Positions 1-54,096 of a DNA stretch of 54,096 nt are shown here, in pieces (position 1 is the stretch's first letter; every line of letters starts with the position of its first letter). The translations under genes and the position numbers were made by a program. The DNA lies in the NCBI RefSeq assembly GCF_020144665.1, contig NZ_JAAHBQ010000029.1:19670-73765 (forward strand). Reading direction: 5' to 3'. The notes under the pieces are model-generated. The model was not told the DNA's origin. It did not search any database and saw only the letters and a list, made by a program, of their open reading frames with translations. The DNA is from Oscillatoria salina IIICB1 (GTDB taxonomy: Bacteria > Cyanobacteriota > Cyanobacteriia > Cyanobacteriales > SIO1D9).

Positions 1-3000
1 ACTTGGTGGCACTACATCCAGGAATGCTGATTTTCTTCGTGTCATCGTTGCTGGGTCAATATCCCAGATATGGGTGGCTCCATCCTGTAGATTTCGCCAG
101 AGAATATCAGAAACATTGTCTCCATTAAAACTATTGACTGGTTTGGGAGGACTTTGCGGTGCTTTGGAACTTATAACTTGATCGGGATTATTGTAGAACT
201 TCTCAAACATCTCCTTGAGGAAGTTCAACCAAGAAGGACTCTCTAAAGTGCCAAAAACCTTCAAGAAATTATTCAGCGAGGCTTGTTTAACTTGATCGGG
301 ACTTGGTTGAGGTTCAGGTTGAGGATTAGGATCGTTCCTTGGTATATAAACCACTTGACCTACAGGCAATTCTGGTGCTTCTGCACTGGTAAAAGGTGTT
401 GTTCCGGCTGGGTCTTTAGTGATTTCCGTCCAACGATCGCCATCACCTAATTCCCGTTGAGCAATTCCCCAAAGACTATCCCCAGCTTTCATTTCATAAC
501 GGTAACGAACCGCACGTTCCATCGGAGTAACTTTTCCTTCGCCACTCCAAGTAGTCGGAACAACTTGCAACTCAGGGTTATATTCCTCTGGTTTAGTCGC
601 CTTAGCCAGAAGCACTGCCGCTACCATATTTAGTAATCCCAATCCAGTTTCGAGATCCGCATTAGCTGTTTTCAAATCGGTCGCAGTCGATTTGAGAAGG
701 TCAATCACTTGACGATAACTTAACTCAGGATTTGCCGCCCAAACTTGCGAGACAGCCCCCGTTACTTTCGCCGTCGCAACAGAAGTACCATCCATCGCAC
801 CGACACCATCTCCCACAGTGGACATCACCGGATTCTCTAATGTGCCACCATCGGCAACAATATCTAAGCCATTGCCATAACTTGAATAGGCAGCGCGGTC
901 AAACCCTTTCCAAGCAGAAGTTTCACCATCAATTTGTTCAGCAGCACCAACGGTAATAATGTTATCAAACTGTTGGGAAGCTTGACCTAAAGCAGACATC
1001 ACTCCACCATCATTACCCGCAGCCGTCACAACTAAAACATTATTTTGGCGAGCATATTCTAAAGCAGCCATTTCTAAAGGTGTAAACTCATAACGAGTAG
1101 TAACACTACCATCAGGATTAATTTGCGTTAAATCCAAACTTAAATTAATCACCGCATTCGGCTGTCCCGAATCTCTGGCTGCATCCACAAATTCCACCAA
1201 AGATTCTGCCCATTTCCCAGAACCTATTGCTCGTCCCACCCAAAGAGGTGCATCATCATTAATACCGTCGATACCAATGCCATTATCTTGTTCCGCAGCA
1301 ATAATTCCTAGGACGTGAGTACCATGTTCGTTACCTTCACCTGGTTCTAGTAAAGGATTATCATCACCATCAACTCGGTCTTTTCCTAAAACAATCCGAC
1401 TGTAGTCAAGATCCGGATTATTACCACTAAAACCAGTATCAATCACACCAACCAAAGGCTGCTGTTCTCGTGCAAACTCAAAACGTACAGGAGGACGAGT
1501 CGGAGTTGACTTAACAGTAGGTTGAGTGACTGGCGGTTTAGAGATAGGATTTTGAGCAGGTTCCTCTGTTACTGGTGGCGTAGTTATAGCTTCTTTGCTA
1601 ACCACGGTTTCATCCTCCACAACCGAAGAAGCGACTTCTTCAACAACTACCTCACCATTGTTGATCTCAGTAATTTCCTCAGTTGTATGAAGTTCGTTTA
1701 ATGGTTCAGAATTTACCTCAGTAATTTCCTCAACAGGTTCACTTACTGGTGGAGAATCGTGAACATTAATTGATTCTTCAAAAATTACAGGTTCATCCTC
1801 TGCAATTGGTTGTTCAACCACAGCTTCAGAGACTACAACAGGTTCAGTCTCTTCAGTTGTCTCACTTTCCTCAGCTACAGGTTCAACAACCTCAGTTTCC
1901 GTTTCGCTGACAGTTTCTTCAGCTACAACTTCGGGAGTTTCACTTTCCTCAGCTACAGGTTCAACAACCTCGCTTTCCGTCTCGCTAACCGTTTCAGAGA
2001 CTACCGCGTCCGGGGTTTCAGTTTCTTCTGTAGGTGTTTCAACTACTTCAGTTTCCGTCTCGCTGACCGTTTCAGAGACTACTGCATCCGGAGTTTCAAT
2101 TTCCTCAGCTACAGGTTCAACAACCTCAGTTTCCGTTTCGCTGACCGTTTCAGAGACTACTGCATCCGGAGTTTCGCTTTCTTCTGTAGGTGTTTCAACT
2201 ACTTCAGTTTCTGTCTCGCTGACCGTTTCAGAGACTACAACTTCGGGAGTTTCAGTTTCTTCTGTAGGTGTTTCAACTACTTCAGTTTCCGTTTCGCTGA
2301 CCGTTTCAGAGACTACCGCATCCGGAGTTTCGCTTTCCTCAGCTACAGGTTCAACGACCTCAGTTTCCGTTTCGCTGACCGTTTCAGAGACTACCGCATC
2401 CGGAGTTTCAGTTTCCTCAGCTACAGGTTCAACGACCTCAGTTTCCGTTTCAGAGACTACCGCATCCGGAGTTTCAATTTCTTCTGTAGGTGTTTCAACT
2501 ACTTCAGTTTCCGTCTCAGTTACCGTTTCAGAGACTACCGCATCTGGGGTTTCAGTTTCTTCAGCTATAGGTTCAACAACCTCAGTTTCCGTTTCACTGA
2601 CCGTTTCAGATGTAGGTGTTTCAACGACTTCAGTTTCCGTTTCGCTGACCGTTTCAGAGACTACCGCATCCGGAGTTTCAGTTTCTTCAGCTACAGGTTC
2701 AACGACTTCAGTTTCCGTTTCACTGACCGTTTTTTCGACTACAACTTCGGGAGTTTCACTTTCCTCAGCTATAGGTTCAACAACCTCAGTTTCCGTTTCA
2801 CTGACCGTTTTTTCGACTACAACTTCGGGAGTTTCACTTTCCTCAGCTATAGGTTCAACAACCTCAGTTTCCGTTTCACTGACCGTTTCAGATGTAGGTG
2901 TTTCAACGACTTCAGTTTCCGTTTCGCTGACCGTTTCAGAGACTACCGCATCCGGAGTTTCAGTTTCTTCAGCTACAGGTTCAACGACTTCAGTTTCCGT

Positions 3001-5529
3001 TTCACTGACCGTTTTTTCGACTACAACTTCGGGAGTTTCACTTTCCTCAGCTATAGGTTCAACAACCTCAGTTTCCGTTTCACTGACCGTTTTTTCGACT
3101 ACAACTTCGGGAGTTTCGCTTTCCTCAGCTACAGGTTCTTCAGTTACCTCATCAGTAGTTTCGGTTTCTTCAGCTACAGGTTCAACGACCTCAGTTTCCG
3201 TCTCAGTTACCGTTTCAGAGACTACTGCTTCGGGAGTTTCAGTTTCTTCAGCTACAGGTTCGACAACCTCAGTTTCCGTTTCGCTGACCGTTTCTTCAAC
3301 TATAACTTCGGGAGTTTCAATTTCTTCTGTAGGTGTTTCAACTACTTCAGTTTCCGTTTCGCTGACCGTTTCAGAGACTACAACTTCGGGAGTTTCGCTT
3401 TCTTCAGCTACAGGTTCAACAACCTCAGTTTCCGTTTCGCTGACCGTTTCGGAGACTACCTCATCAGTGGTTTGAGTTTCTTCTGTCGGTGGTTCAACGA
3501 CCTCAGTTTCCGTCTCAGTTACAGTTTCAGATGTAGGTGTTTCAACTACTTCAGTTTCCGTTTCGCTGACCGTTTCTTCAGCTACCTCATCAGGAGTTTG
3601 AGTTTCTTCAGCTACAGGTTCGACAACCTCGGTTTCTGTCTCAGTTACCGTTTCAGATGTAGGTGTTTCAACAACCTCGGTTTCTGTCTCAGTTACCGTT
3701 TCTTCAGTTACCTCATCAGTGGTTTCAGTGTCTTCTGTAGGTGGTTCAACAACCTCGGTTTCCGTTTCAGTTACAGGTTCTTCAATTACAGGTGGTTCTG
3801 GGGTTACAGGTTCAGAAACGACTTCATCGATAATTGGTTCTGGTTCTGGAGTGAGATATGCGTCAGTATAAGCAAGTAAAGCTTGACCTAAATCAGAATT
3901 ACGCCATTCTCGTCCTGGATCAATAACTTCATCTAAGTGTACTGCTTTGGCTACAGCACCGCGTACTTGGAAGATAACGTCATTATAGTCTCGGTCGGTC
4001 CAGTGGTCTACCCGGAAGTCTTCTAGGACGAAGGTATTACCGTCACCAGTTACGTCTGCGATTTGTTCGATGTGGAAGCCGTCTAAGGGGTTAGCTGCGG
4101 ATAAACTAAATAAAGGACGTTTGTTATAGTCGGTTGCACCATCGAAGACTTCTTGTACTGTCCCGTTAGGAACTAACATGACACCAAATTTGTCTCCGGG
4201 ACGCATTTGGAAGGTTTTGACTCCTTGATATTCTCCTTGGTTCCAATCTTGTTCACCAAGTTGACCGGAAAATCTTGCTGCTTCGCTGAGGTCAGAAATA
4301 ACGACGTGACCTGCTTCGGAGTCGGAAAGTGCGCGATTAGCTGCTTCGTGGATGAATTCAGAGGAACCTGGTGTAAATTCTTCCATTCCTTCCAGGTTAA
4401 AGATGGCTAATTCTCCTTCGTAACCACCACCGTCAAAGAGGAAATCGATTCCGACTAAACCTGTTTCTCCGACGGTGAAGACTCCATTTTCAAATAAGGA
4501 ATTGGTGTCTGCTACTGCATCGGTGGATTCTATATGGTTATCTATTATTGAGGTGTTTTCTTCAGTTTGACTGGTTTGGGAGTTGTCGGTGGTAGACTCG
4601 GTGAGTGAATCTTCGCTGGTATTGTCTACGGGTGTTTCAACGATTTCGCTATCTTCAGGTTCGCTAATTTCGGAATTGTCAGTAGTAGACTCGACGAATG
4701 AATCTTCGCTGGTATTGTCTACGGGTGTTTCAACGATTTCGCTATCTTCAGGTTCGCTAATTTCGGAATTATCGGTGGTAGACTCGGTGAGTGAATCTTC
4801 TGTGGTATTGTCTACGGGTGTTTCAACGATTTCGCTAACTTCTGACTCTGAGGTTGCAACTACTTCCGTGTCTTCAGATTCACCAATTTCTGACTCTTGC
4901 GTAACCTCTGAGACTATATCCTCGTTCTCTACTATGTTATCTAACTCGCTTGGTTCTGAGTTGGCATTATCTTCAGTAACATCTAACCCCAGATTTTCTG
5001 TCTGTGCTGTTTCGTCAGTTACTAAATCTTCTGCGTCTGTGGAAGTTTCACTGGTAGCTTGGGAAACTTCGTCGTCTCCAGTTAACTCTGCTACTTCTTC
5101 AAGTTCGCTAGTAATTTCTGTCTGAGAAATAGGATCGTCTATTTCTGTTGTTTCTTCGCTATCAGGAATTTCTGATGATTCGGTGATAAAGGGAATTTCT
5201 TCGATTTCGCTATCGAACTCGCTGCTATTTAAGTTAGTGTCAACTATACTGTCATCTGCTTCATCGCTGACTATTTCTGAATCGATTGTATCTTCTCCAT
5301 CCCAGTTGTCTGTTTCAGAAATGTCTATTTCGTCAATGTCTATTTCTGGGACAGATAAGGCTACGGGGTCTGGTGTATCATCTGTACCGTCTAAGATTCC
5401 TGAAGGTGTCAGGATTGGTTCGAGGATAAAGGTTTCTATTTGCTGTTTTGGGTGAGTTTTTGGGGATTGAAAACCTTTTGCACGAGTACGTTTTGAGGAT
5501 TTTTTCTGCAAGAAAGAAAAGATAGACAT
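1..5529 (-). CDS. Large secreted subtilisin-like (S8) protease with DUF4114-like, acidic-repeat and LysM regions; C-terminus outside the window
   Basis: The frame is open from the ATG at 5529 to the window edge (at least 1,843 residues). In protein order: a basic N-terminus followed by [15 protein letters not shown], resembling the LEPR-type motif at the start of many giant bacterial surface proteins; three copies of a 31-residue acidic repeat (DNA about 4560-4860); a DUF4114-like domain ending in [11 protein letters not shown] (about 3900-4500); about 25 copies of a 26-residue Ser/Glu/Thr/Val repeat (about 1840-3760); an S8 domain with all three catalytic motifs, DTG (Asp codon 1438-1440), HGTHV (His 1324-1326) and GTSVAT (Ser 781-783); a LysM-like domain with GDSLWGIAQ (about 340-510); and a C-terminal part with ILWRN...HIWDI like VCBS/FG-GAP repeats. 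It is probably an active secreted or cell-surface protease. No strong ribosome-binding site precedes the ATG. Its S8 domain is close in sequence to those in the gene at 8974-21345. Confidence 0.85.
1840..3770 (-). repeat. 78-bp tandem repeats coding an acidic 26-residue repeat
   Basis: Inside the S8 protease gene. The unit translates (minus strand) to variants of [16 protein letters not shown] followed by [10 protein letters not shown]. Units vary by point changes and by whole-module swaps (EPVAEE against ETPTEE, PDAVV against PEVVV). The segment is a flexible acidic stalk between the DUF4114-like and S8 domains. Copy number is likely unstable. Confidence 0.85.
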
Positions 5530-6394
5530 GGTTTTTGACAAGTAGTAGTGTTAGATGCAGTAAACAAGATAGCTAAGAAAGAGTAGTTTCTAGTTTATTT
5601 TGTAGCTAGGTTGCTCTCTGGGAAATAGTTTCGCTGGTTAAGTCTCGTTTTTATACTTGAAGAGACTTGGGCGACAACTTTTGGTAATTTGCACAATTAA
5701 GCGCTATTTTGAGGCGCTTTGCTGGAATTAATTTAGTTTGATGTTATCCCGATTGACTTAAAAATTAGGCTTGGATTGGTAATTAATGACTTTGGAGTTA
5801 GCCAAGATAATAATTGGCAAGGTTTTCGGAAATAATGTAGTAGTTTCATCAATACACCCTGCTTGGTAAGTAAGCTGAATTTTGCAGTATTTAAATAAGC
5901 CTGCATCTTCTTTATTCCTTTTCGATAGTAAATTTATTTGACGAATATTACCTCAGTGAAGCTACGGAATTATCGACGGAAAAGTTATAACTTTTTCTTG
6001 AATTTATCCAGGCTAATTCCAATGAATTCATGAAAATTTTTCCTACTTTCAAGTAAGTCTAAATAAGTCAATTATTTTGGGGTAAACGAATCTGTAAACA
6101 CGCTACGTCTCAAAAATTTGTAGCCTGTTTTATTGATTGGTGAAAGCAATTTTTGCTTTCGATTGGGAAGAAAGATGAGCGATTCTCAACTGTCTCCTTA
6201 CTCTCTTCTCTTGGTGTTGACTGCTTTTTTTAGGCGTGAGTACACATTTCTTAACAAAATACAAAGTGAGCTAGAATAAAAGAAAGGGGCGATCGCGCGA
6301 TCGCCCCCACAAAACAATGTTAAAATTAACCAAGTCTTAAATTAACCTGGTAACAGCTACGATTTTAGAACAAATGTACTAATACTCGCTCCTT
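5530..6394. other. Intergenic region, no gene recognised
   Basis: About 865 bases between the start of the S8 protease gene and the end of the PEP-CTERM-like gene. It is AT-rich with no convincing ORF. It should hold the promoter of the protease gene, but no clear -35/-10 pair could be assigned. Two simple hairpins are visible: GAAAGCAA-TTT-TTGCTTTC at 6142-6160 and AAGCGC...GCGCTT near 5700-5722. The terminator-like palindrome at 6286-6307 is listed separately. Confidence 0.5.
6286..6307 (-). terminator. Perfect palindrome built on two HIP1 sites, likely terminator of the PEP-CTERM-like operon
   Basis: GGGGCGATCGC is followed directly by its reverse complement. On the minus strand it is followed by TTTCTTTTATT, so it could work as a rho-independent terminator about 90 bases after the stop of the 6395-6745 gene. 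It is also simply a double HIP1 site, so function is inferred. Confidence 0.5.
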
Positions 6395-6745
6395 TTATTC
6401 AGTTTCTTGATTACTACGACGCTGACGTTGCCATAACAGCATTGCACCTATAGCACCAAAACCAATCATAGCCAAATTATAACCAGATTCGGGAACAGAA
6501 CGAGCATCTGCAATGTAATCCCCTCCTAGTGAATTATCTCCAGGATTAAACGAATCGTCGAGAAGATTACCTACATCCCCAAATACCTCTTCCACACAAG
6601 GAAACGAAAATCCCAGACGAAAACTTGCAGCATTTGTAGGTACTACACCTTCTCCAGTTAAGAGAACTACTGCACTAACCGTAGTACCCATAATTATACC
6701 TTTTGTCGCCAACAAAGCCAGGTTTTTCCCAATTGATTGAATCAT
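6395..6745 (-). CDS. Small PEP-CTERM-like exported protein
   Basis: 116 residues. The N-terminus has a hydrophobic stretch (IMGTTVSAVVLLTG) that could be a signal peptide. The C-terminus has VPESG, then a transmembrane stretch (LAMIGFGAIGAMLLW) and a basic tail (RQRR), the three-part layout of PEP-CTERM sorting signals, with Ser in place of the usual Pro after VPE. The mature part (FRLGFSFPCVEEVFGDVG and onward) matches nothing recognised. The start is two bases from the stop of the upstream M50 protease gene, so the two are almost certainly co-translated. It may be a substrate or partner of that protease, or an exosortase substrate; no exosortase is in the window. Confidence 0.7.
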   Translation of the reverse strand: MIQSIGKNLALLATKGIIMGTTVSAVVLLTGEGVVPTNAASFRLGFSFPCVEEVFGDVGNLLDDSFNPGDNSLGGDYIADARSVPESGYNLAMIGFGAIGAMLLWQRQRRSNQETE

Positions 6746-6747
6746 CG

Positions 6748-8280
6748 TTATTTACTCCTTAGTTTTGGTGTTGAAAATGGTAAATAAAAATACAACGCCC
6801 AGACTACTAAAACCACTAAAGTTATTAACGTAGCCGTTAAATTGTCGCGCAATATCTTACTTAACCAGATTAATAAATTACTAAAAACCCAGATAGTATA
6901 CAATAAACTCGCTGGTGCGTAAGCTAATAAAATAGTTTGGTCATCAGCTTTTTCATTAATTGGGCGATTCTTGAATAAATCTATATATAATTGAAACGAA
7001 CGTTTCCGTAAATTATTAATTCCTGTTAGCGCTACTGCGAGATAATAACCATCAAATTTGTTGAGAGGATTCAAATTCATTACTACTGTTAATAAAGCAG
7101 CTATCATCAACAAATAACTACCCGTATTCCACCAACTATTTGGGGGAAATAAGTTCCATAATCCCCAAGCAATTGCACCTACAGAAAGTTGACAAATAAC
7201 TCCTGCTGCTACAACTAACGCTCTTTGTCTTCGCCTCACTAAACAGTAAGCATCGGTAGTATTAGTATAAGCCCCCGGTAGTAAACAAATAAATAATAAT
7301 CCGATTTCGGGAACGATGCCACCGTAATGCTTTAAAGTAAAAGCATGAGCCAATTCGTGCAAGGATACTACTACCATTAATAACATTGCTAAAGGTAAAA
7401 GTAAAATGATTCCTTGCTTCTCCCACAATTGTTGTCCTGTCTCGATTATCCGGGGTAATTGAGCTAAACTAATTATTAAGGTTAGTGTGAGAATTTGCAG
7501 CAAGAAATAAAAAAATGAGGTTGTAAAAATAAATCTGACTTTAGCTAGATGTTTGTTTAACCATTGGTCAGGATTGAATAAAGGAATTTGAAAAGATAAC
7601 AACTGCAAAATGTGGAATTTTTTCCGGGGTGGTTTCGGCGGTTGTGTACCTTCTATCATTCCGGTAACTGTTAGCAATTTAAGCAGGTTTTGTAATTCCT
7701 CTGCTTCGATTTTAGTTAGTTCGATAATTTCGGCTAGTGGCTGTTTCCCAAATAAGGAAATAATCAATTTATCTCGATGTTCTACTTGCAGAAAAGTGAC
7801 ATTTTCGGGGTTGCGTAATAACCAATAGCCATCGGGATGTTGTATCCAGTGTACGATGGATTTTAGGATTGGAAAATGAAGTGCTGGTTGGGATTCAGAT
7901 TCATCTACCAGTTGTGCTAGATTTTCTGTATCTGATGTAACATAATTCTCGGATTTATTGAGTTGTTTGTGCTTTTCGGGAGAGTTAGATAAGACTCCTA
8001 AAGTAAACAACTTTTCGATTAATTCTACGACGAGGTTTGGCGCGATCGCGTCATCGTTGAGGAAGTTACATAAATGTTGTACTTGTGCTACACTATACTG
8101 ACCAGTAAAGTGTTTGAGTGCGTAACCTTCCAGACGACTAAATTCATACGCAACTTTACCACTTCGAGAGCGTAAAGTAACTGGTTTACTACGACGAAGA
8201 CTATCTAATTTCCAATCTTTAGTTAAATCAGGACAAATCCAGTCCTGACAATTATTAGCATCAAACTTTTGTTGCTGCAT
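6748..8280 (-). CDS. M50-family membrane zinc metalloprotease with N-terminal PqqD-like domain
   Basis: 510 residues. The N-terminal 200 or so residues (RSRSGKVAYEFSRLEGYALK...) resemble PqqD-like/winged-helix modules fused to peptide zinc metalloproteases. The C-terminal half is polytopic and holds the site-2-protease active site: HELAH at 308-312 and NPLNKFDGYY with the third zinc ligand at D410. Such proteins cleave within or next to the membrane, or act with peptide maturation and export systems. The gene is first in a two-gene minus-strand operon with the PEP-CTERM-like protein (2-base gap), so a role in its processing is plausible but inferred. Confidence 0.8.
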   Translation of the reverse strand: MQQQKFDANNCQDWICPDLTKDWKLDSLRRSKPVTLRSRSGKVAYEFSRLEGYALKHFTGQYSVAQVQHLCNFLNDDAIAPNLVVELIEKLFTLGVLSNSPEKHKQLNKSENYVTSDTENLAQLVDESESQPALHFPILKSIVHWIQHPDGYWLLRNPENVTFLQVEHRDKLIISLFGKQPLAEIIELTKIEAEELQNLLKLLTVTGMIEGTQPPKPPRKKFHILQLLSFQIPLFNPDQWLNKHLAKVRFIFTTSFFYFLLQILTLTLIISLAQLPRIIETGQQLWEKQGIILLLPLAMLLMVVVSLHELAHAFTLKHYGGIVPEIGLLFICLLPGAYTNTTDAYCLVRRRQRALVVAAGVICQLSVGAIAWGLWNLFPPNSWWNTGSYLLMIAALLTVVMNLNPLNKFDGYYLAVALTGINNLRKRSFQLYIDLFKNRPINEKADDQTILLAYAPASLLYTIWVFSNLLIWLSKILRDNLTATLITLVVLVVWALYFYLPFSTPKLRSK

Positions 8281-8967
8281 TGCCCTGGTAAAAATTATTT
8301 AGTTGGGAAAAAAGTAGGGAGCAAATTTTAGTTGTAGTCAGGCAGAAAATTTGCTTGGGTGCTGTTTGTCGAAAACTAATAGAATTAACCTAGCACGTTT
8401 TCCGGAAATTTACTAGGAGGTTAATTTAAAGATTTGATGAAGTTAACCTGTAAATGTGGCGCTTTTTGTAAAGGTTTAGTGAAGTTAACTGATAAGCAAT
8501 AATTTTTGTTGATTTTGGAGAGCAATAATAATCAACCTACTTAGGGGTAGATTGTTAATTGAGTTTTGTAAACAATTGTAAAAATATCGAGCAGCTTGCA
8601 TAAAAGTCGAGCCGTTTTGACGAGAAGTAATTGTAGGGGCAGATTCGGTTATTTTAAAAACAAATGTTTGGAAATAAGGCAGGAATTGCTTGTGCGTGCA
8701 AGTCAAATTACTAGCAAAGGAAGATGATTTTCAACTTGCATAAAAATTGAGTCATTTTAACGAAGTTGTAGGGGCAAATTTAACTTAGTCGAAAATGTAT
8801 CGAGATGAGGTAGAACTTGCTTGTGTGTTTACCTATGGGTGCGATCGCGTTCCAATTATAATTAAATCTTATCAAATTGATAAGCAAATTTAATCAAAAT
8901 TGGCACAAAAACACCCCTAAAAAACCGAGAACTAGATAGAAGGACAAACTTCACAAAACCAGGAGAA
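8281..8967. other. Divergent intergenic region between the M50 operon and the giant gene
   Basis: About 690 bases, AT-rich, no gene supported. It separates divergent genes, so it should hold promoters for both. It contains a degenerate direct repeat (listed separately) and two GTGAAGTTAACTG/ATGAAGTTAACCTG segments near 8436 and 8480. Just upstream of the giant gene, AGGAG at 8961-8965 is its ribosome-binding site. Confidence 0.5.
8594..8828. repeat. Degenerate direct repeat, two copies of about 100 bp
   Basis: Copy 1 (8594-8698) and copy 2 (8734-8828) share the order GCTTGCATAAAA, GTCGAG/TTGAGTCATTTT, TTGTAGGGGCA and, at the end, GGAATTGCTTGTGCGTG/GAACTTGCTTGTGTGTT. Identity is partial, with small gaps. 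It lies upstream of the giant gene and could be a duplicated regulatory segment. Confidence 0.6.
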
Positions 8968-8973
8968 GTGCAA

Positions 8974-11900
8974 ATGAAGTGGTGGCAATTAGGGAGAAAA
9001 AAGCGTTCTCAAGCCAAAAAAACAAGAAAATCAAAGAAACTTGCAGCGAGACGACAAACCTTCATCCTCGAACAAATGATTACTCCTAGCTTGTTTTGGG
9101 ATGGTGGCGATAATGATTTTGAGTTACCTTTCTTAGACATTCTCTCATCGAAACAACCCGAACTTGACTTATCCAAGTTGTTAGATATGACGCTTCCAGA
9201 CGGTGATACGGTTGGAGAGGTCATTAAAATGAGTAGTAATTTGGAGAATTCTCCTTATTGTCCAGCAGATGGTTCTAATTTACCTTCTTTTAGTCACTTA
9301 GACGATGCGCCAATAGCCACTCAACCACCAACGAACATTTCTGACTTTCAACCTGTAGATTATCCTGTCGTTATTACTCCTGTCGATCCCCCTGCTACCA
9401 ACTTTACCACCATAGCGATGCAGGGAGATCGCACATTTGTTGGGACAATTGAACCGAAAGCTTCTGTGGATGAAGAATTTTCTCAGCAATTAAGAGAATT
9501 TGTTGACGCAGCCAGATCTTCAGGACAAAAAAATGCCGTAGTTCACCTTAACTTAAATTTAACCGAAATCGGCGATGAGGGTGAAGTAATCCCTCGTTCT
9601 CTATTAACTCCAGCAGAAAGAGAAGCTTTAGCATACGCCCAAGATAACCAAATTATTGTCGTCGTTGCGGCAGGAGATAATCCAGAAACCATCTCTAGTT
9701 TAGGGCAAATGTCGAGAGAATACGACAATATTATTACCGTCGGTGCAGCGACCAAAATTTCACCAGAAACCTATCAAATTGCTGACTATTCAGGAAGAGG
9801 TGAAGAATTAGATATTTTAGCCGAAGGTATTTGCGAAGATGACGAAACCACGGCTGTAGCTGCTTCTTGGCTAAGTGGTGCAATCTCAAAAGTTTGGGCG
9901 ACTAATCCTGAACTTAATTATACCCAAGTTATTGATTTAATTAAAGCAACTGCCACCAATTTAGCAACCCTTGATGTCGGGTTATTAAATGTTACCGCCG
10001 CCGTTGAAAAAGCGAAATTAACTACACCGGAACCTTATTTACCAAAAATCAGTTTAGTCGCCGAGTCAAACCGTACTCAAACTATTGTTCTTTCCCCCGA
10101 AAAACCGAATTTAACTCTTAACCTTAGCGAAATATTTATTGCTAGCAAAGGACAACCTTTGCAATATGAACTTATTACAGGGGATAGTTCTTCTTTAGCA
10201 CTTCAGTTAGAAGACAATTTACTTCAACTTAACGCCTTACCGAAAAATGGTACTACGGCGGTTGCTATTCGCGCCAGTGACGAAGCTGGAAACTCACTTC
10301 TCTACAGCTTTGATGTTATCACAAATAATCTTTCTCAAGAAAAGTTAGCAGAACTTGAGCAAATTCTCAGTCAGTTAAAAGACGTTTTTATCGGCGACGA
10401 TTTAGAAGCTATTTTTGCTCATCCCTCTGTTACTGAAGCAATAACTTTCTTCTCAGAATTAATAGCAGCAGATGAAACAATTGTCAAAATTTTAACTAAT
10501 CCGGAATCTTTAGCTGAATTAGGATTAAGTGACACAGGTGTAGAAGTTTTACAAGACTTATTAAACCGTCCCGAAATTGGCGAGTTATTTGGCTTACCTG
10601 TCTCAATTAATGAAGCTTTAAATAACAACGACCAAGGTTTATGGGAACAAGCTCTAATTAACGCCCAAGAAGCTTATTCCTTACTAGCAGAAAACTTTAA
10701 AATGCCTTCAGTAGGCTTGTTAGATTTTGCTGGAGAACATGGCGAAAATGTCGCTCAAACCTTAGCATCAATTAATCCTCAACTCAACTATGAAACCTAT
10801 ACAATTAATGAAAGTAACTGGGCGGAAGAATTAACAAAATATGTAAATAACTTACAAGCAACCGGAGAAAAACAAGGAATAGTTAACTTAAGTTTTGACT
10901 TAACTCAAATAGATGACGAAGGAAAAACTACCACTCGCTACGAATTGACTCCAGCCGAACAAGAAGCAATTAAATATGCTCAAAAACATAATGTGTTGTT
11001 AGTTGTAGCCGCCGGAAATACTGGCGATATTATGTCGGCTTTAGGCAAAGCAGCCATCGATTATGATAATATTATCACCGTTGGTGCTGTTAATAAATGG
11101 GAAGAAGTTGCCGATTATTCAGCACAAGGAGAAGGATTAACTTTAGTAGCACCAGGAGGTCAATTTGCCAACGATCCTGATGCTTTTGTCGGGACATCTC
11201 GTGCTGCTGCTTATGTGACAGGTGCAGCTTCTTTAATTTGGGCTGTAAATCCCGATTTAAACTATCAACAAGTCAAAGAATTATTAGTAACTACAGCGAA
11301 AGATTTAGGTGCAGAAGGTTGGGATAATGAAACTGGTTCCGGGTTATTAGATGTAACTGAAGCAGTGTTAATGGCGTATTTAGTAACCCCAGAAGAACTA
11401 ACAGCAACGGATGTTCCAGAGATAACTAATTTTAGTGGTACAGGACGAGTAATACCACTAGAAAGAGCAGCTTCACCAGCAACAGAAGCGGTTATTTCTA
11501 CACTTAATGATACCCAAAGCAATTTATTCGCGCAATGGCAACTTTTAAACAATTTAGGTAATCCAGATTTAGATTTAGCAGAACTAGATTTAATAGTTGA
11601 ACAGCAAATTACTGAAGGGTTAGAAAAATATCAGCAAGTTAGTACCGAAGCAGCTATTACCAAAGCTGAATGGGAACAATTAACAGAAGCTTTAATTTTA
11701 GCTAATAATCACGATAAAATCGAACGAGGGCGACTACAAGCTTTGTTAGCCCGTCAACAAGAATTAAGCGAATTGTTAGAACAGTTACAGCAACAGAAGA
11801 CTGAGTTAAGCCAAGTTAACGAAGAGCAAATAGCTAGTTTAGAAAATGCGATCGCGCAAACTGAATTAGAGATTGTCGCTGCACAAAAGAAACTGATCTA

Positions 11901-14900
11901 TCAACTGGTCGATCCAAAGACTTTATTTACCGATTATACCACTATTCAGGAAGAGGCGATCGCTCAATCAAAACTAGCGGAAACTTATCGTGGGAAAGCT
12001 ACTAATTTAGCAGCTAAAAAGACTGAGCATTTAAATAATATTCAAACACAGCAAAATAAGCGACGCAAGCATCTAAACTTAGCCCAGCATTATCAAAATT
12101 TACTTCCTCGTCACCATTTCGGTTTTAAACGACCTAATCCTTATTTGTCGCTAAAAAATCATCATCAACGTTTAGCCCAGGTAGCAGGAAAAACTATCGA
12201 AAATTTACAGTATGAAGTCCAAATATTTAATCAAAACCAAGCTATTTTAGAACAATTAGCTACTCAACTAGAACAACAAGCAAATCGATTAAACAATTAC
12301 GCTGATTTTCTTGACACTGAAAAAGAGCGGATTACGGAAAGTAAAGGAACTAATGAAGATGCCAGCGAACTGCTAGAATTTATTCAAGAACAAATAGTAC
12401 AACAAGAAGAAATTGCCAAGCAATATTGGCGACAAGCGGAAGTAGCAGAAAAGCGACGTAAACAAAATCAAGACCTTGCTATTTGGCATAATTCTCAAGT
12501 TATACAAAAACACCTCAACCCTCTATATAATCCACACTTTAATAAATTATTCAAATCGGGTAAACAGGCTCAAGAGTATTATTACACTAGACATCCCGAA
12601 CATATTGGTTTACGCAACCAAGCACAGCAACAAGCAAATTCAGCAGCACAAGAACGGGCAAAATTAGAAAGTTTTGCTAAACAAGCACAACAGCAAGCTG
12701 ATGCACTGAAGCAGCAAGCAAAAGCTTTAGAAAAAAGGATTGGTAATTGGTCGGAAATCAAGCAAGCAATTAAATATGAAATTGTCGCCAACCAGCTACA
12801 ACTACAAGCAGAAAAAGACTTATTAGCTTTACAAACTCCTCTTCAAGAACAACAGTTAGCACAGTTAAATTTACAAATTGAACAAGTAGAAAATGAACTG
12901 AATAAACTGCAAACTGAGTCATTACCTAACCAAGAAGAGAAAGCTGCGACTACGGAAGCACGTTTAAATCAGATTGAGGAGCAACTGAAAGCTATAGAAG
13001 AAGCTCGTTTAACTGCTAAGAAAAATCTCCAAAGCTTTTTAGAAATTGATGGTTTTCTTCTGCCAAACCAAGAACGTCGTGCTAGTTTCCAGAAACAAGT
13101 AGACGATTTAACTGAAGAGAAAATCAAACTTGAAGAATTGATTTTACAGTTATCCAACCAATTGATAACTAATCCTCAAGAAAAAGTAGCAGCGCAGTTA
13201 GAAAAGCTACAGCAATATTTGGCGGAAATTGAGCGAGATTTGTCCTGGGCGCAGCTTAAATTAGAACATTTAAACTTATCAGCACCGGATTCTCCTCAAC
13301 GTTTAAAGATAGATTCGCTAATTGAAGATTTGTCAGCTTATTTAAACGTTGATTCAAATAGTCTACCTCTGCAACAGTATCTTGACTTTCTCCAAGAGGT
13401 AAAAAGCCGTAATGCCGATTTATTGACGGGTTTTGACGATCTAGAAAGTCGCTTTGCTACTGCTGAAAACGAAATAGTTGAAGCGGAAGAAACTTTATCT
13501 AATTTAAAGAAAGAATATCAGCGATTGGGTTTAGACAAAGCGGAGTTAGATAGGAACATTGAGACTCAAGAAAATCTCATTGAAGAGAAACATTTACAAA
13601 TAGAAGAAATTAGCGAAATCGTCAACGAACTGCAAAATAAAGTTGATACTTTAACCAGTGAACTTGAGATAGCTAAAGAGGAACCCTTCGAGCATCTTAC
13701 TAATTCAAAAGATGATTTTTCTTTATTAAATCAAGGTGAAAATAACTGGTATTATGGTTATTATCGCGATGGGCGTTTTGTACCGTTTACTAAAAAATCT
13801 AAAAATAGTTGGTTTGGGCGAGAAAAGACACATAGAATAGAGAAAGGAGGAGGTCATCCAAGTACCAATTCTAATGCAGTATCTCGATGGATTAGTGACA
13901 GAGAAGGAACGATTAATATTCAAGGAAATTTAGCTAAAGCCGATGTGGGAGGGGGAGATGGAATTGTTGGGAAAATTATTGTTGATGGACAAGTTGTTTG
14001 GAAACAGCGAATTGAGCCTAAAGATAGTGTTGGAGTTGACTACAATCTTAATTTTAAGGTTAAACCTGGCTCGAATGTAGATTTGGTAATTGGTCGTTAT
14101 AGAAGTATTTTTTATGACGCTACAAAATTTACAGCAGATATTAAATTCGATAAGGTTGCGACTCTCGAAGAACGCCTTGAAGCTGAAACGAACCAACTTA
14201 ATGATTCACAAACAGAACTGAATTTTCATCTGGAAAATGAATTAAAGAATTTATCTGAGTCTCTCGAACAACTGAAAGAACAAACTAATCAAATAGAAGA
14301 TTCTCTCTCAGATAAATACCGCGAAATTGAACTTGTGGAGGAGTATCTCCAGCAAGTTTATAATGAAATCGATCGCTTAGAAAGTCGCTTAGATGTTCTT
14401 AATCAAACCAAAGTTTTAGAAGCAAATTATCAAAATCAATCTGAGGAATGGGAAAACGCGATCGCGTCCCAAATCTCAGCTACGGAAGCTTTATTAGCCA
14501 CACGACAAGCAGGAACAAGCGATCGCGCTCAACTCCTCTCCCTAGAATCGCAGCTTAACGAACTGGAAAATAACCTCGCATCCAGCCAACAAGAACAACA
14601 ACAATTCGAGCAAGAGATAGCCGACACTCAGGAAGCTTTAGAATTCCTTGAGTCAGTACAACTAGATAACCAAAAAATAAAGTTACAGAGTTTAATCGAG
14701 CAAGATAAAGACTTAAGAAATAACGAAGCTTATTACTATAGTCTTGCACAGCAGAAGCTACAACAAATTTGGTATTGGAATGGTCGTACTTATGCTTATA
14801 ATCCCAACGCAGCTAAGGCTTATCGCGCTCATTTGCAAAGGGCATCTTTATTAGCTGACCAACGCAACAAACTTTCGCAACAACGTCAGGAAACTAAGAG

Positions 14901-17900
14901 TAAAATTGCCGAATTAGAAGAGCAATTAACGGCACTGAAAGCTCAACTTGCTGCACAAAACAACTCTTTAGAAAATACCACTCAAAAGGTGGAAGAATTA
15001 ACTGCGGAAAAAACTGTGCTTGAAAACGCGATCGCGCCCATCGCAGCACGTCTCAAACCCCTACAAGATGAGGAAAACGCCCAAAGACAAGCCTTTCAGG
15101 ACGCGATCGCCGAAAGTGAAAATGCTAACAATCAGCTAGCAGAAACTACCGCTAATCAAACTGTTGCTTTAGAACAATTAATTAGTTTCGGTGTACTAGC
15201 TTCCGAATCAGACTTGGACTTCTTTCCCACCCAAGTTGAACCCCAAGTTCGAGAGTTCATCGAGCAACTACAAAAACGCAGTCAAGAATTAACTAACCAA
15301 GCCGAACAATTCAATCAATTAATTAATAATTGGCAAGCAGAATTAGCGCTTACCACAGATGATTCAAGTCGTCAAGCTTTAACCGAATCAATTGAGCAAA
15401 CAGTCGCCCAAAGAGATACTTTATTAACTCGTAAACAGGAAAACGATACTAACCTGAAAAACTTAACACAACGACTAGAAAGAGCGCTGGAAGTCTTGAA
15501 AGTTTTGCGTCAAAAACAAGAAGCAGAAATTCGCCAAGAAATCCTAACTAACGACGAACGCTTAATAGCTTTAGAGCGTTTATTACAAACTGAAAATCTC
15601 GCAGATGAAGCAATTGATAGCGACAGTATCTTGGGATATGCTCAACTTAACGATACTGTACGTCAAGATTTAGTAGAGGGAGTAGCGACTTGGACGCAGC
15701 AGTTATTAAATGGGAATCAACAAACAAAAGAATTAGGCGAAAATCAACAGAATTTATCTCAATCTGTCGATGACTTAATTGCCTATATCGAAGCTAACTT
15801 TGCCGACGCTCACGGTGAATATAATTCGACTCATGCTAACTTACGCGATGCTATTACTACCTACGGAGTTGTTGCACCTCGTCACGATGAAATTCTCCAA
15901 GGAAAAAATACCCTTGAGCAAGAGATTGAAAAAATCAAACATTGGCTAGAACAAGATGCAAAATTGTGGTCAGAAATTGCTCCCATAGCCGAACGTTATG
16001 GGATTGAGTCAGAAGAATTAGCAGAATATCAAAAGCACCTTCAGCTTTTAGCAGAAGCCGAGTCAATTCTCAAACCTTTCTTTGAACTCGAACAACAAAA
16101 AAAAGCACGATTAAAACTATCTGAAGACTACAAATATTTTGAAAATCCAGATAACGGGAATCGCTACTTCTTTACTAAAGCTAATACCACTTGGCACGCT
16201 GCCCAAACTGAAGCCAAAAAGCTAGAAGGAAATCTAGTCACTATTCGTAACGATGCCGAGCAACAATTCTTGCGGGAAAAAGTTGGTAAACGCAGCGTTT
16301 GGATAGGATTAACTGATGCTAAAAAAGAAAATGAGTGGCGTTGGGTTAGCGGCGAACCTGTTGACTATACTAACTTCTATCCAGGACAACCTGATAACGC
16401 TGGAGGAAAAGAGGATTGGACTGAATTTCACGGACAAGGTTCAGGTAAGTGGAATGATACCCAAAATCGGAATGGTTTATCCCAAAATAACAAGCGTGGT
16501 TTAGTTGAAGTTTCTGTTAAAGATTTAGAGGAAAAACAAAAATCAATTATTGCTGAATTGCGTCAGTGGGCTGAGGAAAATAATGCTTTTGAGAAAATAC
16601 CACAAATTTCTCACCAAATTATTAGTGAGTCCCAGGAGAACCCGCTAGATCGAGAAAAACTGGAAACTCTAAATCAACATCTCGGAGGTTGGTATTACCA
16701 ACAAGACCAAGCTTTAGCAGACTATTACGAAGAACAAAGAAAAAAATATCAGCAACAAGCTAAAATCTGGAATAGTCACGTTAATGATTTTAATAGCGAG
16801 CTTTATTTAAGGTATAATCCAGATGTTTATTATAATGTTGCTATCGGAAAAATTGGGAGTGCGCCAGAACATTACCTAAATCATGGTCTAAGTGAAGGAC
16901 GTTTTGCTAATCCTGAAGCAGCACATAATCGCGATATTGCCAGAGCTAAAGCTGAGGAAGCTGCTAAACTACGCGATATTGCTTTGCAATTTCCTACTGC
17001 AAAAGCTTATCGTCGAGGCTTTTTGAATGACCCATTGAACGAGCATTACTTGTCTTTAATTGCTGAGGATCAAGAACTTGCCAAGAAGTACGAAGAGGAA
17101 CGAAAGCAATATCAAAGCGAAGCCGACAATTTTTACGCTCGAACAAAAATATTTAATGAACGCGCATATTTAGAAAAGTATCCCGACGTTGCTAAAGCTG
17201 TTAGAAAAGGAGGTTTTAAAAGCGGCTTAGAACATTACGTTAAACATGGAATTTTTGAAAAGCGTTTAGCTAATCCAGCCGCCACAGCGAAGTACGAAGA
17301 AGCTCAAGCTAAAGCTAAGGAAGCTGCTAAATTACGCGATGCTGCTCTGAAATTTACTCAAGCAAAAAATTACTTGGAAAACCTAGAGATTTCCTTCGAC
17401 AATGGCACAGCAATCAACGTACTTCAAGAAGAAACCTCCGAAGAACAAACTAAGTATCAAACTCGACTCAATCAACTACAAGGAAATCTAGCCCAGAATG
17501 AGGCTCAAAGTGCTGCCGTCCTTGCTCAAGCTAACTGGTATGAAAAACAAGCTGCTTACCATTGGCAACGTAGTCTCAAACTAGGTCCAACTTGGACTGA
17601 AGAACGTAAAACTTGGAAACGTGGCAGCTTTGGTAAGAAAAAAGACCATTGGGTAACAATTACCCATATTGACCACCACTGGATTCTTTGGGACACCTAT
17701 ACTAAGTATGCCCAACAGTTGCGATCGCAAGCACTCAAACAAATACGAATAGCTAACAACCAATCTGAACGAATAGAACAACTCGAACCCCTACTAGAAG
17801 CCTGGACAGATGCAGACAACGCCGCGAACAACGCCGAACCAGCGATCGATGCTAGTCGCAACTTACTCGAAGTTCTCGAAACCGCACGAGAGCAAATTCC

Positions 17901-20900
17901 CACAGTTCAAGAACAACTGCAAATTCTCGAAGATTTACTCCCGACACTCCAGGAAGAACTTACCACAGCCAAGCAAGAAACAGCCAATTATCAAGCTCAA
18001 ATCGCCGCCAATAACCAAGCCTACGACTCCGCATCCCTCCAGTATCGTCAAGCCATTGCCGACATCCTCGCACGTCGCGGAGAACTAAACAATCAGTCCC
18101 AACAACTCCAGCATCAACTTGGAGATATCGAACAGTGGGTAGAACAACAAAGCGTCGGTTTAGCCACCGAATTAGCCCAAGTCCAAGCACTTCATACCCA
18201 ACTGAGCGCCCAAACTCAACAACTAACGAATCAAATCTCCACAGCTACCGGAGACGAATTAGTTAACTTACAAACCAAACTAGCTCAATTACAACAAACT
18301 TTACCCCTACTAGAAAACAAAGCCGCCGTACTCACCAGCCAACAAACCGCCTTCACCCAAAAGCGTACCCTCCTAACTGCCCAAAACGAAGTCATCATCG
18401 CCGAACAACGGCTTTTGGACGCATATCTTCTCAGTCCCGATACCGACTTCGAGCAACTACAAGAACAATTACAAGCTGCGCGAGAAGCCTTAGCCGAAGC
18501 CCAACGTCTTGCAGAACAAGCAGAAGCCAGCAGTCAAGCTTTAAGCGAACCTCTACAAGAATTACAAGGGAACTTAATCGCCCAAAATGACGAACATCTC
18601 AAAACCGCCAAAGAACATCAAACCGTCCTCAAAGAGTTACTCGAAGCTACCGAACTTCAGGCTAACTATGCTTTACAAGCCGCCCAACAACAACAACGGG
18701 TTAATAACTTAGAATTTCAAATTCTCCAGCGCTTACAAGAAGCCACCAAAGCAGGTTCTCAAGAAGCCAAACACTTACTCCAAGTTGCCCAACATAACAA
18801 TATTGCCACCGCCGCCGAAATTTATTATCGAGATTATAGCGACCTTGCCAGCGACAAAGGTAGCAGTAGTTCTGGCGGTATCGCAACCGAACAAGATCGA
18901 GAATTAGCCGATAGCTATTATCACGAAATGTTGGTACATCGGCAATTCCAACAGCGCGCCCAAGCCCAAGCCAACAAATTTAAGCAAATTCGAGAAACAG
19001 CACAAGCGCAGATGAAAGCTTTGCAAAAACAGCAAGATAAAGCGATCGCACTGCTCAACGAAATTAACGAAAAACTTGCTGTCACCGAAGCCGAAAAAGC
19101 CACCAAAGAACAAGAATTAGCTCTTGCTCAAGCCCGGTTAGATGGTATCACTCGCATCCGCCAACAAACCGAGCAAACCTTTATTCAACTTGTCAGCATC
19201 GAACAACTCAATCTCGCTCAAGCTCAATTAGAACAGCAAATAGCCGCCCAGCGACAAGCAGATATCGAACAAACAGTTCAAGCTCGTCTCGAAAGGGAAC
19301 AATTAGAACTAGAACGGCAACGTCTAGAAACCCAAGCGAAGTTAGAACAACTGCGCCAACTTCAAGCCGAAGAAGACTTACGCACCACTTTGAATCAAAT
19401 TCGTACCGATGTTGGTTTCGCTTCCCTCGAAGGTACTGACAACCCCATCGAGTTACAGACTCAAATGGCGACTCTGCTGACACAGTTAGAAGAGTTAGGA
19501 GGCGAACAGCTTGAGTTACCAGAAAACCTGCAAGCTTTATTAGCAGAAGTTAAAGGAGATATTCATCTCGCTTTGCAAGGGGAAGAAGCCGAAAATATTC
19601 AGGAAAACCTCTTGCGAGCTACAGAAGCATTAGTTGGACAGGTGGCACATTACCAAACGCAAATATTCCAACTAGAGTTAGAAGAACAATGGGATGCTGA
19701 GTTATTGCAGTTAGCGGAGGAGGACTTACAACAAGCCAGCCAGCAATTATTAAAGGAGTTAGAAAGGGCGCAAGAATTAGGAAAAGAACGGCAGGTTATT
19801 GAACCACGGTATCTAGAGACATTAACGAAAGTAGCTAATGCAAAGCAAGCAGTTGATATTTCCCAAAGTTTAGCCGCCGAGTCTCGGCAGATTTTAGCGC
19901 AAATCATCGACCAACGAGTGGCTGAACGCAAGGCGCGGAAAAAGTATTTCTGGAATGAGATGTTGGGGATGGTTTCGATTATTACCAGTCTCCTCGGCAC
20001 TATCCTCAGTTTCACTCCCCTAGCACCTCTGGGTTATGGTTTGATGGCGGTTAGCGGTATCATTAGCGGCGTTCAAGCCGTGATGAACGGTGATTGGTTA
20101 GGTGGTATTTTCAACGTCGTCATGTCCGTAGTAAGCGGTCTTACGGGCGGTTTAGGCAGTGCTGGTTTAATTAGCAAGGCAATCATGAACACAATACAAG
20201 GCATCCAAGCTGCGGTAGGTGGCGTATTTGCCGGGGCGCGTTCTCTGATGTCTGGCGAGAGCATTTTGGGTGCATTACAAATTCTTGGTAGTTTTGCTAG
20301 TTTTGTCACCACTGGCTTGAGCAATGTCGTTAACAACCTGACTGGGCAATTACAGCAAGTTATGTACCAAGTTTTTAATAGCTTGCAAAAAGTTCCAGTA
20401 ATGATTTATAAGGGCGTAAAAGCTATTGAAAGTGGCGATTGGTTTGGCGCAATTAGTAATATTTTCAATACCATTACCACTCTTGGGAAGAATTTCGGAA
20501 GTTTCTTTGGCGACACAGTTTCTACAGTTTTCGATTATTTGAGCAAAGCTGGTAACTCTGCTTTAACTATTACTGGTGCGGCAATGGGCGGTACTTTAGA
20601 ATCTGTTTTGTCTGGGCTTGATGGTTTATTGAATATTTGGCGAGATGATATCAGTGGTTTGGTTGACAATATTTCTGGGAAAGATGAGTGTGTTTGTGTT
20701 TCCAAGGATGAAGATGATTTTGAGGAAGAGGAAAGTGAAGCTAACGAGGGCGAAAATGTAGAAGAAGGTGAAAGTTCAGAGCGAATAGATGAGATAGAAA
20801 GAGAGAAGTTGCGTAAAGAATTTGAGTCTTCTGAGATGCGAGAGCAATTTGCTTTCTATAAAGATCCAGAAACAGGGTTGACATGGGATCGGAGTTTATT

Positions 20901-21345
20901 AATTGCTGCAATTGATACATCTAATCAAGAAGGATTAGCACAATCTTCATCTTTCTCTCCAGAGCGGCTGGTTCAGGAAGCAGAATTAAAATATGGACGT
21001 AATTCAAAAAGTGGAGGTCTGTGTTTAAATGCGGTTCAAAATATCTTGGAGTCTGTAGGTGTGCATAGTAAACGTGTTCCTCATGCTTATCAATTTCCAG
21101 ATGCTATAAAAGAAGGCAACTTTCATAACTATTTTAATGAAGTTGATAATTTTACTCCACTTAAAGATATCCCCAATGGAAGTATTATTGTTTTCGATAA
21201 AACAAAAAACCGTCTCAGTGGACATATCGAAATAAAAGCGGCAACTCCTAAATATCCCACTCGTTTTATTAGTGATTACCAGCAATTTACACGAACCAAA
21301 TATGACGGAAATGGACCAGCACATATCTATGTTCCCAAAAAATAA
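8974..21345 (+). CDS. Giant multidomain surface/secreted protein with coiled coils, C-type lectin domain and C-terminal cysteine-peptidase-like domain
   Basis: 4,123 residues. A GTG at 8968 is in frame, but AGGAG (8961-8965) is spaced correctly only for the ATG at 8974. In order: basic N-terminus with FILEQMITPSLFWDGG, like the S8 protease at 1-5529; a first subtilase-like domain (about 165-350) lacking the catalytic triad; a cadherin-like segment (about 355-450); a second subtilase-like domain (about 577-810) with candidate D584, EHGENV (H589) and GTSRAAA (S742), the Asp and His being abnormally close; long coiled coils (about 850-1570, 1730-2380, 2770-3650); a jelly-roll-like insert (about 1573-1728); a C-type lectin domain (about 2384-2516) with WIGLTD, EWRW, GQPDN and GKWND; two YL..(N/Y)PDV...HY..HG...R repeats near 2610 and 2730; a Gly/Ala-rich hydrophobic region (about 3663-3893); an acidic linker; and a C-terminal domain with GGLCLNAV (C4017), PNGSIIVFD and SGHIEIK (H4084), like CHAP/NlpC-P60 cysteine peptidases. 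The layout suggests a contact-dependent polymorphic toxin or giant adhesin. Confidence 0.8.
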   Translation: MKWWQLGRKKRSQAKKTRKSKKLAARRQTFILEQMITPSLFWDGGDNDFELPFLDILSSKQPELDLSKLLDMTLPDGDTVGEVIKMSSNLENSPYCPADGSNLPSFSHLDDAPIATQPPTNISDFQPVDYPVVITPVDPPATNFTTIAMQGDRTFVGTIEPKASVDEEFSQQLREFVDAARSSGQKNAVVHLNLNLTEIGDEGEVIPRSLLTPAEREALAYAQDNQIIVVVAAGDNPETISSLGQMSREYDNIITVGAATKISPETYQIADYSGRGEELDILAEGICEDDETTAVAASWLSGAISKVWATNPELNYTQVIDLIKATATNLATLDVGLLNVTAAVEKAKLTTPEPYLPKISLVAESNRTQTIVLSPEKPNLTLNLSEIFIASKGQPLQYELITGDSSSLALQLEDNLLQLNALPKNGTTAVAIRASDEAGNSLLYSFDVITNNLSQEKLAELEQILSQLKDVFIGDDLEAIFAHPSVTEAITFFSELIAADETIVKILTNPESLAELGLSDTGVEVLQDLLNRPEIGELFGLPVSINEALNNNDQGLWEQALINAQEAYSLLAENFKMPSVGLLDFAGEHGENVAQTLASINPQLNYETYTINESNWAEELTKYVNNLQATGEKQGIVNLSFDLTQIDDEGKTTTRYELTPAEQEAIKYAQKHNVLLVVAAGNTGDIMSALGKAAIDYDNIITVGAVNKWEEVADYSAQGEGLTLVAPGGQFANDPDAFVGTSRAAAYVTGAASLIWAVNPDLNYQQVKELLVTTAKDLGAEGWDNETGSGLLDVTEAVLMAYLVTPEELTATDVPEITNFSGTGRVIPLERAASPATEAVISTLNDTQSNLFAQWQLLNNLGNPDLDLAELDLIVEQQITEGLEKYQQVSTEAAITKAEWEQLTEALILANNHDKIERGRLQALLARQQELSELLEQLQQQKTELSQVNEEQIASLENAIAQTELEIVAAQKKLIYQLVDPKTLFTDYTTIQEEAIAQSKLAETYRGKATNLAAKKTEHLNNIQTQQNKRRKHLNLAQHYQNLLPRHHFGFKRPNPYLSLKNHHQRLAQVAGKTIENLQYEVQIFNQNQAILEQLATQLEQQANRLNNYADFLDTEKERITESKGTNEDASELLEFIQEQIVQQEEIAKQYWRQAEVAEKRRKQNQDLAIWHNSQVIQKHLNPLYNPHFNKLFKSGKQAQEYYYTRHPEHIGLRNQAQQQANSAAQERAKLESFAKQAQQQADALKQQAKALEKRIGNWSEIKQAIKYEIVANQLQLQAEKDLLALQTPLQEQQLAQLNLQIEQVENELNKLQTESLPNQEEKAATTEARLNQIEEQLKAIEEARLTAKKNLQSFLEIDGFLLPNQERRASFQKQVDDLTEEKIKLEELILQLSNQLITNPQEKVAAQLEKLQQYLAEIERDLSWAQLKLEHLNLSAPDSPQRLKIDSLIEDLSAYLNVDSNSLPLQQYLDFLQEVKSRNADLLTGFDDLESRFATAENEIVEAEETLSNLKKEYQRLGLDKAELDRNIETQENLIEEKHLQIEEISEIVNELQNKVDTLTSELEIAKEEPFEHLTNSKDDFSLLNQGENNWYYGYYRDGRFVPFTKKSKNSWFGREKTHRIEKGGGHPSTNSNAVSRWISDREGTINIQGNLAKADVGGGDGIVGKIIVDGQVVWKQRIEPKDSVGVDYNLNFKVKPGSNVDLVIGRYRSIFYDATKFTADIKFDKVATLEERLEAETNQLNDSQTELNFHLENELKNLSESLEQLKEQTNQIEDSLSDKYREIELVEEYLQQVYNEIDRLESRLDVLNQTKVLEANYQNQSEEWENAIASQISATEALLATRQAGTSDRAQLLSLESQLNELENNLASSQQEQQQFEQEIADTQEALEFLESVQLDNQKIKLQSLIEQDKDLRNNEAYYYSLAQQKLQQIWYWNGRTYAYNPNAAKAYRAHLQRASLLADQRNKLSQQRQETKSKIAELEEQLTALKAQLAAQNNSLENTTQKVEELTAEKTVLENAIAPIAARLKPLQDEENAQRQAFQDAIAESENANNQLAETTANQTVALEQLISFGVLASESDLDFFPTQVEPQVREFIEQLQKRSQELTNQAEQFNQLINNWQAELALTTDDSSRQALTESIEQTVAQRDTLLTRKQENDTNLKNLTQRLERALEVLKVLRQKQEAEIRQEILTNDERLIALERLLQTENLADEAIDSDSILGYAQLNDTVRQDLVEGVATWTQQLLNGNQQTKELGENQQNLSQSVDDLIAYIEANFADAHGEYNSTHANLRDAITTYGVVAPRHDEILQGKNTLEQEIEKIKHWLEQDAKLWSEIAPIAERYGIESEELAEYQKHLQLLAEAESILKPFFELEQQKKARLKLSEDYKYFENPDNGNRYFFTKANTTWHAAQTEAKKLEGNLVTIRNDAEQQFLREKVGKRSVWIGLTDAKKENEWRWVSGEPVDYTNFYPGQPDNAGGKEDWTEFHGQGSGKWNDTQNRNGLSQNNKRGLVEVSVKDLEEKQKSIIAELRQWAEENNAFEKIPQISHQIISESQENPLDREKLETLNQHLGGWYYQQDQALADYYEEQRKKYQQQAKIWNSHVNDFNSELYLRYNPDVYYNVAIGKIGSAPEHYLNHGLSEGRFANPEAAHNRDIARAKAEEAAKLRDIALQFPTAKAYRRGFLNDPLNEHYLSLIAEDQELAKKYEEERKQYQSEADNFYARTKIFNERAYLEKYPDVAKAVRKGGFKSGLEHYVKHGIFEKRLANPAATAKYEEAQAKAKEAAKLRDAALKFTQAKNYLENLEISFDNGTAINVLQEETSEEQTKYQTRLNQLQGNLAQNEAQSAAVLAQANWYEKQAAYHWQRSLKLGPTWTEERKTWKRGSFGKKKDHWVTITHIDHHWILWDTYTKYAQQLRSQALKQIRIANNQSERIEQLEPLLEAWTDADNAANNAEPAIDASRNLLEVLETAREQIPTVQEQLQILEDLLPTLQEELTTAKQETANYQAQIAANNQAYDSASLQYRQAIADILARRGELNNQSQQLQHQLGDIEQWVEQQSVGLATELAQVQALHTQLSAQTQQLTNQISTATGDELVNLQTKLAQLQQTLPLLENKAAVLTSQQTAFTQKRTLLTAQNEVIIAEQRLLDAYLLSPDTDFEQLQEQLQAAREALAEAQRLAEQAEASSQALSEPLQELQGNLIAQNDEHLKTAKEHQTVLKELLEATELQANYALQAAQQQQRVNNLEFQILQRLQEATKAGSQEAKHLLQVAQHNNIATAAEIYYRDYSDLASDKGSSSSGGIATEQDRELADSYYHEMLVHRQFQQRAQAQANKFKQIRETAQAQMKALQKQQDKAIALLNEINEKLAVTEAEKATKEQELALAQARLDGITRIRQQTEQTFIQLVSIEQLNLAQAQLEQQIAAQRQADIEQTVQARLEREQLELERQRLETQAKLEQLRQLQAEEDLRTTLNQIRTDVGFASLEGTDNPIELQTQMATLLTQLEELGGEQLELPENLQALLAEVKGDIHLALQGEEAENIQENLLRATEALVGQVAHYQTQIFQLELEEQWDAELLQLAEEDLQQASQQLLKELERAQELGKERQVIEPRYLETLTKVANAKQAVDISQSLAAESRQILAQIIDQRVAERKARKKYFWNEMLGMVSIITSLLGTILSFTPLAPLGYGLMAVSGIISGVQAVMNGDWLGGIFNVVMSVVSGLTGGLGSAGLISKAIMNTIQGIQAAVGGVFAGARSLMSGESILGALQILGSFASFVTTGLSNVVNNLTGQLQQVMYQVFNSLQKVPVMIYKGVKAIESGDWFGAISNIFNTITTLGKNFGSFFGDTVSTVFDYLSKAGNSALTITGAAMGGTLESVLSGLDGLLNIWRDDISGLVDNISGKDECVCVSKDEDDFEEEESEANEGENVEEGESSERIDEIEREKLRKEFESSEMREQFAFYKDPETGLTWDRSLLIAAIDTSNQEGLAQSSSFSPERLVQEAELKYGRNSKSGGLCLNAVQNILESVGVHSKRVPHAYQFPDAIKEGNFHNYFNEVDNFTPLKDIPNGSIIVFDKTKNRLSGHIEIKAATPKYPTRFISDYQQFTRTKYDGNGPAHIYVPKK

Positions 21346-21402
21346 CTTGAAACATCTAACAACAAATCAAAAATACCTACTCGGTTCCACCAATATTAAA
21401 TG

Positions 21403-21460
21403 AACTTGACAAACTGCTTTCTTTCTGCTAAATATTAGTAGTTTTCAACAAATCAGAGGA
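21403..21460 (+). pseudogene. Scar of a GNAT fragment joined to the last bases of a xisH gene
   Basis: Bases 21403-21429 match the segment AACTTGACAAA.CGCTTTCTTT found in the GNAT copies at 23307 and 24499. Bases 21431-21460 (TATTAGTAGTTTTCAACAAA and onward) match the 3' end of xisH at 23749-23779. An internal deletion appears to have removed the rest of a GNAT-xisH unit, leaving the downstream xisI orphaned. Confidence 0.7.
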
Positions 21461-21931
21461 GGTAATCATCAAATGGATACCATCAGTAAATATCAACAAA
21501 TAATCGAGAAAATAATCGGCGACTATGCTCAATTGCGCTATTCCTATAGCGAAGTAGAGAGAAAAACGGTTTTCGACCGAGAACAGAACCATTATTTATT
21601 AATGATTTTGGGAGTAGAGGGTCATAAAATGGTTCATGGTTGCATACTTCATCTGGAAATAAAAGGCGATAAAATTTGGATTCATCGCGACGGAACTGAA
21701 GATGGTATCGCTAACGAGTTGGTAGCAGCAGGGGTTCCCCAAGACAAAATTGTTTTAGGGTTTTACCACCCAGAAACACGGGAATTAACAGATTTTGCAG
21801 TTTGTTAATTTGAGGAGGGTTTTCGGGTCAAGATTTACGATCGCCCCCTTCCACCAAAACCAACCCACCAAAAAAACCATGACAAACACAACAACCATCC
21901 CCCAAACCTACACCCAAAGACAAGTAACCCT
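21431..21931 (+). repeat. Direct repeat copy 1: xisI with its flanks
   Basis: About 500 bp, near-identical to 23748-24249. It covers the xisH 3' end, all of xisI and about 120 bases downstream, up to GTAACCCTA, where the copies part. It shows a recent segmental duplication. Confidence 0.85.
21473..21808 (+). CDS. xisI: XisI family protein, orphan copy
   Basis: 111 residues, XisI family (fdxN-element excision controlling factor). It differs from the copy at 23789-24124 at only four positions, all in the last 15 residues (FYHPETREL against FYTPEKRKI). A strong ribosome-binding site, AGAGGAGG, lies just upstream. Only a few tens of bases of its xisH partner remain. In heterocystous cyanobacteria XisH and XisI accompany excision of the fdxN element, but the families are widespread and their molecular role is not settled. 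No XisF recombinase is visible. It sits 127 bases after the giant gene; an immunity role is conceivable, but the duplication explains the position. Confidence 0.85.
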   Translation: MDTISKYQQIIEKIIGDYAQLRYSYSEVERKTVFDREQNHYLLMILGVEGHKMVHGCILHLEIKGDKIWIHRDGTEDGIANELVAAGVPQDKIVLGFYHPETRELTDFAVC

Positions 21932-21956
21932 AGACGACGTACCAGCGATCTATTGA
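21879..21956 (+). pseudogene. N-terminal remnant of an acetyltransferase-like gene, copy 1
   Basis: ATG followed by 25 codons, MTNTTTIPQTYTQRQVTLDD then VPAIY and a stop. TQRQVTLDDVPAI resembles the first strand and helix of GNAT acetyltransferases. The reading ends where it meets the 3' end of the minus-strand gene at 21950. A second copy of the same leader is at 24196-24321. Confidence 0.55.
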
Positions 21957-22156
21957 TTATTTTTAATTTCCCGATAAATTTCCCTCGCCGTTTTCTCCCC
22001 AAACATTTTTTCCTTTAACTCCAAATAATCCACTGATTGCGACATGGTTTCCCTAAAGAAAAATGCAGCTTTAGCAATACCCAGGCGATCGATAATTGCC
22101 CGAACACTTTCAGTTCTAACCGATGCCATTTCCGGCACAATTAACTTTTGAACCAT
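21950..22156 (-). CDS. Small antitoxin-like protein, partner of the PIN-domain gene
   Basis: 68 residues from the ATG at 22156. TTAGGAGGAT just upstream is a strong ribosome-binding site and overlaps the stop of the PIN gene, so the two are coupled. A longer frame to 22195 exists but lacks such a site. The sequence (MVQKLIVPEMASVRTESVRA and onward, charged and helical) is not from a family I can name. Position after a PIN toxin suggests antitoxin function. In most VapBC pairs the antitoxin comes first, so the order here is reversed. Confidence 0.65.
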   Translation of the reverse strand: MVQKLIVPEMASVRTESVRAIIDRLGIAKAAFFFRETMSQSVDYLELKEKMFGEKTAREIYREIKNNQ

Positions 22157-22166
22157 CTTTATCCTC

Positions 22167-22604
22167 CTAAAAAGAACTAAGAACGCTATTAACAAAATCC
22201 GTTGGACTTTTAACCATTATAGCGCCCTCATACCTTTTAATTATTTTATCATCGCAAGTAATGAAAAAATCCACACCTAAACTTTCAGCACTCGCCAAAT
22301 GCAGCGAATCCATTCCCTTAATCCCTATATTAGCTTCTATTTCCTCCGCTCTTACCAGCAACTTTTCATTCAAACTTTGGAAAGACTTAGCCTCCTGTAA
22401 AACACTTTCAACAAAAACCCGTCGTTCATTATATGGGTTGTTATTAGTTTCTGCTACTAAAGCCTCCGATGAGATAACTTCCACTACTCGATTTTCAATT
22501 AGCAAAAATATCAGCGTCATTGACACCGATTCTAAGTAGATTCTTGCCTGAGACTGGTCGTCAAATATTCTATTTAATGCGCTAGTATCTAAATAGAGTT
22601 TCAT
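22167..22604 (-). CDS. PIN-domain ribonuclease, VapC-like toxin
   Basis: 145 residues. PIN signature: LYLDTSALNR at the N-terminus (D6), a glutamate in SSEALVAE, KGMDSLHLASA in the middle (third acidic residue) and FFITCDDK near the C-terminus. These residues bind Mg/Mn in PIN nucleases, which as VapC toxins cleave specific RNAs. It lies between two small genes on the same strand, 52 bases after the 22657-22866 gene and overlapping the ribosome-binding site of the 21950-22156 gene. Confidence 0.85.
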   Translation of the reverse strand: MKLYLDTSALNRIFDDQSQARIYLESVSMTLIFLLIENRVVEVISSEALVAETNNNPYNERRVFVESVLQEAKSFQSLNEKLLVRAEEIEANIGIKGMDSLHLASAESLGVDFFITCDDKIIKRYEGAIMVKSPTDFVNSVLSSF

Positions 22605-22656
22605 CGTTTAACTTGTCATCTAATACTTCAAAAACAACTAACTGTCATTATTAACC

Positions 22657-22866
22657 CTAGTAAATGGCTTTCTTCCAACCCAAAGGCACGTTTACCTCTA
22701 AAATAGGTAAAGGCTTTAATTCTTCTTGCCGAACTTCTACTACTAATATTTCTCTTTCAGATAACTGCACTGAAAGTGTCGTCCTCTCCTTTAGTAATTT
22801 GAGAAAATACTCAACAGAAAAAGATTGAATATTGAAAATATTCAAGACTCGATTAGCATCACTCAT
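22657..22866 (-). CDS. Small hypothetical protein in the PIN operon
   Basis: 69 residues (MSDANRVLNIFNIQSFSVEY and onward). No recognised domain. It is first in a three-gene minus-strand run with the PIN toxin and the 68-residue gene. It could be a second antitoxin or an accessory factor. Weak ribosome-binding site. Confidence 0.5.
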   Translation of the reverse strand: MSDANRVLNIFNIQSFSVEYFLKLLKERTTLSVQLSEREILVVEVRQEELKPLPILEVNVPLGWKKAIY

Positions 22867-23089
22867 TGTTCAGGTTACTAAACTCAATTTTATTTTTATT
22901 ATAGTAGTTATTGTAGAGATCGAGACAGATTTAATAAACTCAAAAGTAATAAGTTAGCTTAATGCCCTTAATCGTAATTTTTTTTCTAAATACAACTGTA
23001 ACCGAATCAAAAATATGCTATCATTAAATAAAATAGTTTTAGTTAATATCCAAAACAATCTGACCCCAAATGAAAGCTTGCCAAATATC

Positions 23090-23375
23090 AATAGTCGCGA
23101 GCGATCGCGTAAATCTATCTAATAACTGACGCGAATTTACTCACCTTACTCACTAAATAACTATGAACTACAATTGCCGACTTGCAACTCCTGCTGACAG
23201 CCCAAAACTTGTTCCTTTTTGGCAAAACTTTGCTCAAGAAAGAGCGGCTGTTGACCCTTCAATAATTGTCAAACCTAACTTCAACTTTGAAAAATACATC
23301 CAAAATTAACTTGACAAATCGCTTTCTTTTTGCTATTTAGTCGAACAGCAAAACAACGAGCAAAAGACAATAAAT
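23090..23375 (+). repeat. Direct repeat copy A: GNAT 5' part with upstream sequence
   Basis: About 285 bp repeated at about 24291-24563. It includes GTCGCGAGCGATCGCGTAAA upstream and roughly the first 210 bases of a GNAT gene. The two copies bracket the xisH-xisI pair, so that pair sits between directly repeated flanks. Confidence 0.8.
23163..23374 (+). pseudogene. GNAT acetyltransferase pseudogene (5' fragment)
   Basis: Nearly identical to the first 210 bases of the intact gene at 24352. Codon 49 has changed from CAA to TAA (23307-23309), and similarity stops just before xisH. It cannot make a functional acetyltransferase. Confidence 0.85.
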
Positions 23376-23384
23376 TGTTCCATA

Positions 23385-23819
23385 ATGCCAGCTAGAGATG
23401 CTTACCATACCAACTTAATTAACGCTCTGGTAAAAGATAACTGGAGCATAACCGACGACCCTTACTTTATTAAGTGGGGGACTAGAGATATGTATATTGA
23501 TTTGGGTGCTTCTTTACTTCTGGCAGCAGAAAAAGAAGAGGTGAAAATAGCAGTAGAACTAAAAAGTTTTGCAGGTGCTTCCCCAATGAACGACTTAGAA
23601 AATGCTGTTGGTCAGTATATCGTTTACCATGATGTACTCGAAAAAACGAACCCAGACAGAATTCTCTACTTAGCAGTAGATGAAGAAGCTTATGCTGGAA
23701 TATTCAGCGAACCCATCGGCAAACTCATGCTAGAAAATCAGCGCTTAAATTTAGTAGCTTTCCACAAATTAGAGGAGGTAATTATTGAATGGATACCATC
23801 AGTAAATATCAACAAATAA
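23385..23819 (+). CDS. xisH: XisH family protein
   Basis: 144 residues, XisH family. MPARDAYHTNLINALVKDNW, WGTRDMYIDLGA, EVKIAVELKSF and NAVGQYIVY are typical and resemble a restriction-endonuclease-like fold (D/E-x-K pattern in VELKSF). It overlaps xisI by 31 bases; AGAGGAGG for xisI lies within its 3' end. It is flanked by a broken and an intact copy of the same GNAT gene. Confidence 0.9.
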   Translation: MPARDAYHTNLINALVKDNWSITDDPYFIKWGTRDMYIDLGASLLLAAEKEEVKIAVELKSFAGASPMNDLENAVGQYIVYHDVLEKTNPDRILYLAVDEEAYAGIFSEPIGKLMLENQRLNLVAFHKLEEVIIEWIPSVNINK

Positions 23820-24249
23820 TCGAGAAAATAATCGGCGACTATGCTCAATTGCGCTATTCCTATAGCGAAGTAGAGAGAAAAACGGTTTTCGACCGAGAAC
23901 AAAACCATTATTTATTAATGATTTTGGGAGTAGAGGGTCATAAAATGGTTCATGGTTGCATACTTCATCTGGAAATAAAAGGCGATAAAATTTGGATTCA
24001 TCGCGACGGAACTGAAGATGGTATCGCTAACGAGTTAGTAGCAGCAGGGGTTCCCCAAGACAAAATTGTTTTAGGGTTTTATACCCCCGAAAAACGCAAG
24101 ATAACAGATTTTGCAGTTTGTTAATTTGAGGAGGGTTTTCGGGTCAAGATTTACGATCGCCCCCTTCCCCCAAAACCAACCAACCAAAAAAAACCGTGAC
24201 AAACACAATAACCATCCCCCAAACCTACACCCAAAGACAAGTAACCCTA
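23748..24249 (+). repeat. Direct repeat copy 2: xisI with its flanks
   Basis: Partner of 21431-21931; see that entry. The copies differ by a few point changes and diverge after GTAACCCTA. Confidence 0.85.
23789..24124 (+). CDS. xisI: XisI family protein, paired with XisH
   Basis: 111 residues. Translationally coupled to xisH (overlap 31 bases). Same family and nearly the same sequence as the orphan at 21473-21808. This is the intact xisH-xisI pair. Confidence 0.9.
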   Translation: MDTISKYQQIIEKIIGDYAQLRYSYSEVERKTVFDREQNHYLLMILGVEGHKMVHGCILHLEIKGDKIWIHRDGTEDGIANELVAAGVPQDKIVLGFYTPEKRKITDFAVC

Positions 24250-24321
24250 TTAATGTACCCACTAATTCCCCTGTGGAAAGCCCTCGTCCACAGTCGCGAG
24301 CGATCGCGTAAATCTATTTAA
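24196..24321 (+). pseudogene. N-terminal remnant of an acetyltransferase-like gene, copy 2
   Basis: Same leader as 21879-21956 but with GTG in place of ATG. It reads VTNTITIPQTYTQRQVTL, then unrelated codons, and stops at 24319-24321. A truncated remnant carried along by the xisI duplication. Confidence 0.5.
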
Positions 24322-24351
24322 TAACTTACTCACCTTACTCACCAAACAACG

Positions 24352-25362
24352 ATGAACTACACTTGCCGACTTGCAACTCCTGCTGACAGCCCAAAACTTG
24401 TCCCTTTTTGGCAAAACTTTGCTCAAGAAAGAGCGGCTGTTGACCCTTCAATGATTGTCAAACCTAACTTCAACTTTGAAAAATATATCCAAAATCAACT
24501 TGACAAACCGCTTTCTTTTTGCTACCTACTCGAACAGCAAAACAACGAGCAAAAAACAATTGTTGGTTGCTTATTTATTTACTTTTACGATGAAGCACCA
24601 CCACCGGATCTTCCCAGCGAATTAGTTACCGAACACGAACAAGAAAATCTTTTTCTTCCCCGTCGCGTAGCTTCAGTTTTAGGAATGTACGTCCACCCAG
24701 AACATCGCCATCCTGAAGCAATTAAACTGCTTACTAATGCTGGAATAGGGAAAGCTGAAGAGATGAAAGTTAACGACATTGACTTGCTTATTGGTGCAGA
24801 CCAAACAGGTATTCAAGCATTATTACAACGGGCTGGTTTTACTAAAGCTGCTGTTCAGTATACCAAACATTATTCACTACCCGATGATGCTGATTTACCC
24901 AGCTTACATCCTCCCCATCCAGAAATCGATTTTCCTGAAGTTCCTACTCCTAATGCTATTCCTTTACATGACCCTCAAACTCATGCTTTAGTTCGCAACC
25001 CTCAAGGGGAACCTGTCTTTCTTTTTCCCTTAAAAGATGACCAAGGAGAACTAATAAAACTATCTAATGAATTACCCATTTATTCTACTCCTGTACGTGA
25101 CCCTCAAACTCAAGATTTTGTTTTCGATAAAAATGGCGAATTAGTTGTTTGTCCTGTCCTGCGCGACGAAAATAATCAAGTAGTAGAATATCAAGGTATT
25201 CCACAATTTCATCCTCCTGCTTATCAAAAGGTTTCGGGAAAAATAACTCTCAAACAAGATAGTGACGGAAATTATGTTTTCTCTGATATTGAGTTAAATT
25301 CAGACGGGAAAATTCTCCGAAGTCCCGACGGACAGCCAATTTTTAAGTCACCTCTATTTTGA
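24352..25362 (+). CDS. GNAT-family N-acetyltransferase with a C-terminal beta-rich extension
   Basis: 336 residues. The first 190 or so are GNAT-like: MNYTCRLATPADSPKLVPFW at the start, VLGMYVHPEHRHPEA in the core, then NDIDLLIGADQTGIQALLQRAGF. The usual R/Q-x-x-G-x-G/A acetyl-CoA loop is not clearly recognisable. Residues about 200-336 hold three or four units of the form (D)PQT...V.(N/D).(G)(E/D)..(F/V).P, e.g. DPQTHALVRNPQGEPVF and DPQTQDFVFDKNGELVV, likely a small repeat domain. Substrate unknown. A 5' fragment of the same gene lies at 23163. Confidence 0.65.
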   Translation: MNYTCRLATPADSPKLVPFWQNFAQERAAVDPSMIVKPNFNFEKYIQNQLDKPLSFCYLLEQQNNEQKTIVGCLFIYFYDEAPPPDLPSELVTEHEQENLFLPRRVASVLGMYVHPEHRHPEAIKLLTNAGIGKAEEMKVNDIDLLIGADQTGIQALLQRAGFTKAAVQYTKHYSLPDDADLPSLHPPHPEIDFPEVPTPNAIPLHDPQTHALVRNPQGEPVFLFPLKDDQGELIKLSNELPIYSTPVRDPQTQDFVFDKNGELVVCPVLRDENNQVVEYQGIPQFHPPAYQKVSGKITLKQDSDGNYVFSDIELNSDGKILRSPDGQPIFKSPLF

Positions 25363-25456
25363 ATTAGAATAGTCAGCTTAAGTTGATTGACACTGGAGTT
25401 TTTCTAACATGGGTGAATAAGCTAATAACAACAATAAATAGTAGAAATATTTGGCT

Positions 25457-25547
25457 TAATCTTTGTCTCTAATTATGCTTGAAACGAGTCAAGTTCAAGC
25501 AATATGTCTAATTTTGTAAATTTCTCTTGACTAGGAGACAAAGATTA
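25457..25547. repeat. Inverted repeat with 13-base arms upstream of the winged-helix gene
   Basis: TAATCTTTGTCTC at 25457-25469 and its exact complement GAGACAAAGATTA at 25535-25547. A nested pair, CTTGAA...TTCAAG, lies in between (25479-25499), and TCTC-TTGACTAG-GAGA lies at the right arm. It ends 36 bases before the start of the 25584 gene, so it may be a regulatory RNA structure or a small degenerate element. Confidence 0.55.
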
Positions 25548-25583
25548 GTCAAAATTGCTGAAAACTAGCTCGATTCTAGTTCA

Positions 25584-26141
25584 ATGGCTGCAAAAGAACA
25601 ATTACCCAGTGTTGAAGAGTTGAAGCATTCAGTAGCTTCAATCAATTTCCTGGCTGACTATTTATTCGGCGAGGTAGATTCTCCAATTAAACAACAATTC
25701 AAAGCCAATGCTTTAGCCCAACAACATCCAGAAACCACAGCCATAGTAAAATTAGCTACAGATTTAATTGCCCAGTCTGATCCCTTACCACCGGAGGAAT
25801 TACTTACCGTCACCCAATTAGCAACCAAATTGAGTGACATCTTGAGTAAGAAAATTAGTGCAAAACAAGTCAACTCAGCATTAGTTGAATTAGGTTTCCA
25901 GGAAACTCACCCCAATCAATCTCGCTCTTGGCAACTTACAGAAGCTGGAACCGAGTATGGTTTAGTCTTAGCGACAACCAGCAAAACTAACTCTTGGAGT
26001 GGAACACGAGTCAAGTGGTTTGAGAAAGTTATCTCACCCCTCACAGAATACTTTTCTGACCATACAGATGTACCAAGTTCAGCTACTAATGGTCGTAATT
26101 CCAGAAAACCCATCGGTGGCGCACCTCAACTCTTATCTTAA
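25584..26141 (+). CDS. Small protein with a winged-helix (KilAC/antirepressor-like) domain
   Basis: 185 residues. The central part, LLTVTQLATKLS...KKISAKQVNSALVELGFQ, then SWQLTEAGTEYG, fits the winged-helix C-terminal domain of phage antirepressor (KilAC) proteins. The N-terminal 80 residues are helical with no recognised domain, and the C-terminus is a disordered tail. Probably DNA-binding. No phage genes surround it. A GC-rich hairpin follows 26 bases after the stop. Confidence 0.55.
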   Translation: MAAKEQLPSVEELKHSVASINFLADYLFGEVDSPIKQQFKANALAQQHPETTAIVKLATDLIAQSDPLPPEELLTVTQLATKLSDILSKKISAKQVNSALVELGFQETHPNQSRSWQLTEAGTEYGLVLATTSKTNSWSGTRVKWFEKVISPLTEYFSDHTDVPSSATNGRNSRKPIGGAPQLLS

Positions 26142-26166
26142 GACGATTGAGCAAATATTTGACTGC

Positions 26167-26198
26167 TCCCCTCCCTCCGCGTTGCTAAAGGGAGGGGA
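26167..26198 (+). terminator. 10-bp perfect hairpin after the winged-helix gene
   Basis: TCCCCTCCCT pairs with AGGGAGGGGA around a 12-base loop and is followed by TTCTTAAG. The position fits a terminator, but the T-tract is poor. Similar CT-rich hairpins occur as dispersed elements in cyanobacteria, so it may be one of those. Confidence 0.5.
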
Positions 26199-26400
26199 TT
26201 CTTAAGCCATCCAAAAATAGACTCTTAAAGGCGTAGTCAAAGCGCCCCTACTGACTCCTTTGAGAGAAAATTTCAAAGTCGCCGCTACTTTTGTAAATCT
26301 CCATCTCTTTAGAGCCCAGAGAAGTTAAACAAGATAACAATACCGGCGATCGCCGGTTCGGTCTAGATGTATTGACACTATTAGGGGTCGAGGTGGATGT

Positions 26401-26505
26401 TATAGCAGAGAACGAATTAGTTAGGACATCCTCATTTTCGGAAAACCTTGCTAGCATAGGCTCTCATCACTGTTTACTGTTCACTGTTTACTGTTTACTG
26501 CTATA
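26401..26505 (+). mobile_element. MITE-like element, copy A
   Basis: Begins TATAGCAG and ends CTGCTATA, so the ends are inverted copies; TA may be the target duplication. The same sequence lies in reverse orientation at 40289-40379. This copy has an extra 14 bases in a 7-bp short tandem repeat (TGTTTAC units). No coding capacity. The two copies bracket the effector operon, cas2 and cas1a. Confidence 0.75.
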
Positions 26506-26752
26506 CCATCACACCCCTCCCATCCGAAACCGAGCGTGAGCGGTGAGATCCTTTCCTGGCTCAGATTGGTAAATAAATGTTAATTTTAAGCAAGTTTTGC
26601 CAAAAAATAGTTTTCTAGTTCAGAAAGATCGATAGCAGCGTCTAACAAGCTACCCAAATGCGATCGCAGTTTTGTTATTCGCACCGAAAAAGTGATAGGG
26701 CGATCGCCCTTATGATACAACCGAAACAACAGGATCTAACTAGGTACTTACT

Positions 26753-29700
26753 GTGAATGTAGATCGTTATCAACTTTATGTTTTACTGTCGGGCTTTGCT
26801 AACACTGAAGTACGCCAGCAAATTTGCGCACAGTTGCCATCTCTGCAAGGACAGAGAGAAAACTTAGAACAGAATTGGGAGCAAATTACCCAATTAGCTA
26901 GAGAGATTGCTAGTTCGTCAGATCGAGTTAATCTGCAAACAGAAGCCGACGTACTACGGGATACTTGCAAACATCCCTTCAGTGGAGCCGCACAAACAAT
27001 TAACGCAGATATCTCCCCAGATAGTTTCGATTGTAGCATTATTGCCCAAGAAACTGACATTAAAAAAGTTTATTGGTGGTTTTGGCGATTCTATCCAGAA
27101 ATTTTAGCTACCACACAACGAGATTTTTTACTAACTCCCGCTCACCCAATTTTACCAGATTGTCCGGAACCGAGTTATCGAAGTACAATTGCTGCTTTAT
27201 TAGGTGCAATGTATCCTCCTGGTAAAGACTTAAATCAACCAGAACACCCTTATTTACTCATCTTTACTTTTTCCCCAGTCCAGGAAATTATCAAAGCCTC
27301 ACGTAAATTTCTTGACTTTTGGTCTGGCTCATATTTACTCCACTATTTAAGTGCCAAACTTTGTTGGTATATTGCTTGTAAATACAGTCCCGATGCAGTT
27401 ATCACTCCTTCTTTATGGAGTCAAGAAATTATTGATGCTTTGATGGTCAAAGAATTTGACAATGATAATTCTACCATTTTTCGCGATACTTTTCAACAGT
27501 ATTCACGCGATAATTGCGACCCAGTTAAGCGTTTTCAGGAACAGAAATCTACCAGTTTAGTTACCGCCGGATTTCCTAATGTTATCACCGCTTTAGTTCC
27601 CGGTAAACAAGCAGCAATTGACTTAGGAAAAAAACTAAAATGCCAATTAAAAAAAGAATGGTCAAATATCGCCACTAAAGTCCGCGAAGATATTAAAGCG
27701 AAAGTACAAGATGCTGTCGAAAATAATGGCGATTTGTGGGAAACAATTTTAGAAGAATTTCCTCATGCCCATCCTAGCCCTTATGTTGAAGAATTACAAA
27801 AATTGCACCAGGGAGGGTGTTGGGAATGGAATCAACTTTGGGATGCTCAAATAAAGAATACCTGGCAATGTTATTGGAGTGCAATCCCCCTAGGAAACCC
27901 CGAAATTGACTTAAGTATATCTCTTACCGACAACCCAGATAACTATCAAGAATGGAAAGAAAATCAAAACCAAATTGCCCTTCCACGCTTCAATCAAACT
28001 ATCCCCACAGTGGTAGAAGAAACTGCTTATTCCCTAGTTAATATTGGCACCTGGTGGGGAAGCCTTCAAGCCAGATTAGGACAAAGCATTCAAGCAGTAA
28101 AAAATACTCGTACTTGGAAGATTCCCGCAGCCCCAGGAGAACGTTCAACTATCTCCGGTCAATTTAGTGCCGTTCACCCTAGTTTACATTACCATGAAAC
28201 ATTCAAAGAAGGTGGAGGATTACCAGAAAGTTCCATGCGCTTATTTTGGCAAGTAATGGCAATTGTATATCCAGGTTTATTCAATGGTTCAGAAAAGCTA
28301 AATGCGCTTGAATTAACTAAACGAATGGCTTGGGAATACGGCGGTGTAGCCGAGTCGTTAGGGATAGATTTAACAGGAGAAGAAAATGATCCAGTGCCTA
28401 GCGAAGAGGAAGATTTAGAACAGGAAAATAATCGAAAAAATAGTTCTGAAATAGACTACGAAAAATTAATTCGCTTCCCTAATCTTAGCTCAATTGCTGC
28501 CGCCAAATTTGCTTACGAACATCCAGGAATAGTGCGCCAGTATTGGACAAATCTCAATCGATTAATGAACTCTAAGCAACCTAATTCGCAAGAAAAAATA
28601 TTTGATCCGCAGTTACGAAGAAAGTTTCGCTCAAAAACGCGACGAGACTTTCAAGTACCTAAAACTGACCGAGAAATTCCCGGATATAACGGAGTGATGT
28701 TTTCTAGTAAATGGTTAGCAGACGATCTGAGTTTAAACCAAAGTGAATCTAACAACAATTTACAAAAGCTACGTGAAATAGTCAATCAAGCACATAAAGA
28801 CTGTGGTTTCAACAACGGTTCTCCGGCTGATTGGTGGGTAATTGTTCTCGCAGATGGAGACAGTATGGGTAAATATGTTTCTGGTTCAAAAATGGAAAAA
28901 TATTCTGAGTATCTTGTTCTCGATGCTATTGAGAACACAACTAAAAATTCAGCTAATTTTGAGGAACTTCTCAATACGAAAAAACGTATGGGACCTGCAA
29001 CTCATGTGGGACTAAATCGCGCGCTTTTAGACTTTTCTAATCGTCTTGTGCCTTATCTTACAGAAAAACGTTTTTGTGGTAGGGTAGTTTATAGTGGTGG
29101 CGATGATGTAATGGCAGTTTTGCCATTAGCAGATTTACCTGAATTTCTCTTATCTTTACGTGCGGCTTGGTGTGGTGGAAAAGACCCACAAAATGAGTTT
29201 ACCAGTAAAGGTGGTTATTGGCATCCAAACTCTCAATTAGAAGGTTTACCTTCCCGTCCTCATTTTACAATGGGTGAAGGTGCAACTATGAGTATGGGAA
29301 TTGTAATTGCTCACAAAAGTGTTCCTTTACCAACTGTCTTAGAAAATCTCTGGGAAGCGGAAAAAGAACGAGCGAAAAAATTAGCAGGTAAAGATGGTTT
29401 GTGCTTCCGAGTTATTTATGGTGGTGGTAATACTTTAGAAGCTTTGATGAAAGGAGATTTACTCGATTCTTGGTGGAATTTTTTGCAAAATTACTCACAA
29501 GTGGATTTTAGTCCTTTGTTGTATCGACTTGCTGAAGAATTACCTCGTCACGCAGCAATAACCGAGTCAGATTGTTTGTTATCTAGAGCAACCGAAGTTA
29601 TTCTTTCTCGACGGGAGCAAACTTTGTCTGATACAACTAAAGAGGCTTTACTTGACTGGGTTAATTGTTGGGAAGCGTGGGCTTATCAAACTCAACACAA

Positions 29701-29812
29701 ACTGGGAAAAGATGCACTGGGTACTCAAGAAAAGGATTTGGCTTATTTGTTACGATTTAGTGCTTTCTGGGTCGATAAAATGATGCAGTTTCACGAATGG
29801 TCTTCTGAGTAA
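26753..29812 (+). CDS. cmr2: Type III-B CRISPR Cas10/Cmr2, GGDD intact, no HD motif seen
   Basis: 1,019 residues, GTG start (MNVDRYQLY). Cmr2 hallmarks: LLIFTFSPVQEIIKASRKFLD in the first Palm region, VLADGDSMGKYVSG near residue 700 and YSGGDDVMAVLPL with G782-G783-D784-D785. GGDD is the cyclase site that makes cyclic oligoadenylates when target RNA binds. No HD dipeptide or HD-nuclease signature is visible in the N-terminal part, so single-stranded DNase activity is doubtful. It is first in a plus-strand operon with cmr3, cmr4, cmr5 and the cmr6/cmr1 fusion. The C-terminal part is helical. Confidence 0.95.
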   Translation: MNVDRYQLYVLLSGFANTEVRQQICAQLPSLQGQRENLEQNWEQITQLAREIASSSDRVNLQTEADVLRDTCKHPFSGAAQTINADISPDSFDCSIIAQETDIKKVYWWFWRFYPEILATTQRDFLLTPAHPILPDCPEPSYRSTIAALLGAMYPPGKDLNQPEHPYLLIFTFSPVQEIIKASRKFLDFWSGSYLLHYLSAKLCWYIACKYSPDAVITPSLWSQEIIDALMVKEFDNDNSTIFRDTFQQYSRDNCDPVKRFQEQKSTSLVTAGFPNVITALVPGKQAAIDLGKKLKCQLKKEWSNIATKVREDIKAKVQDAVENNGDLWETILEEFPHAHPSPYVEELQKLHQGGCWEWNQLWDAQIKNTWQCYWSAIPLGNPEIDLSISLTDNPDNYQEWKENQNQIALPRFNQTIPTVVEETAYSLVNIGTWWGSLQARLGQSIQAVKNTRTWKIPAAPGERSTISGQFSAVHPSLHYHETFKEGGGLPESSMRLFWQVMAIVYPGLFNGSEKLNALELTKRMAWEYGGVAESLGIDLTGEENDPVPSEEEDLEQENNRKNSSEIDYEKLIRFPNLSSIAAAKFAYEHPGIVRQYWTNLNRLMNSKQPNSQEKIFDPQLRRKFRSKTRRDFQVPKTDREIPGYNGVMFSSKWLADDLSLNQSESNNNLQKLREIVNQAHKDCGFNNGSPADWWVIVLADGDSMGKYVSGSKMEKYSEYLVLDAIENTTKNSANFEELLNTKKRMGPATHVGLNRALLDFSNRLVPYLTEKRFCGRVVYSGGDDVMAVLPLADLPEFLLSLRAAWCGGKDPQNEFTSKGGYWHPNSQLEGLPSRPHFTMGEGATMSMGIVIAHKSVPLPTVLENLWEAEKERAKKLAGKDGLCFRVIYGGGNTLEALMKGDLLDSWWNFLQNYSQVDFSPLLYRLAEELPRHAAITESDCLLSRATEVILSRREQTLSDTTKEALLDWVNCWEAWAYQTQHKLGKDALGTQEKDLAYLLRFSAFWVDKMMQFHEWSSE

Positions 29813-29843
29813 AGAAATATTTGAAGTTGATGCTTGTTGTTGA

Positions 29844-31792
<1,949 letters not shown>

Positions 31793-31835
31793 CTAATTGA
31801 TTGCTACCAGAAAATAGTTGAATTTGGAGAAAAAA

Positions 31836-32249
31836 ATGCCAGAAGAATTGTTCGATCCGCGAGAAATTAGCAAAGAAGTTTATCACAAACTATCAGAAAT
31901 AAGGAGTAACGAAAATGATAATCATCAGCGACTTAAAGAACAATATAGTCAGTCAGTAGAACTGTATACTTACTTGGCAACTTGGGGAATGTTACGTTTA
32001 AAAGCTGAAGAATTTGCTCCCAATCCTGACGGAAAACGAGATGCAATTATTGCTTATTTTCAAGTTCTCACGAAAATAACTGAAATTAAGCCCTTATTAG
32101 GGGAAAATAGCTTAGATACCTTAATAGCTATGGAACCTGAAGATTATCTCGGATTTACAGGTTTAGGCTTACAAGTAGCACGCGAGTTTGCATTTTGGGC
32201 GTTAGCTGTTTATGCCGATGTAAAAGCTGAAGCAGAATCAGCAAATTAA
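31836..32249 (+). CDS. cmr5: Type III-B small subunit Cmr5
   Basis: 137 residues, all helical. Start at the ATG 31836, preceded by GGAG at 31826-31829; a TTG at 31818 is in frame but less likely. LYTYLATWGMLRLKAEEFAP and the ending AREFAFWALAVYADVKAEAE fit Cmr5. The small subunit lines the minor filament facing the target RNA. Confidence 0.88.
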   Translation: MPEELFDPREISKEVYHKLSEIRSNENDNHQRLKEQYSQSVELYTYLATWGMLRLKAEEFAPNPDGKRDAIIAYFQVLTKITEIKPLLGENSLDTLIAMEPEDYLGFTGLGLQVAREFAFWALAVYADVKAEAESAN

Positions 32250-32276
32250 TTAATATTGTTTACCCTGAGTAAGAAA

Positions 32277-34055
32277 ATGCCACCATCTCCTTGGTTAAAT
32301 CCTGAAGATTCACCTACACCAGATAGAACAGCGAGTTTTATTGAATATTTGCGTTGGATGCGTTCTCCAAATGTTGCAGATAAAGATAGTACCAAACTCG
32401 AAATTTTGCAGAATGCACAAAATAATGCTAACTATCACCAACGTTTAACATTATTGTGCGATCGCGTGCGTAGCTTTGCGGGACAGCAAGGAACAATCCT
32501 AGAACTAACTTGTCCCTGGCGGATTCGCGTCGGCGGACATACTGGACCAGAAAACATCCTACTTCCGGCTTTTGATGCCCTAGGTATGCCTTACCTCCCT
32601 AGTTCTAGTTTACGCGGTGTAGCTCGTTCCAAAGCAATCCGAGAAGTCGGAGAAGAGAATATTGCACCTTATTTCGGCGATCTTAATGCTACCAATCCTG
32701 CTCATCGCGCGGGGAAAGTCATCTTCTTTGATGCTTATCCCTTACCAGATACTCAGAGTCAAGGGGCAATTCGTAATCGTAATCAAAATCAGAACGGTGG
32801 ACTAGCATTAGATATGGCAAATAATATTTGGAGTTGGCAAGAATCTCAGCTTCAATACAGCCCCAACCCTAATTTATTCTTTTCCCTCAAACAAGCCAAA
32901 TTTGTGATTGGTTTGCGTCCGATGGCTGGTTGCGACGAAGCCACTTTTCAACAAGTGGTTGAGTGGTTAAGAAACGGACTGACTGAAAGTGGTTTAGGTT
33001 CGCAACTCAATACTGGTTACGGAAGATTAGTTTTATCTTCTTCCCCGAATACACCTTCAACAAATAATCTCCCTGGAGAATTCTTCCGCGTCGAATTTGA
33101 ACTTGAGGGTCAGTTTATTCACGGTATCCAAGAATTTACCCAATGGGAATGGGAAGAGAGAGAAGGACAATGGGTACATCGGGGTAAACCCCAAGCCGAG
33201 ATTCGTCCAGTTGCATTTAAGTCCATGTTACGTTATTGGTTTCGCGCTTTGGCACGAGGAGTTTTGCCTACTGATTCTGTTAAAAATTGGGAAGCCAACA
33301 TTTTCGGTGGAATTAATCCACAACGACTGGGATGGTTGCGCTGTCATGTCTTACCTGGGAAAAACAACGAACCAAATCTACAAACGGGTATCCTCGTTTT
33401 AGCAAATCCACCAGAAATTCCTGAGAACAAAAAAAATGAAGTAAAAAAATTGTGCAAAAATTTGACTTGGATAATGTTTCACCTTGGCGGAATTGGACAA
33501 GGTGCGCGAAGACCTTGCTATCAGAGGAATAATCCTCCTTTTTGGCGGGGTTCAAGTCTGACTTGCATTCTTGACGACAATTGTAGCCAGGAAGAAGAAG
33601 AGTTCTGGGAAATACCCGAAAATATTGGCGAGTTTCGTAAATTATTTCGTCGTCGTTTACAAAGTTTTTATCGCTCATTAGCACAGTTGTCTCAAGTTGA
33701 GATAAACTCCCAACAACCATTATCTGTAAATACTGAAGCAGATTGGACTGAAGCAATAGATGCTAATTGTCGTATCGTTATTTGTCAGGGTCAAAAAAGG
33801 AACAATAAGGTTTGTGCATTGGCGGTTTTGCATAGTCAGGAGTTAAAGAAAAACGGAGATTATGACCCAGATTTATGTGGTGGGGTAAATCCTCCTACTC
33901 CCTCCCCAGTTTGGATTACTCACTTAGAAGAAGTTGATTTTCAGGTTGTTACTGTTTTTGGAGTTAATAACCCTCCCCAGCAAAACTTTCTACAACATTT
34001 AAGAAATCAAGCTGCACAGTATGTTACAGTCTGGAAATTTCCACAGCCAAGATAA
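32277..34055 (+). CDS. cmr6: Fused RAMP protein: Cmr6 (N-terminal) joined to Cmr1-like (C-terminal)
   Basis: 592 residues from the ATG at 32277 (an in-frame TTG at 32256 has no better site). Residues 1-255 are Cmr6-like: LTCPWRIRVGGHTGPENILL, MPYLPSSSLRGVARSKAI and the glycine loop GLGSQLNTGYGRL. Residues about 268-592 are Cmr1-like: EIRPVAFKSMLRYWFRALAR (near 310), IFGGINPQRLGWLRCHV and GGIGQGARRPCY (near 403), corresponding to the Cmr1 RP..LR.W.RAL and G.G..SRRG motifs. No separate cmr1 exists here, so the fusion probably supplies both subunits at the 3' end of the crRNA. It starts 27 bases after cmr5. Confidence 0.85.
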   Translation: MPPSPWLNPEDSPTPDRTASFIEYLRWMRSPNVADKDSTKLEILQNAQNNANYHQRLTLLCDRVRSFAGQQGTILELTCPWRIRVGGHTGPENILLPAFDALGMPYLPSSSLRGVARSKAIREVGEENIAPYFGDLNATNPAHRAGKVIFFDAYPLPDTQSQGAIRNRNQNQNGGLALDMANNIWSWQESQLQYSPNPNLFFSLKQAKFVIGLRPMAGCDEATFQQVVEWLRNGLTESGLGSQLNTGYGRLVLSSSPNTPSTNNLPGEFFRVEFELEGQFIHGIQEFTQWEWEEREGQWVHRGKPQAEIRPVAFKSMLRYWFRALARGVLPTDSVKNWEANIFGGINPQRLGWLRCHVLPGKNNEPNLQTGILVLANPPEIPENKKNEVKKLCKNLTWIMFHLGGIGQGARRPCYQRNNPPFWRGSSLTCILDDNCSQEEEEFWEIPENIGEFRKLFRRRLQSFYRSLAQLSQVEINSQQPLSVNTEADWTEAIDANCRIVICQGQKRNNKVCALAVLHSQELKKNGDYDPDLCGGVNPPTPSPVWITHLEEVDFQVVTVFGVNNPPQQNFLQHLRNQAAQYVTVWKFPQPR

Positions 34056-34146
34056 TAATCTCAAACCAAGCTATTTTTAGTTCAAATAGCAGTTTCACCG
34101 TGGCTACATTTGCTTAACACACATTAAATCAACAGAGGAAAATTAA

Positions 34147-35940
34147 ATGACTATTCTCCTTACTAACATGGGAACTTCCGACCTCGCTGTCAAAATTGAC
34201 GGTCATTATCTTCCCATTGGTTTTGACCGCAATGAACCGAATATGGCGGAAGCAGAAGCCGAAATTCAAGGTAAAGTTGAAGCTGAAAAATGGCGAAATC
34301 GCTTTGGGATTATTAAAGACAAACTTGGTTCAGAATTAGGAATTAGCGATACTAAAAACTTCCGCGAATTAAGTCGAGTAATCTTAGAAAAATATCAACA
34401 AGAACCCGAAATTTGGCACAAACGTTTACGTCCCGGACGTATTCTCGGTATCATTGAAACAGCCAAGAAAAGATTTGGTATTCATACTGCTTATATCTTT
34501 GTTACCAATCAACCTGAATTTGTTGTTAATTTCCAGGGAGAGAAAGAACCAAATCCCGGATATCCTACTGATTCAATTCATTTATTCCACATTCTCAAGC
34601 TTTGGTTTGAACGTGAGTTTGGTCAAGATTACTTGCAGTTTAAACCTGTATATCTTGAAGATGTTTCGGCAATTGATTTAGATGGATTGCTAAATAAATA
34701 TTACAACTTCTTTCTAAAGCTTGACAAAAACGAACAAATCCTCATTAGTATTAAAGGAGGAACGCCACAAATGCAAACCGCACTGCGAGTGCAAGCGGTT
34801 TCTTCTGAAGTTTCTAATCAAGTTTATTTAGAACCAAAACTGTCGATTCTCAAGCTTTTAGCTGGAGAAGCTTCCGAGTGTCATGTTTTCTCTTATTGGC
34901 GCTATCAACGTATTCAAAAATATCAAACGGTTAAGCAATTATTACAGCGTTGGGATTTTGATGGAGCGCGAGTAATTTTGGAGCAATGGTTATCAACTTT
35001 AAAAGAGTTAGAAAAAGCGGGTATTGAGGAAGTTCAAGCTAATGAAAGTTCCTTGGAATTGCTGGTGAAAGCGTTGAGAATGGCAGTAGGATATCTTAAT
35101 TTAGATGCAGAGGAAGCAAATAAACAAGCGGATCAAGCTTTAGGAGAGTTAGCAACAATACCGCAAGATTATCAGCACAACGGATATGCTCGTTTGCTCA
35201 ATTTATATACGCAATGTTGTTTGTTTTGGGATTTAGATCGGATTGCGGATTTTCTCTCTCGGATGGGTTCTTTTTACGAGGAGACGTTACACGAGTTAAT
35301 CCGTCAGTTGGATGGCGAAAAATATTTCGATCGTATTGAGTATCCTGATGATTGGTATTTGAATGAAAATACTATAGATGAGTTTCTGGCTAATAGCGAT
35401 TTAGTTAATAATTTTGATAGGTTGGAGTCGAAGATTAATAAAAAATATTACCCAAAATGGCAGCGAGAAAGAGAAATGCCTAAAAAATATTACAAGCTTC
35501 CGGGTCGTTTTAGTAAATTAAATTTTGTTCAAGCTTTGGTAGAAACTAAAAAAGGCGATCTAGCAGCTTTTAATGAAATGACTTCCGCAATGGAAAAACT
35601 CGATTATTGGGCTGCAAAGCGCAATCAATTAATTCATGGTGCAAAAGGCGTTTCTAAACAAAGAATGAAAGAAGTTCTTGCAGAAGATAAGCGACTTCGG
35701 CAAGAAAGAAAAATGAAAAATAAGGATATCAGTAAAAATGTGGTTCGGGCTTGTAAACCGGAAGAAATTTTAACTAAAATGACTATTATTAGTCGTAGTG
35801 TTTTACAGTTGACAAAGGTGTCTTTACCGGATTCGGTGATGTATTCTAATCCTGATTATCTTGATTCAGCAAACGAACCTTATTACATTTATTCGGATAT
35901 TCGTAAGTGGGTGGAAGAAACTCTCGATCGCGATTTGTGA
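34147..35940 (+). CDS. CARF-HEPN ribonuclease, Csm6/Csx1-like
   Basis: 597 residues. The N-terminal half is a CARF sensor: MTILLTNMGTSDL at the start and SIKGGTPQMQTALRVQAV (G204-G205-T206-P207), the ligand loop of CARF domains. The C-terminal half is helical with a HEPN R-x4-H motif, AKRNQLIHGAK (R492, H497), the RNase active site. Such proteins bind the cyclic oligoadenylate made by Cas10 and then degrade RNA without specificity. AGAGGAAAATTAA precedes the ATG. It lies 91 bases after the cmr6/cmr1 gene on the same strand and is likely in the same operon. I could not match it to a specific named subfamily. Confidence 0.88.
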   Translation: MTILLTNMGTSDLAVKIDGHYLPIGFDRNEPNMAEAEAEIQGKVEAEKWRNRFGIIKDKLGSELGISDTKNFRELSRVILEKYQQEPEIWHKRLRPGRILGIIETAKKRFGIHTAYIFVTNQPEFVVNFQGEKEPNPGYPTDSIHLFHILKLWFEREFGQDYLQFKPVYLEDVSAIDLDGLLNKYYNFFLKLDKNEQILISIKGGTPQMQTALRVQAVSSEVSNQVYLEPKLSILKLLAGEASECHVFSYWRYQRIQKYQTVKQLLQRWDFDGARVILEQWLSTLKELEKAGIEEVQANESSLELLVKALRMAVGYLNLDAEEANKQADQALGELATIPQDYQHNGYARLLNLYTQCCLFWDLDRIADFLSRMGSFYEETLHELIRQLDGEKYFDRIEYPDDWYLNENTIDEFLANSDLVNNFDRLESKINKKYYPKWQREREMPKKYYKLPGRFSKLNFVQALVETKKGDLAAFNEMTSAMEKLDYWAAKRNQLIHGAKGVSKQRMKEVLAEDKRLRQERKMKNKDISKNVVRACKPEEILTKMTIISRSVLQLTKVSLPDSVMYSNPDYLDSANEPYYIYSDIRKWVEETLDRDL

Positions 35941-35995
35941 AGATGAGTGACGGGAAAAGCGCGATCGCCACTTTTCACGCGATCGCGCTTTACTC

Positions 35996-36130
35996 TTATT
36001 GGGGACAACGATGCTCGTTACCGTTTCGATCTTCGCAAACTGAGGTAGCAGTTGTGCTTGTGGCTATGATTTGCGGTGCAAAACCTAGCACGAGGATGAG
36101 GGCGATCGCGATCGTGGTAATCTTTTTCAT
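35996..36130 (-). CDS. Small secreted peptide, unknown
   Basis: 44 residues: MKKITTIAIALILVLGFAPQ, then IIATSTTATSVCEDRNGNEHRCPQ. The first 23 residues are a clear signal peptide (KK, hydrophobic core, small residues before the cut). The mature peptide is about 20 residues with two cysteines. GGAGAAAAG lies upstream with a somewhat long spacing. Antisense to and downstream of the CARF-HEPN gene. Function unknown. Confidence 0.55.
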   Translation of the reverse strand: MKKITTIAIALILVLGFAPQIIATSTTATSVCEDRNGNEHRCPQ

Positions 36131-36456
36131 GGTTGCTTTTCTCCGGGTACGAACCAAAAACACTCCCAGAAGCAAGTTTTGTTAGCTAGTCAATGCCGCG
36201 ATAATCACCTAATTACGCTCTCTTTTGTCCCTTCATTAACCACTCTAAAACCCATCTTTCTCAGCGACAATAGTTTTCATGCGAATGACGAAAAATTAAT
36301 TTTTCATCTCAAATTTACTTCCCGAAAACAGAAAATTGCCCCCGATCTTTTTCCTAAAAAAACTAGACAAAACTATTTTGATGAGTTATTATAAATGTGG
36401 TGGAAAAACCAAGTAATCCCAAGAATATTTGTGGCAAGTTGCTTGGAGACACCACC

Positions 36457-36621
36457 ATGAAAAAGCTAATCAACCTTGCAGTAGTAGCGTTAATCGCTTT
36501 CGCACCAATACTCATCCCTCATCAGGCTACTGGATACTTGTCGGGATTTCTGGCAATGGCGGTAAGATTAGGCGATGATTGCGCGATGCAACGTTTAGAG
36601 AAAAAGCTAGAGCAAAAATAG
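36457..36621 (+). CDS. Small exported or membrane peptide, unknown
   Basis: 54 residues from the ATG at 36457, chosen over an upstream ATG at 36397 because MKKLINLAVVALIAFAPILI is a clear signal or membrane segment and TTGGAGACACC is a ribosome-binding site. The rest, LSGFLAMAVRLGDDCAMQRL and a lysine-rich tail, is unrecognised. A terminator follows 13 bases after the stop. Divergent from the similar-sized secreted peptide at 35996. Confidence 0.6.
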   Translation: MKKLINLAVVALIAFAPILIPHQATGYLSGFLAMAVRLGDDCAMQRLEKKLEQK

Positions 36622-36633
36622 CTCGGAAAGTAA

Positions 36634-36662
36634 CTCGGTTTCCCAAAGAACCGGGTTTTTTA
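36634..36662 (+). terminator. Rho-independent terminator
   Basis: CTCGGTT...AACCGGG stem (one G-U pair) followed by TTTTTT, just after the 36457-36621 gene. Confidence 0.75.
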
Positions 36663-37005
36663 ATCTCAAAAATGAAGTTAGAAAACCAACCCCCTCGTTT
36701 CTAGACTCTGTCTAGAAATGCTCCTGGGAGGCTCCGCCTCCATAACAAAGATCGCGAGGTAGAATGTCAAAAATAAGGTAGAGACGCAGCGAACCACATC
36801 TCTACCTAGATAGCCGTACTCAGAGCGAGCGAAGCTACTTTTTACTTGCAGTTGTTTCCATTAATTCAACTTCCTTTGGAAGTTAGAAAACCGATAACTG
36901 CTCTCGGTTTCTAGATATTAGAATAGCCAATCTAGTTACTAGAAAGACAGGTCAAAATGACCTTGACTCACACCCAAATATCAACTAGCCCGTGTCGCTG
37001 TCTAA
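36662..37005. other. Intergenic region with dispersed repeats
   Basis: About 340 bases with no gene. It holds a copy of the dispersed CTCGTTTCT.GAC...GTC.AGAAATGCTC repeat (about 36692-36742, related to the tandem copies at 47328-47587), the CRISPR-repeat-like hairpin at 36854-36890, a further hairpin AAACCGA...TCGGTTT directly after it and a GGTCAAAATGACC palindrome. Confidence 0.6.
36854..36890. repeat. Orphan CRISPR-repeat-like sequence
   Basis: GTTTCCATTAATTCAACTTC followed by CTTTGGAAGTTAGAA. It matches the array repeats along nearly the whole length, with a change in the middle (CCTTTGG in place of CCGAAG) that makes the internal hairpin CAACTTCC-TTT-GGAAGTT more regular. It is alone, 3.6 kb from array 1, between the effector and adaptation genes. 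Confidence 0.8.
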
Positions 37006-37296
37006 TTACTCACAAATTTTCTTCCAGAGAGGAACAGGAATTTCCTCATAATGTTCCAAAAGAAAATCCATCATTGCTAAATGACGCAAATCATTCGTAG
37101 TCGGACGACGATAATAACGACCCCGCTTAAACCAACCTCTAACTGTCGAATAAGAACGTTGACAAATTTCTGCCATTTGCTCGTAAGTTACATTCCATTT
37201 CAGATAAAATTGCTGTGGTGTCATTCCTAATTGACAATGGCTGTAAAGTGAAATTAAATGCAATTCCCTTGCTTGTAAACTACGAGGTTTATTCAT
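37006..37296 (-). CDS. Helix-turn-helix protein
   Basis: 96 residues, starting MNKPRSLQARELHLISLYSH. The central YEQMAEICQRSYSTVRGWFK is a helix-turn-helix of the transposase/Xre-like kind. Its ATG lies inside the end of the preceding gene (8-base overlap), so the pair is coupled. Last gene of the minus-strand run behind cas2; possibly a small regulator. Confidence 0.65.
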   Translation of the reverse strand: MNKPRSLQARELHLISLYSHCQLGMTPQQFYLKWNVTYEQMAEICQRSYSTVRGWFKRGRYYRRPTTNDLRHLAMMDFLLEHYEEIPVPLWKKICE

Positions 37297-37825
37297 CCTC
37301 AAACTTCTCCAAATCAGTTTCCCAAGCTGTATCAACAACACACCAACGGGCTGAAGGTGAATCAGGGTCTAGAAGTAGTAAATAACACCATTTCCAATTA
37401 CCAGATTCCGGTGCGTAGCCGTAATAACGACCGATAACAACTCCCCAATCAGTTAACTCTGGTTCATCGATTGGTAGCCAACTAACCACCGAACCAAAAG
37501 GGAAACGAGGGGTAGTTGCATCGAGAAAAAATGCCGGGGAATCGACGGGAATGGGTAACATTCGACTGCGGACTAAAGAATCGGCAATTACGGCAGATTC
37601 ACCTTGGCGAATTCCATGCAAATAAGTAGAAATAACCTCAAAATTAAGATTATTTATTAGTTGCTTAATTAACAACGCCGCCAGATTTTCTAATTCCTCT
37701 GAAATCAAATTACTCTCGTTTATTTGAGCAAGTTTTTCCAGTAACTCAAGCACCGCAAAATCTTTCAGTGCTTTTTGATAACCGGGTGGTTCTAAGCGCA
37801 AAAAATCTCTTTGGTAGTTGACCAT
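37289..37825 (-). CDS. Hypothetical protein
   Basis: 178 residues. The N-terminal half is helical (LELLEKLAQINESNLISEEL); the C-terminal half is beta-rich with FPFGSVVSWLPIDEPELTDW and GVVIGRYYGYAPESGNWKWC. No family recognised. Overlaps the HTH gene at its 3' end and follows the RelE-like gene by 22 bases, so the three are likely co-transcribed. Confidence 0.6.
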   Translation of the reverse strand: MVNYQRDFLRLEPPGYQKALKDFAVLELLEKLAQINESNLISEELENLAALLIKQLINNLNFEVISTYLHGIRQGESAVIADSLVRSRMLPIPVDSPAFFLDATTPRFPFGSVVSWLPIDEPELTDWGVVIGRYYGYAPESGNWKWCYLLLLDPDSPSARWCVVDTAWETDLEKFEDE

Positions 37826-37847
37826 TTTTTGTCTCCTTTACTAACTA

Positions 37848-38117
37848 TTAATGAGAGTCAATATTTATGACCACAACTGTTCGATTTGTGGTATAATGCC
37901 AGTAAAAACGTTTCGACATTGAAGCTGAAGAACTCCAAAGATTTTTACCTTTTTTTCGATAGCGATGAGTCCTTAAACTGCGGTAGCTAGCACCCTCTTG
38001 ACAGAAAAGAGAAAAAGCTTTCTGGTACTGACGACGAGTGGATATAGGCAAATAATTCAGTTGTTTTTCAGCTTGTTTCGTCAGAACTAACGTGAATTTC
38101 GGCGATCCATTTGGCAT
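37848..38117 (-). CDS. RelE/ParE-like toxin-fold protein
   Basis: 89 residues. FTLVLTKQAEKQLNYLPIST, the central SLRTHRYRKKGKNLWSSSAS and the end RFYWHYTTNRTVVVINIDSH follow the RelE/ParE fold pattern (N-terminal strand and two helices, then R/K-rich strands ending in a V-V-I strand). AAGGAG abuts the ATG directly, which is unusual, so the start is uncertain. No classical antitoxin lies beside it. The 37289 gene could be its partner. Confidence 0.55.
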   Translation of the reverse strand: MPNGSPKFTLVLTKQAEKQLNYLPISTRRQYQKAFSLFCQEGASYRSLRTHRYRKKGKNLWSSSASMSKRFYWHYTTNRTVVVINIDSH

Positions 38118-38240
38118 CTCCTTGGCTGATATTTATTAGTCTCTCCCTTTGTTAACAATCAACTAATTTTTTACTATTTCTATTAGCCCGCATAGCTGAG
38201 CTTTCAGGCGTTTGGCAGGAATTTTGGGGGCAAAAAAGTT

Positions 38241-38519
38241 TCACACAATTAAAACTTGCTCGTCTACAACAAACTTAGGTTGAATTCCCAGAATTGCTAC
38301 TTTATTTCGGCAGTGGGCGGAGAGAGGATAAAATCGGAGTTGGTCTGTTTCAGAATCGAGCATTTTGTCTAGCTTTTGTTGCAATTTTTCGTATTGATTA
38401 TCGTTCAAGACTGCTTCAAAAACTGACTTTTGGACTCGCAAACCGTAAGCTTGCAAAAGTTTTGCTACTCTTTGGCGGCGGCTATCTTCTACAATGTCGT
38501 AACAAATTAGGTAAAACAT
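38241..38519 (-). CDS. cas2: CRISPR adaptation protein Cas2
   Basis: 92 residues. FYLICYDIVEDSRRQRVAKL and LQAYGLRVQKSVFEAVL are the Cas2 signature, with the Asp of YDI at the conserved position. Cas2 bridges two Cas1 dimers in the spacer integrase. It is the only cas2 in the window, serving up to three Cas1 proteins. It lies downstream of cas1a on the same strand, separated by the 48-bp tandem repeats. Confidence 0.95.
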   Translation of the reverse strand: MFYLICYDIVEDSRRQRVAKLLQAYGLRVQKSVFEAVLNDNQYEKLQQKLDKMLDSETDQLRFYPLSAHCRNKVAILGIQPKFVVDEQVLIV

Positions 38520-38553
38520 CAGCTTTGACTAAGGTTTTAGGGTGGGGAATTCT

Positions 38554-38572
38554 CCCCCCTTGTTAAGGGGGG
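38554..38572. repeat. Strong small hairpin upstream of cas2
   Basis: CCCCCCTT-GTT-AAGGGGGG, an 8-bp stem with a 3-base loop, between cas2 and the tandem repeats. It could attenuate cas1a-to-cas2 read-through on the minus strand, or be a remnant of a dispersed element. Confidence 0.6.
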
Positions 38573-38586
38573 ACTAATTTTAATGA

Positions 38587-39040
38587 TTGGTTGAGAATGA
38601 GATAATTGTTTGGAGATTCTTCGCTCAGAATGACATGATTGATTGGGAATCAGATAATTGTTTGGGAGATTCTTCGCTCAGAATGACATGGTTGATTGAG
38701 AATGAGATAATTTTTGGGAGATTCTTCGCTCAGAATGACATGGTTGAGAATGAGATAATTTTTGGGAGATTCTTCGCTCAGAATGACATGATTGAGAATG
38801 AAATAATTGTTTGGAGATTCTTTGCTCAGAATGACATGGTTGAGAATGAGATAATTGTTTGGAGATTCTTCGCTCAGAATGACATGATTGAGAATGAAAT
38901 AATTGTTTGGAGATTCTTTGCTCAGAATGACATGGTTGAGAATGAGATAATTGTTTGGAGATTCTTCGCTCAGAATGACATGGTTGAGAATGAGATAATT
39001 GTTTGGAGATTCTTCGCTCAGAATGACATGGTTGGCTGAG
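38587..39040. repeat. 48-bp tandem repeats between cas1a and cas2
   Basis: Nine units of about 48 bp, containing GAGATTCTTCGCTCAGAATG and TTGAGAATGAGATAATTGTT. One unit (second) is longer and altered. The length is a multiple of three, so a plus-strand frame stays open through it, but the reading is the repeat itself and has no gene features. Confidence 0.85.
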
Positions 39041-39055
39041 AATTATCGGACAAAA

Positions 39056-40129
39056 TTAGGAAAACGAAACAAAACGACGTTGTTTGATAGTTTGCTTAAC
39101 GGGGAATAACGCCAAAGGTTTATTCGCTTTCCAGGTTACAAATAAAGGTTGGTAGAAATCGATTTTTCCTAACAAATAATCCACGTAAGCTTGTACTTGC
39201 CATTGTAAGCAACGACGATAGGTCATTTGTCCGGCTAAATAATGATTGATTTGTGCGGTTAATTTGGCTTCCCAGTGGTAAATAAATTTCTCTAGGGCTG
39301 CGGGAGAAAGTAAGTAGTTTCCTAAGTCGTCGGGAGGAAGAAAGTCATCGCAGGTGAGAAGCTGGGAGTTGACTAAGTTGATAACTAAGTCTTCGACAAT
39401 GGGGGCGCGAAATTGCTCCATTAAGTCGCAAACTAAGGGTGTATGATTGATGCAGTTGAGATGGAAGTGTCCCCAGTGAGGGTTTAATCCAACTTCACGG
39501 ATGAAGGTGAATAAGTTTTGACTTAGAAGTGCGTAACCGAGATTGAGTAAGGTGTTGATGTAGTCTAGCGGTGGTGTGTCCTGGCGTTGGTGAAATTGGA
39601 AAACTTCGGGTAGTAGGGAACCGAGAGCGGGATAATATAAGTTGTTGGCTTTGTTGTGGTAAAACCAAAGGGCTTTGTGACTGTTGACGCTGGGTAAATG
39701 TTCGAGTAGCAAGGCGAGGGTTTTGATGGCTTCGGTGGCTAGTTGAGTTGAGTGGGAGTGGTTTAAACGCCGCAAGAGTGTGCATTTGTTGTGGAGTTTG
39801 GCGCGAATTAAGGTTTCTGCAAGGAGGTGGCTAAAGGTTTGGTTACGCCATTGCTTTTTTTGTTGGATTAAGGTTTTGCTGAGTGGTGGTTGGAAGTCGT
39901 TGAGGTGGACGAGAAGATATCCTTGTTCGCTGATATATAAGATCGGTTTTTGTTCGCTGAGGGCTATTCGGGTAGCTTGGGGAGAGATTTTGTTGGGGCT
40001 GAAGATAATGATTTGGCTGACTTGGTGGATGGGTATTTCTGCTTGGAGTTGGTTTTGTTGGTGAATTTGGAAGTATTTGTCACTGACGTTAAGTATGGTG
40101 TTGGGTTTGGTTATGTAGAGGGTGGACAT
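39056..40129 (-). CDS. cas1: CRISPR Cas1 (cas1a), catalytic glutamate replaced
   Basis: 357 residues. Cas1 throughout: MSTLYITKPNTILNV, GYALLSQNLFTFIREVGLNP, WGHFHLN and VCDLMEQFRAPIVEDLV. The metal-binding His (GHFH) and Asp (CDLMEQFR) are present. The Glu found in Y-E-G-(Q/E)-x-A is missing: the segment reads FYHNKANNLYYPALG, with H158 where Cas1b has E157. Integrase activity is therefore doubtful; it may be structural or decaying. An upstream double motif (AACTCAGATACC) is shared with RT-cas1. Downstream on the same strand: cas2. Confidence 0.93.
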   Translation of the reverse strand: MSTLYITKPNTILNVSDKYFQIHQQNQLQAEIPIHQVSQIIIFSPNKISPQATRIALSEQKPILYISEQGYLLVHLNDFQPPLSKTLIQQKKQWRNQTFSHLLAETLIRAKLHNKCTLLRRLNHSHSTQLATEAIKTLALLLEHLPSVNSHKALWFYHNKANNLYYPALGSLLPEVFQFHQRQDTPPLDYINTLLNLGYALLSQNLFTFIREVGLNPHWGHFHLNCINHTPLVCDLMEQFRAPIVEDLVINLVNSQLLTCDDFLPPDDLGNYLLSPAALEKFIYHWEAKLTAQINHYLAGQMTYRRCLQWQVQAYVDYLLGKIDFYQPLFVTWKANKPLALFPVKQTIKQRRFVSFS

Positions 40130-40165
40130 AATTTGTTGTTGATTTGTGTTCTGTTTCTATGATGT

Positions 40166-40232
40166 GGGGGGGTATCTGAGTTCTTGTTTGCGTTTGTGTC
40201 GTGTTTGTATGAGTTGGTATCTGAGTTGGGAA
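40166..40232 (-). promoter_or_regulatory. Double motif upstream of cas1a
   Basis: On the plus strand GGTATCTGAGTT occurs at 40171-40182 and again at 40216-40227, 45 bases apart, with TGTATGAGTT just before the second. The nearer copy begins 42 bases from the cas1a start. The same pair with the same two spacings lies upstream of RT-cas1 at 49669-49725. Confidence 0.65.
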
Positions 40233-40288
40233 TGTTGGTGTTTTTGGGGGAATTTTTGGGAGTTGGTGAGAGGTGACGAGTGGGGTTT

Positions 40289-40379
40289 TATAGCAGTAAA
40301 CAGTAAACAGTGATGAGAGCCTATGCTAGCAAGGTTTTCCGAAAATGAGGATGTCCTAACTAATTCGTTCTCTGCTATA
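40289..40379 (-). mobile_element. MITE-like element, copy B (inverted relative to copy A)
   Basis: Starts TATAGCAG and ends CTGCTATA. It is the reverse complement of 26401-26505, less 14 bases in the 7-bp repeat tract. It interrupts the cas1a/array 1 interval; the equivalent RT-cas1/array 2 interval has no such element. Confidence 0.75.
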
Positions 40380-40438
40380 ACGAGTTTTGCTGAGGTGTTT
40401 CGTTAAAGGTTGGCGGTGTTTATTCTTGGTGTTGAATT

Positions 40439-40477
40439 AAAAAGCTACAAAAATCTTGGTGACTTTTGTAGCTTTTT
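40439..40477 (-). terminator. Terminator hairpin at the trailer end of array 1
   Basis: AAAAAGCTACAAAA pairs perfectly with TTTTGTAGCTTTTT around an 11-base loop (14-bp stem). T-runs on both sides would allow it to act in either direction. It lies between the decayed last repeat of array 1 and cas1a. A related hairpin is at the same place beside array 2. Confidence 0.8.
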
Positions 40478-40492
40478 TGGATTTTAATTCGC

Positions 40493-42364
40493 GTTTCGAT
40501 TAGTTCTACTTCCCTAGAAGTTGGTCAATGGTTGTTCTTGTTCTCTCTTTTTATTGGACAAAAGTTTCCATTAGTTCAACTTCCGAAGAAGTTAGAAGAC
40601 GGACTTTCGTTATCTGCTCGTACGCAGATAATTGTTTCCATTAGTTCAACTTCCGAAGAAGTTAGAAGAGGACGATTGCAAACTGGTAGGAGGTACTCCC
40701 ATCTAGTTTCCATTAGTTCAACTTCCGAAGAAGTTAGAAGCGGGCCAGGAACTTTCGAGTTAGTAACTGAGGCATCGTTTCCATTAGTTCAACTTCCGAA
40801 GAAGTTAGAAGCTGCTCTTCTCGGATCCGCTGCCATTGGAGGAGCTCTGCTGTTTCCATTAGTTCAACTTCCGAAGAAGTTAGAAGCATACTGGGGGTGT
40901 CCGCCGGACACCGCGACTGTAACGCAGGGTTTCCATTAGTTCAACTTCCGAAGAAGTTAGAAGCGCAGAACGAGGGGCCAGCCCGTCCCGTTCGGGAGAT
41001 GTTTCCATTAGTTCAACTTCCGAAGAAGTTAGAAGTCGGAGAGTAGCACTACTACGTATTACGGGTGTCCCCCAGACACGTTTCCATTAGTTCAACTTCC
41101 GAAGAAGTTAGAAGACCCCTCAAAAAGTGGTAATCTACGTCAATGGCGTAGGTCGTTTCCATTAGTTCAACTTCCGAAGAAGTTAGAAGGGGTTTGGCTT
41201 TGGCTGTTATTTCTGTTGCTGTTTCTGCAGGTTTCCATTAGTTCAACTTCCGAAGAAGTTAGAAGAATTCATCGAGTTCTCCTTCAGGTCAACATTCAGC
41301 TTTACGTAGGGTTTCCATTAGTTCAACTTCCGAAGAAGTTAGAAGTGCAGCAGGTCCAGGAAGTCCCATTGGACATTCAGTTTCCATTAGTTCAACTTCC
41401 GAAGAAGTTAGAAGAACAGCGGTGTTGGCCAGGGCTAGATCAAGCCATAAAGAAGTTTCCATTAGTTCAACTTCCGAAGAAGTTAGAAGAAAATTACTCC
41501 AAAAAATAATCCCAATGTCTCGTTTGTTTCCATTAGTTCAACTTCCGAAGAAGTTAGAAGGAAAAGTGTTCTTGGTAAATGGGAGCGGAGAACAAATAGT
41601 TTCCATTAGTTCAACTTCCGAAGAAGTTAGAAGAGGTAAAAGAGACAGGGCACGTATTTTTTTTAGAGTTTCCATTAGTTCAACTTCCGAAGAAGTTAGA
41701 AGGTATCGCAGCCTATGGGATCGTACATGGGGTCCGACATGTTTCCATTAGTTCAACTTCCGAAGAAGTTAGAAGAGGTGGAAACACCCCGCCAGCGACC
41801 GAGTGCACGGACCTGTTTCCATTAGTTCAACTTCCGAAGAAGTTAGAAGTTTGCCGGCACTTCCCCGGAAGCAATTTTTCGGGAAGATTGGTTTCCATTA
41901 GTTCAACTTCCGAAGAAGTTAGAAGTCCATTGGATATACAAGTACGTTCCGAATTAGGGACGGAGGTTTCCATTAGTTCAACTTCCGAAGAAGTTAGAAG
42001 AGTACGTTTTTTTTCTAAACGCTAACGATTCTGAAATTCTAGTTTCCATTAGTTCAACTTCCGAAGAAGTTAGAAGTAGATGAGGTTAACCGTGTCCTCC
42101 AACAAGCCAATATGTTTCCATTAGTTCAACTTCCGAAGAAGTTAGAAGCGGACACGCGCACTGTGACTCAAGAGTGTAACAAAAAGTGTTTCCATTAGTT
42201 CAACTTCCGAAGAAGTTAGAAGAATGAATGAGGCTCACTCCCCTGAGGAGATAAGTTTCCATTAGTTCAACTTCCGAAGAAGTTAGAAGGAAGGTGCCCT
42301 TAGATATCCAGGTGCGCTCTGCTGAGTTAGTTTCCATTAGTTCAACTTCCGAAGAAGTTAGAAG
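40493..42364 (-). CRISPR. CRISPR array 1, 25 intact repeats plus a decayed terminal repeat
   Basis: The 35-bp repeat (plus strand) starts GTTTCCATTAG and ends CCGAAGAAGTTAGAAG; intact copies run from 40564 to 42364, with 24 spacers of 32-45 bases. A decayed copy at 40493-40527 (GTTTCGATTAGTTCTACTTC...) marks the old end. Read leftward, the repeat ends in AATGGAAAC, like the 8-base 5' handle of type III crRNAs (ATGGAAAC). With the promoter at 42396-42425 and the decayed repeat at the left, transcription should be from the minus strand. The interior ACTTC-CGAA-GAAGT can form a short hairpin. Confidence 0.97.
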
Positions 42365-42602
42365 AGGGTCAAGATAGAACCCGCTTGGTAACTGGATTAT
42401 AACCTAGTAAAATTCCGGGGGTCAAGGGAGTAGCCGAGTAATTGAGAATAAATGTCATTAATCACCTCGCTTGGAAGCTTGAAAGTCTTACGCTGACTGG
42501 GGTTGGTAGCACTCGACGCAAGAATGGGCATTTCAGCGATCGCGCGACTGCTACCAGAAAGGGTGAGAAAATGAGGAAACTAGGAGGGTAGGGTCTCGCT
42601 AT
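42365..42602 (-). other. Leader region of array 1
   Basis: About 240 bases between array 1 and the end of cas1b. It holds the array promoter (listed separately). GGGTCAAG occurs at 42366 and at 42419. An inverted repeat TGGTAGCA...TGCTACCA (42504-42511 / 42549-42556) may end the cas1b transcript. Confidence 0.7.
42396..42425 (-). promoter_or_regulatory. Sigma-70-type promoter for array 1 (leftward)
   Basis: On the minus strand TTGACC (42425-42420), an 18-base spacer and TATAAT (42401-42396). Transcription would begin about 7 bases further left, roughly 25 bases before the first repeat. Confidence 0.8.
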
Positions 42603-43604
42603 TTACATTTTAGACTGGATGGGGCGGTAGTTTTCTTGTTCGCCAAGGACGCAGGTGAGATATTCCCAAACTTGTAATTCCAGACAGCGTTGATAGGTAA
42701 CTTTAGCGCCAGTATGAGAATGAGTTATTTGGCTTTGTAGTTTAGTTTGCCAATGTTTGAGGAAGATTTTCAAAGCAGAAGGTTGGAGGTAGACACCACC
42801 TCGGTTGTCTGGGGCGGTAAAGTCTTCGGGGATAAAGATATTCGAGTTGAGGAGGTAGACGACTAAACTATCAACAATAGGGGCGCGGAATTCTTCAATT
42901 AAGTCGGAAACTAAGGCAGGATGGTTATGGCGAGGTGTGTGTAAGTTACCAAAGTGGGGATGAAGTCCGATCGCTTGAATTAAGGTATAAAGATTTTGGA
43001 ACACTAAGGTGTAACCTAGGCTAAGAAGACTGTTGACAGGATCGGTAGGCGGACGACGGGTGCGTTTGGTAAACTGGAAAGGGTCTTGAATTAAGGTTCC
43101 TAGTGCTTGAAAATAGATTCGAGCGCTTTGTCCTTCGTAACCGAATAAGGTGTCAATTGATTCTGCTTGTGGTATTTTGTTAATCGTGTCAGCTAATTGG
43201 GCGATCGCTTCTTTGACTTCTGTTTGTTGGTGATAACGATTTAATCTTCGCAATAGTATCCAAGAGTTAGATAGTTTCCCCGCGACGATACTTTTGGCTT
43301 GACGTAAGCGAAATTCGGGGTTAAGAGAATTTTTGACTTGCTGTTGCAGATAGTCAATTTCGGCAATTTTACCTTGCAAGCGCCCAAAGTAACGTCCCTG
43401 ATATGATAAAAACATTACAGGTATTTGTCGCCGTAGTGCTAAACTCATCGCACCGTGAGTGAGACGACAGCTACCAAATAAGACGATGTGGCTGATACGG
43501 TTGACGGGAATTGAGAGTTGGATTTCGCTGTTGTGGTATATCTGGAACTGTTGGTGCTTAACTTTGAGGGAAGCTCCTCGTTCGGTGACGTACAATACAG
43601 TCAT
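42603..43604 (-). CDS. cas1: CRISPR Cas1 (cas1b), active site intact
   Basis: 333 residues. MTVLYVTERGASLKVKHQQF, LFGYEGQSARIYFQALG (E157), FGNLHTPRHNHPALVSDLIE and EFRAPIVDSLV give the full Glu-His-Asp metal site. The closest relative in the window is the Cas1 half of RT-Cas1 (same KRTRRPP.DPVNSLLSLGYT and VYL.P.ALK motifs); cas1a is more distant. It lies on the leader side of array 1, is transcribed in the same direction, and is divergent from the STAND gene (123 bases between starts). Confidence 0.96.
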   Translation of the reverse strand: MTVLYVTERGASLKVKHQQFQIYHNSEIQLSIPVNRISHIVLFGSCRLTHGAMSLALRRQIPVMFLSYQGRYFGRLQGKIAEIDYLQQQVKNSLNPEFRLRQAKSIVAGKLSNSWILLRRLNRYHQQTEVKEAIAQLADTINKIPQAESIDTLFGYEGQSARIYFQALGTLIQDPFQFTKRTRRPPTDPVNSLLSLGYTLVFQNLYTLIQAIGLHPHFGNLHTPRHNHPALVSDLIEEFRAPIVDSLVVYLLNSNIFIPEDFTAPDNRGGVYLQPSALKIFLKHWQTKLQSQITHSHTGAKVTYQRCLELQVWEYLTCVLGEQENYRPIQSKM

Positions 43605-43727
43605 AATTCAGATTTGGTGAAATTCTGCTTACAGTTCCATGTTCGGAAGTGGGATCTGAGTTTGGATATGACTATTGGCAGTTTGGTATATAACTTAGAA
43701 TGAGAACTGCGATCTGGTATTCTAACG
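43605..43727. promoter_or_regulatory. Divergent promoter region of cas1b and the STAND gene
   Basis: Holds GGATCTGAGTTTGG at 43652 and TTGGTATATAACTTAG near 43683, imperfect versions of the GGTATCTGAGTT motif pair found upstream of cas1a and RT-cas1. Confidence 0.45.
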
Positions 43728-46700
43728 ATGGGGAAACAAAAGGGTAAGCGATCTTTAATTGCCTCAATTACAGGAATTAAGGTTGCCAAGCTGAAACTGG
43801 AACAACGCAGTCTGACTCAAAAGCATTTTGGGGAGGATTTACAAATTTCTTGGTCTACGATTAGTAAGTTTTTTAATGGTAAGCCTGTAGATCGTCGGAT
43901 TTTTGTGGAAATTTGTGAGGCTTTGGATTTAGAGTGGGAAGATATTGTTTTGCATCCAACTCTTCCTGAGTTAGAAGCGACTACGGCTGCTGCTAGTTTA
44001 CCAGATGATTTGGCTTTTGTTGAACAAAGTTCTGCTCGTGCGAGAATTGCACTTAATCCTTATATTTTACCTCTTATTCGTCGGGAAGCTTTGTTGAGTC
44101 GCTGTTTGGATGCTATTTTTCGAGGGGTGAAGGAAAAGAAGCGTCGGGTGATTTCGATTCTGGGTGCGGCGGGTTATGGTAAGAGTACGCTGTTGGGAAG
44201 TATTTACGATCGCCTCAAGGAAGATTTTACTACGGCGGCTGCTGGTTGGGTGGCTTTGGTTCGCTGCAATGATTTAATTGAGTCAGCAGAGATGTTGAGT
44301 TGGGAGTTGGGAGAGAAACTCACTGGAAAGCGTGAGTCTATTGTTGAGGTGACGCGCAAGTTAAGTCAATCTCTGGGTCGAGGTGTGCTGTTACTGGATA
44401 CTTTAGATTTAATTTTAGAACCGAAGTTAGTCCCGATTTGGCGTTGTTTGTGTATTGAGTTACTGGAAAATGAGGTAACTGTGGTTTTTACTTGTCGCGA
44501 TACTGACTTCCGCGATTTTTTCTCTCCTTATCCGGAAAGTTTTGCGGGGTTTTTCGACAGTGTGGAAAAGCAGTTGGTTAAGGAGTTTGATGATAAGGAG
44601 GTAACGGAAGCGGCTACGGCTTTTTTGCAAGGTTTAGGTACTACTGATTTGGCTGGTTGTCAAGCTTTTGCGGAAAAAATTATTGCTTTGAGTGCGGATA
44701 GTCAGTCTTTAACGGAGATTACACACAATCCTTTACTTTTGGCTTTGCTTTGCGATTTGTTTGCGAAGCAAGAAAATGTGCCGGAGGACTTGACAGTTAG
44801 CCAACTTTATGATATTTTCTGGGATTTTCGAATTAGTCAGAGTCGGAAGTTGCATGCGGATGCGAGACGAGTCGGGATAGCGAAGAAAAATCTTTGCTTG
44901 CGGCTGGCGGAAATAATGTATGGTAGTTCTAGCGATCGCCTCAGAGATTTTGTTTACGAAACGCAGCTAGAGTTAGACGAGATTGAGTTTCAAGCTTATA
45001 GCGAATTGAAAAGCGACGGTGTAATTAACGAGATTGGGGGAGAGAGACTAATTTTCTTTCACCAAACCTTCGTCGAATACGCGATCGCGCGTTGGCTTTA
45101 TTCTACACCCACCGGAGAAACCGCGCAAGTCGAACTTCTCGGCTTTCTCCAACTCGACCAAACGGCTTATACTAAACACTACTTATGGTCGGTGTTACGT
45201 CAACTTCTCAACTTAGTTAGCATTGGCGAATTTTTCCGGATTAGTCGCAACTTCAACAGACAACAAATGCTTCCATTTCGCACAGTTGCATTTGCGAGTG
45301 TTTCCCATGCCGACAGTCAAGCTTCCTCTATTTTACTCGAATTAATTCCCATTGCCTTACAACTTGGCGACGCTTACCAAAATACCTTATTAATTGCCAT
45401 TAAATCAGCATCTAATCGTCATCTTAACTCAGTTTGGTCAGTTAACTTAGCCTTACTTTCCCATTGCGATACTAGCTTAAGTAACAAAGTAGCAGAAACC
45501 GCAGGCGAACTTTTAACCCGACTCCAAATTAATCCCGGAAAAAAAATCGAACAAGCCTTAGTTACAATTCAAAATCGCCCCTTAAGTTTAGACGCTAAAG
45601 GTAACGACGAACGCAGTTACTTTTTTGGCAATCTTATTACAGCTTACGCCCAAACACCCAAAACTTTTGGCAAAAATATCGACATCGAAGTTTGTCAAAC
45701 TTTGCAACAACATTATTATAACTGCGGCAGTCAAACTCGTCGCGTAATTATCCAACTTCATTTAACACCAGATATTCCCCCAGAATTACAAATTAGTTTA
45801 TTCACAACAATTATCGCCCAACCGCCACACAATTTATTCAAAGAAAAAGAAGAGGCTTTGAGTTTATTTCAACAAGTTTTACCCAGATTAATTAATAGCA
45901 GCGACACCAGCTTTGGGAATAACTGGTTAGCCGCCCTTTATACCCCAATTCCGGGAAGATGGGAACAAGTATTAGCTGCAACGGTAGGCTTTCAAGCTAC
46001 GAAAAACCCAAGTTTAATTACAACTTTAGCAACTAATATTTTACTAGGAGATGCCCAACGAACTGGGAAGAAACTATATCTCGAACAACTCGCCCTCGAA
46101 GCAGCAATTAATTATGGCGCAGGGGAACTTTTCACTACTGCTTTATTGCAAATACCTTGTCAAGAAATTCCCTCTTCGCGCTTACCTACCGTCTCAAATT
46201 TATTAAGAAGTTTAGTAACTCAAGGTAACAATTTAGAGGGAGAATCTAGGAAAAAAATTGCGAATTGGCTATTAACTCAAATCCAACAGCATCCGAAAGA
46301 TATTTTGATTATGCTGAATGTTTTAGAGGTAGATAAAATTCTCGGAGAACAATTAGAAAAATATCTGCCTCTGCTTCAGCCAAAAGAGAGAAACTTTGTC
46401 CTGAAAAAAATTAAGTGCATTCCCGAACAAATCGAACCTTATCTCCATAGTCAGAGTCACGAAAAAGAAGCCCGTTTAGCCTTAGTTAGACTTTATCAAG
46501 CTAAATCAGAAAACCAGCCCCAACCGGAAATTATTAGTTATCTCTATAAATTCTGTTTAGATAAATCCCGCGAAGTTAGTTTAAGCGCTTCTGATGTAAT
46601 TCTTAATCGGGCGGAAAATGTAGGTTTAGACTTTGCTGAATTATTGACAATCATCGAACAATCGCCAGTTGTTGGTTGTCGCTTTAATTTGGGTAAAGCT

Positions 46701-47297
46701 TTAATTAAAAATTGTCAAGCAGGCTGGATAATTAATGAGTCAGAACTTTTAGCAATTTGTCAAGTTTTAAGTGAAGAAAATACTGACGAATTGATTCAAG
46801 TTTTCTATAAAATAGTCGATGTTTGGTCAGATACACAGCAATTTATCCCTTCAGAAGTGGCTGAGATGACTTTTAAGGTAACTGAAAGAATAATTGAGAG
46901 AAAAACAACCAAATATATAGAAACTTACTTAGCACGACCAGCTTATATTACCTTAAAAATGCTGGCTAATCTTGATGATTCTAGTTTAATAAATCGACTG
47001 GCGGATTGTACTCGTTTATTATTTAAGAATAGTAATATTAATCGTGCGATCAATAGTTTATTTGTGATTGGTTTGTTGGAAAGAATTAATCGATTTTTGC
47101 CCAATTTCCTAACGGAGATTGTCAGAGAAGATTTTCTGGAGTCAGAGAAGATGTTACCATTGACGAACATGGATGCGGCGATCGTGGCGATCGTTCATAG
47201 TCAAGGGAAAAATGCCCCTATTCTCGATGAAATTCTCCAAGGAGACTACCCCCAGCAAGTTAAGAATCACATTCTTCGCGAAAGAGAAACATCGTAG
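43728..47297 (+). CDS. STAND NTPase with N-terminal HTH and long C-terminal helical-repeat region
   Basis: 1,189 residues. Residues about 15-80 form a helix-turn-helix (LTQKHFGEDLQISWSTISKF). A NACHT/STAND NTPase follows: Walker A GAAGYGKST (146-154), Walker B GVLLLDTLD (about 218-226), the sensor-like VVFTCRDTDFRDFF, ITHNPLLLALLCDLF and FFHQTFVEYAIARWLY. From about 480 to the end the protein is helical, HEAT/ARM-like. STAND NTPases in bacteria (for example the Avs family) sense a phage protein through the C-terminal repeats and oligomerise; the effector is normally at the N-terminus, here an HTH and no nuclease. It lies between cas1b and RT-cas1. A link to CRISPR is inferred from position only. 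Confidence 0.85.
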   Translation: MGKQKGKRSLIASITGIKVAKLKLEQRSLTQKHFGEDLQISWSTISKFFNGKPVDRRIFVEICEALDLEWEDIVLHPTLPELEATTAAASLPDDLAFVEQSSARARIALNPYILPLIRREALLSRCLDAIFRGVKEKKRRVISILGAAGYGKSTLLGSIYDRLKEDFTTAAAGWVALVRCNDLIESAEMLSWELGEKLTGKRESIVEVTRKLSQSLGRGVLLLDTLDLILEPKLVPIWRCLCIELLENEVTVVFTCRDTDFRDFFSPYPESFAGFFDSVEKQLVKEFDDKEVTEAATAFLQGLGTTDLAGCQAFAEKIIALSADSQSLTEITHNPLLLALLCDLFAKQENVPEDLTVSQLYDIFWDFRISQSRKLHADARRVGIAKKNLCLRLAEIMYGSSSDRLRDFVYETQLELDEIEFQAYSELKSDGVINEIGGERLIFFHQTFVEYAIARWLYSTPTGETAQVELLGFLQLDQTAYTKHYLWSVLRQLLNLVSIGEFFRISRNFNRQQMLPFRTVAFASVSHADSQASSILLELIPIALQLGDAYQNTLLIAIKSASNRHLNSVWSVNLALLSHCDTSLSNKVAETAGELLTRLQINPGKKIEQALVTIQNRPLSLDAKGNDERSYFFGNLITAYAQTPKTFGKNIDIEVCQTLQQHYYNCGSQTRRVIIQLHLTPDIPPELQISLFTTIIAQPPHNLFKEKEEALSLFQQVLPRLINSSDTSFGNNWLAALYTPIPGRWEQVLAATVGFQATKNPSLITTLATNILLGDAQRTGKKLYLEQLALEAAINYGAGELFTTALLQIPCQEIPSSRLPTVSNLLRSLVTQGNNLEGESRKKIANWLLTQIQQHPKDILIMLNVLEVDKILGEQLEKYLPLLQPKERNFVLKKIKCIPEQIEPYLHSQSHEKEARLALVRLYQAKSENQPQPEIISYLYKFCLDKSREVSLSASDVILNRAENVGLDFAELLTIIEQSPVVGCRFNLGKALIKNCQAGWIINESELLAICQVLSEENTDELIQVFYKIVDVWSDTQQFIPSEVAEMTFKVTERIIERKTTKYIETYLARPAYITLKMLANLDDSSLINRLADCTRLLFKNSNINRAINSLFVIGLLERINRFLPNFLTEIVREDFLESEKMLPLTNMDAAIVAIVHSQGKNAPILDEILQGDYPQQVKNHILRERETS

Positions 47298-47327
47298 GGG
47301 CAATCCCCCCCGTGGTTGCCCCGATTC

Positions 47328-47587
47328 CCTCGTTTCTCGACAGAGTCGAGAAATGCTCTTGGGATGCTGGTGCCTCCACCAAAAGATGAAAAGATGACGA
47401 GGCAGAGCCTCTGGGGGTGCGTTACCCGGCTGGAGCCAGGTAACGAGGGAATATATCTATCTCCCCTCGTTTCTCGACAGAGTCGAGAAATGCTCTTGGG
47501 AGGCTGGTGCCTCCACCAAAAGATGAAAAGATGACGAGGCAGAGCCTCTAGGGGTGCGTTACCCGGCTGGAGCCAGGTAACGAGGGA
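47328..47587. repeat. Two tandem copies of a 124-bp dispersed repeat
   Basis: 47328-47450 and 47464-47587, nearly identical. Each is built of hairpins: TTTCTCGAC-AGA-GTCGAGAAA, GGAGGCTGGTGCCTCC, GAGGC-AGA-GCCTC and GTTACCCGGCTGGAGCCAGGTAAC-like. A shorter relative of the first hairpin is at about 36692. It lies between the convergent ends of the STAND gene and RT-cas1, so it may also stop transcription. Confidence 0.8.
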
Positions 47588-47595
47588 CGTTGCAT

Positions 47596-47643
47596 CCAAT
47601 CCCCAATCCCCAATCCCCAATCCCCAGTCCCCAATCCCCAATC
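47596..47643. repeat. 7-bp short tandem repeats (CCAATCC)
   Basis: Seven units of CCAATCC, one changed to CCAGTCC, ending next to the stop of RT-cas1. Typical cyanobacterial STRR. Confidence 0.85.
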
Positions 47644-47644
47644 G

Positions 47645-49627
47645 CTACTTTTTCCACTTCATCGGGCGATAAACTTCCTCTTCACCCATCAAACAAGCCA
47701 CATACTCCCAAATTTGTAATTCCAAACAACGGTGATAATTTACTTTATACCCAGTATGAGGATGAGTAATTTCCTTTTGCAACATTTTTTGCCAATGTTG
47801 AAGATACTTTTTCAGTGCATCTGGATGCAAGTATACCCCACCTCGCGCATCTGGTGGCATAAAATCTGCCAAAGTTAAGATTTCGCCATTAACTAAATAA
47901 GCTACCAAAGAATCGACAATTGGAGCGCGAAATTCTTCCATCAAATCAGAAATCAAAGCGGGATGATTTTTTTGAGGGGCGTGTAAGTTACCAAAATGAG
48001 GATGTAAGCCTACTGCTTGAACTAATGAGTAAATATTCTGGAAAATTAAAGTATACCCTAAACTCAATAAACTATTTACTGGGTCGATGGGAGGACGGCG
48101 AGTGCGTTTGTTAAACACAAAAGGTTCTTTCAATAAACTACCATATCCTTGCCAATAAATACGCGCCCCTTCTCCTTCATAACCAAATAATACTTCCAAT
48201 GATTCAGCAGTGGGTACTTTTTTAATCCATTGTTTTAGTTCGGCAATAGCTTCCTTGGCTGACTCAGTTTGGTTATTTTTGCGACGATTTAAACGTTGCA
48301 GGAGAATGCGACTGTTGTGTAACTTTCCCTCGACGATACTTTTGGCTTGCTGCAAAATAAATTCGGCTTCTAAGCAATGTTCTACTTGTGCCACTAAATA
48401 CTTAATTTCTGCCATCCCTTCGGCTTGCAAACGTCCAAAGTAGTGACCTTTTTGGGAAAGTAAAATAATGGGAATCCGTCGTTTGAGTGCCAAATTTACT
48501 GCACCTTGAGAGAGGTTACAACAGCCAAATAAAACAATGTGACTGATGCGATTTGCGGGAATAGCTATTTTTAATTCGTGATTGTGGGAAACTTGAAACT
48601 GCTGATGTTTAACGTTGATATAAGCACCTTGTTCGGTGACATATAATGTTGTCATTGCTTCACTCCAATATTGTTTAGCACTAGCTGGATTAAAAACAGT
48701 TTTGTGGCGCTTGAGACTACAAGTACGAGGTGGACGCGAAATGGGAACTATGGTTTTTTTTTTCGCTTTGGTTCGTGACTGAGGTAATTTTCGTACTGGA
48801 GGGATAATTTGTCCTGCTTGAAAACGATAACCGAGAAATTTAAATTCTTCGTGAGGGGCAAATATTTGGGTCTTTTCTGGTTGTAAGGTGAGGTAAATGT
48901 CTCGCAGCCAGTAACGTAGTAAATGCAAAATGCGGGTGGCTTCTAGCAATCCTGGGGTGGCAATGACAAAATCATCTCCATAGCGGACTAATTTGATGTC
49001 TAAGTCGAGACATTTAGCATCAAATTCGCTTAAATACAAGTTGGCTAAGGCACCGGAAAGAATGCCTCCTTGTAAGACTCCTTTTATCCAATGTAAGCGC
49101 CGTTGTTGGATGATTACGCCACTTTTTAGTTGTTGTTCGATTAGGCGCAATGTTGTCGGTTCGAGTGAGATTTTTTCTAATTGGGTTAGTAATAATGCCC
49201 AAGAAAGGTTGTCGAAGAATTGAGCGATGTCGGCTTTGATTATCCAGACGGGTTGGGCTGTATAAAATTGGGCAAAATAGTCGATTGCTTGTTTGACACC
49301 GTTACCGGGACGATATGCGAAGGAACAGTTACTGAAGGTTTCTTCTAAGGCTGGATAAATTGATTGTAAGAGTAAGCGTTGGACGATACGATCTTTGACG
49401 GTGGGAATTCCTACTAATCTGTAGCCGCCGCTTTTTTTCTTGAGGTAAAAGCCTTTGGCTGGATAGGCTAGATAGGTTTCTTGTTGTAGCTGGTGTTGCA
49501 GAAAAGGTAGTTCTTGGTTAACTATTCCGCTAAATAAGTCGGTGGTAATTCCGTCAATTCCTGCGGCTTGGGTGCGTTGGCGAACTATTTCCCATGCTGC
49601 TTCTAGGTGTATGAGGGAGATGTCCAT
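47645..49627 (-). CDS. Reverse transcriptase-Cas1 fusion
   Basis: 660 residues. Residues 1-310 are a group-II-intron-like RT: GIDGITTDLF, FYLKKKSGGYRLVGIPTVKD, IKADIAQFFDN, GVLQGGILSGALANLYLSEF and VRYGDDFVIA (Y216, G217, D218, D219). Then come a basic linker and a complete Cas1 from M325: LFGYEGEGARIYW (E484), FGNLHAPQ (H549) and ISDLMEEFRAPIVDSLV (D561). Both active sites are intact. There is no Cas6 domain. RT-Cas1 proteins let type III systems take spacers from RNA. It is transcribed leftward and lies beyond the trailer end of array 2. Confidence 0.96.
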   Translation of the reverse strand: MDISLIHLEAAWEIVRQRTQAAGIDGITTDLFSGIVNQELPFLQHQLQQETYLAYPAKGFYLKKKSGGYRLVGIPTVKDRIVQRLLLQSIYPALEETFSNCSFAYRPGNGVKQAIDYFAQFYTAQPVWIIKADIAQFFDNLSWALLLTQLEKISLEPTTLRLIEQQLKSGVIIQQRRLHWIKGVLQGGILSGALANLYLSEFDAKCLDLDIKLVRYGDDFVIATPGLLEATRILHLLRYWLRDIYLTLQPEKTQIFAPHEEFKFLGYRFQAGQIIPPVRKLPQSRTKAKKKTIVPISRPPRTCSLKRHKTVFNPASAKQYWSEAMTTLYVTEQGAYINVKHQQFQVSHNHELKIAIPANRISHIVLFGCCNLSQGAVNLALKRRIPIILLSQKGHYFGRLQAEGMAEIKYLVAQVEHCLEAEFILQQAKSIVEGKLHNSRILLQRLNRRKNNQTESAKEAIAELKQWIKKVPTAESLEVLFGYEGEGARIYWQGYGSLLKEPFVFNKRTRRPPIDPVNSLLSLGYTLIFQNIYSLVQAVGLHPHFGNLHAPQKNHPALISDLMEEFRAPIVDSLVAYLVNGEILTLADFMPPDARGGVYLHPDALKKYLQHWQKMLQKEITHPHTGYKVNYHRCLELQIWEYVACLMGEEEVYRPMKWKK

Positions 49628-49663
49628 TTGGTTGTGTATTTGGAGGTTCTTTTTTCATTCTCC

Positions 49664-49730
49664 AGGGGGGTATCTGAGTTTGAGTTTGAGTATGTGGGGT
49701 GAATGTATGAGTTGGTATTTGATTTTGGGA
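49664..49730 (-). promoter_or_regulatory. Double motif upstream of RT-cas1
   Basis: GGTATCTGAGTT at 49669-49680 and GGTATTTGATTT at 49714-49725, 45 bases apart, the nearer 42 bases from the start codon. Same arrangement as upstream of cas1a. Confidence 0.65.
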
Positions 49731-49806
49731 ATTTTTTGTTTAATGTTTGAGGGGGGTGGGGCTAATTCTGCGGTTGGGTTAGCTTTTTTATTAATTTAGA
49801 TAAAAA

Positions 49807-49838
49807 AAACTACAAAAGTTTTTTGGCTTTTGCAGTTT
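49807..49838 (-). terminator. Terminator hairpin at the trailer end of array 2
   Basis: AAACTACAAAAG and CTTTTGCAGTTT pair with one mismatch. On the minus strand the stem is followed by a run of T, so it would end leftward array transcripts before RT-cas1. Related to the hairpin at 40439-40477. Confidence 0.75.
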
Positions 49839-49857
49839 CTTTTGGTTTTTATTTTCT

Positions 49858-52800
49858 GTTTCCATTAATTCAACTTCCGAAGAAGTCAGAAGACGAGCCT
49901 TCTCATTCTAGCCACTCTAACCCCGCTAGGTTTCCATTAATTCAACTTCCGAAGAAGTCAGAAGTGTTACAAAGAAAAAATATAATAGCTACAGCGTGTT
50001 TCCATTAATTCAACTTCCGAAGAAGTCAGAAGCTTGGGCTTGGGCTTGGGCTTGGGCTCTCGGTTTCCATTAATTCAACTTCCGAAGAAGTCAGAAGTTG
50101 CTGTTTCCGCTGTTGTTGCACAGGCACCCGGTTTCCATTAATTCAACTTCCGAAGAAGTCAGAAGACAACAGCAACAACGAGCATATACATGGGGACCAT
50201 GTTTCCATTAATTCAACTTCCGAAGAAGTCAGAAGCCCTCGGAAGAAACCGTCGGGGCGATTGTCTATGAAGGTTTCCATTAATTCAACTTCCGAAGAAG
50301 TCAGAAGTATGGAAAAACTGTGGAGGGGAAAATTTCCGATGCTAGAAGTTTCCATTAATTCAACTTCCGAAGAAGTCAGAAGAGGAGAAGCGGACAAAAA
50401 ATGCCGCAGCTCTCTGGATAAGTTTCCATTAATTCAACTTCCGAAGAAGTCAGAAGACTATCTCCAACGTAAGTCCGGACGCATTTTACGTCCAGGGTTT
50501 CCATTAATTCAACTTCCGAAGAAGTCAGAAGGCTTGTACGACTACCCAAAATTTTTTTGGGAGATCATATGTTTCCATTAATTCAACTTCCGAAGAAGTC
50601 AGAAGCAGCAGGTGTTTCCTGTGGAGTGGGTCTAAATATTGTTTCCATTAATTCAACTTCCGAAGAAGTCAGAAGGCGATACGGCCCCAGCCGCCGAGTG
50701 CAAAAATCTTGTTTCCATTAATTCAACTTCCGAAGAAGTCAGAAGCCCAGGAATTGGCTACTACGAATGGACGCAGAAAGGTTTCCATTAATTCAACTTC
50801 CGAAGAAGTCAGAAGTAGACCCATCTCGAGAGCACTAGAAAATGGGACAACAGGTTTCCATTAATTCAACTTCCGAAGAAGTCAGAAGTGGAGGCATGGG
50901 CAGCGGCAAGCAGCTAATTGCTAGTTTCCATTAATTCAACTTCCGAAGAAGTCAGAAGGGTGACACGAGACGGGGTAATCAAAGAGATTATCCGAGTTTC
51001 CATTAATTCAACTTCCGAAGAAGTCAGAAGGCTCTCGTTTCTGCTGGCCTTTTCGGTGGTGTTGTTGAGTTTCCATTAATTCAACTTCCGAAGAAGTCAG
51101 AAGCTGGTCTCGTTTCTGGTCTCGTTGGCGGTCTCGTTAATGCCAAGTTTCCATTAATTCAACTTCCGAAGAAGTCAGAAGAGCTGTGTAGGGGGGTGCG
51201 ACCCCTCCCAAGCTAGCTAGTTTCCATTAATTCAACTTCCGAAGAAGTCAGAAGGCGTGTCTTCGACCACAACTTCCTCAGAAGAGCAAACAAGTTTCCA
51301 TTAATTCAACTTCCGAAGAAGTCAGAAGTTCTGGTGTTGCTCTTTCCGGTCTCATTGGCTTCGGTGGTAGTTTCCATTAATTCAACTTCCGAAGAAGTCA
51401 GAAGAATGAACACATACATGGGGACTACGTTTGCCCCAAGGGTTTCCATTAATTCAACTTCCGAAGAAGTCAGAAGTAACAATTTTGCTTTCACCTTTAT
51501 TGGCGTGTTTGCGTTTCCATTAATTCAACTTCCGAAGAAGTCAGAAGACCCCACTTTTTAGTGGGTTTGAAGTTGAGGTCCATATAGTTTCCATTAATTC
51601 AACTTCCGAAGAAGTCAGAAGAATTTTATGGTAACACAAACCACTGCCTCGTGGCAGTGGTGTTTCCATTAATTCAACTTCCGAAGAAGTCAGAAGGAAA
51701 TTTCCCAGACTAACCAGACACTTGTCCCTTTGGAGTTTCCATTAATTCAACTTCCGAAGAAGTCAGAAGTTTTGTATAAAGCGGACGATATTGCTCTCAA
51801 GGCGGCCAAGTTTCCATTAATTCAACTTCCGAAGAAGTCAGAAGAGTCAATTTCGAACGTTGTTTCTGAAACTTTCCTGAGTTTCCATTAATTCAACTTC
51901 CGAAGAAGTCAGAAGCTGCAGCTAACGCAGGTGGCGGTGGAGATCTTCCGTTTCCATTAATTCAACTTCCGAAGAAGTCAGAAGGGGGAAACGACTGCCA
52001 ACTCTCCCCAACACGGACAATTGTTTCCATTAATTCAACTTCCGAAGAAGTCAGAAGATCTTTTTTACTACCCTCTTGGGTGGCGTTGTTGAGTTTCCAT
52101 TAATTCAACTTCCGAAGAAGTCAGAAGGGGTGGTGGCCAACGTCAGATAGCCCCGGACCGCGGTTTCCATTAATTCAACTTCCGAAGAAGTCAGAAGTGG
52201 GCTACAATAGTAGTTTTTGGGATGAAGGGTGGCAAGTTTCCATTAATTCAACTTCCGAAGAAGTCAGAAGACGAGGGGCGAGGGGACCATATACACGGGG
52301 ACCAGTTTCCATTAATTCAACTTCCGAAGAAGTCAGAAGCTCCGACTTTCCCGCCTTCTCCGGAGAAGCCTGAAGAATGTTTCCATTAATTCAACTTCCG
52401 AAGAAGTCAGAAGTCGGTATTCTCGGTTCTCTGTTTGCTGGCAACTCTTGCCAGGTTTCCATTAATTCAACTTCCGAAGAAGTCAGAAGATTTTTGGAGT
52501 TATTGTACTCCCTCCGCTTTTGTTTCCATTAATTCAACTTCCGAAGAAGTCAGAAGTTTTAGATTTTCCGAGTGGTATTCCCTTAACCCAGATGGTTTCC
52601 ATTAATTCAACTTCCGAAGAAGTCAGAAGCGTATTCGGTCCGGTGAGGAAATCAACGGCCCCTGTTTCCATTAATTCAACTTCCGAAGAAGTCAGAAGTC
52701 TAATTGAAAATAGAATAGAATATACAGTGAAATATCCTGTTTCCATTAATTCAACTTCCGAAGAAGTCAGAAGCAACGCCGGCCAATTAGGCAAGCCCTC

Positions 52801-54096
52801 AGTAGTGGTTTTCGTTTCCATTAATTCAACTTCCGAAGAAGTCAGAAGGGCCTTGAACGTAGTCGCGGCAGCTCGCCGTGCACTGGTTTCCATTAATTCA
52901 ACTTCCGAAGAAGTCAGAAGCTTTATGATCAAATCGTCCAGGACTTTGAACCCGGGGTTTCCATTAATTCAACTTCCGAAGAAGTCAGAAGGGGGCGACA
53001 GACCGCACCCAGGAGGCAATCAATAATGTTTCCATTAATTCAACTTCCGAAGAAGTCAGAAGTTAATGGTTTGAACAATAGCCGGAAAGATTATCTCCGA
53101 CCTCTAGTTTCCATTAATTCAACTTCCGAAGAAGTCAGAAGTTTAGAGAAACTGCGTGAAATAGGAAAGCAAAGTTTCATGTTTCCATTAATTCAACTTC
53201 CGAAGAAGTCAGAAGTTTTTTTGGGAATTGTGCGGAGGCCAACTCGGCCTTGTTTCCATTAATTCAACTTCCGAAGAAGTCAGAAGTGTGATGGAAGTTG
53301 GTCAGACTCTAGTTTATAAAAAGTTTCCATTAATTCAACTTCCGAAGAAGTCAGAAGCTTGGGTGGTGGCATTGAGATTACCCCTAAGGGTTTGTTTCCA
53401 TTAATTCAACTTCCGAAGAAGTCAGAAGTAGTAAGTCTAAGAAGAGAGGTTCGATTAATTCTGGTGGAAGTTTCCATTAATTCAACTTCCGAAGAAGTCA
53501 GAAGAAAAAACCTATCTGAGCGCCCTCTTGACTAGGTTGTTTCCATTAATTCAACTTCCGAAGAAGTCAGAAGACTTATGCGGGGCAAACGCCCCAGCTG
53601 GCAATATCTGGTTTCCATTAATTCAACTTCCGAAGAAGTCAGAAGAACCCGCCGCGGACGAACCCGCCGCGGAATGGAAGTTTCCATTAATTCAACTTCC
53701 GAAGAAGTCAGAAGTTCTCTTTCCTCTGCTTGCTGGCAACACTTGCCAGTTTCCATTAATTCAACTTCCGAAGAAGTCAGAAGTAGCGATTTAATTCCCC
53801 GGCCTCGTGCTAGCTAACTGTTTCCATTAATTCAACTTCCGAAGAAGTCAGAAGATTTTTTGGCTTGTGCAGAGGCCAATTCGGCCTTAAAGTTTCCATT
53901 AATTCAACTTCCGAAGAAGTCAGAAGACGTCAACGGGCCAAATGGAGGGATATCTGAGGGGTCTTTGTTTCCATTAATTCAACTTCCGAAGAAGTCAGAA
54001 GCCGATCGCACCCAGACGGCTATAAACAATTACCGCATAGAATGGTTTCCATTAATTCAACTTCCGAAGAAGTCAGAAGCTGTAGACCCCCGCGGG
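49858..54096 (-). CRISPR. CRISPR array 2, 59 repeats in the window, continuing past its end
   Basis: 35-bp repeats starting GTTTCCATTAA and ending CCGAAGAAGTCAGAAG, first at 49858 and last complete one at 54045-54079, then a partial spacer. The repeat differs from array 1 at two positions (11 and 30). Spacers are 30-44 bases. All repeats in the window look identical. By analogy with array 1 it should be transcribed leftward, with its leader beyond the window. Confidence 0.97.

Follow-up and report, generated by a model that had tools for sequence, protein, structure and literature searches.

Overlapping spacers of an RT-Cas1 type III-B CRISPR system in Oscillatoria salina tile one unidentified protein, possibly that of an RNA virus

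The CRISPR arrays of an RT-Cas1 system in the cyanobacterium Oscillatoria salina IIICB1 contain about 35 spacers that overlap at the protein level and tile a single protein, here called P1. That these spacers are independent, recent captures of one diverged gene, yielding crRNAs antisense to it, is close to certain. The best overall explanation, to which a probability of about 0.6 is given, is that RT-Cas1 recorded the RNA of a diverse, unsampled virus population, an RNA virus being more likely than a DNA virus; neither an RdRp motif nor a target genome was found.

The window, a stretch of 54,096 nt on contig C29, is part of the 5.96-Mb draft genome of this organism. Its cas genes and an associated CARF-HEPN gene are as follows.

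26753..29812, plus strand: cas10/cmr2, with GGDD in the translation
29859..34055, plus strand: cmr3, cmr4, cmr5 and cmr6, the second half of the last gene being weakly Cmr1-like
34147..35940, plus strand: CARF-HEPN (Csx1/Csm6-like) protein
38241..38519, minus strand: cas2
39056..40129, minus strand: third cas1
42603..43604, minus strand: second cas1, adjoining the array 1 leader
47645..49627, minus strand: RT-Cas1 fusion of 660 aa, with YGDD in the RT part and the Cas1 part at residues ~327-653

RT and Cas1 lie in a single reading frame, with the RT match at residues 8-291 and the Cas1 match at 327-653; the PADLOC Cas1_IIIb model covers residues 7-580 of the 660-aa ORF. YxDD and GGDD are the catalytic motifs of reverse transcriptases and Cas10 proteins, respectively, and both are intact (RYGDDF in the RT-Cas1 translation, GGDDVMA in that of cas10/cmr2). 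The III-B effector genes (Cas10/Cmr2 and Cmr3-6) and Cas2 are both present at the locus. The system is thus a type III-B CRISPR-Cas with an RT-Cas1 adaptation module. The window has further features. A 1189-aa protein (43728-47297) is encoded between the two arrays, beside the RT-Cas1 gene; by eye it has a possible N-terminal DNA-binding part and a P-loop NTPase, and it has no PADLOC match at E 0.001. Tandem repeats of 48 nt lie between cas2 and a cas1 gene (38588-39043), an open reading frame of 4125 aa spans 8968-21345, and a repetitive low-complexity ORF is found at 1810-3879.

Two arrays and one leader region were located in the window.

40564..42364, minus strand: CRISPR array 1 (A1), 25 repeats of 35 nt and 24 spacers; crRNAs from the minus strand
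42365..42560, minus strand: leader region of array 1; aligns with the corresponding flanks of A2b, A3 and A4
49858..54096, minus strand: CRISPR array 2 (A2), 59 repeats and 58 spacers in the window; runs past the contig end

The repeat of arrays 1 and 2 has 228 matches in the genome at up to 3 mismatches. The exact copies (222) are confined to contigs C29, C73, C99 and C113; array 4 (A4) begins with one of the six inexact matches, and the other five have no assigned location. Array 2 probably continues as A2b on contig C73 (locus L031), the join itself not being shown. Spacers of this repeat family, referred to below as RT spacers, number 24 in A1, 58 in A2, 28 in A2b, 87 in A3 and 21 in A4, making 218 in total, all distinct; counts given as 217 leave out one 91-nt piece of A4 that contains a decayed repeat.

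The right-hand ends of A1, A2b, A3 and A4 have a common alignable flank that extends ~200 nt past the last repeat. On the left, the flanks of different arrays align poorly, except for a stretch of 96 nt with 74% identity between A1 and A2, and decayed repeats are present at the left ends of A1 and A4. These observations place the leader on the right, with crRNAs transcribed leftwards. On the minus strand the 3' end of the repeat is ATGGAAAC, which resembles type III 5' handles. Isolated or decayed partial copies of the CRISPR repeat lie outside the arrays at 36847-36874 and 40493-40543, and a scan of GTDB for the exact repeat gave two stretches, in Symploca and Microcystis MAGs. The ends of the RT spacers in this genome show mirrored biases: G is low at base 1 and high at the third base, and C is low at the last base and high at the third from the end. 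Of these biases, the deficit of G at base 1 is the only one that is as clear in other genomes. The mirrored biases may represent an end preference of Cas1-Cas2.

The 217 spacers were compared all against all in six frames, with a BLOSUM62 score of at least 40 counted as a match. This gave 30 (+,+), 9 (-,-) and 3 (+,-) frame matches; three shuffled sets each gave no match at all. Stop-free frames also exceed the shuffles on both strands (454 of 651 versus 381, SD 10, on the plus strand; 439 versus 397, SD 9, on the minus strand). Many of the matches chain into one protein of ~100 residues, P1. Its N-part composite is IIEVAQARVPLDIQVRSELGKKYVFFLNANDSEILAVAYYQSGSWRISYPEYPQLGYSTVTGQSDPSSG and its C-part composite is IAAYGIVHGVPTLTIYWGCPPDTATVTQECNKK, with a stop after ECNQ in one spacer; the end of the protein, GCPPD...TVTQECN, is conserved. 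No spacer bridges the N-part (ending ...SDPSSG) and the C-part (starting IAAYG), and that they form one protein in that order is inferred.

By hand, 35 spacers were placed on P1, nine in A1, 11 in A2b, eight in A3 and seven in A4, and 34 of these are sense on the plus strand. Those of array 1 are listed here.

40887..40928, plus strand: P1 spacer YWGCPPDTATVTQ
41036..41079, plus strand: P1 spacer TTTYYGCPPD
41346..41379, plus strand: P1 spacer QQVQEVPLDI(Q), first of three with PLDIQ; composite score only 25, placed by its VPLDI match
41634..41667, plus strand: P1 spacer VKETGHVFFL; composite score only 22, pairs with PLDIQVKETGHVF of array 4 at score 43
41703..41740, plus strand: P1 spacer IAAYGIVHGV
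41926..41965, plus strand: P1 spacer PLDIQVRSELGTE, second of three with PLDIQ
42001..42041, plus strand: P1 spacer YVFFLNANDSEIL
42149..42187, plus strand: P1 spacer DTRTVTQECNKK
42290..42329, plus strand: P1 spacer KVPLDIQVRSAEL, third of three with PLDIQ, nearest the leader

When a fixed threshold of score 30 against the composite was applied to the 217 spacers, 31 matched on the plus strand and one on the minus strand, the latter being a near-palindromic spacer that also scores 41 on the plus strand. All but one of the 31 automatic plus-strand matches are in the hand-placed set, and one of these 30 is the spacer counted as antisense; the remaining match, a SYWSCP frame in array 4, was judged to be chance. 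Among the 35 hand-placed spacers, five do not reach 30 and were placed by overlap with other spacers or by a short match. Since the leader is on the right and P1 is sense on the plus strand, the P1 crRNAs are antisense to the P1 mRNA, which is the orientation that an RNA-targeting type III effector needs.

The composite was built from these same spacers, so the P1 count among RT spacers is true by construction. The tests that are independent of it are the all-against-all comparison with its shuffles and control arrays, the position of the spacers in the arrays and the codon-position bias. Overlapping P1 spacers have 45-89% of their nucleotides in common (pairs of at least 10 codons) and keep much of the peptide, and their start and end points differ. 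In 73 overlapping pairs there are 126, 106 and 325 differences at codon positions 1, 2 and 3, respectively; 198 codons are identical, 209 differ synonymously and 159 change the residue, that is, 209 of the 368 differing codons are synonymous. As to position, P1 spacers make up 35 of the 80 leader-proximal spacers (the 20 nearest the leader in each of A1, A2b, A3 and A4) versus none of the 138 others (Fisher p 1.5e-18), and none was placed in the leader-distal part of array 2 that lies in the window. New spacers enter an array at the leader. By this usual insertion rule the P1 spacers are recent memories, present in four array ends at once.

An earlier note on this DNA had reported that three array 1 spacers encode PLDIQ with differing codons, and these are indeed present on the plus strand at 41346-41379, 41926-41965 and 42290-42329. 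It read the first of them as ending in Q. The position and frame are correct, but the spacer supplies only CA of the final Q codon, which is completed by the first G of the following repeat. Among the 24 array 1 spacers the sole 5-mer common to at least three is PLDIQ, and any 5-mer common to three of them appeared in just one of 5000 mononucleotide shuffles. The note's proposal that the three are independent acquisitions from diverged versions of one gene is supported by the differing boundaries, the third-position divergence, the synonymous codons and the largely kept peptide; the boundaries and codons likewise agree with its statement that they are not spacer duplications. The sense orientation it had looked for also holds, all three running the same way, as 34 of the 35 hand-placed spacers do. 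The PLDIQ observation is a small part of the larger pattern of ~35 spacers tiling one protein.

Other protein-level overlaps were seen among RT spacers (loci L031, L032 and L033, and window positions 49858-54096). The peptide NEHIHGDHVCP(QGHE) is found in 4-5 spacers; GEYDGHMLLI, DRTQ.AINN and CAEANSA are each found in two; and there are Q/P-rich overlaps (CEIYRQPPQQQ, QPQQRNGNL) and hydrophobic G/F/V-rich pieces. These families suggest more proteins of the same or older parasites. The spacer at 50889-50923 reads GGMGSGKQLIA, a Walker-A-like motif.

Three arrays of the same genome with 256 spacers, near cas1 genes without RT, served as controls; no other RT match was found in the genome at E 1e-20. 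Two of them (L058 and L060) are accompanied by type I-D genes, and for the third (L059) only cas1 was tested. Distinct pairs scoring at least 40 on any strand number 33 of 23,436 in the RT arrays, some of them low-complexity, versus 3 of 32,640 in the non-RT arrays. All three control pairs lie within L059 (112 spacers) and read YG(S/N)GDW, KLID.YG.GD and WET(I/L)TRRN, so that the effect is present on a small scale in a non-RT array too. It could be thought that the P1 pattern arises by chance, from array duplication or as a repeat artefact, as spacers of low complexity (poly-Q, poly-G/V and poly-Cys frames) do yield some false pairs. The shuffles, however, gave no match at score 40 and the control arrays gave the few pairs just described, and duplication is contradicted by spacers that differ in sequence and end points with third-position divergence. 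A low-complexity artefact was ruled out, the P1 spacers not being repetitive. This explanation is refuted by the controls and retains next to no weight.

Matches between RT and non-RT spacers scoring at least 40 number 2 of 55,552 pairs, both in poly-Cys frames, and at score 30 or above P1 is matched by none of the 256 non-RT spacers. The G+C content of RT spacers is 0.501; that of the three non-RT arrays is 0.37-0.40 and that of the window outside the arrays 0.40-0.42. The RT and non-RT adaptation modules draw on different pools. Nine other genomes carry arrays of the repeat family found in the RT arrays, and seven of the nine have a long RT-Cas1 match. These arrays showed no tiling, with no (+,+) matches at score 36 or above among 160 spacers, and no general G+C shift. 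At a score of at least 30, P1 had no plus-strand match and one minus-strand match among 200 spacers of this repeat family outside the present genome, and likewise none and one among 409 spacers from other arrays in those genomes.

The earlier note had also called for the target family to be sought; in the viral and genome collections searched none was found, and the P1 family consequently rests on the spacers themselves. No family was found for P1 in PHROGs and Pfam (three composite peptides) and no match in PDB sequences. By tblastn it was not found in 50,697 phage records (one match at E 7 in one search, none in another) or in 72,556 plasmids (one match at E 10). IMG/VR, searched by protein and by alignment, gave 38 and 6 pattern matches and GTDB contigs gave 109, none of which was confirmed; these scans require near-exact peptides of 7-8 residues and diverged P1 copies could escape them. 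In 386 genomes of the phylum, the own genome included, P1 was found in the own arrays only. A search of 388 genomes of the order, again including the own, gave three outside matches at E 0.005-0.01, which had no repeated 22-mers around them and were taken as chance. Within the genome itself 11 of 12 matches are on array contigs and one, weak at E 1.0, is on C117; a host gene as the source of P1 was ruled out by this search.

As a positive control, RNA phages are present in IMG/VR (159 relatives of an MS2 replicase piece) and in the phage collection (1594 records), and P1 was not found among these either, with the proviso that the IMG/VR pattern scans miss diverged copies. Nucleotide searches of arrays 1, 2 and 3 against phages gave 0, 4 and 23 records; the best matches (E 0.001 for array 3, E 0.1 for array 2) were over low-complexity spacers and were rejected. 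A second protein family, NEHIHGDHVCPQGHE, had no match in phages. Stop-free spacer frames contain no GDD and no clear RdRp motif was seen among the spacers. Compared with 80 MS2-like leviviral loci, the spacers showed no likeness above antisense and non-RT controls.

These searches bear on an alternative in which P1 is a short gene of a DNA phage (or plasmid) with very high transcription. RT-Cas1 would then draw spacers from its transcripts, and the uniform orientation would be maintained by selection for crRNAs that target RNA. Such a source is possible but unlikely. The lack of an RdRp signature in the spacers and the strong focus on one small gene speak for it, as does a survey of 2,054 spacers from RT-linked arrays in which the few that matched did so mostly to DNA phages or prophages (PMC5513706). 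Against it, P1 was not found in the phages and plasmids searched by tblastn, in the sampled cyanobacterial genomes or by the IMG/VR pattern scans, nor is it among the 256 spacers that the non-RT arrays of the same cell have stored.

Local RNA structure, expressed as mean z versus dinucleotide shuffles, provides a further signal. RT spacers have a mean z of -0.84 (SE 0.095, n=217) and 37-mers of 80 ssRNA-phage loci -0.68 (n=1000). The values for DNA phages of similar G+C are -0.19 (lambda), -0.10 (T7) and -0.28 (a Microcystis DNA phage); the host gives -0.30, its pieces including CRISPR repeats, and the non-RT spacers of the same genome -0.39 (n=256). RT spacers differ from five non-RNA-phage sets at one-sided Mann-Whitney p values of 5e-5 to 1e-13 and are, if anything, more structured than RNA phages (p 0.023). 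That their structure is far above that of the three DNA phages counts against a DNA phage source. Intermediate values, -0.61 (n=160) and -0.51 (n=187), were obtained for spacers that other genomes carry with the same repeat family, and other arrays in those genomes give -0.22 (n=409; not screened for RT neighbours). One non-RT array of this genome, L059, reaches -0.63. Genome G273 has RT and cas1 matches side by side, and a nearby array, with a different repeat, gives a strongly negative z of -1.61 from only 9 spacers (L067 11800-12493).

The structure score is compatible with an RNA-virus target and is not specific for one. Hairpin enrichment could also come from RT-Cas1 or RNase III favouring structured transcripts of a DNA phage; RNase III is named as a possible source of RNA protospacers in one report (PMC11014452). 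The difference in structure between sense and antisense strands is -0.154 for RT spacers (p 0.027), -0.095 for lambda (p 0.012) and -0.032 for levi (p 0.71). This asymmetry is small, not specific and too weak to use. No A-rich noncoded tail is visible at the spacer ends of these arrays.

P1 might instead be encoded by a retroelement, or by a small replicon that exists only as RNA and lacks a polymerase of its own (satellite- or obelisk-like). Such a source would account for the extreme concentration of recent spacers on ~100 codons, for the hairpin-rich spacers and for the lack of a polymerase motif. It is nevertheless thought improbable. More than half of the newest spacers, 45 of 80, are not P1, and for a retroelement there is no P1 in the genome outside the arrays, the weak match at E 1.0 apart, or in the searched genomes, where an integrated copy might show.

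The preferred reading, RT-Cas1 memory of an RNA virus, runs as follows. The arrays have recently, and in many independent events, taken up pieces of P1, the donors being a population of diverged relatives of a single genetic parasite. That parasite is most likely an RNA virus or some other replicon carried as RNA. Entry would have been by reverse transcription of RNA by RT-Cas1. The crRNA-Cmr complexes would then be expected to bind P1-bearing RNA, cut it and raise a Cas10/CARF-HEPN signal, and the repeated re-capture of codon-diverged versions would fit an arms race with a fast-diversifying virus. An RNA route through RT-Cas1 is likely, as an inference from indirect signatures only (structure and base composition). 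RNA is favoured because an RT-Cas1 with YGDD is present, P1 was not found in the searched collections (those of IMG/VR and GTDB by pattern scans that would miss diverged copies) and the spacers have local RNA structure. An RNA virus appears the most likely source, because the RT repertoire shares almost nothing with the non-RT arrays of the same cell, has a base composition distinct from those of the host and the non-RT spacers, and has a local structure like that of ssRNA phages. This attribution is inferred and can be held with only moderate confidence; there is no target genome and the type of nucleic acid is not proven. Several points weigh against an RNA virus. P1 accounts for 35 of the 80 newest spacers, a hot spot not expected from even sampling of a genome-length RNA. 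Together with the lack of RdRp or leviviral likeness, the structure of L059, a possible hairpin preference, the absence of A-tails and the absence of tiling or a G+C shift in other genomes, it is the reason why transcripts of a DNA phage are not dismissed.

Neri et al. 2022, in Cell, reportedly describe CRISPR spacers matching RNA viruses. The RT spacers resemble Leviviricetes in a G+C near 0.49 and in strong local RNA structure, but neither P1 nor any spacer has detectable similarity to those searched (80 MS2-like loci in the case of spacers) and there is no replicase motif. In Silas et al. 2017 (PMC5513706), the spacer source of the RT-Cas1 III-B system of Arthrospira platensis is called unknown. 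That system, as described there, is like the present one in combining an RT-Cas1 fusion and III-B effectors with hyperdiverse spacers of unknown source, and in coexisting with an RT-lacking system that samples a different pool. The difference is that only a single RT-associated spacer was matched in Arthrospira, whereas here ~35 independent spacers tile one protein family and give a searchable sequence (PMC5513706). The RT-Cas1 fusion of Marinomonas mediterranea also works with Cas2 and is reported to take spacers from RNA and DNA; A-rich noncoded nucleotides are described there, while here no such end bias was seen and no experiment was done (PMC11014452).

RNA viruses have been linked to systems of this kind. 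In Ca. Accumulibacter an RT-associated III-B locus had a match to one levi-like RNA contig (PMC7508674), RT type III targeting is cited as host evidence for riboviruses (PMC10847044), and for a cyanobacterium with an RT-linked III-B system the authors suggest that DNA extraction may have missed RNA viruses (PMC10715143). In both the Ca. Accumulibacter case and the present one RT-bearing type III loci appear to record RNA viruses, but there a virus sequence was already available for matching to spacers, whereas here the spacers define an unsequenced target (PMC7508674). A coding-strand bias of type III spacers is known, ~65% on average; the 34 of 35 found here is stronger, but for one gene only (PMC8482600). 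A literature search, which left out most subscription journals and preprints, found no earlier case in which an unknown target protein had been defined from overlapping spacers.

Overlapping spacers give the target protein and its orientation without a reference genome, and the question of the spacer source thus becomes testable with a P1 profile in metatranscriptomes. The approach could be used on other RT-CRISPR genomes; it combines self-overlap of spacers at the protein level, clustering near the leader, a comparison with the non-RT arrays that the cell also carries, and scoring of local structure. If the preferred reading is true, the P1 memory would supply a concrete partial answer to the question of where RT-CRISPR spacers originate. 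The RT arrays would then document past encounters with an entire family of undiscovered RNA viruses (or RNA-only replicons), visible solely in the immune memory of the host, with P1 rebuildable from spacers alone and its codon diversity sampling the virus population through time, a view that is judged slightly better than an even bet.
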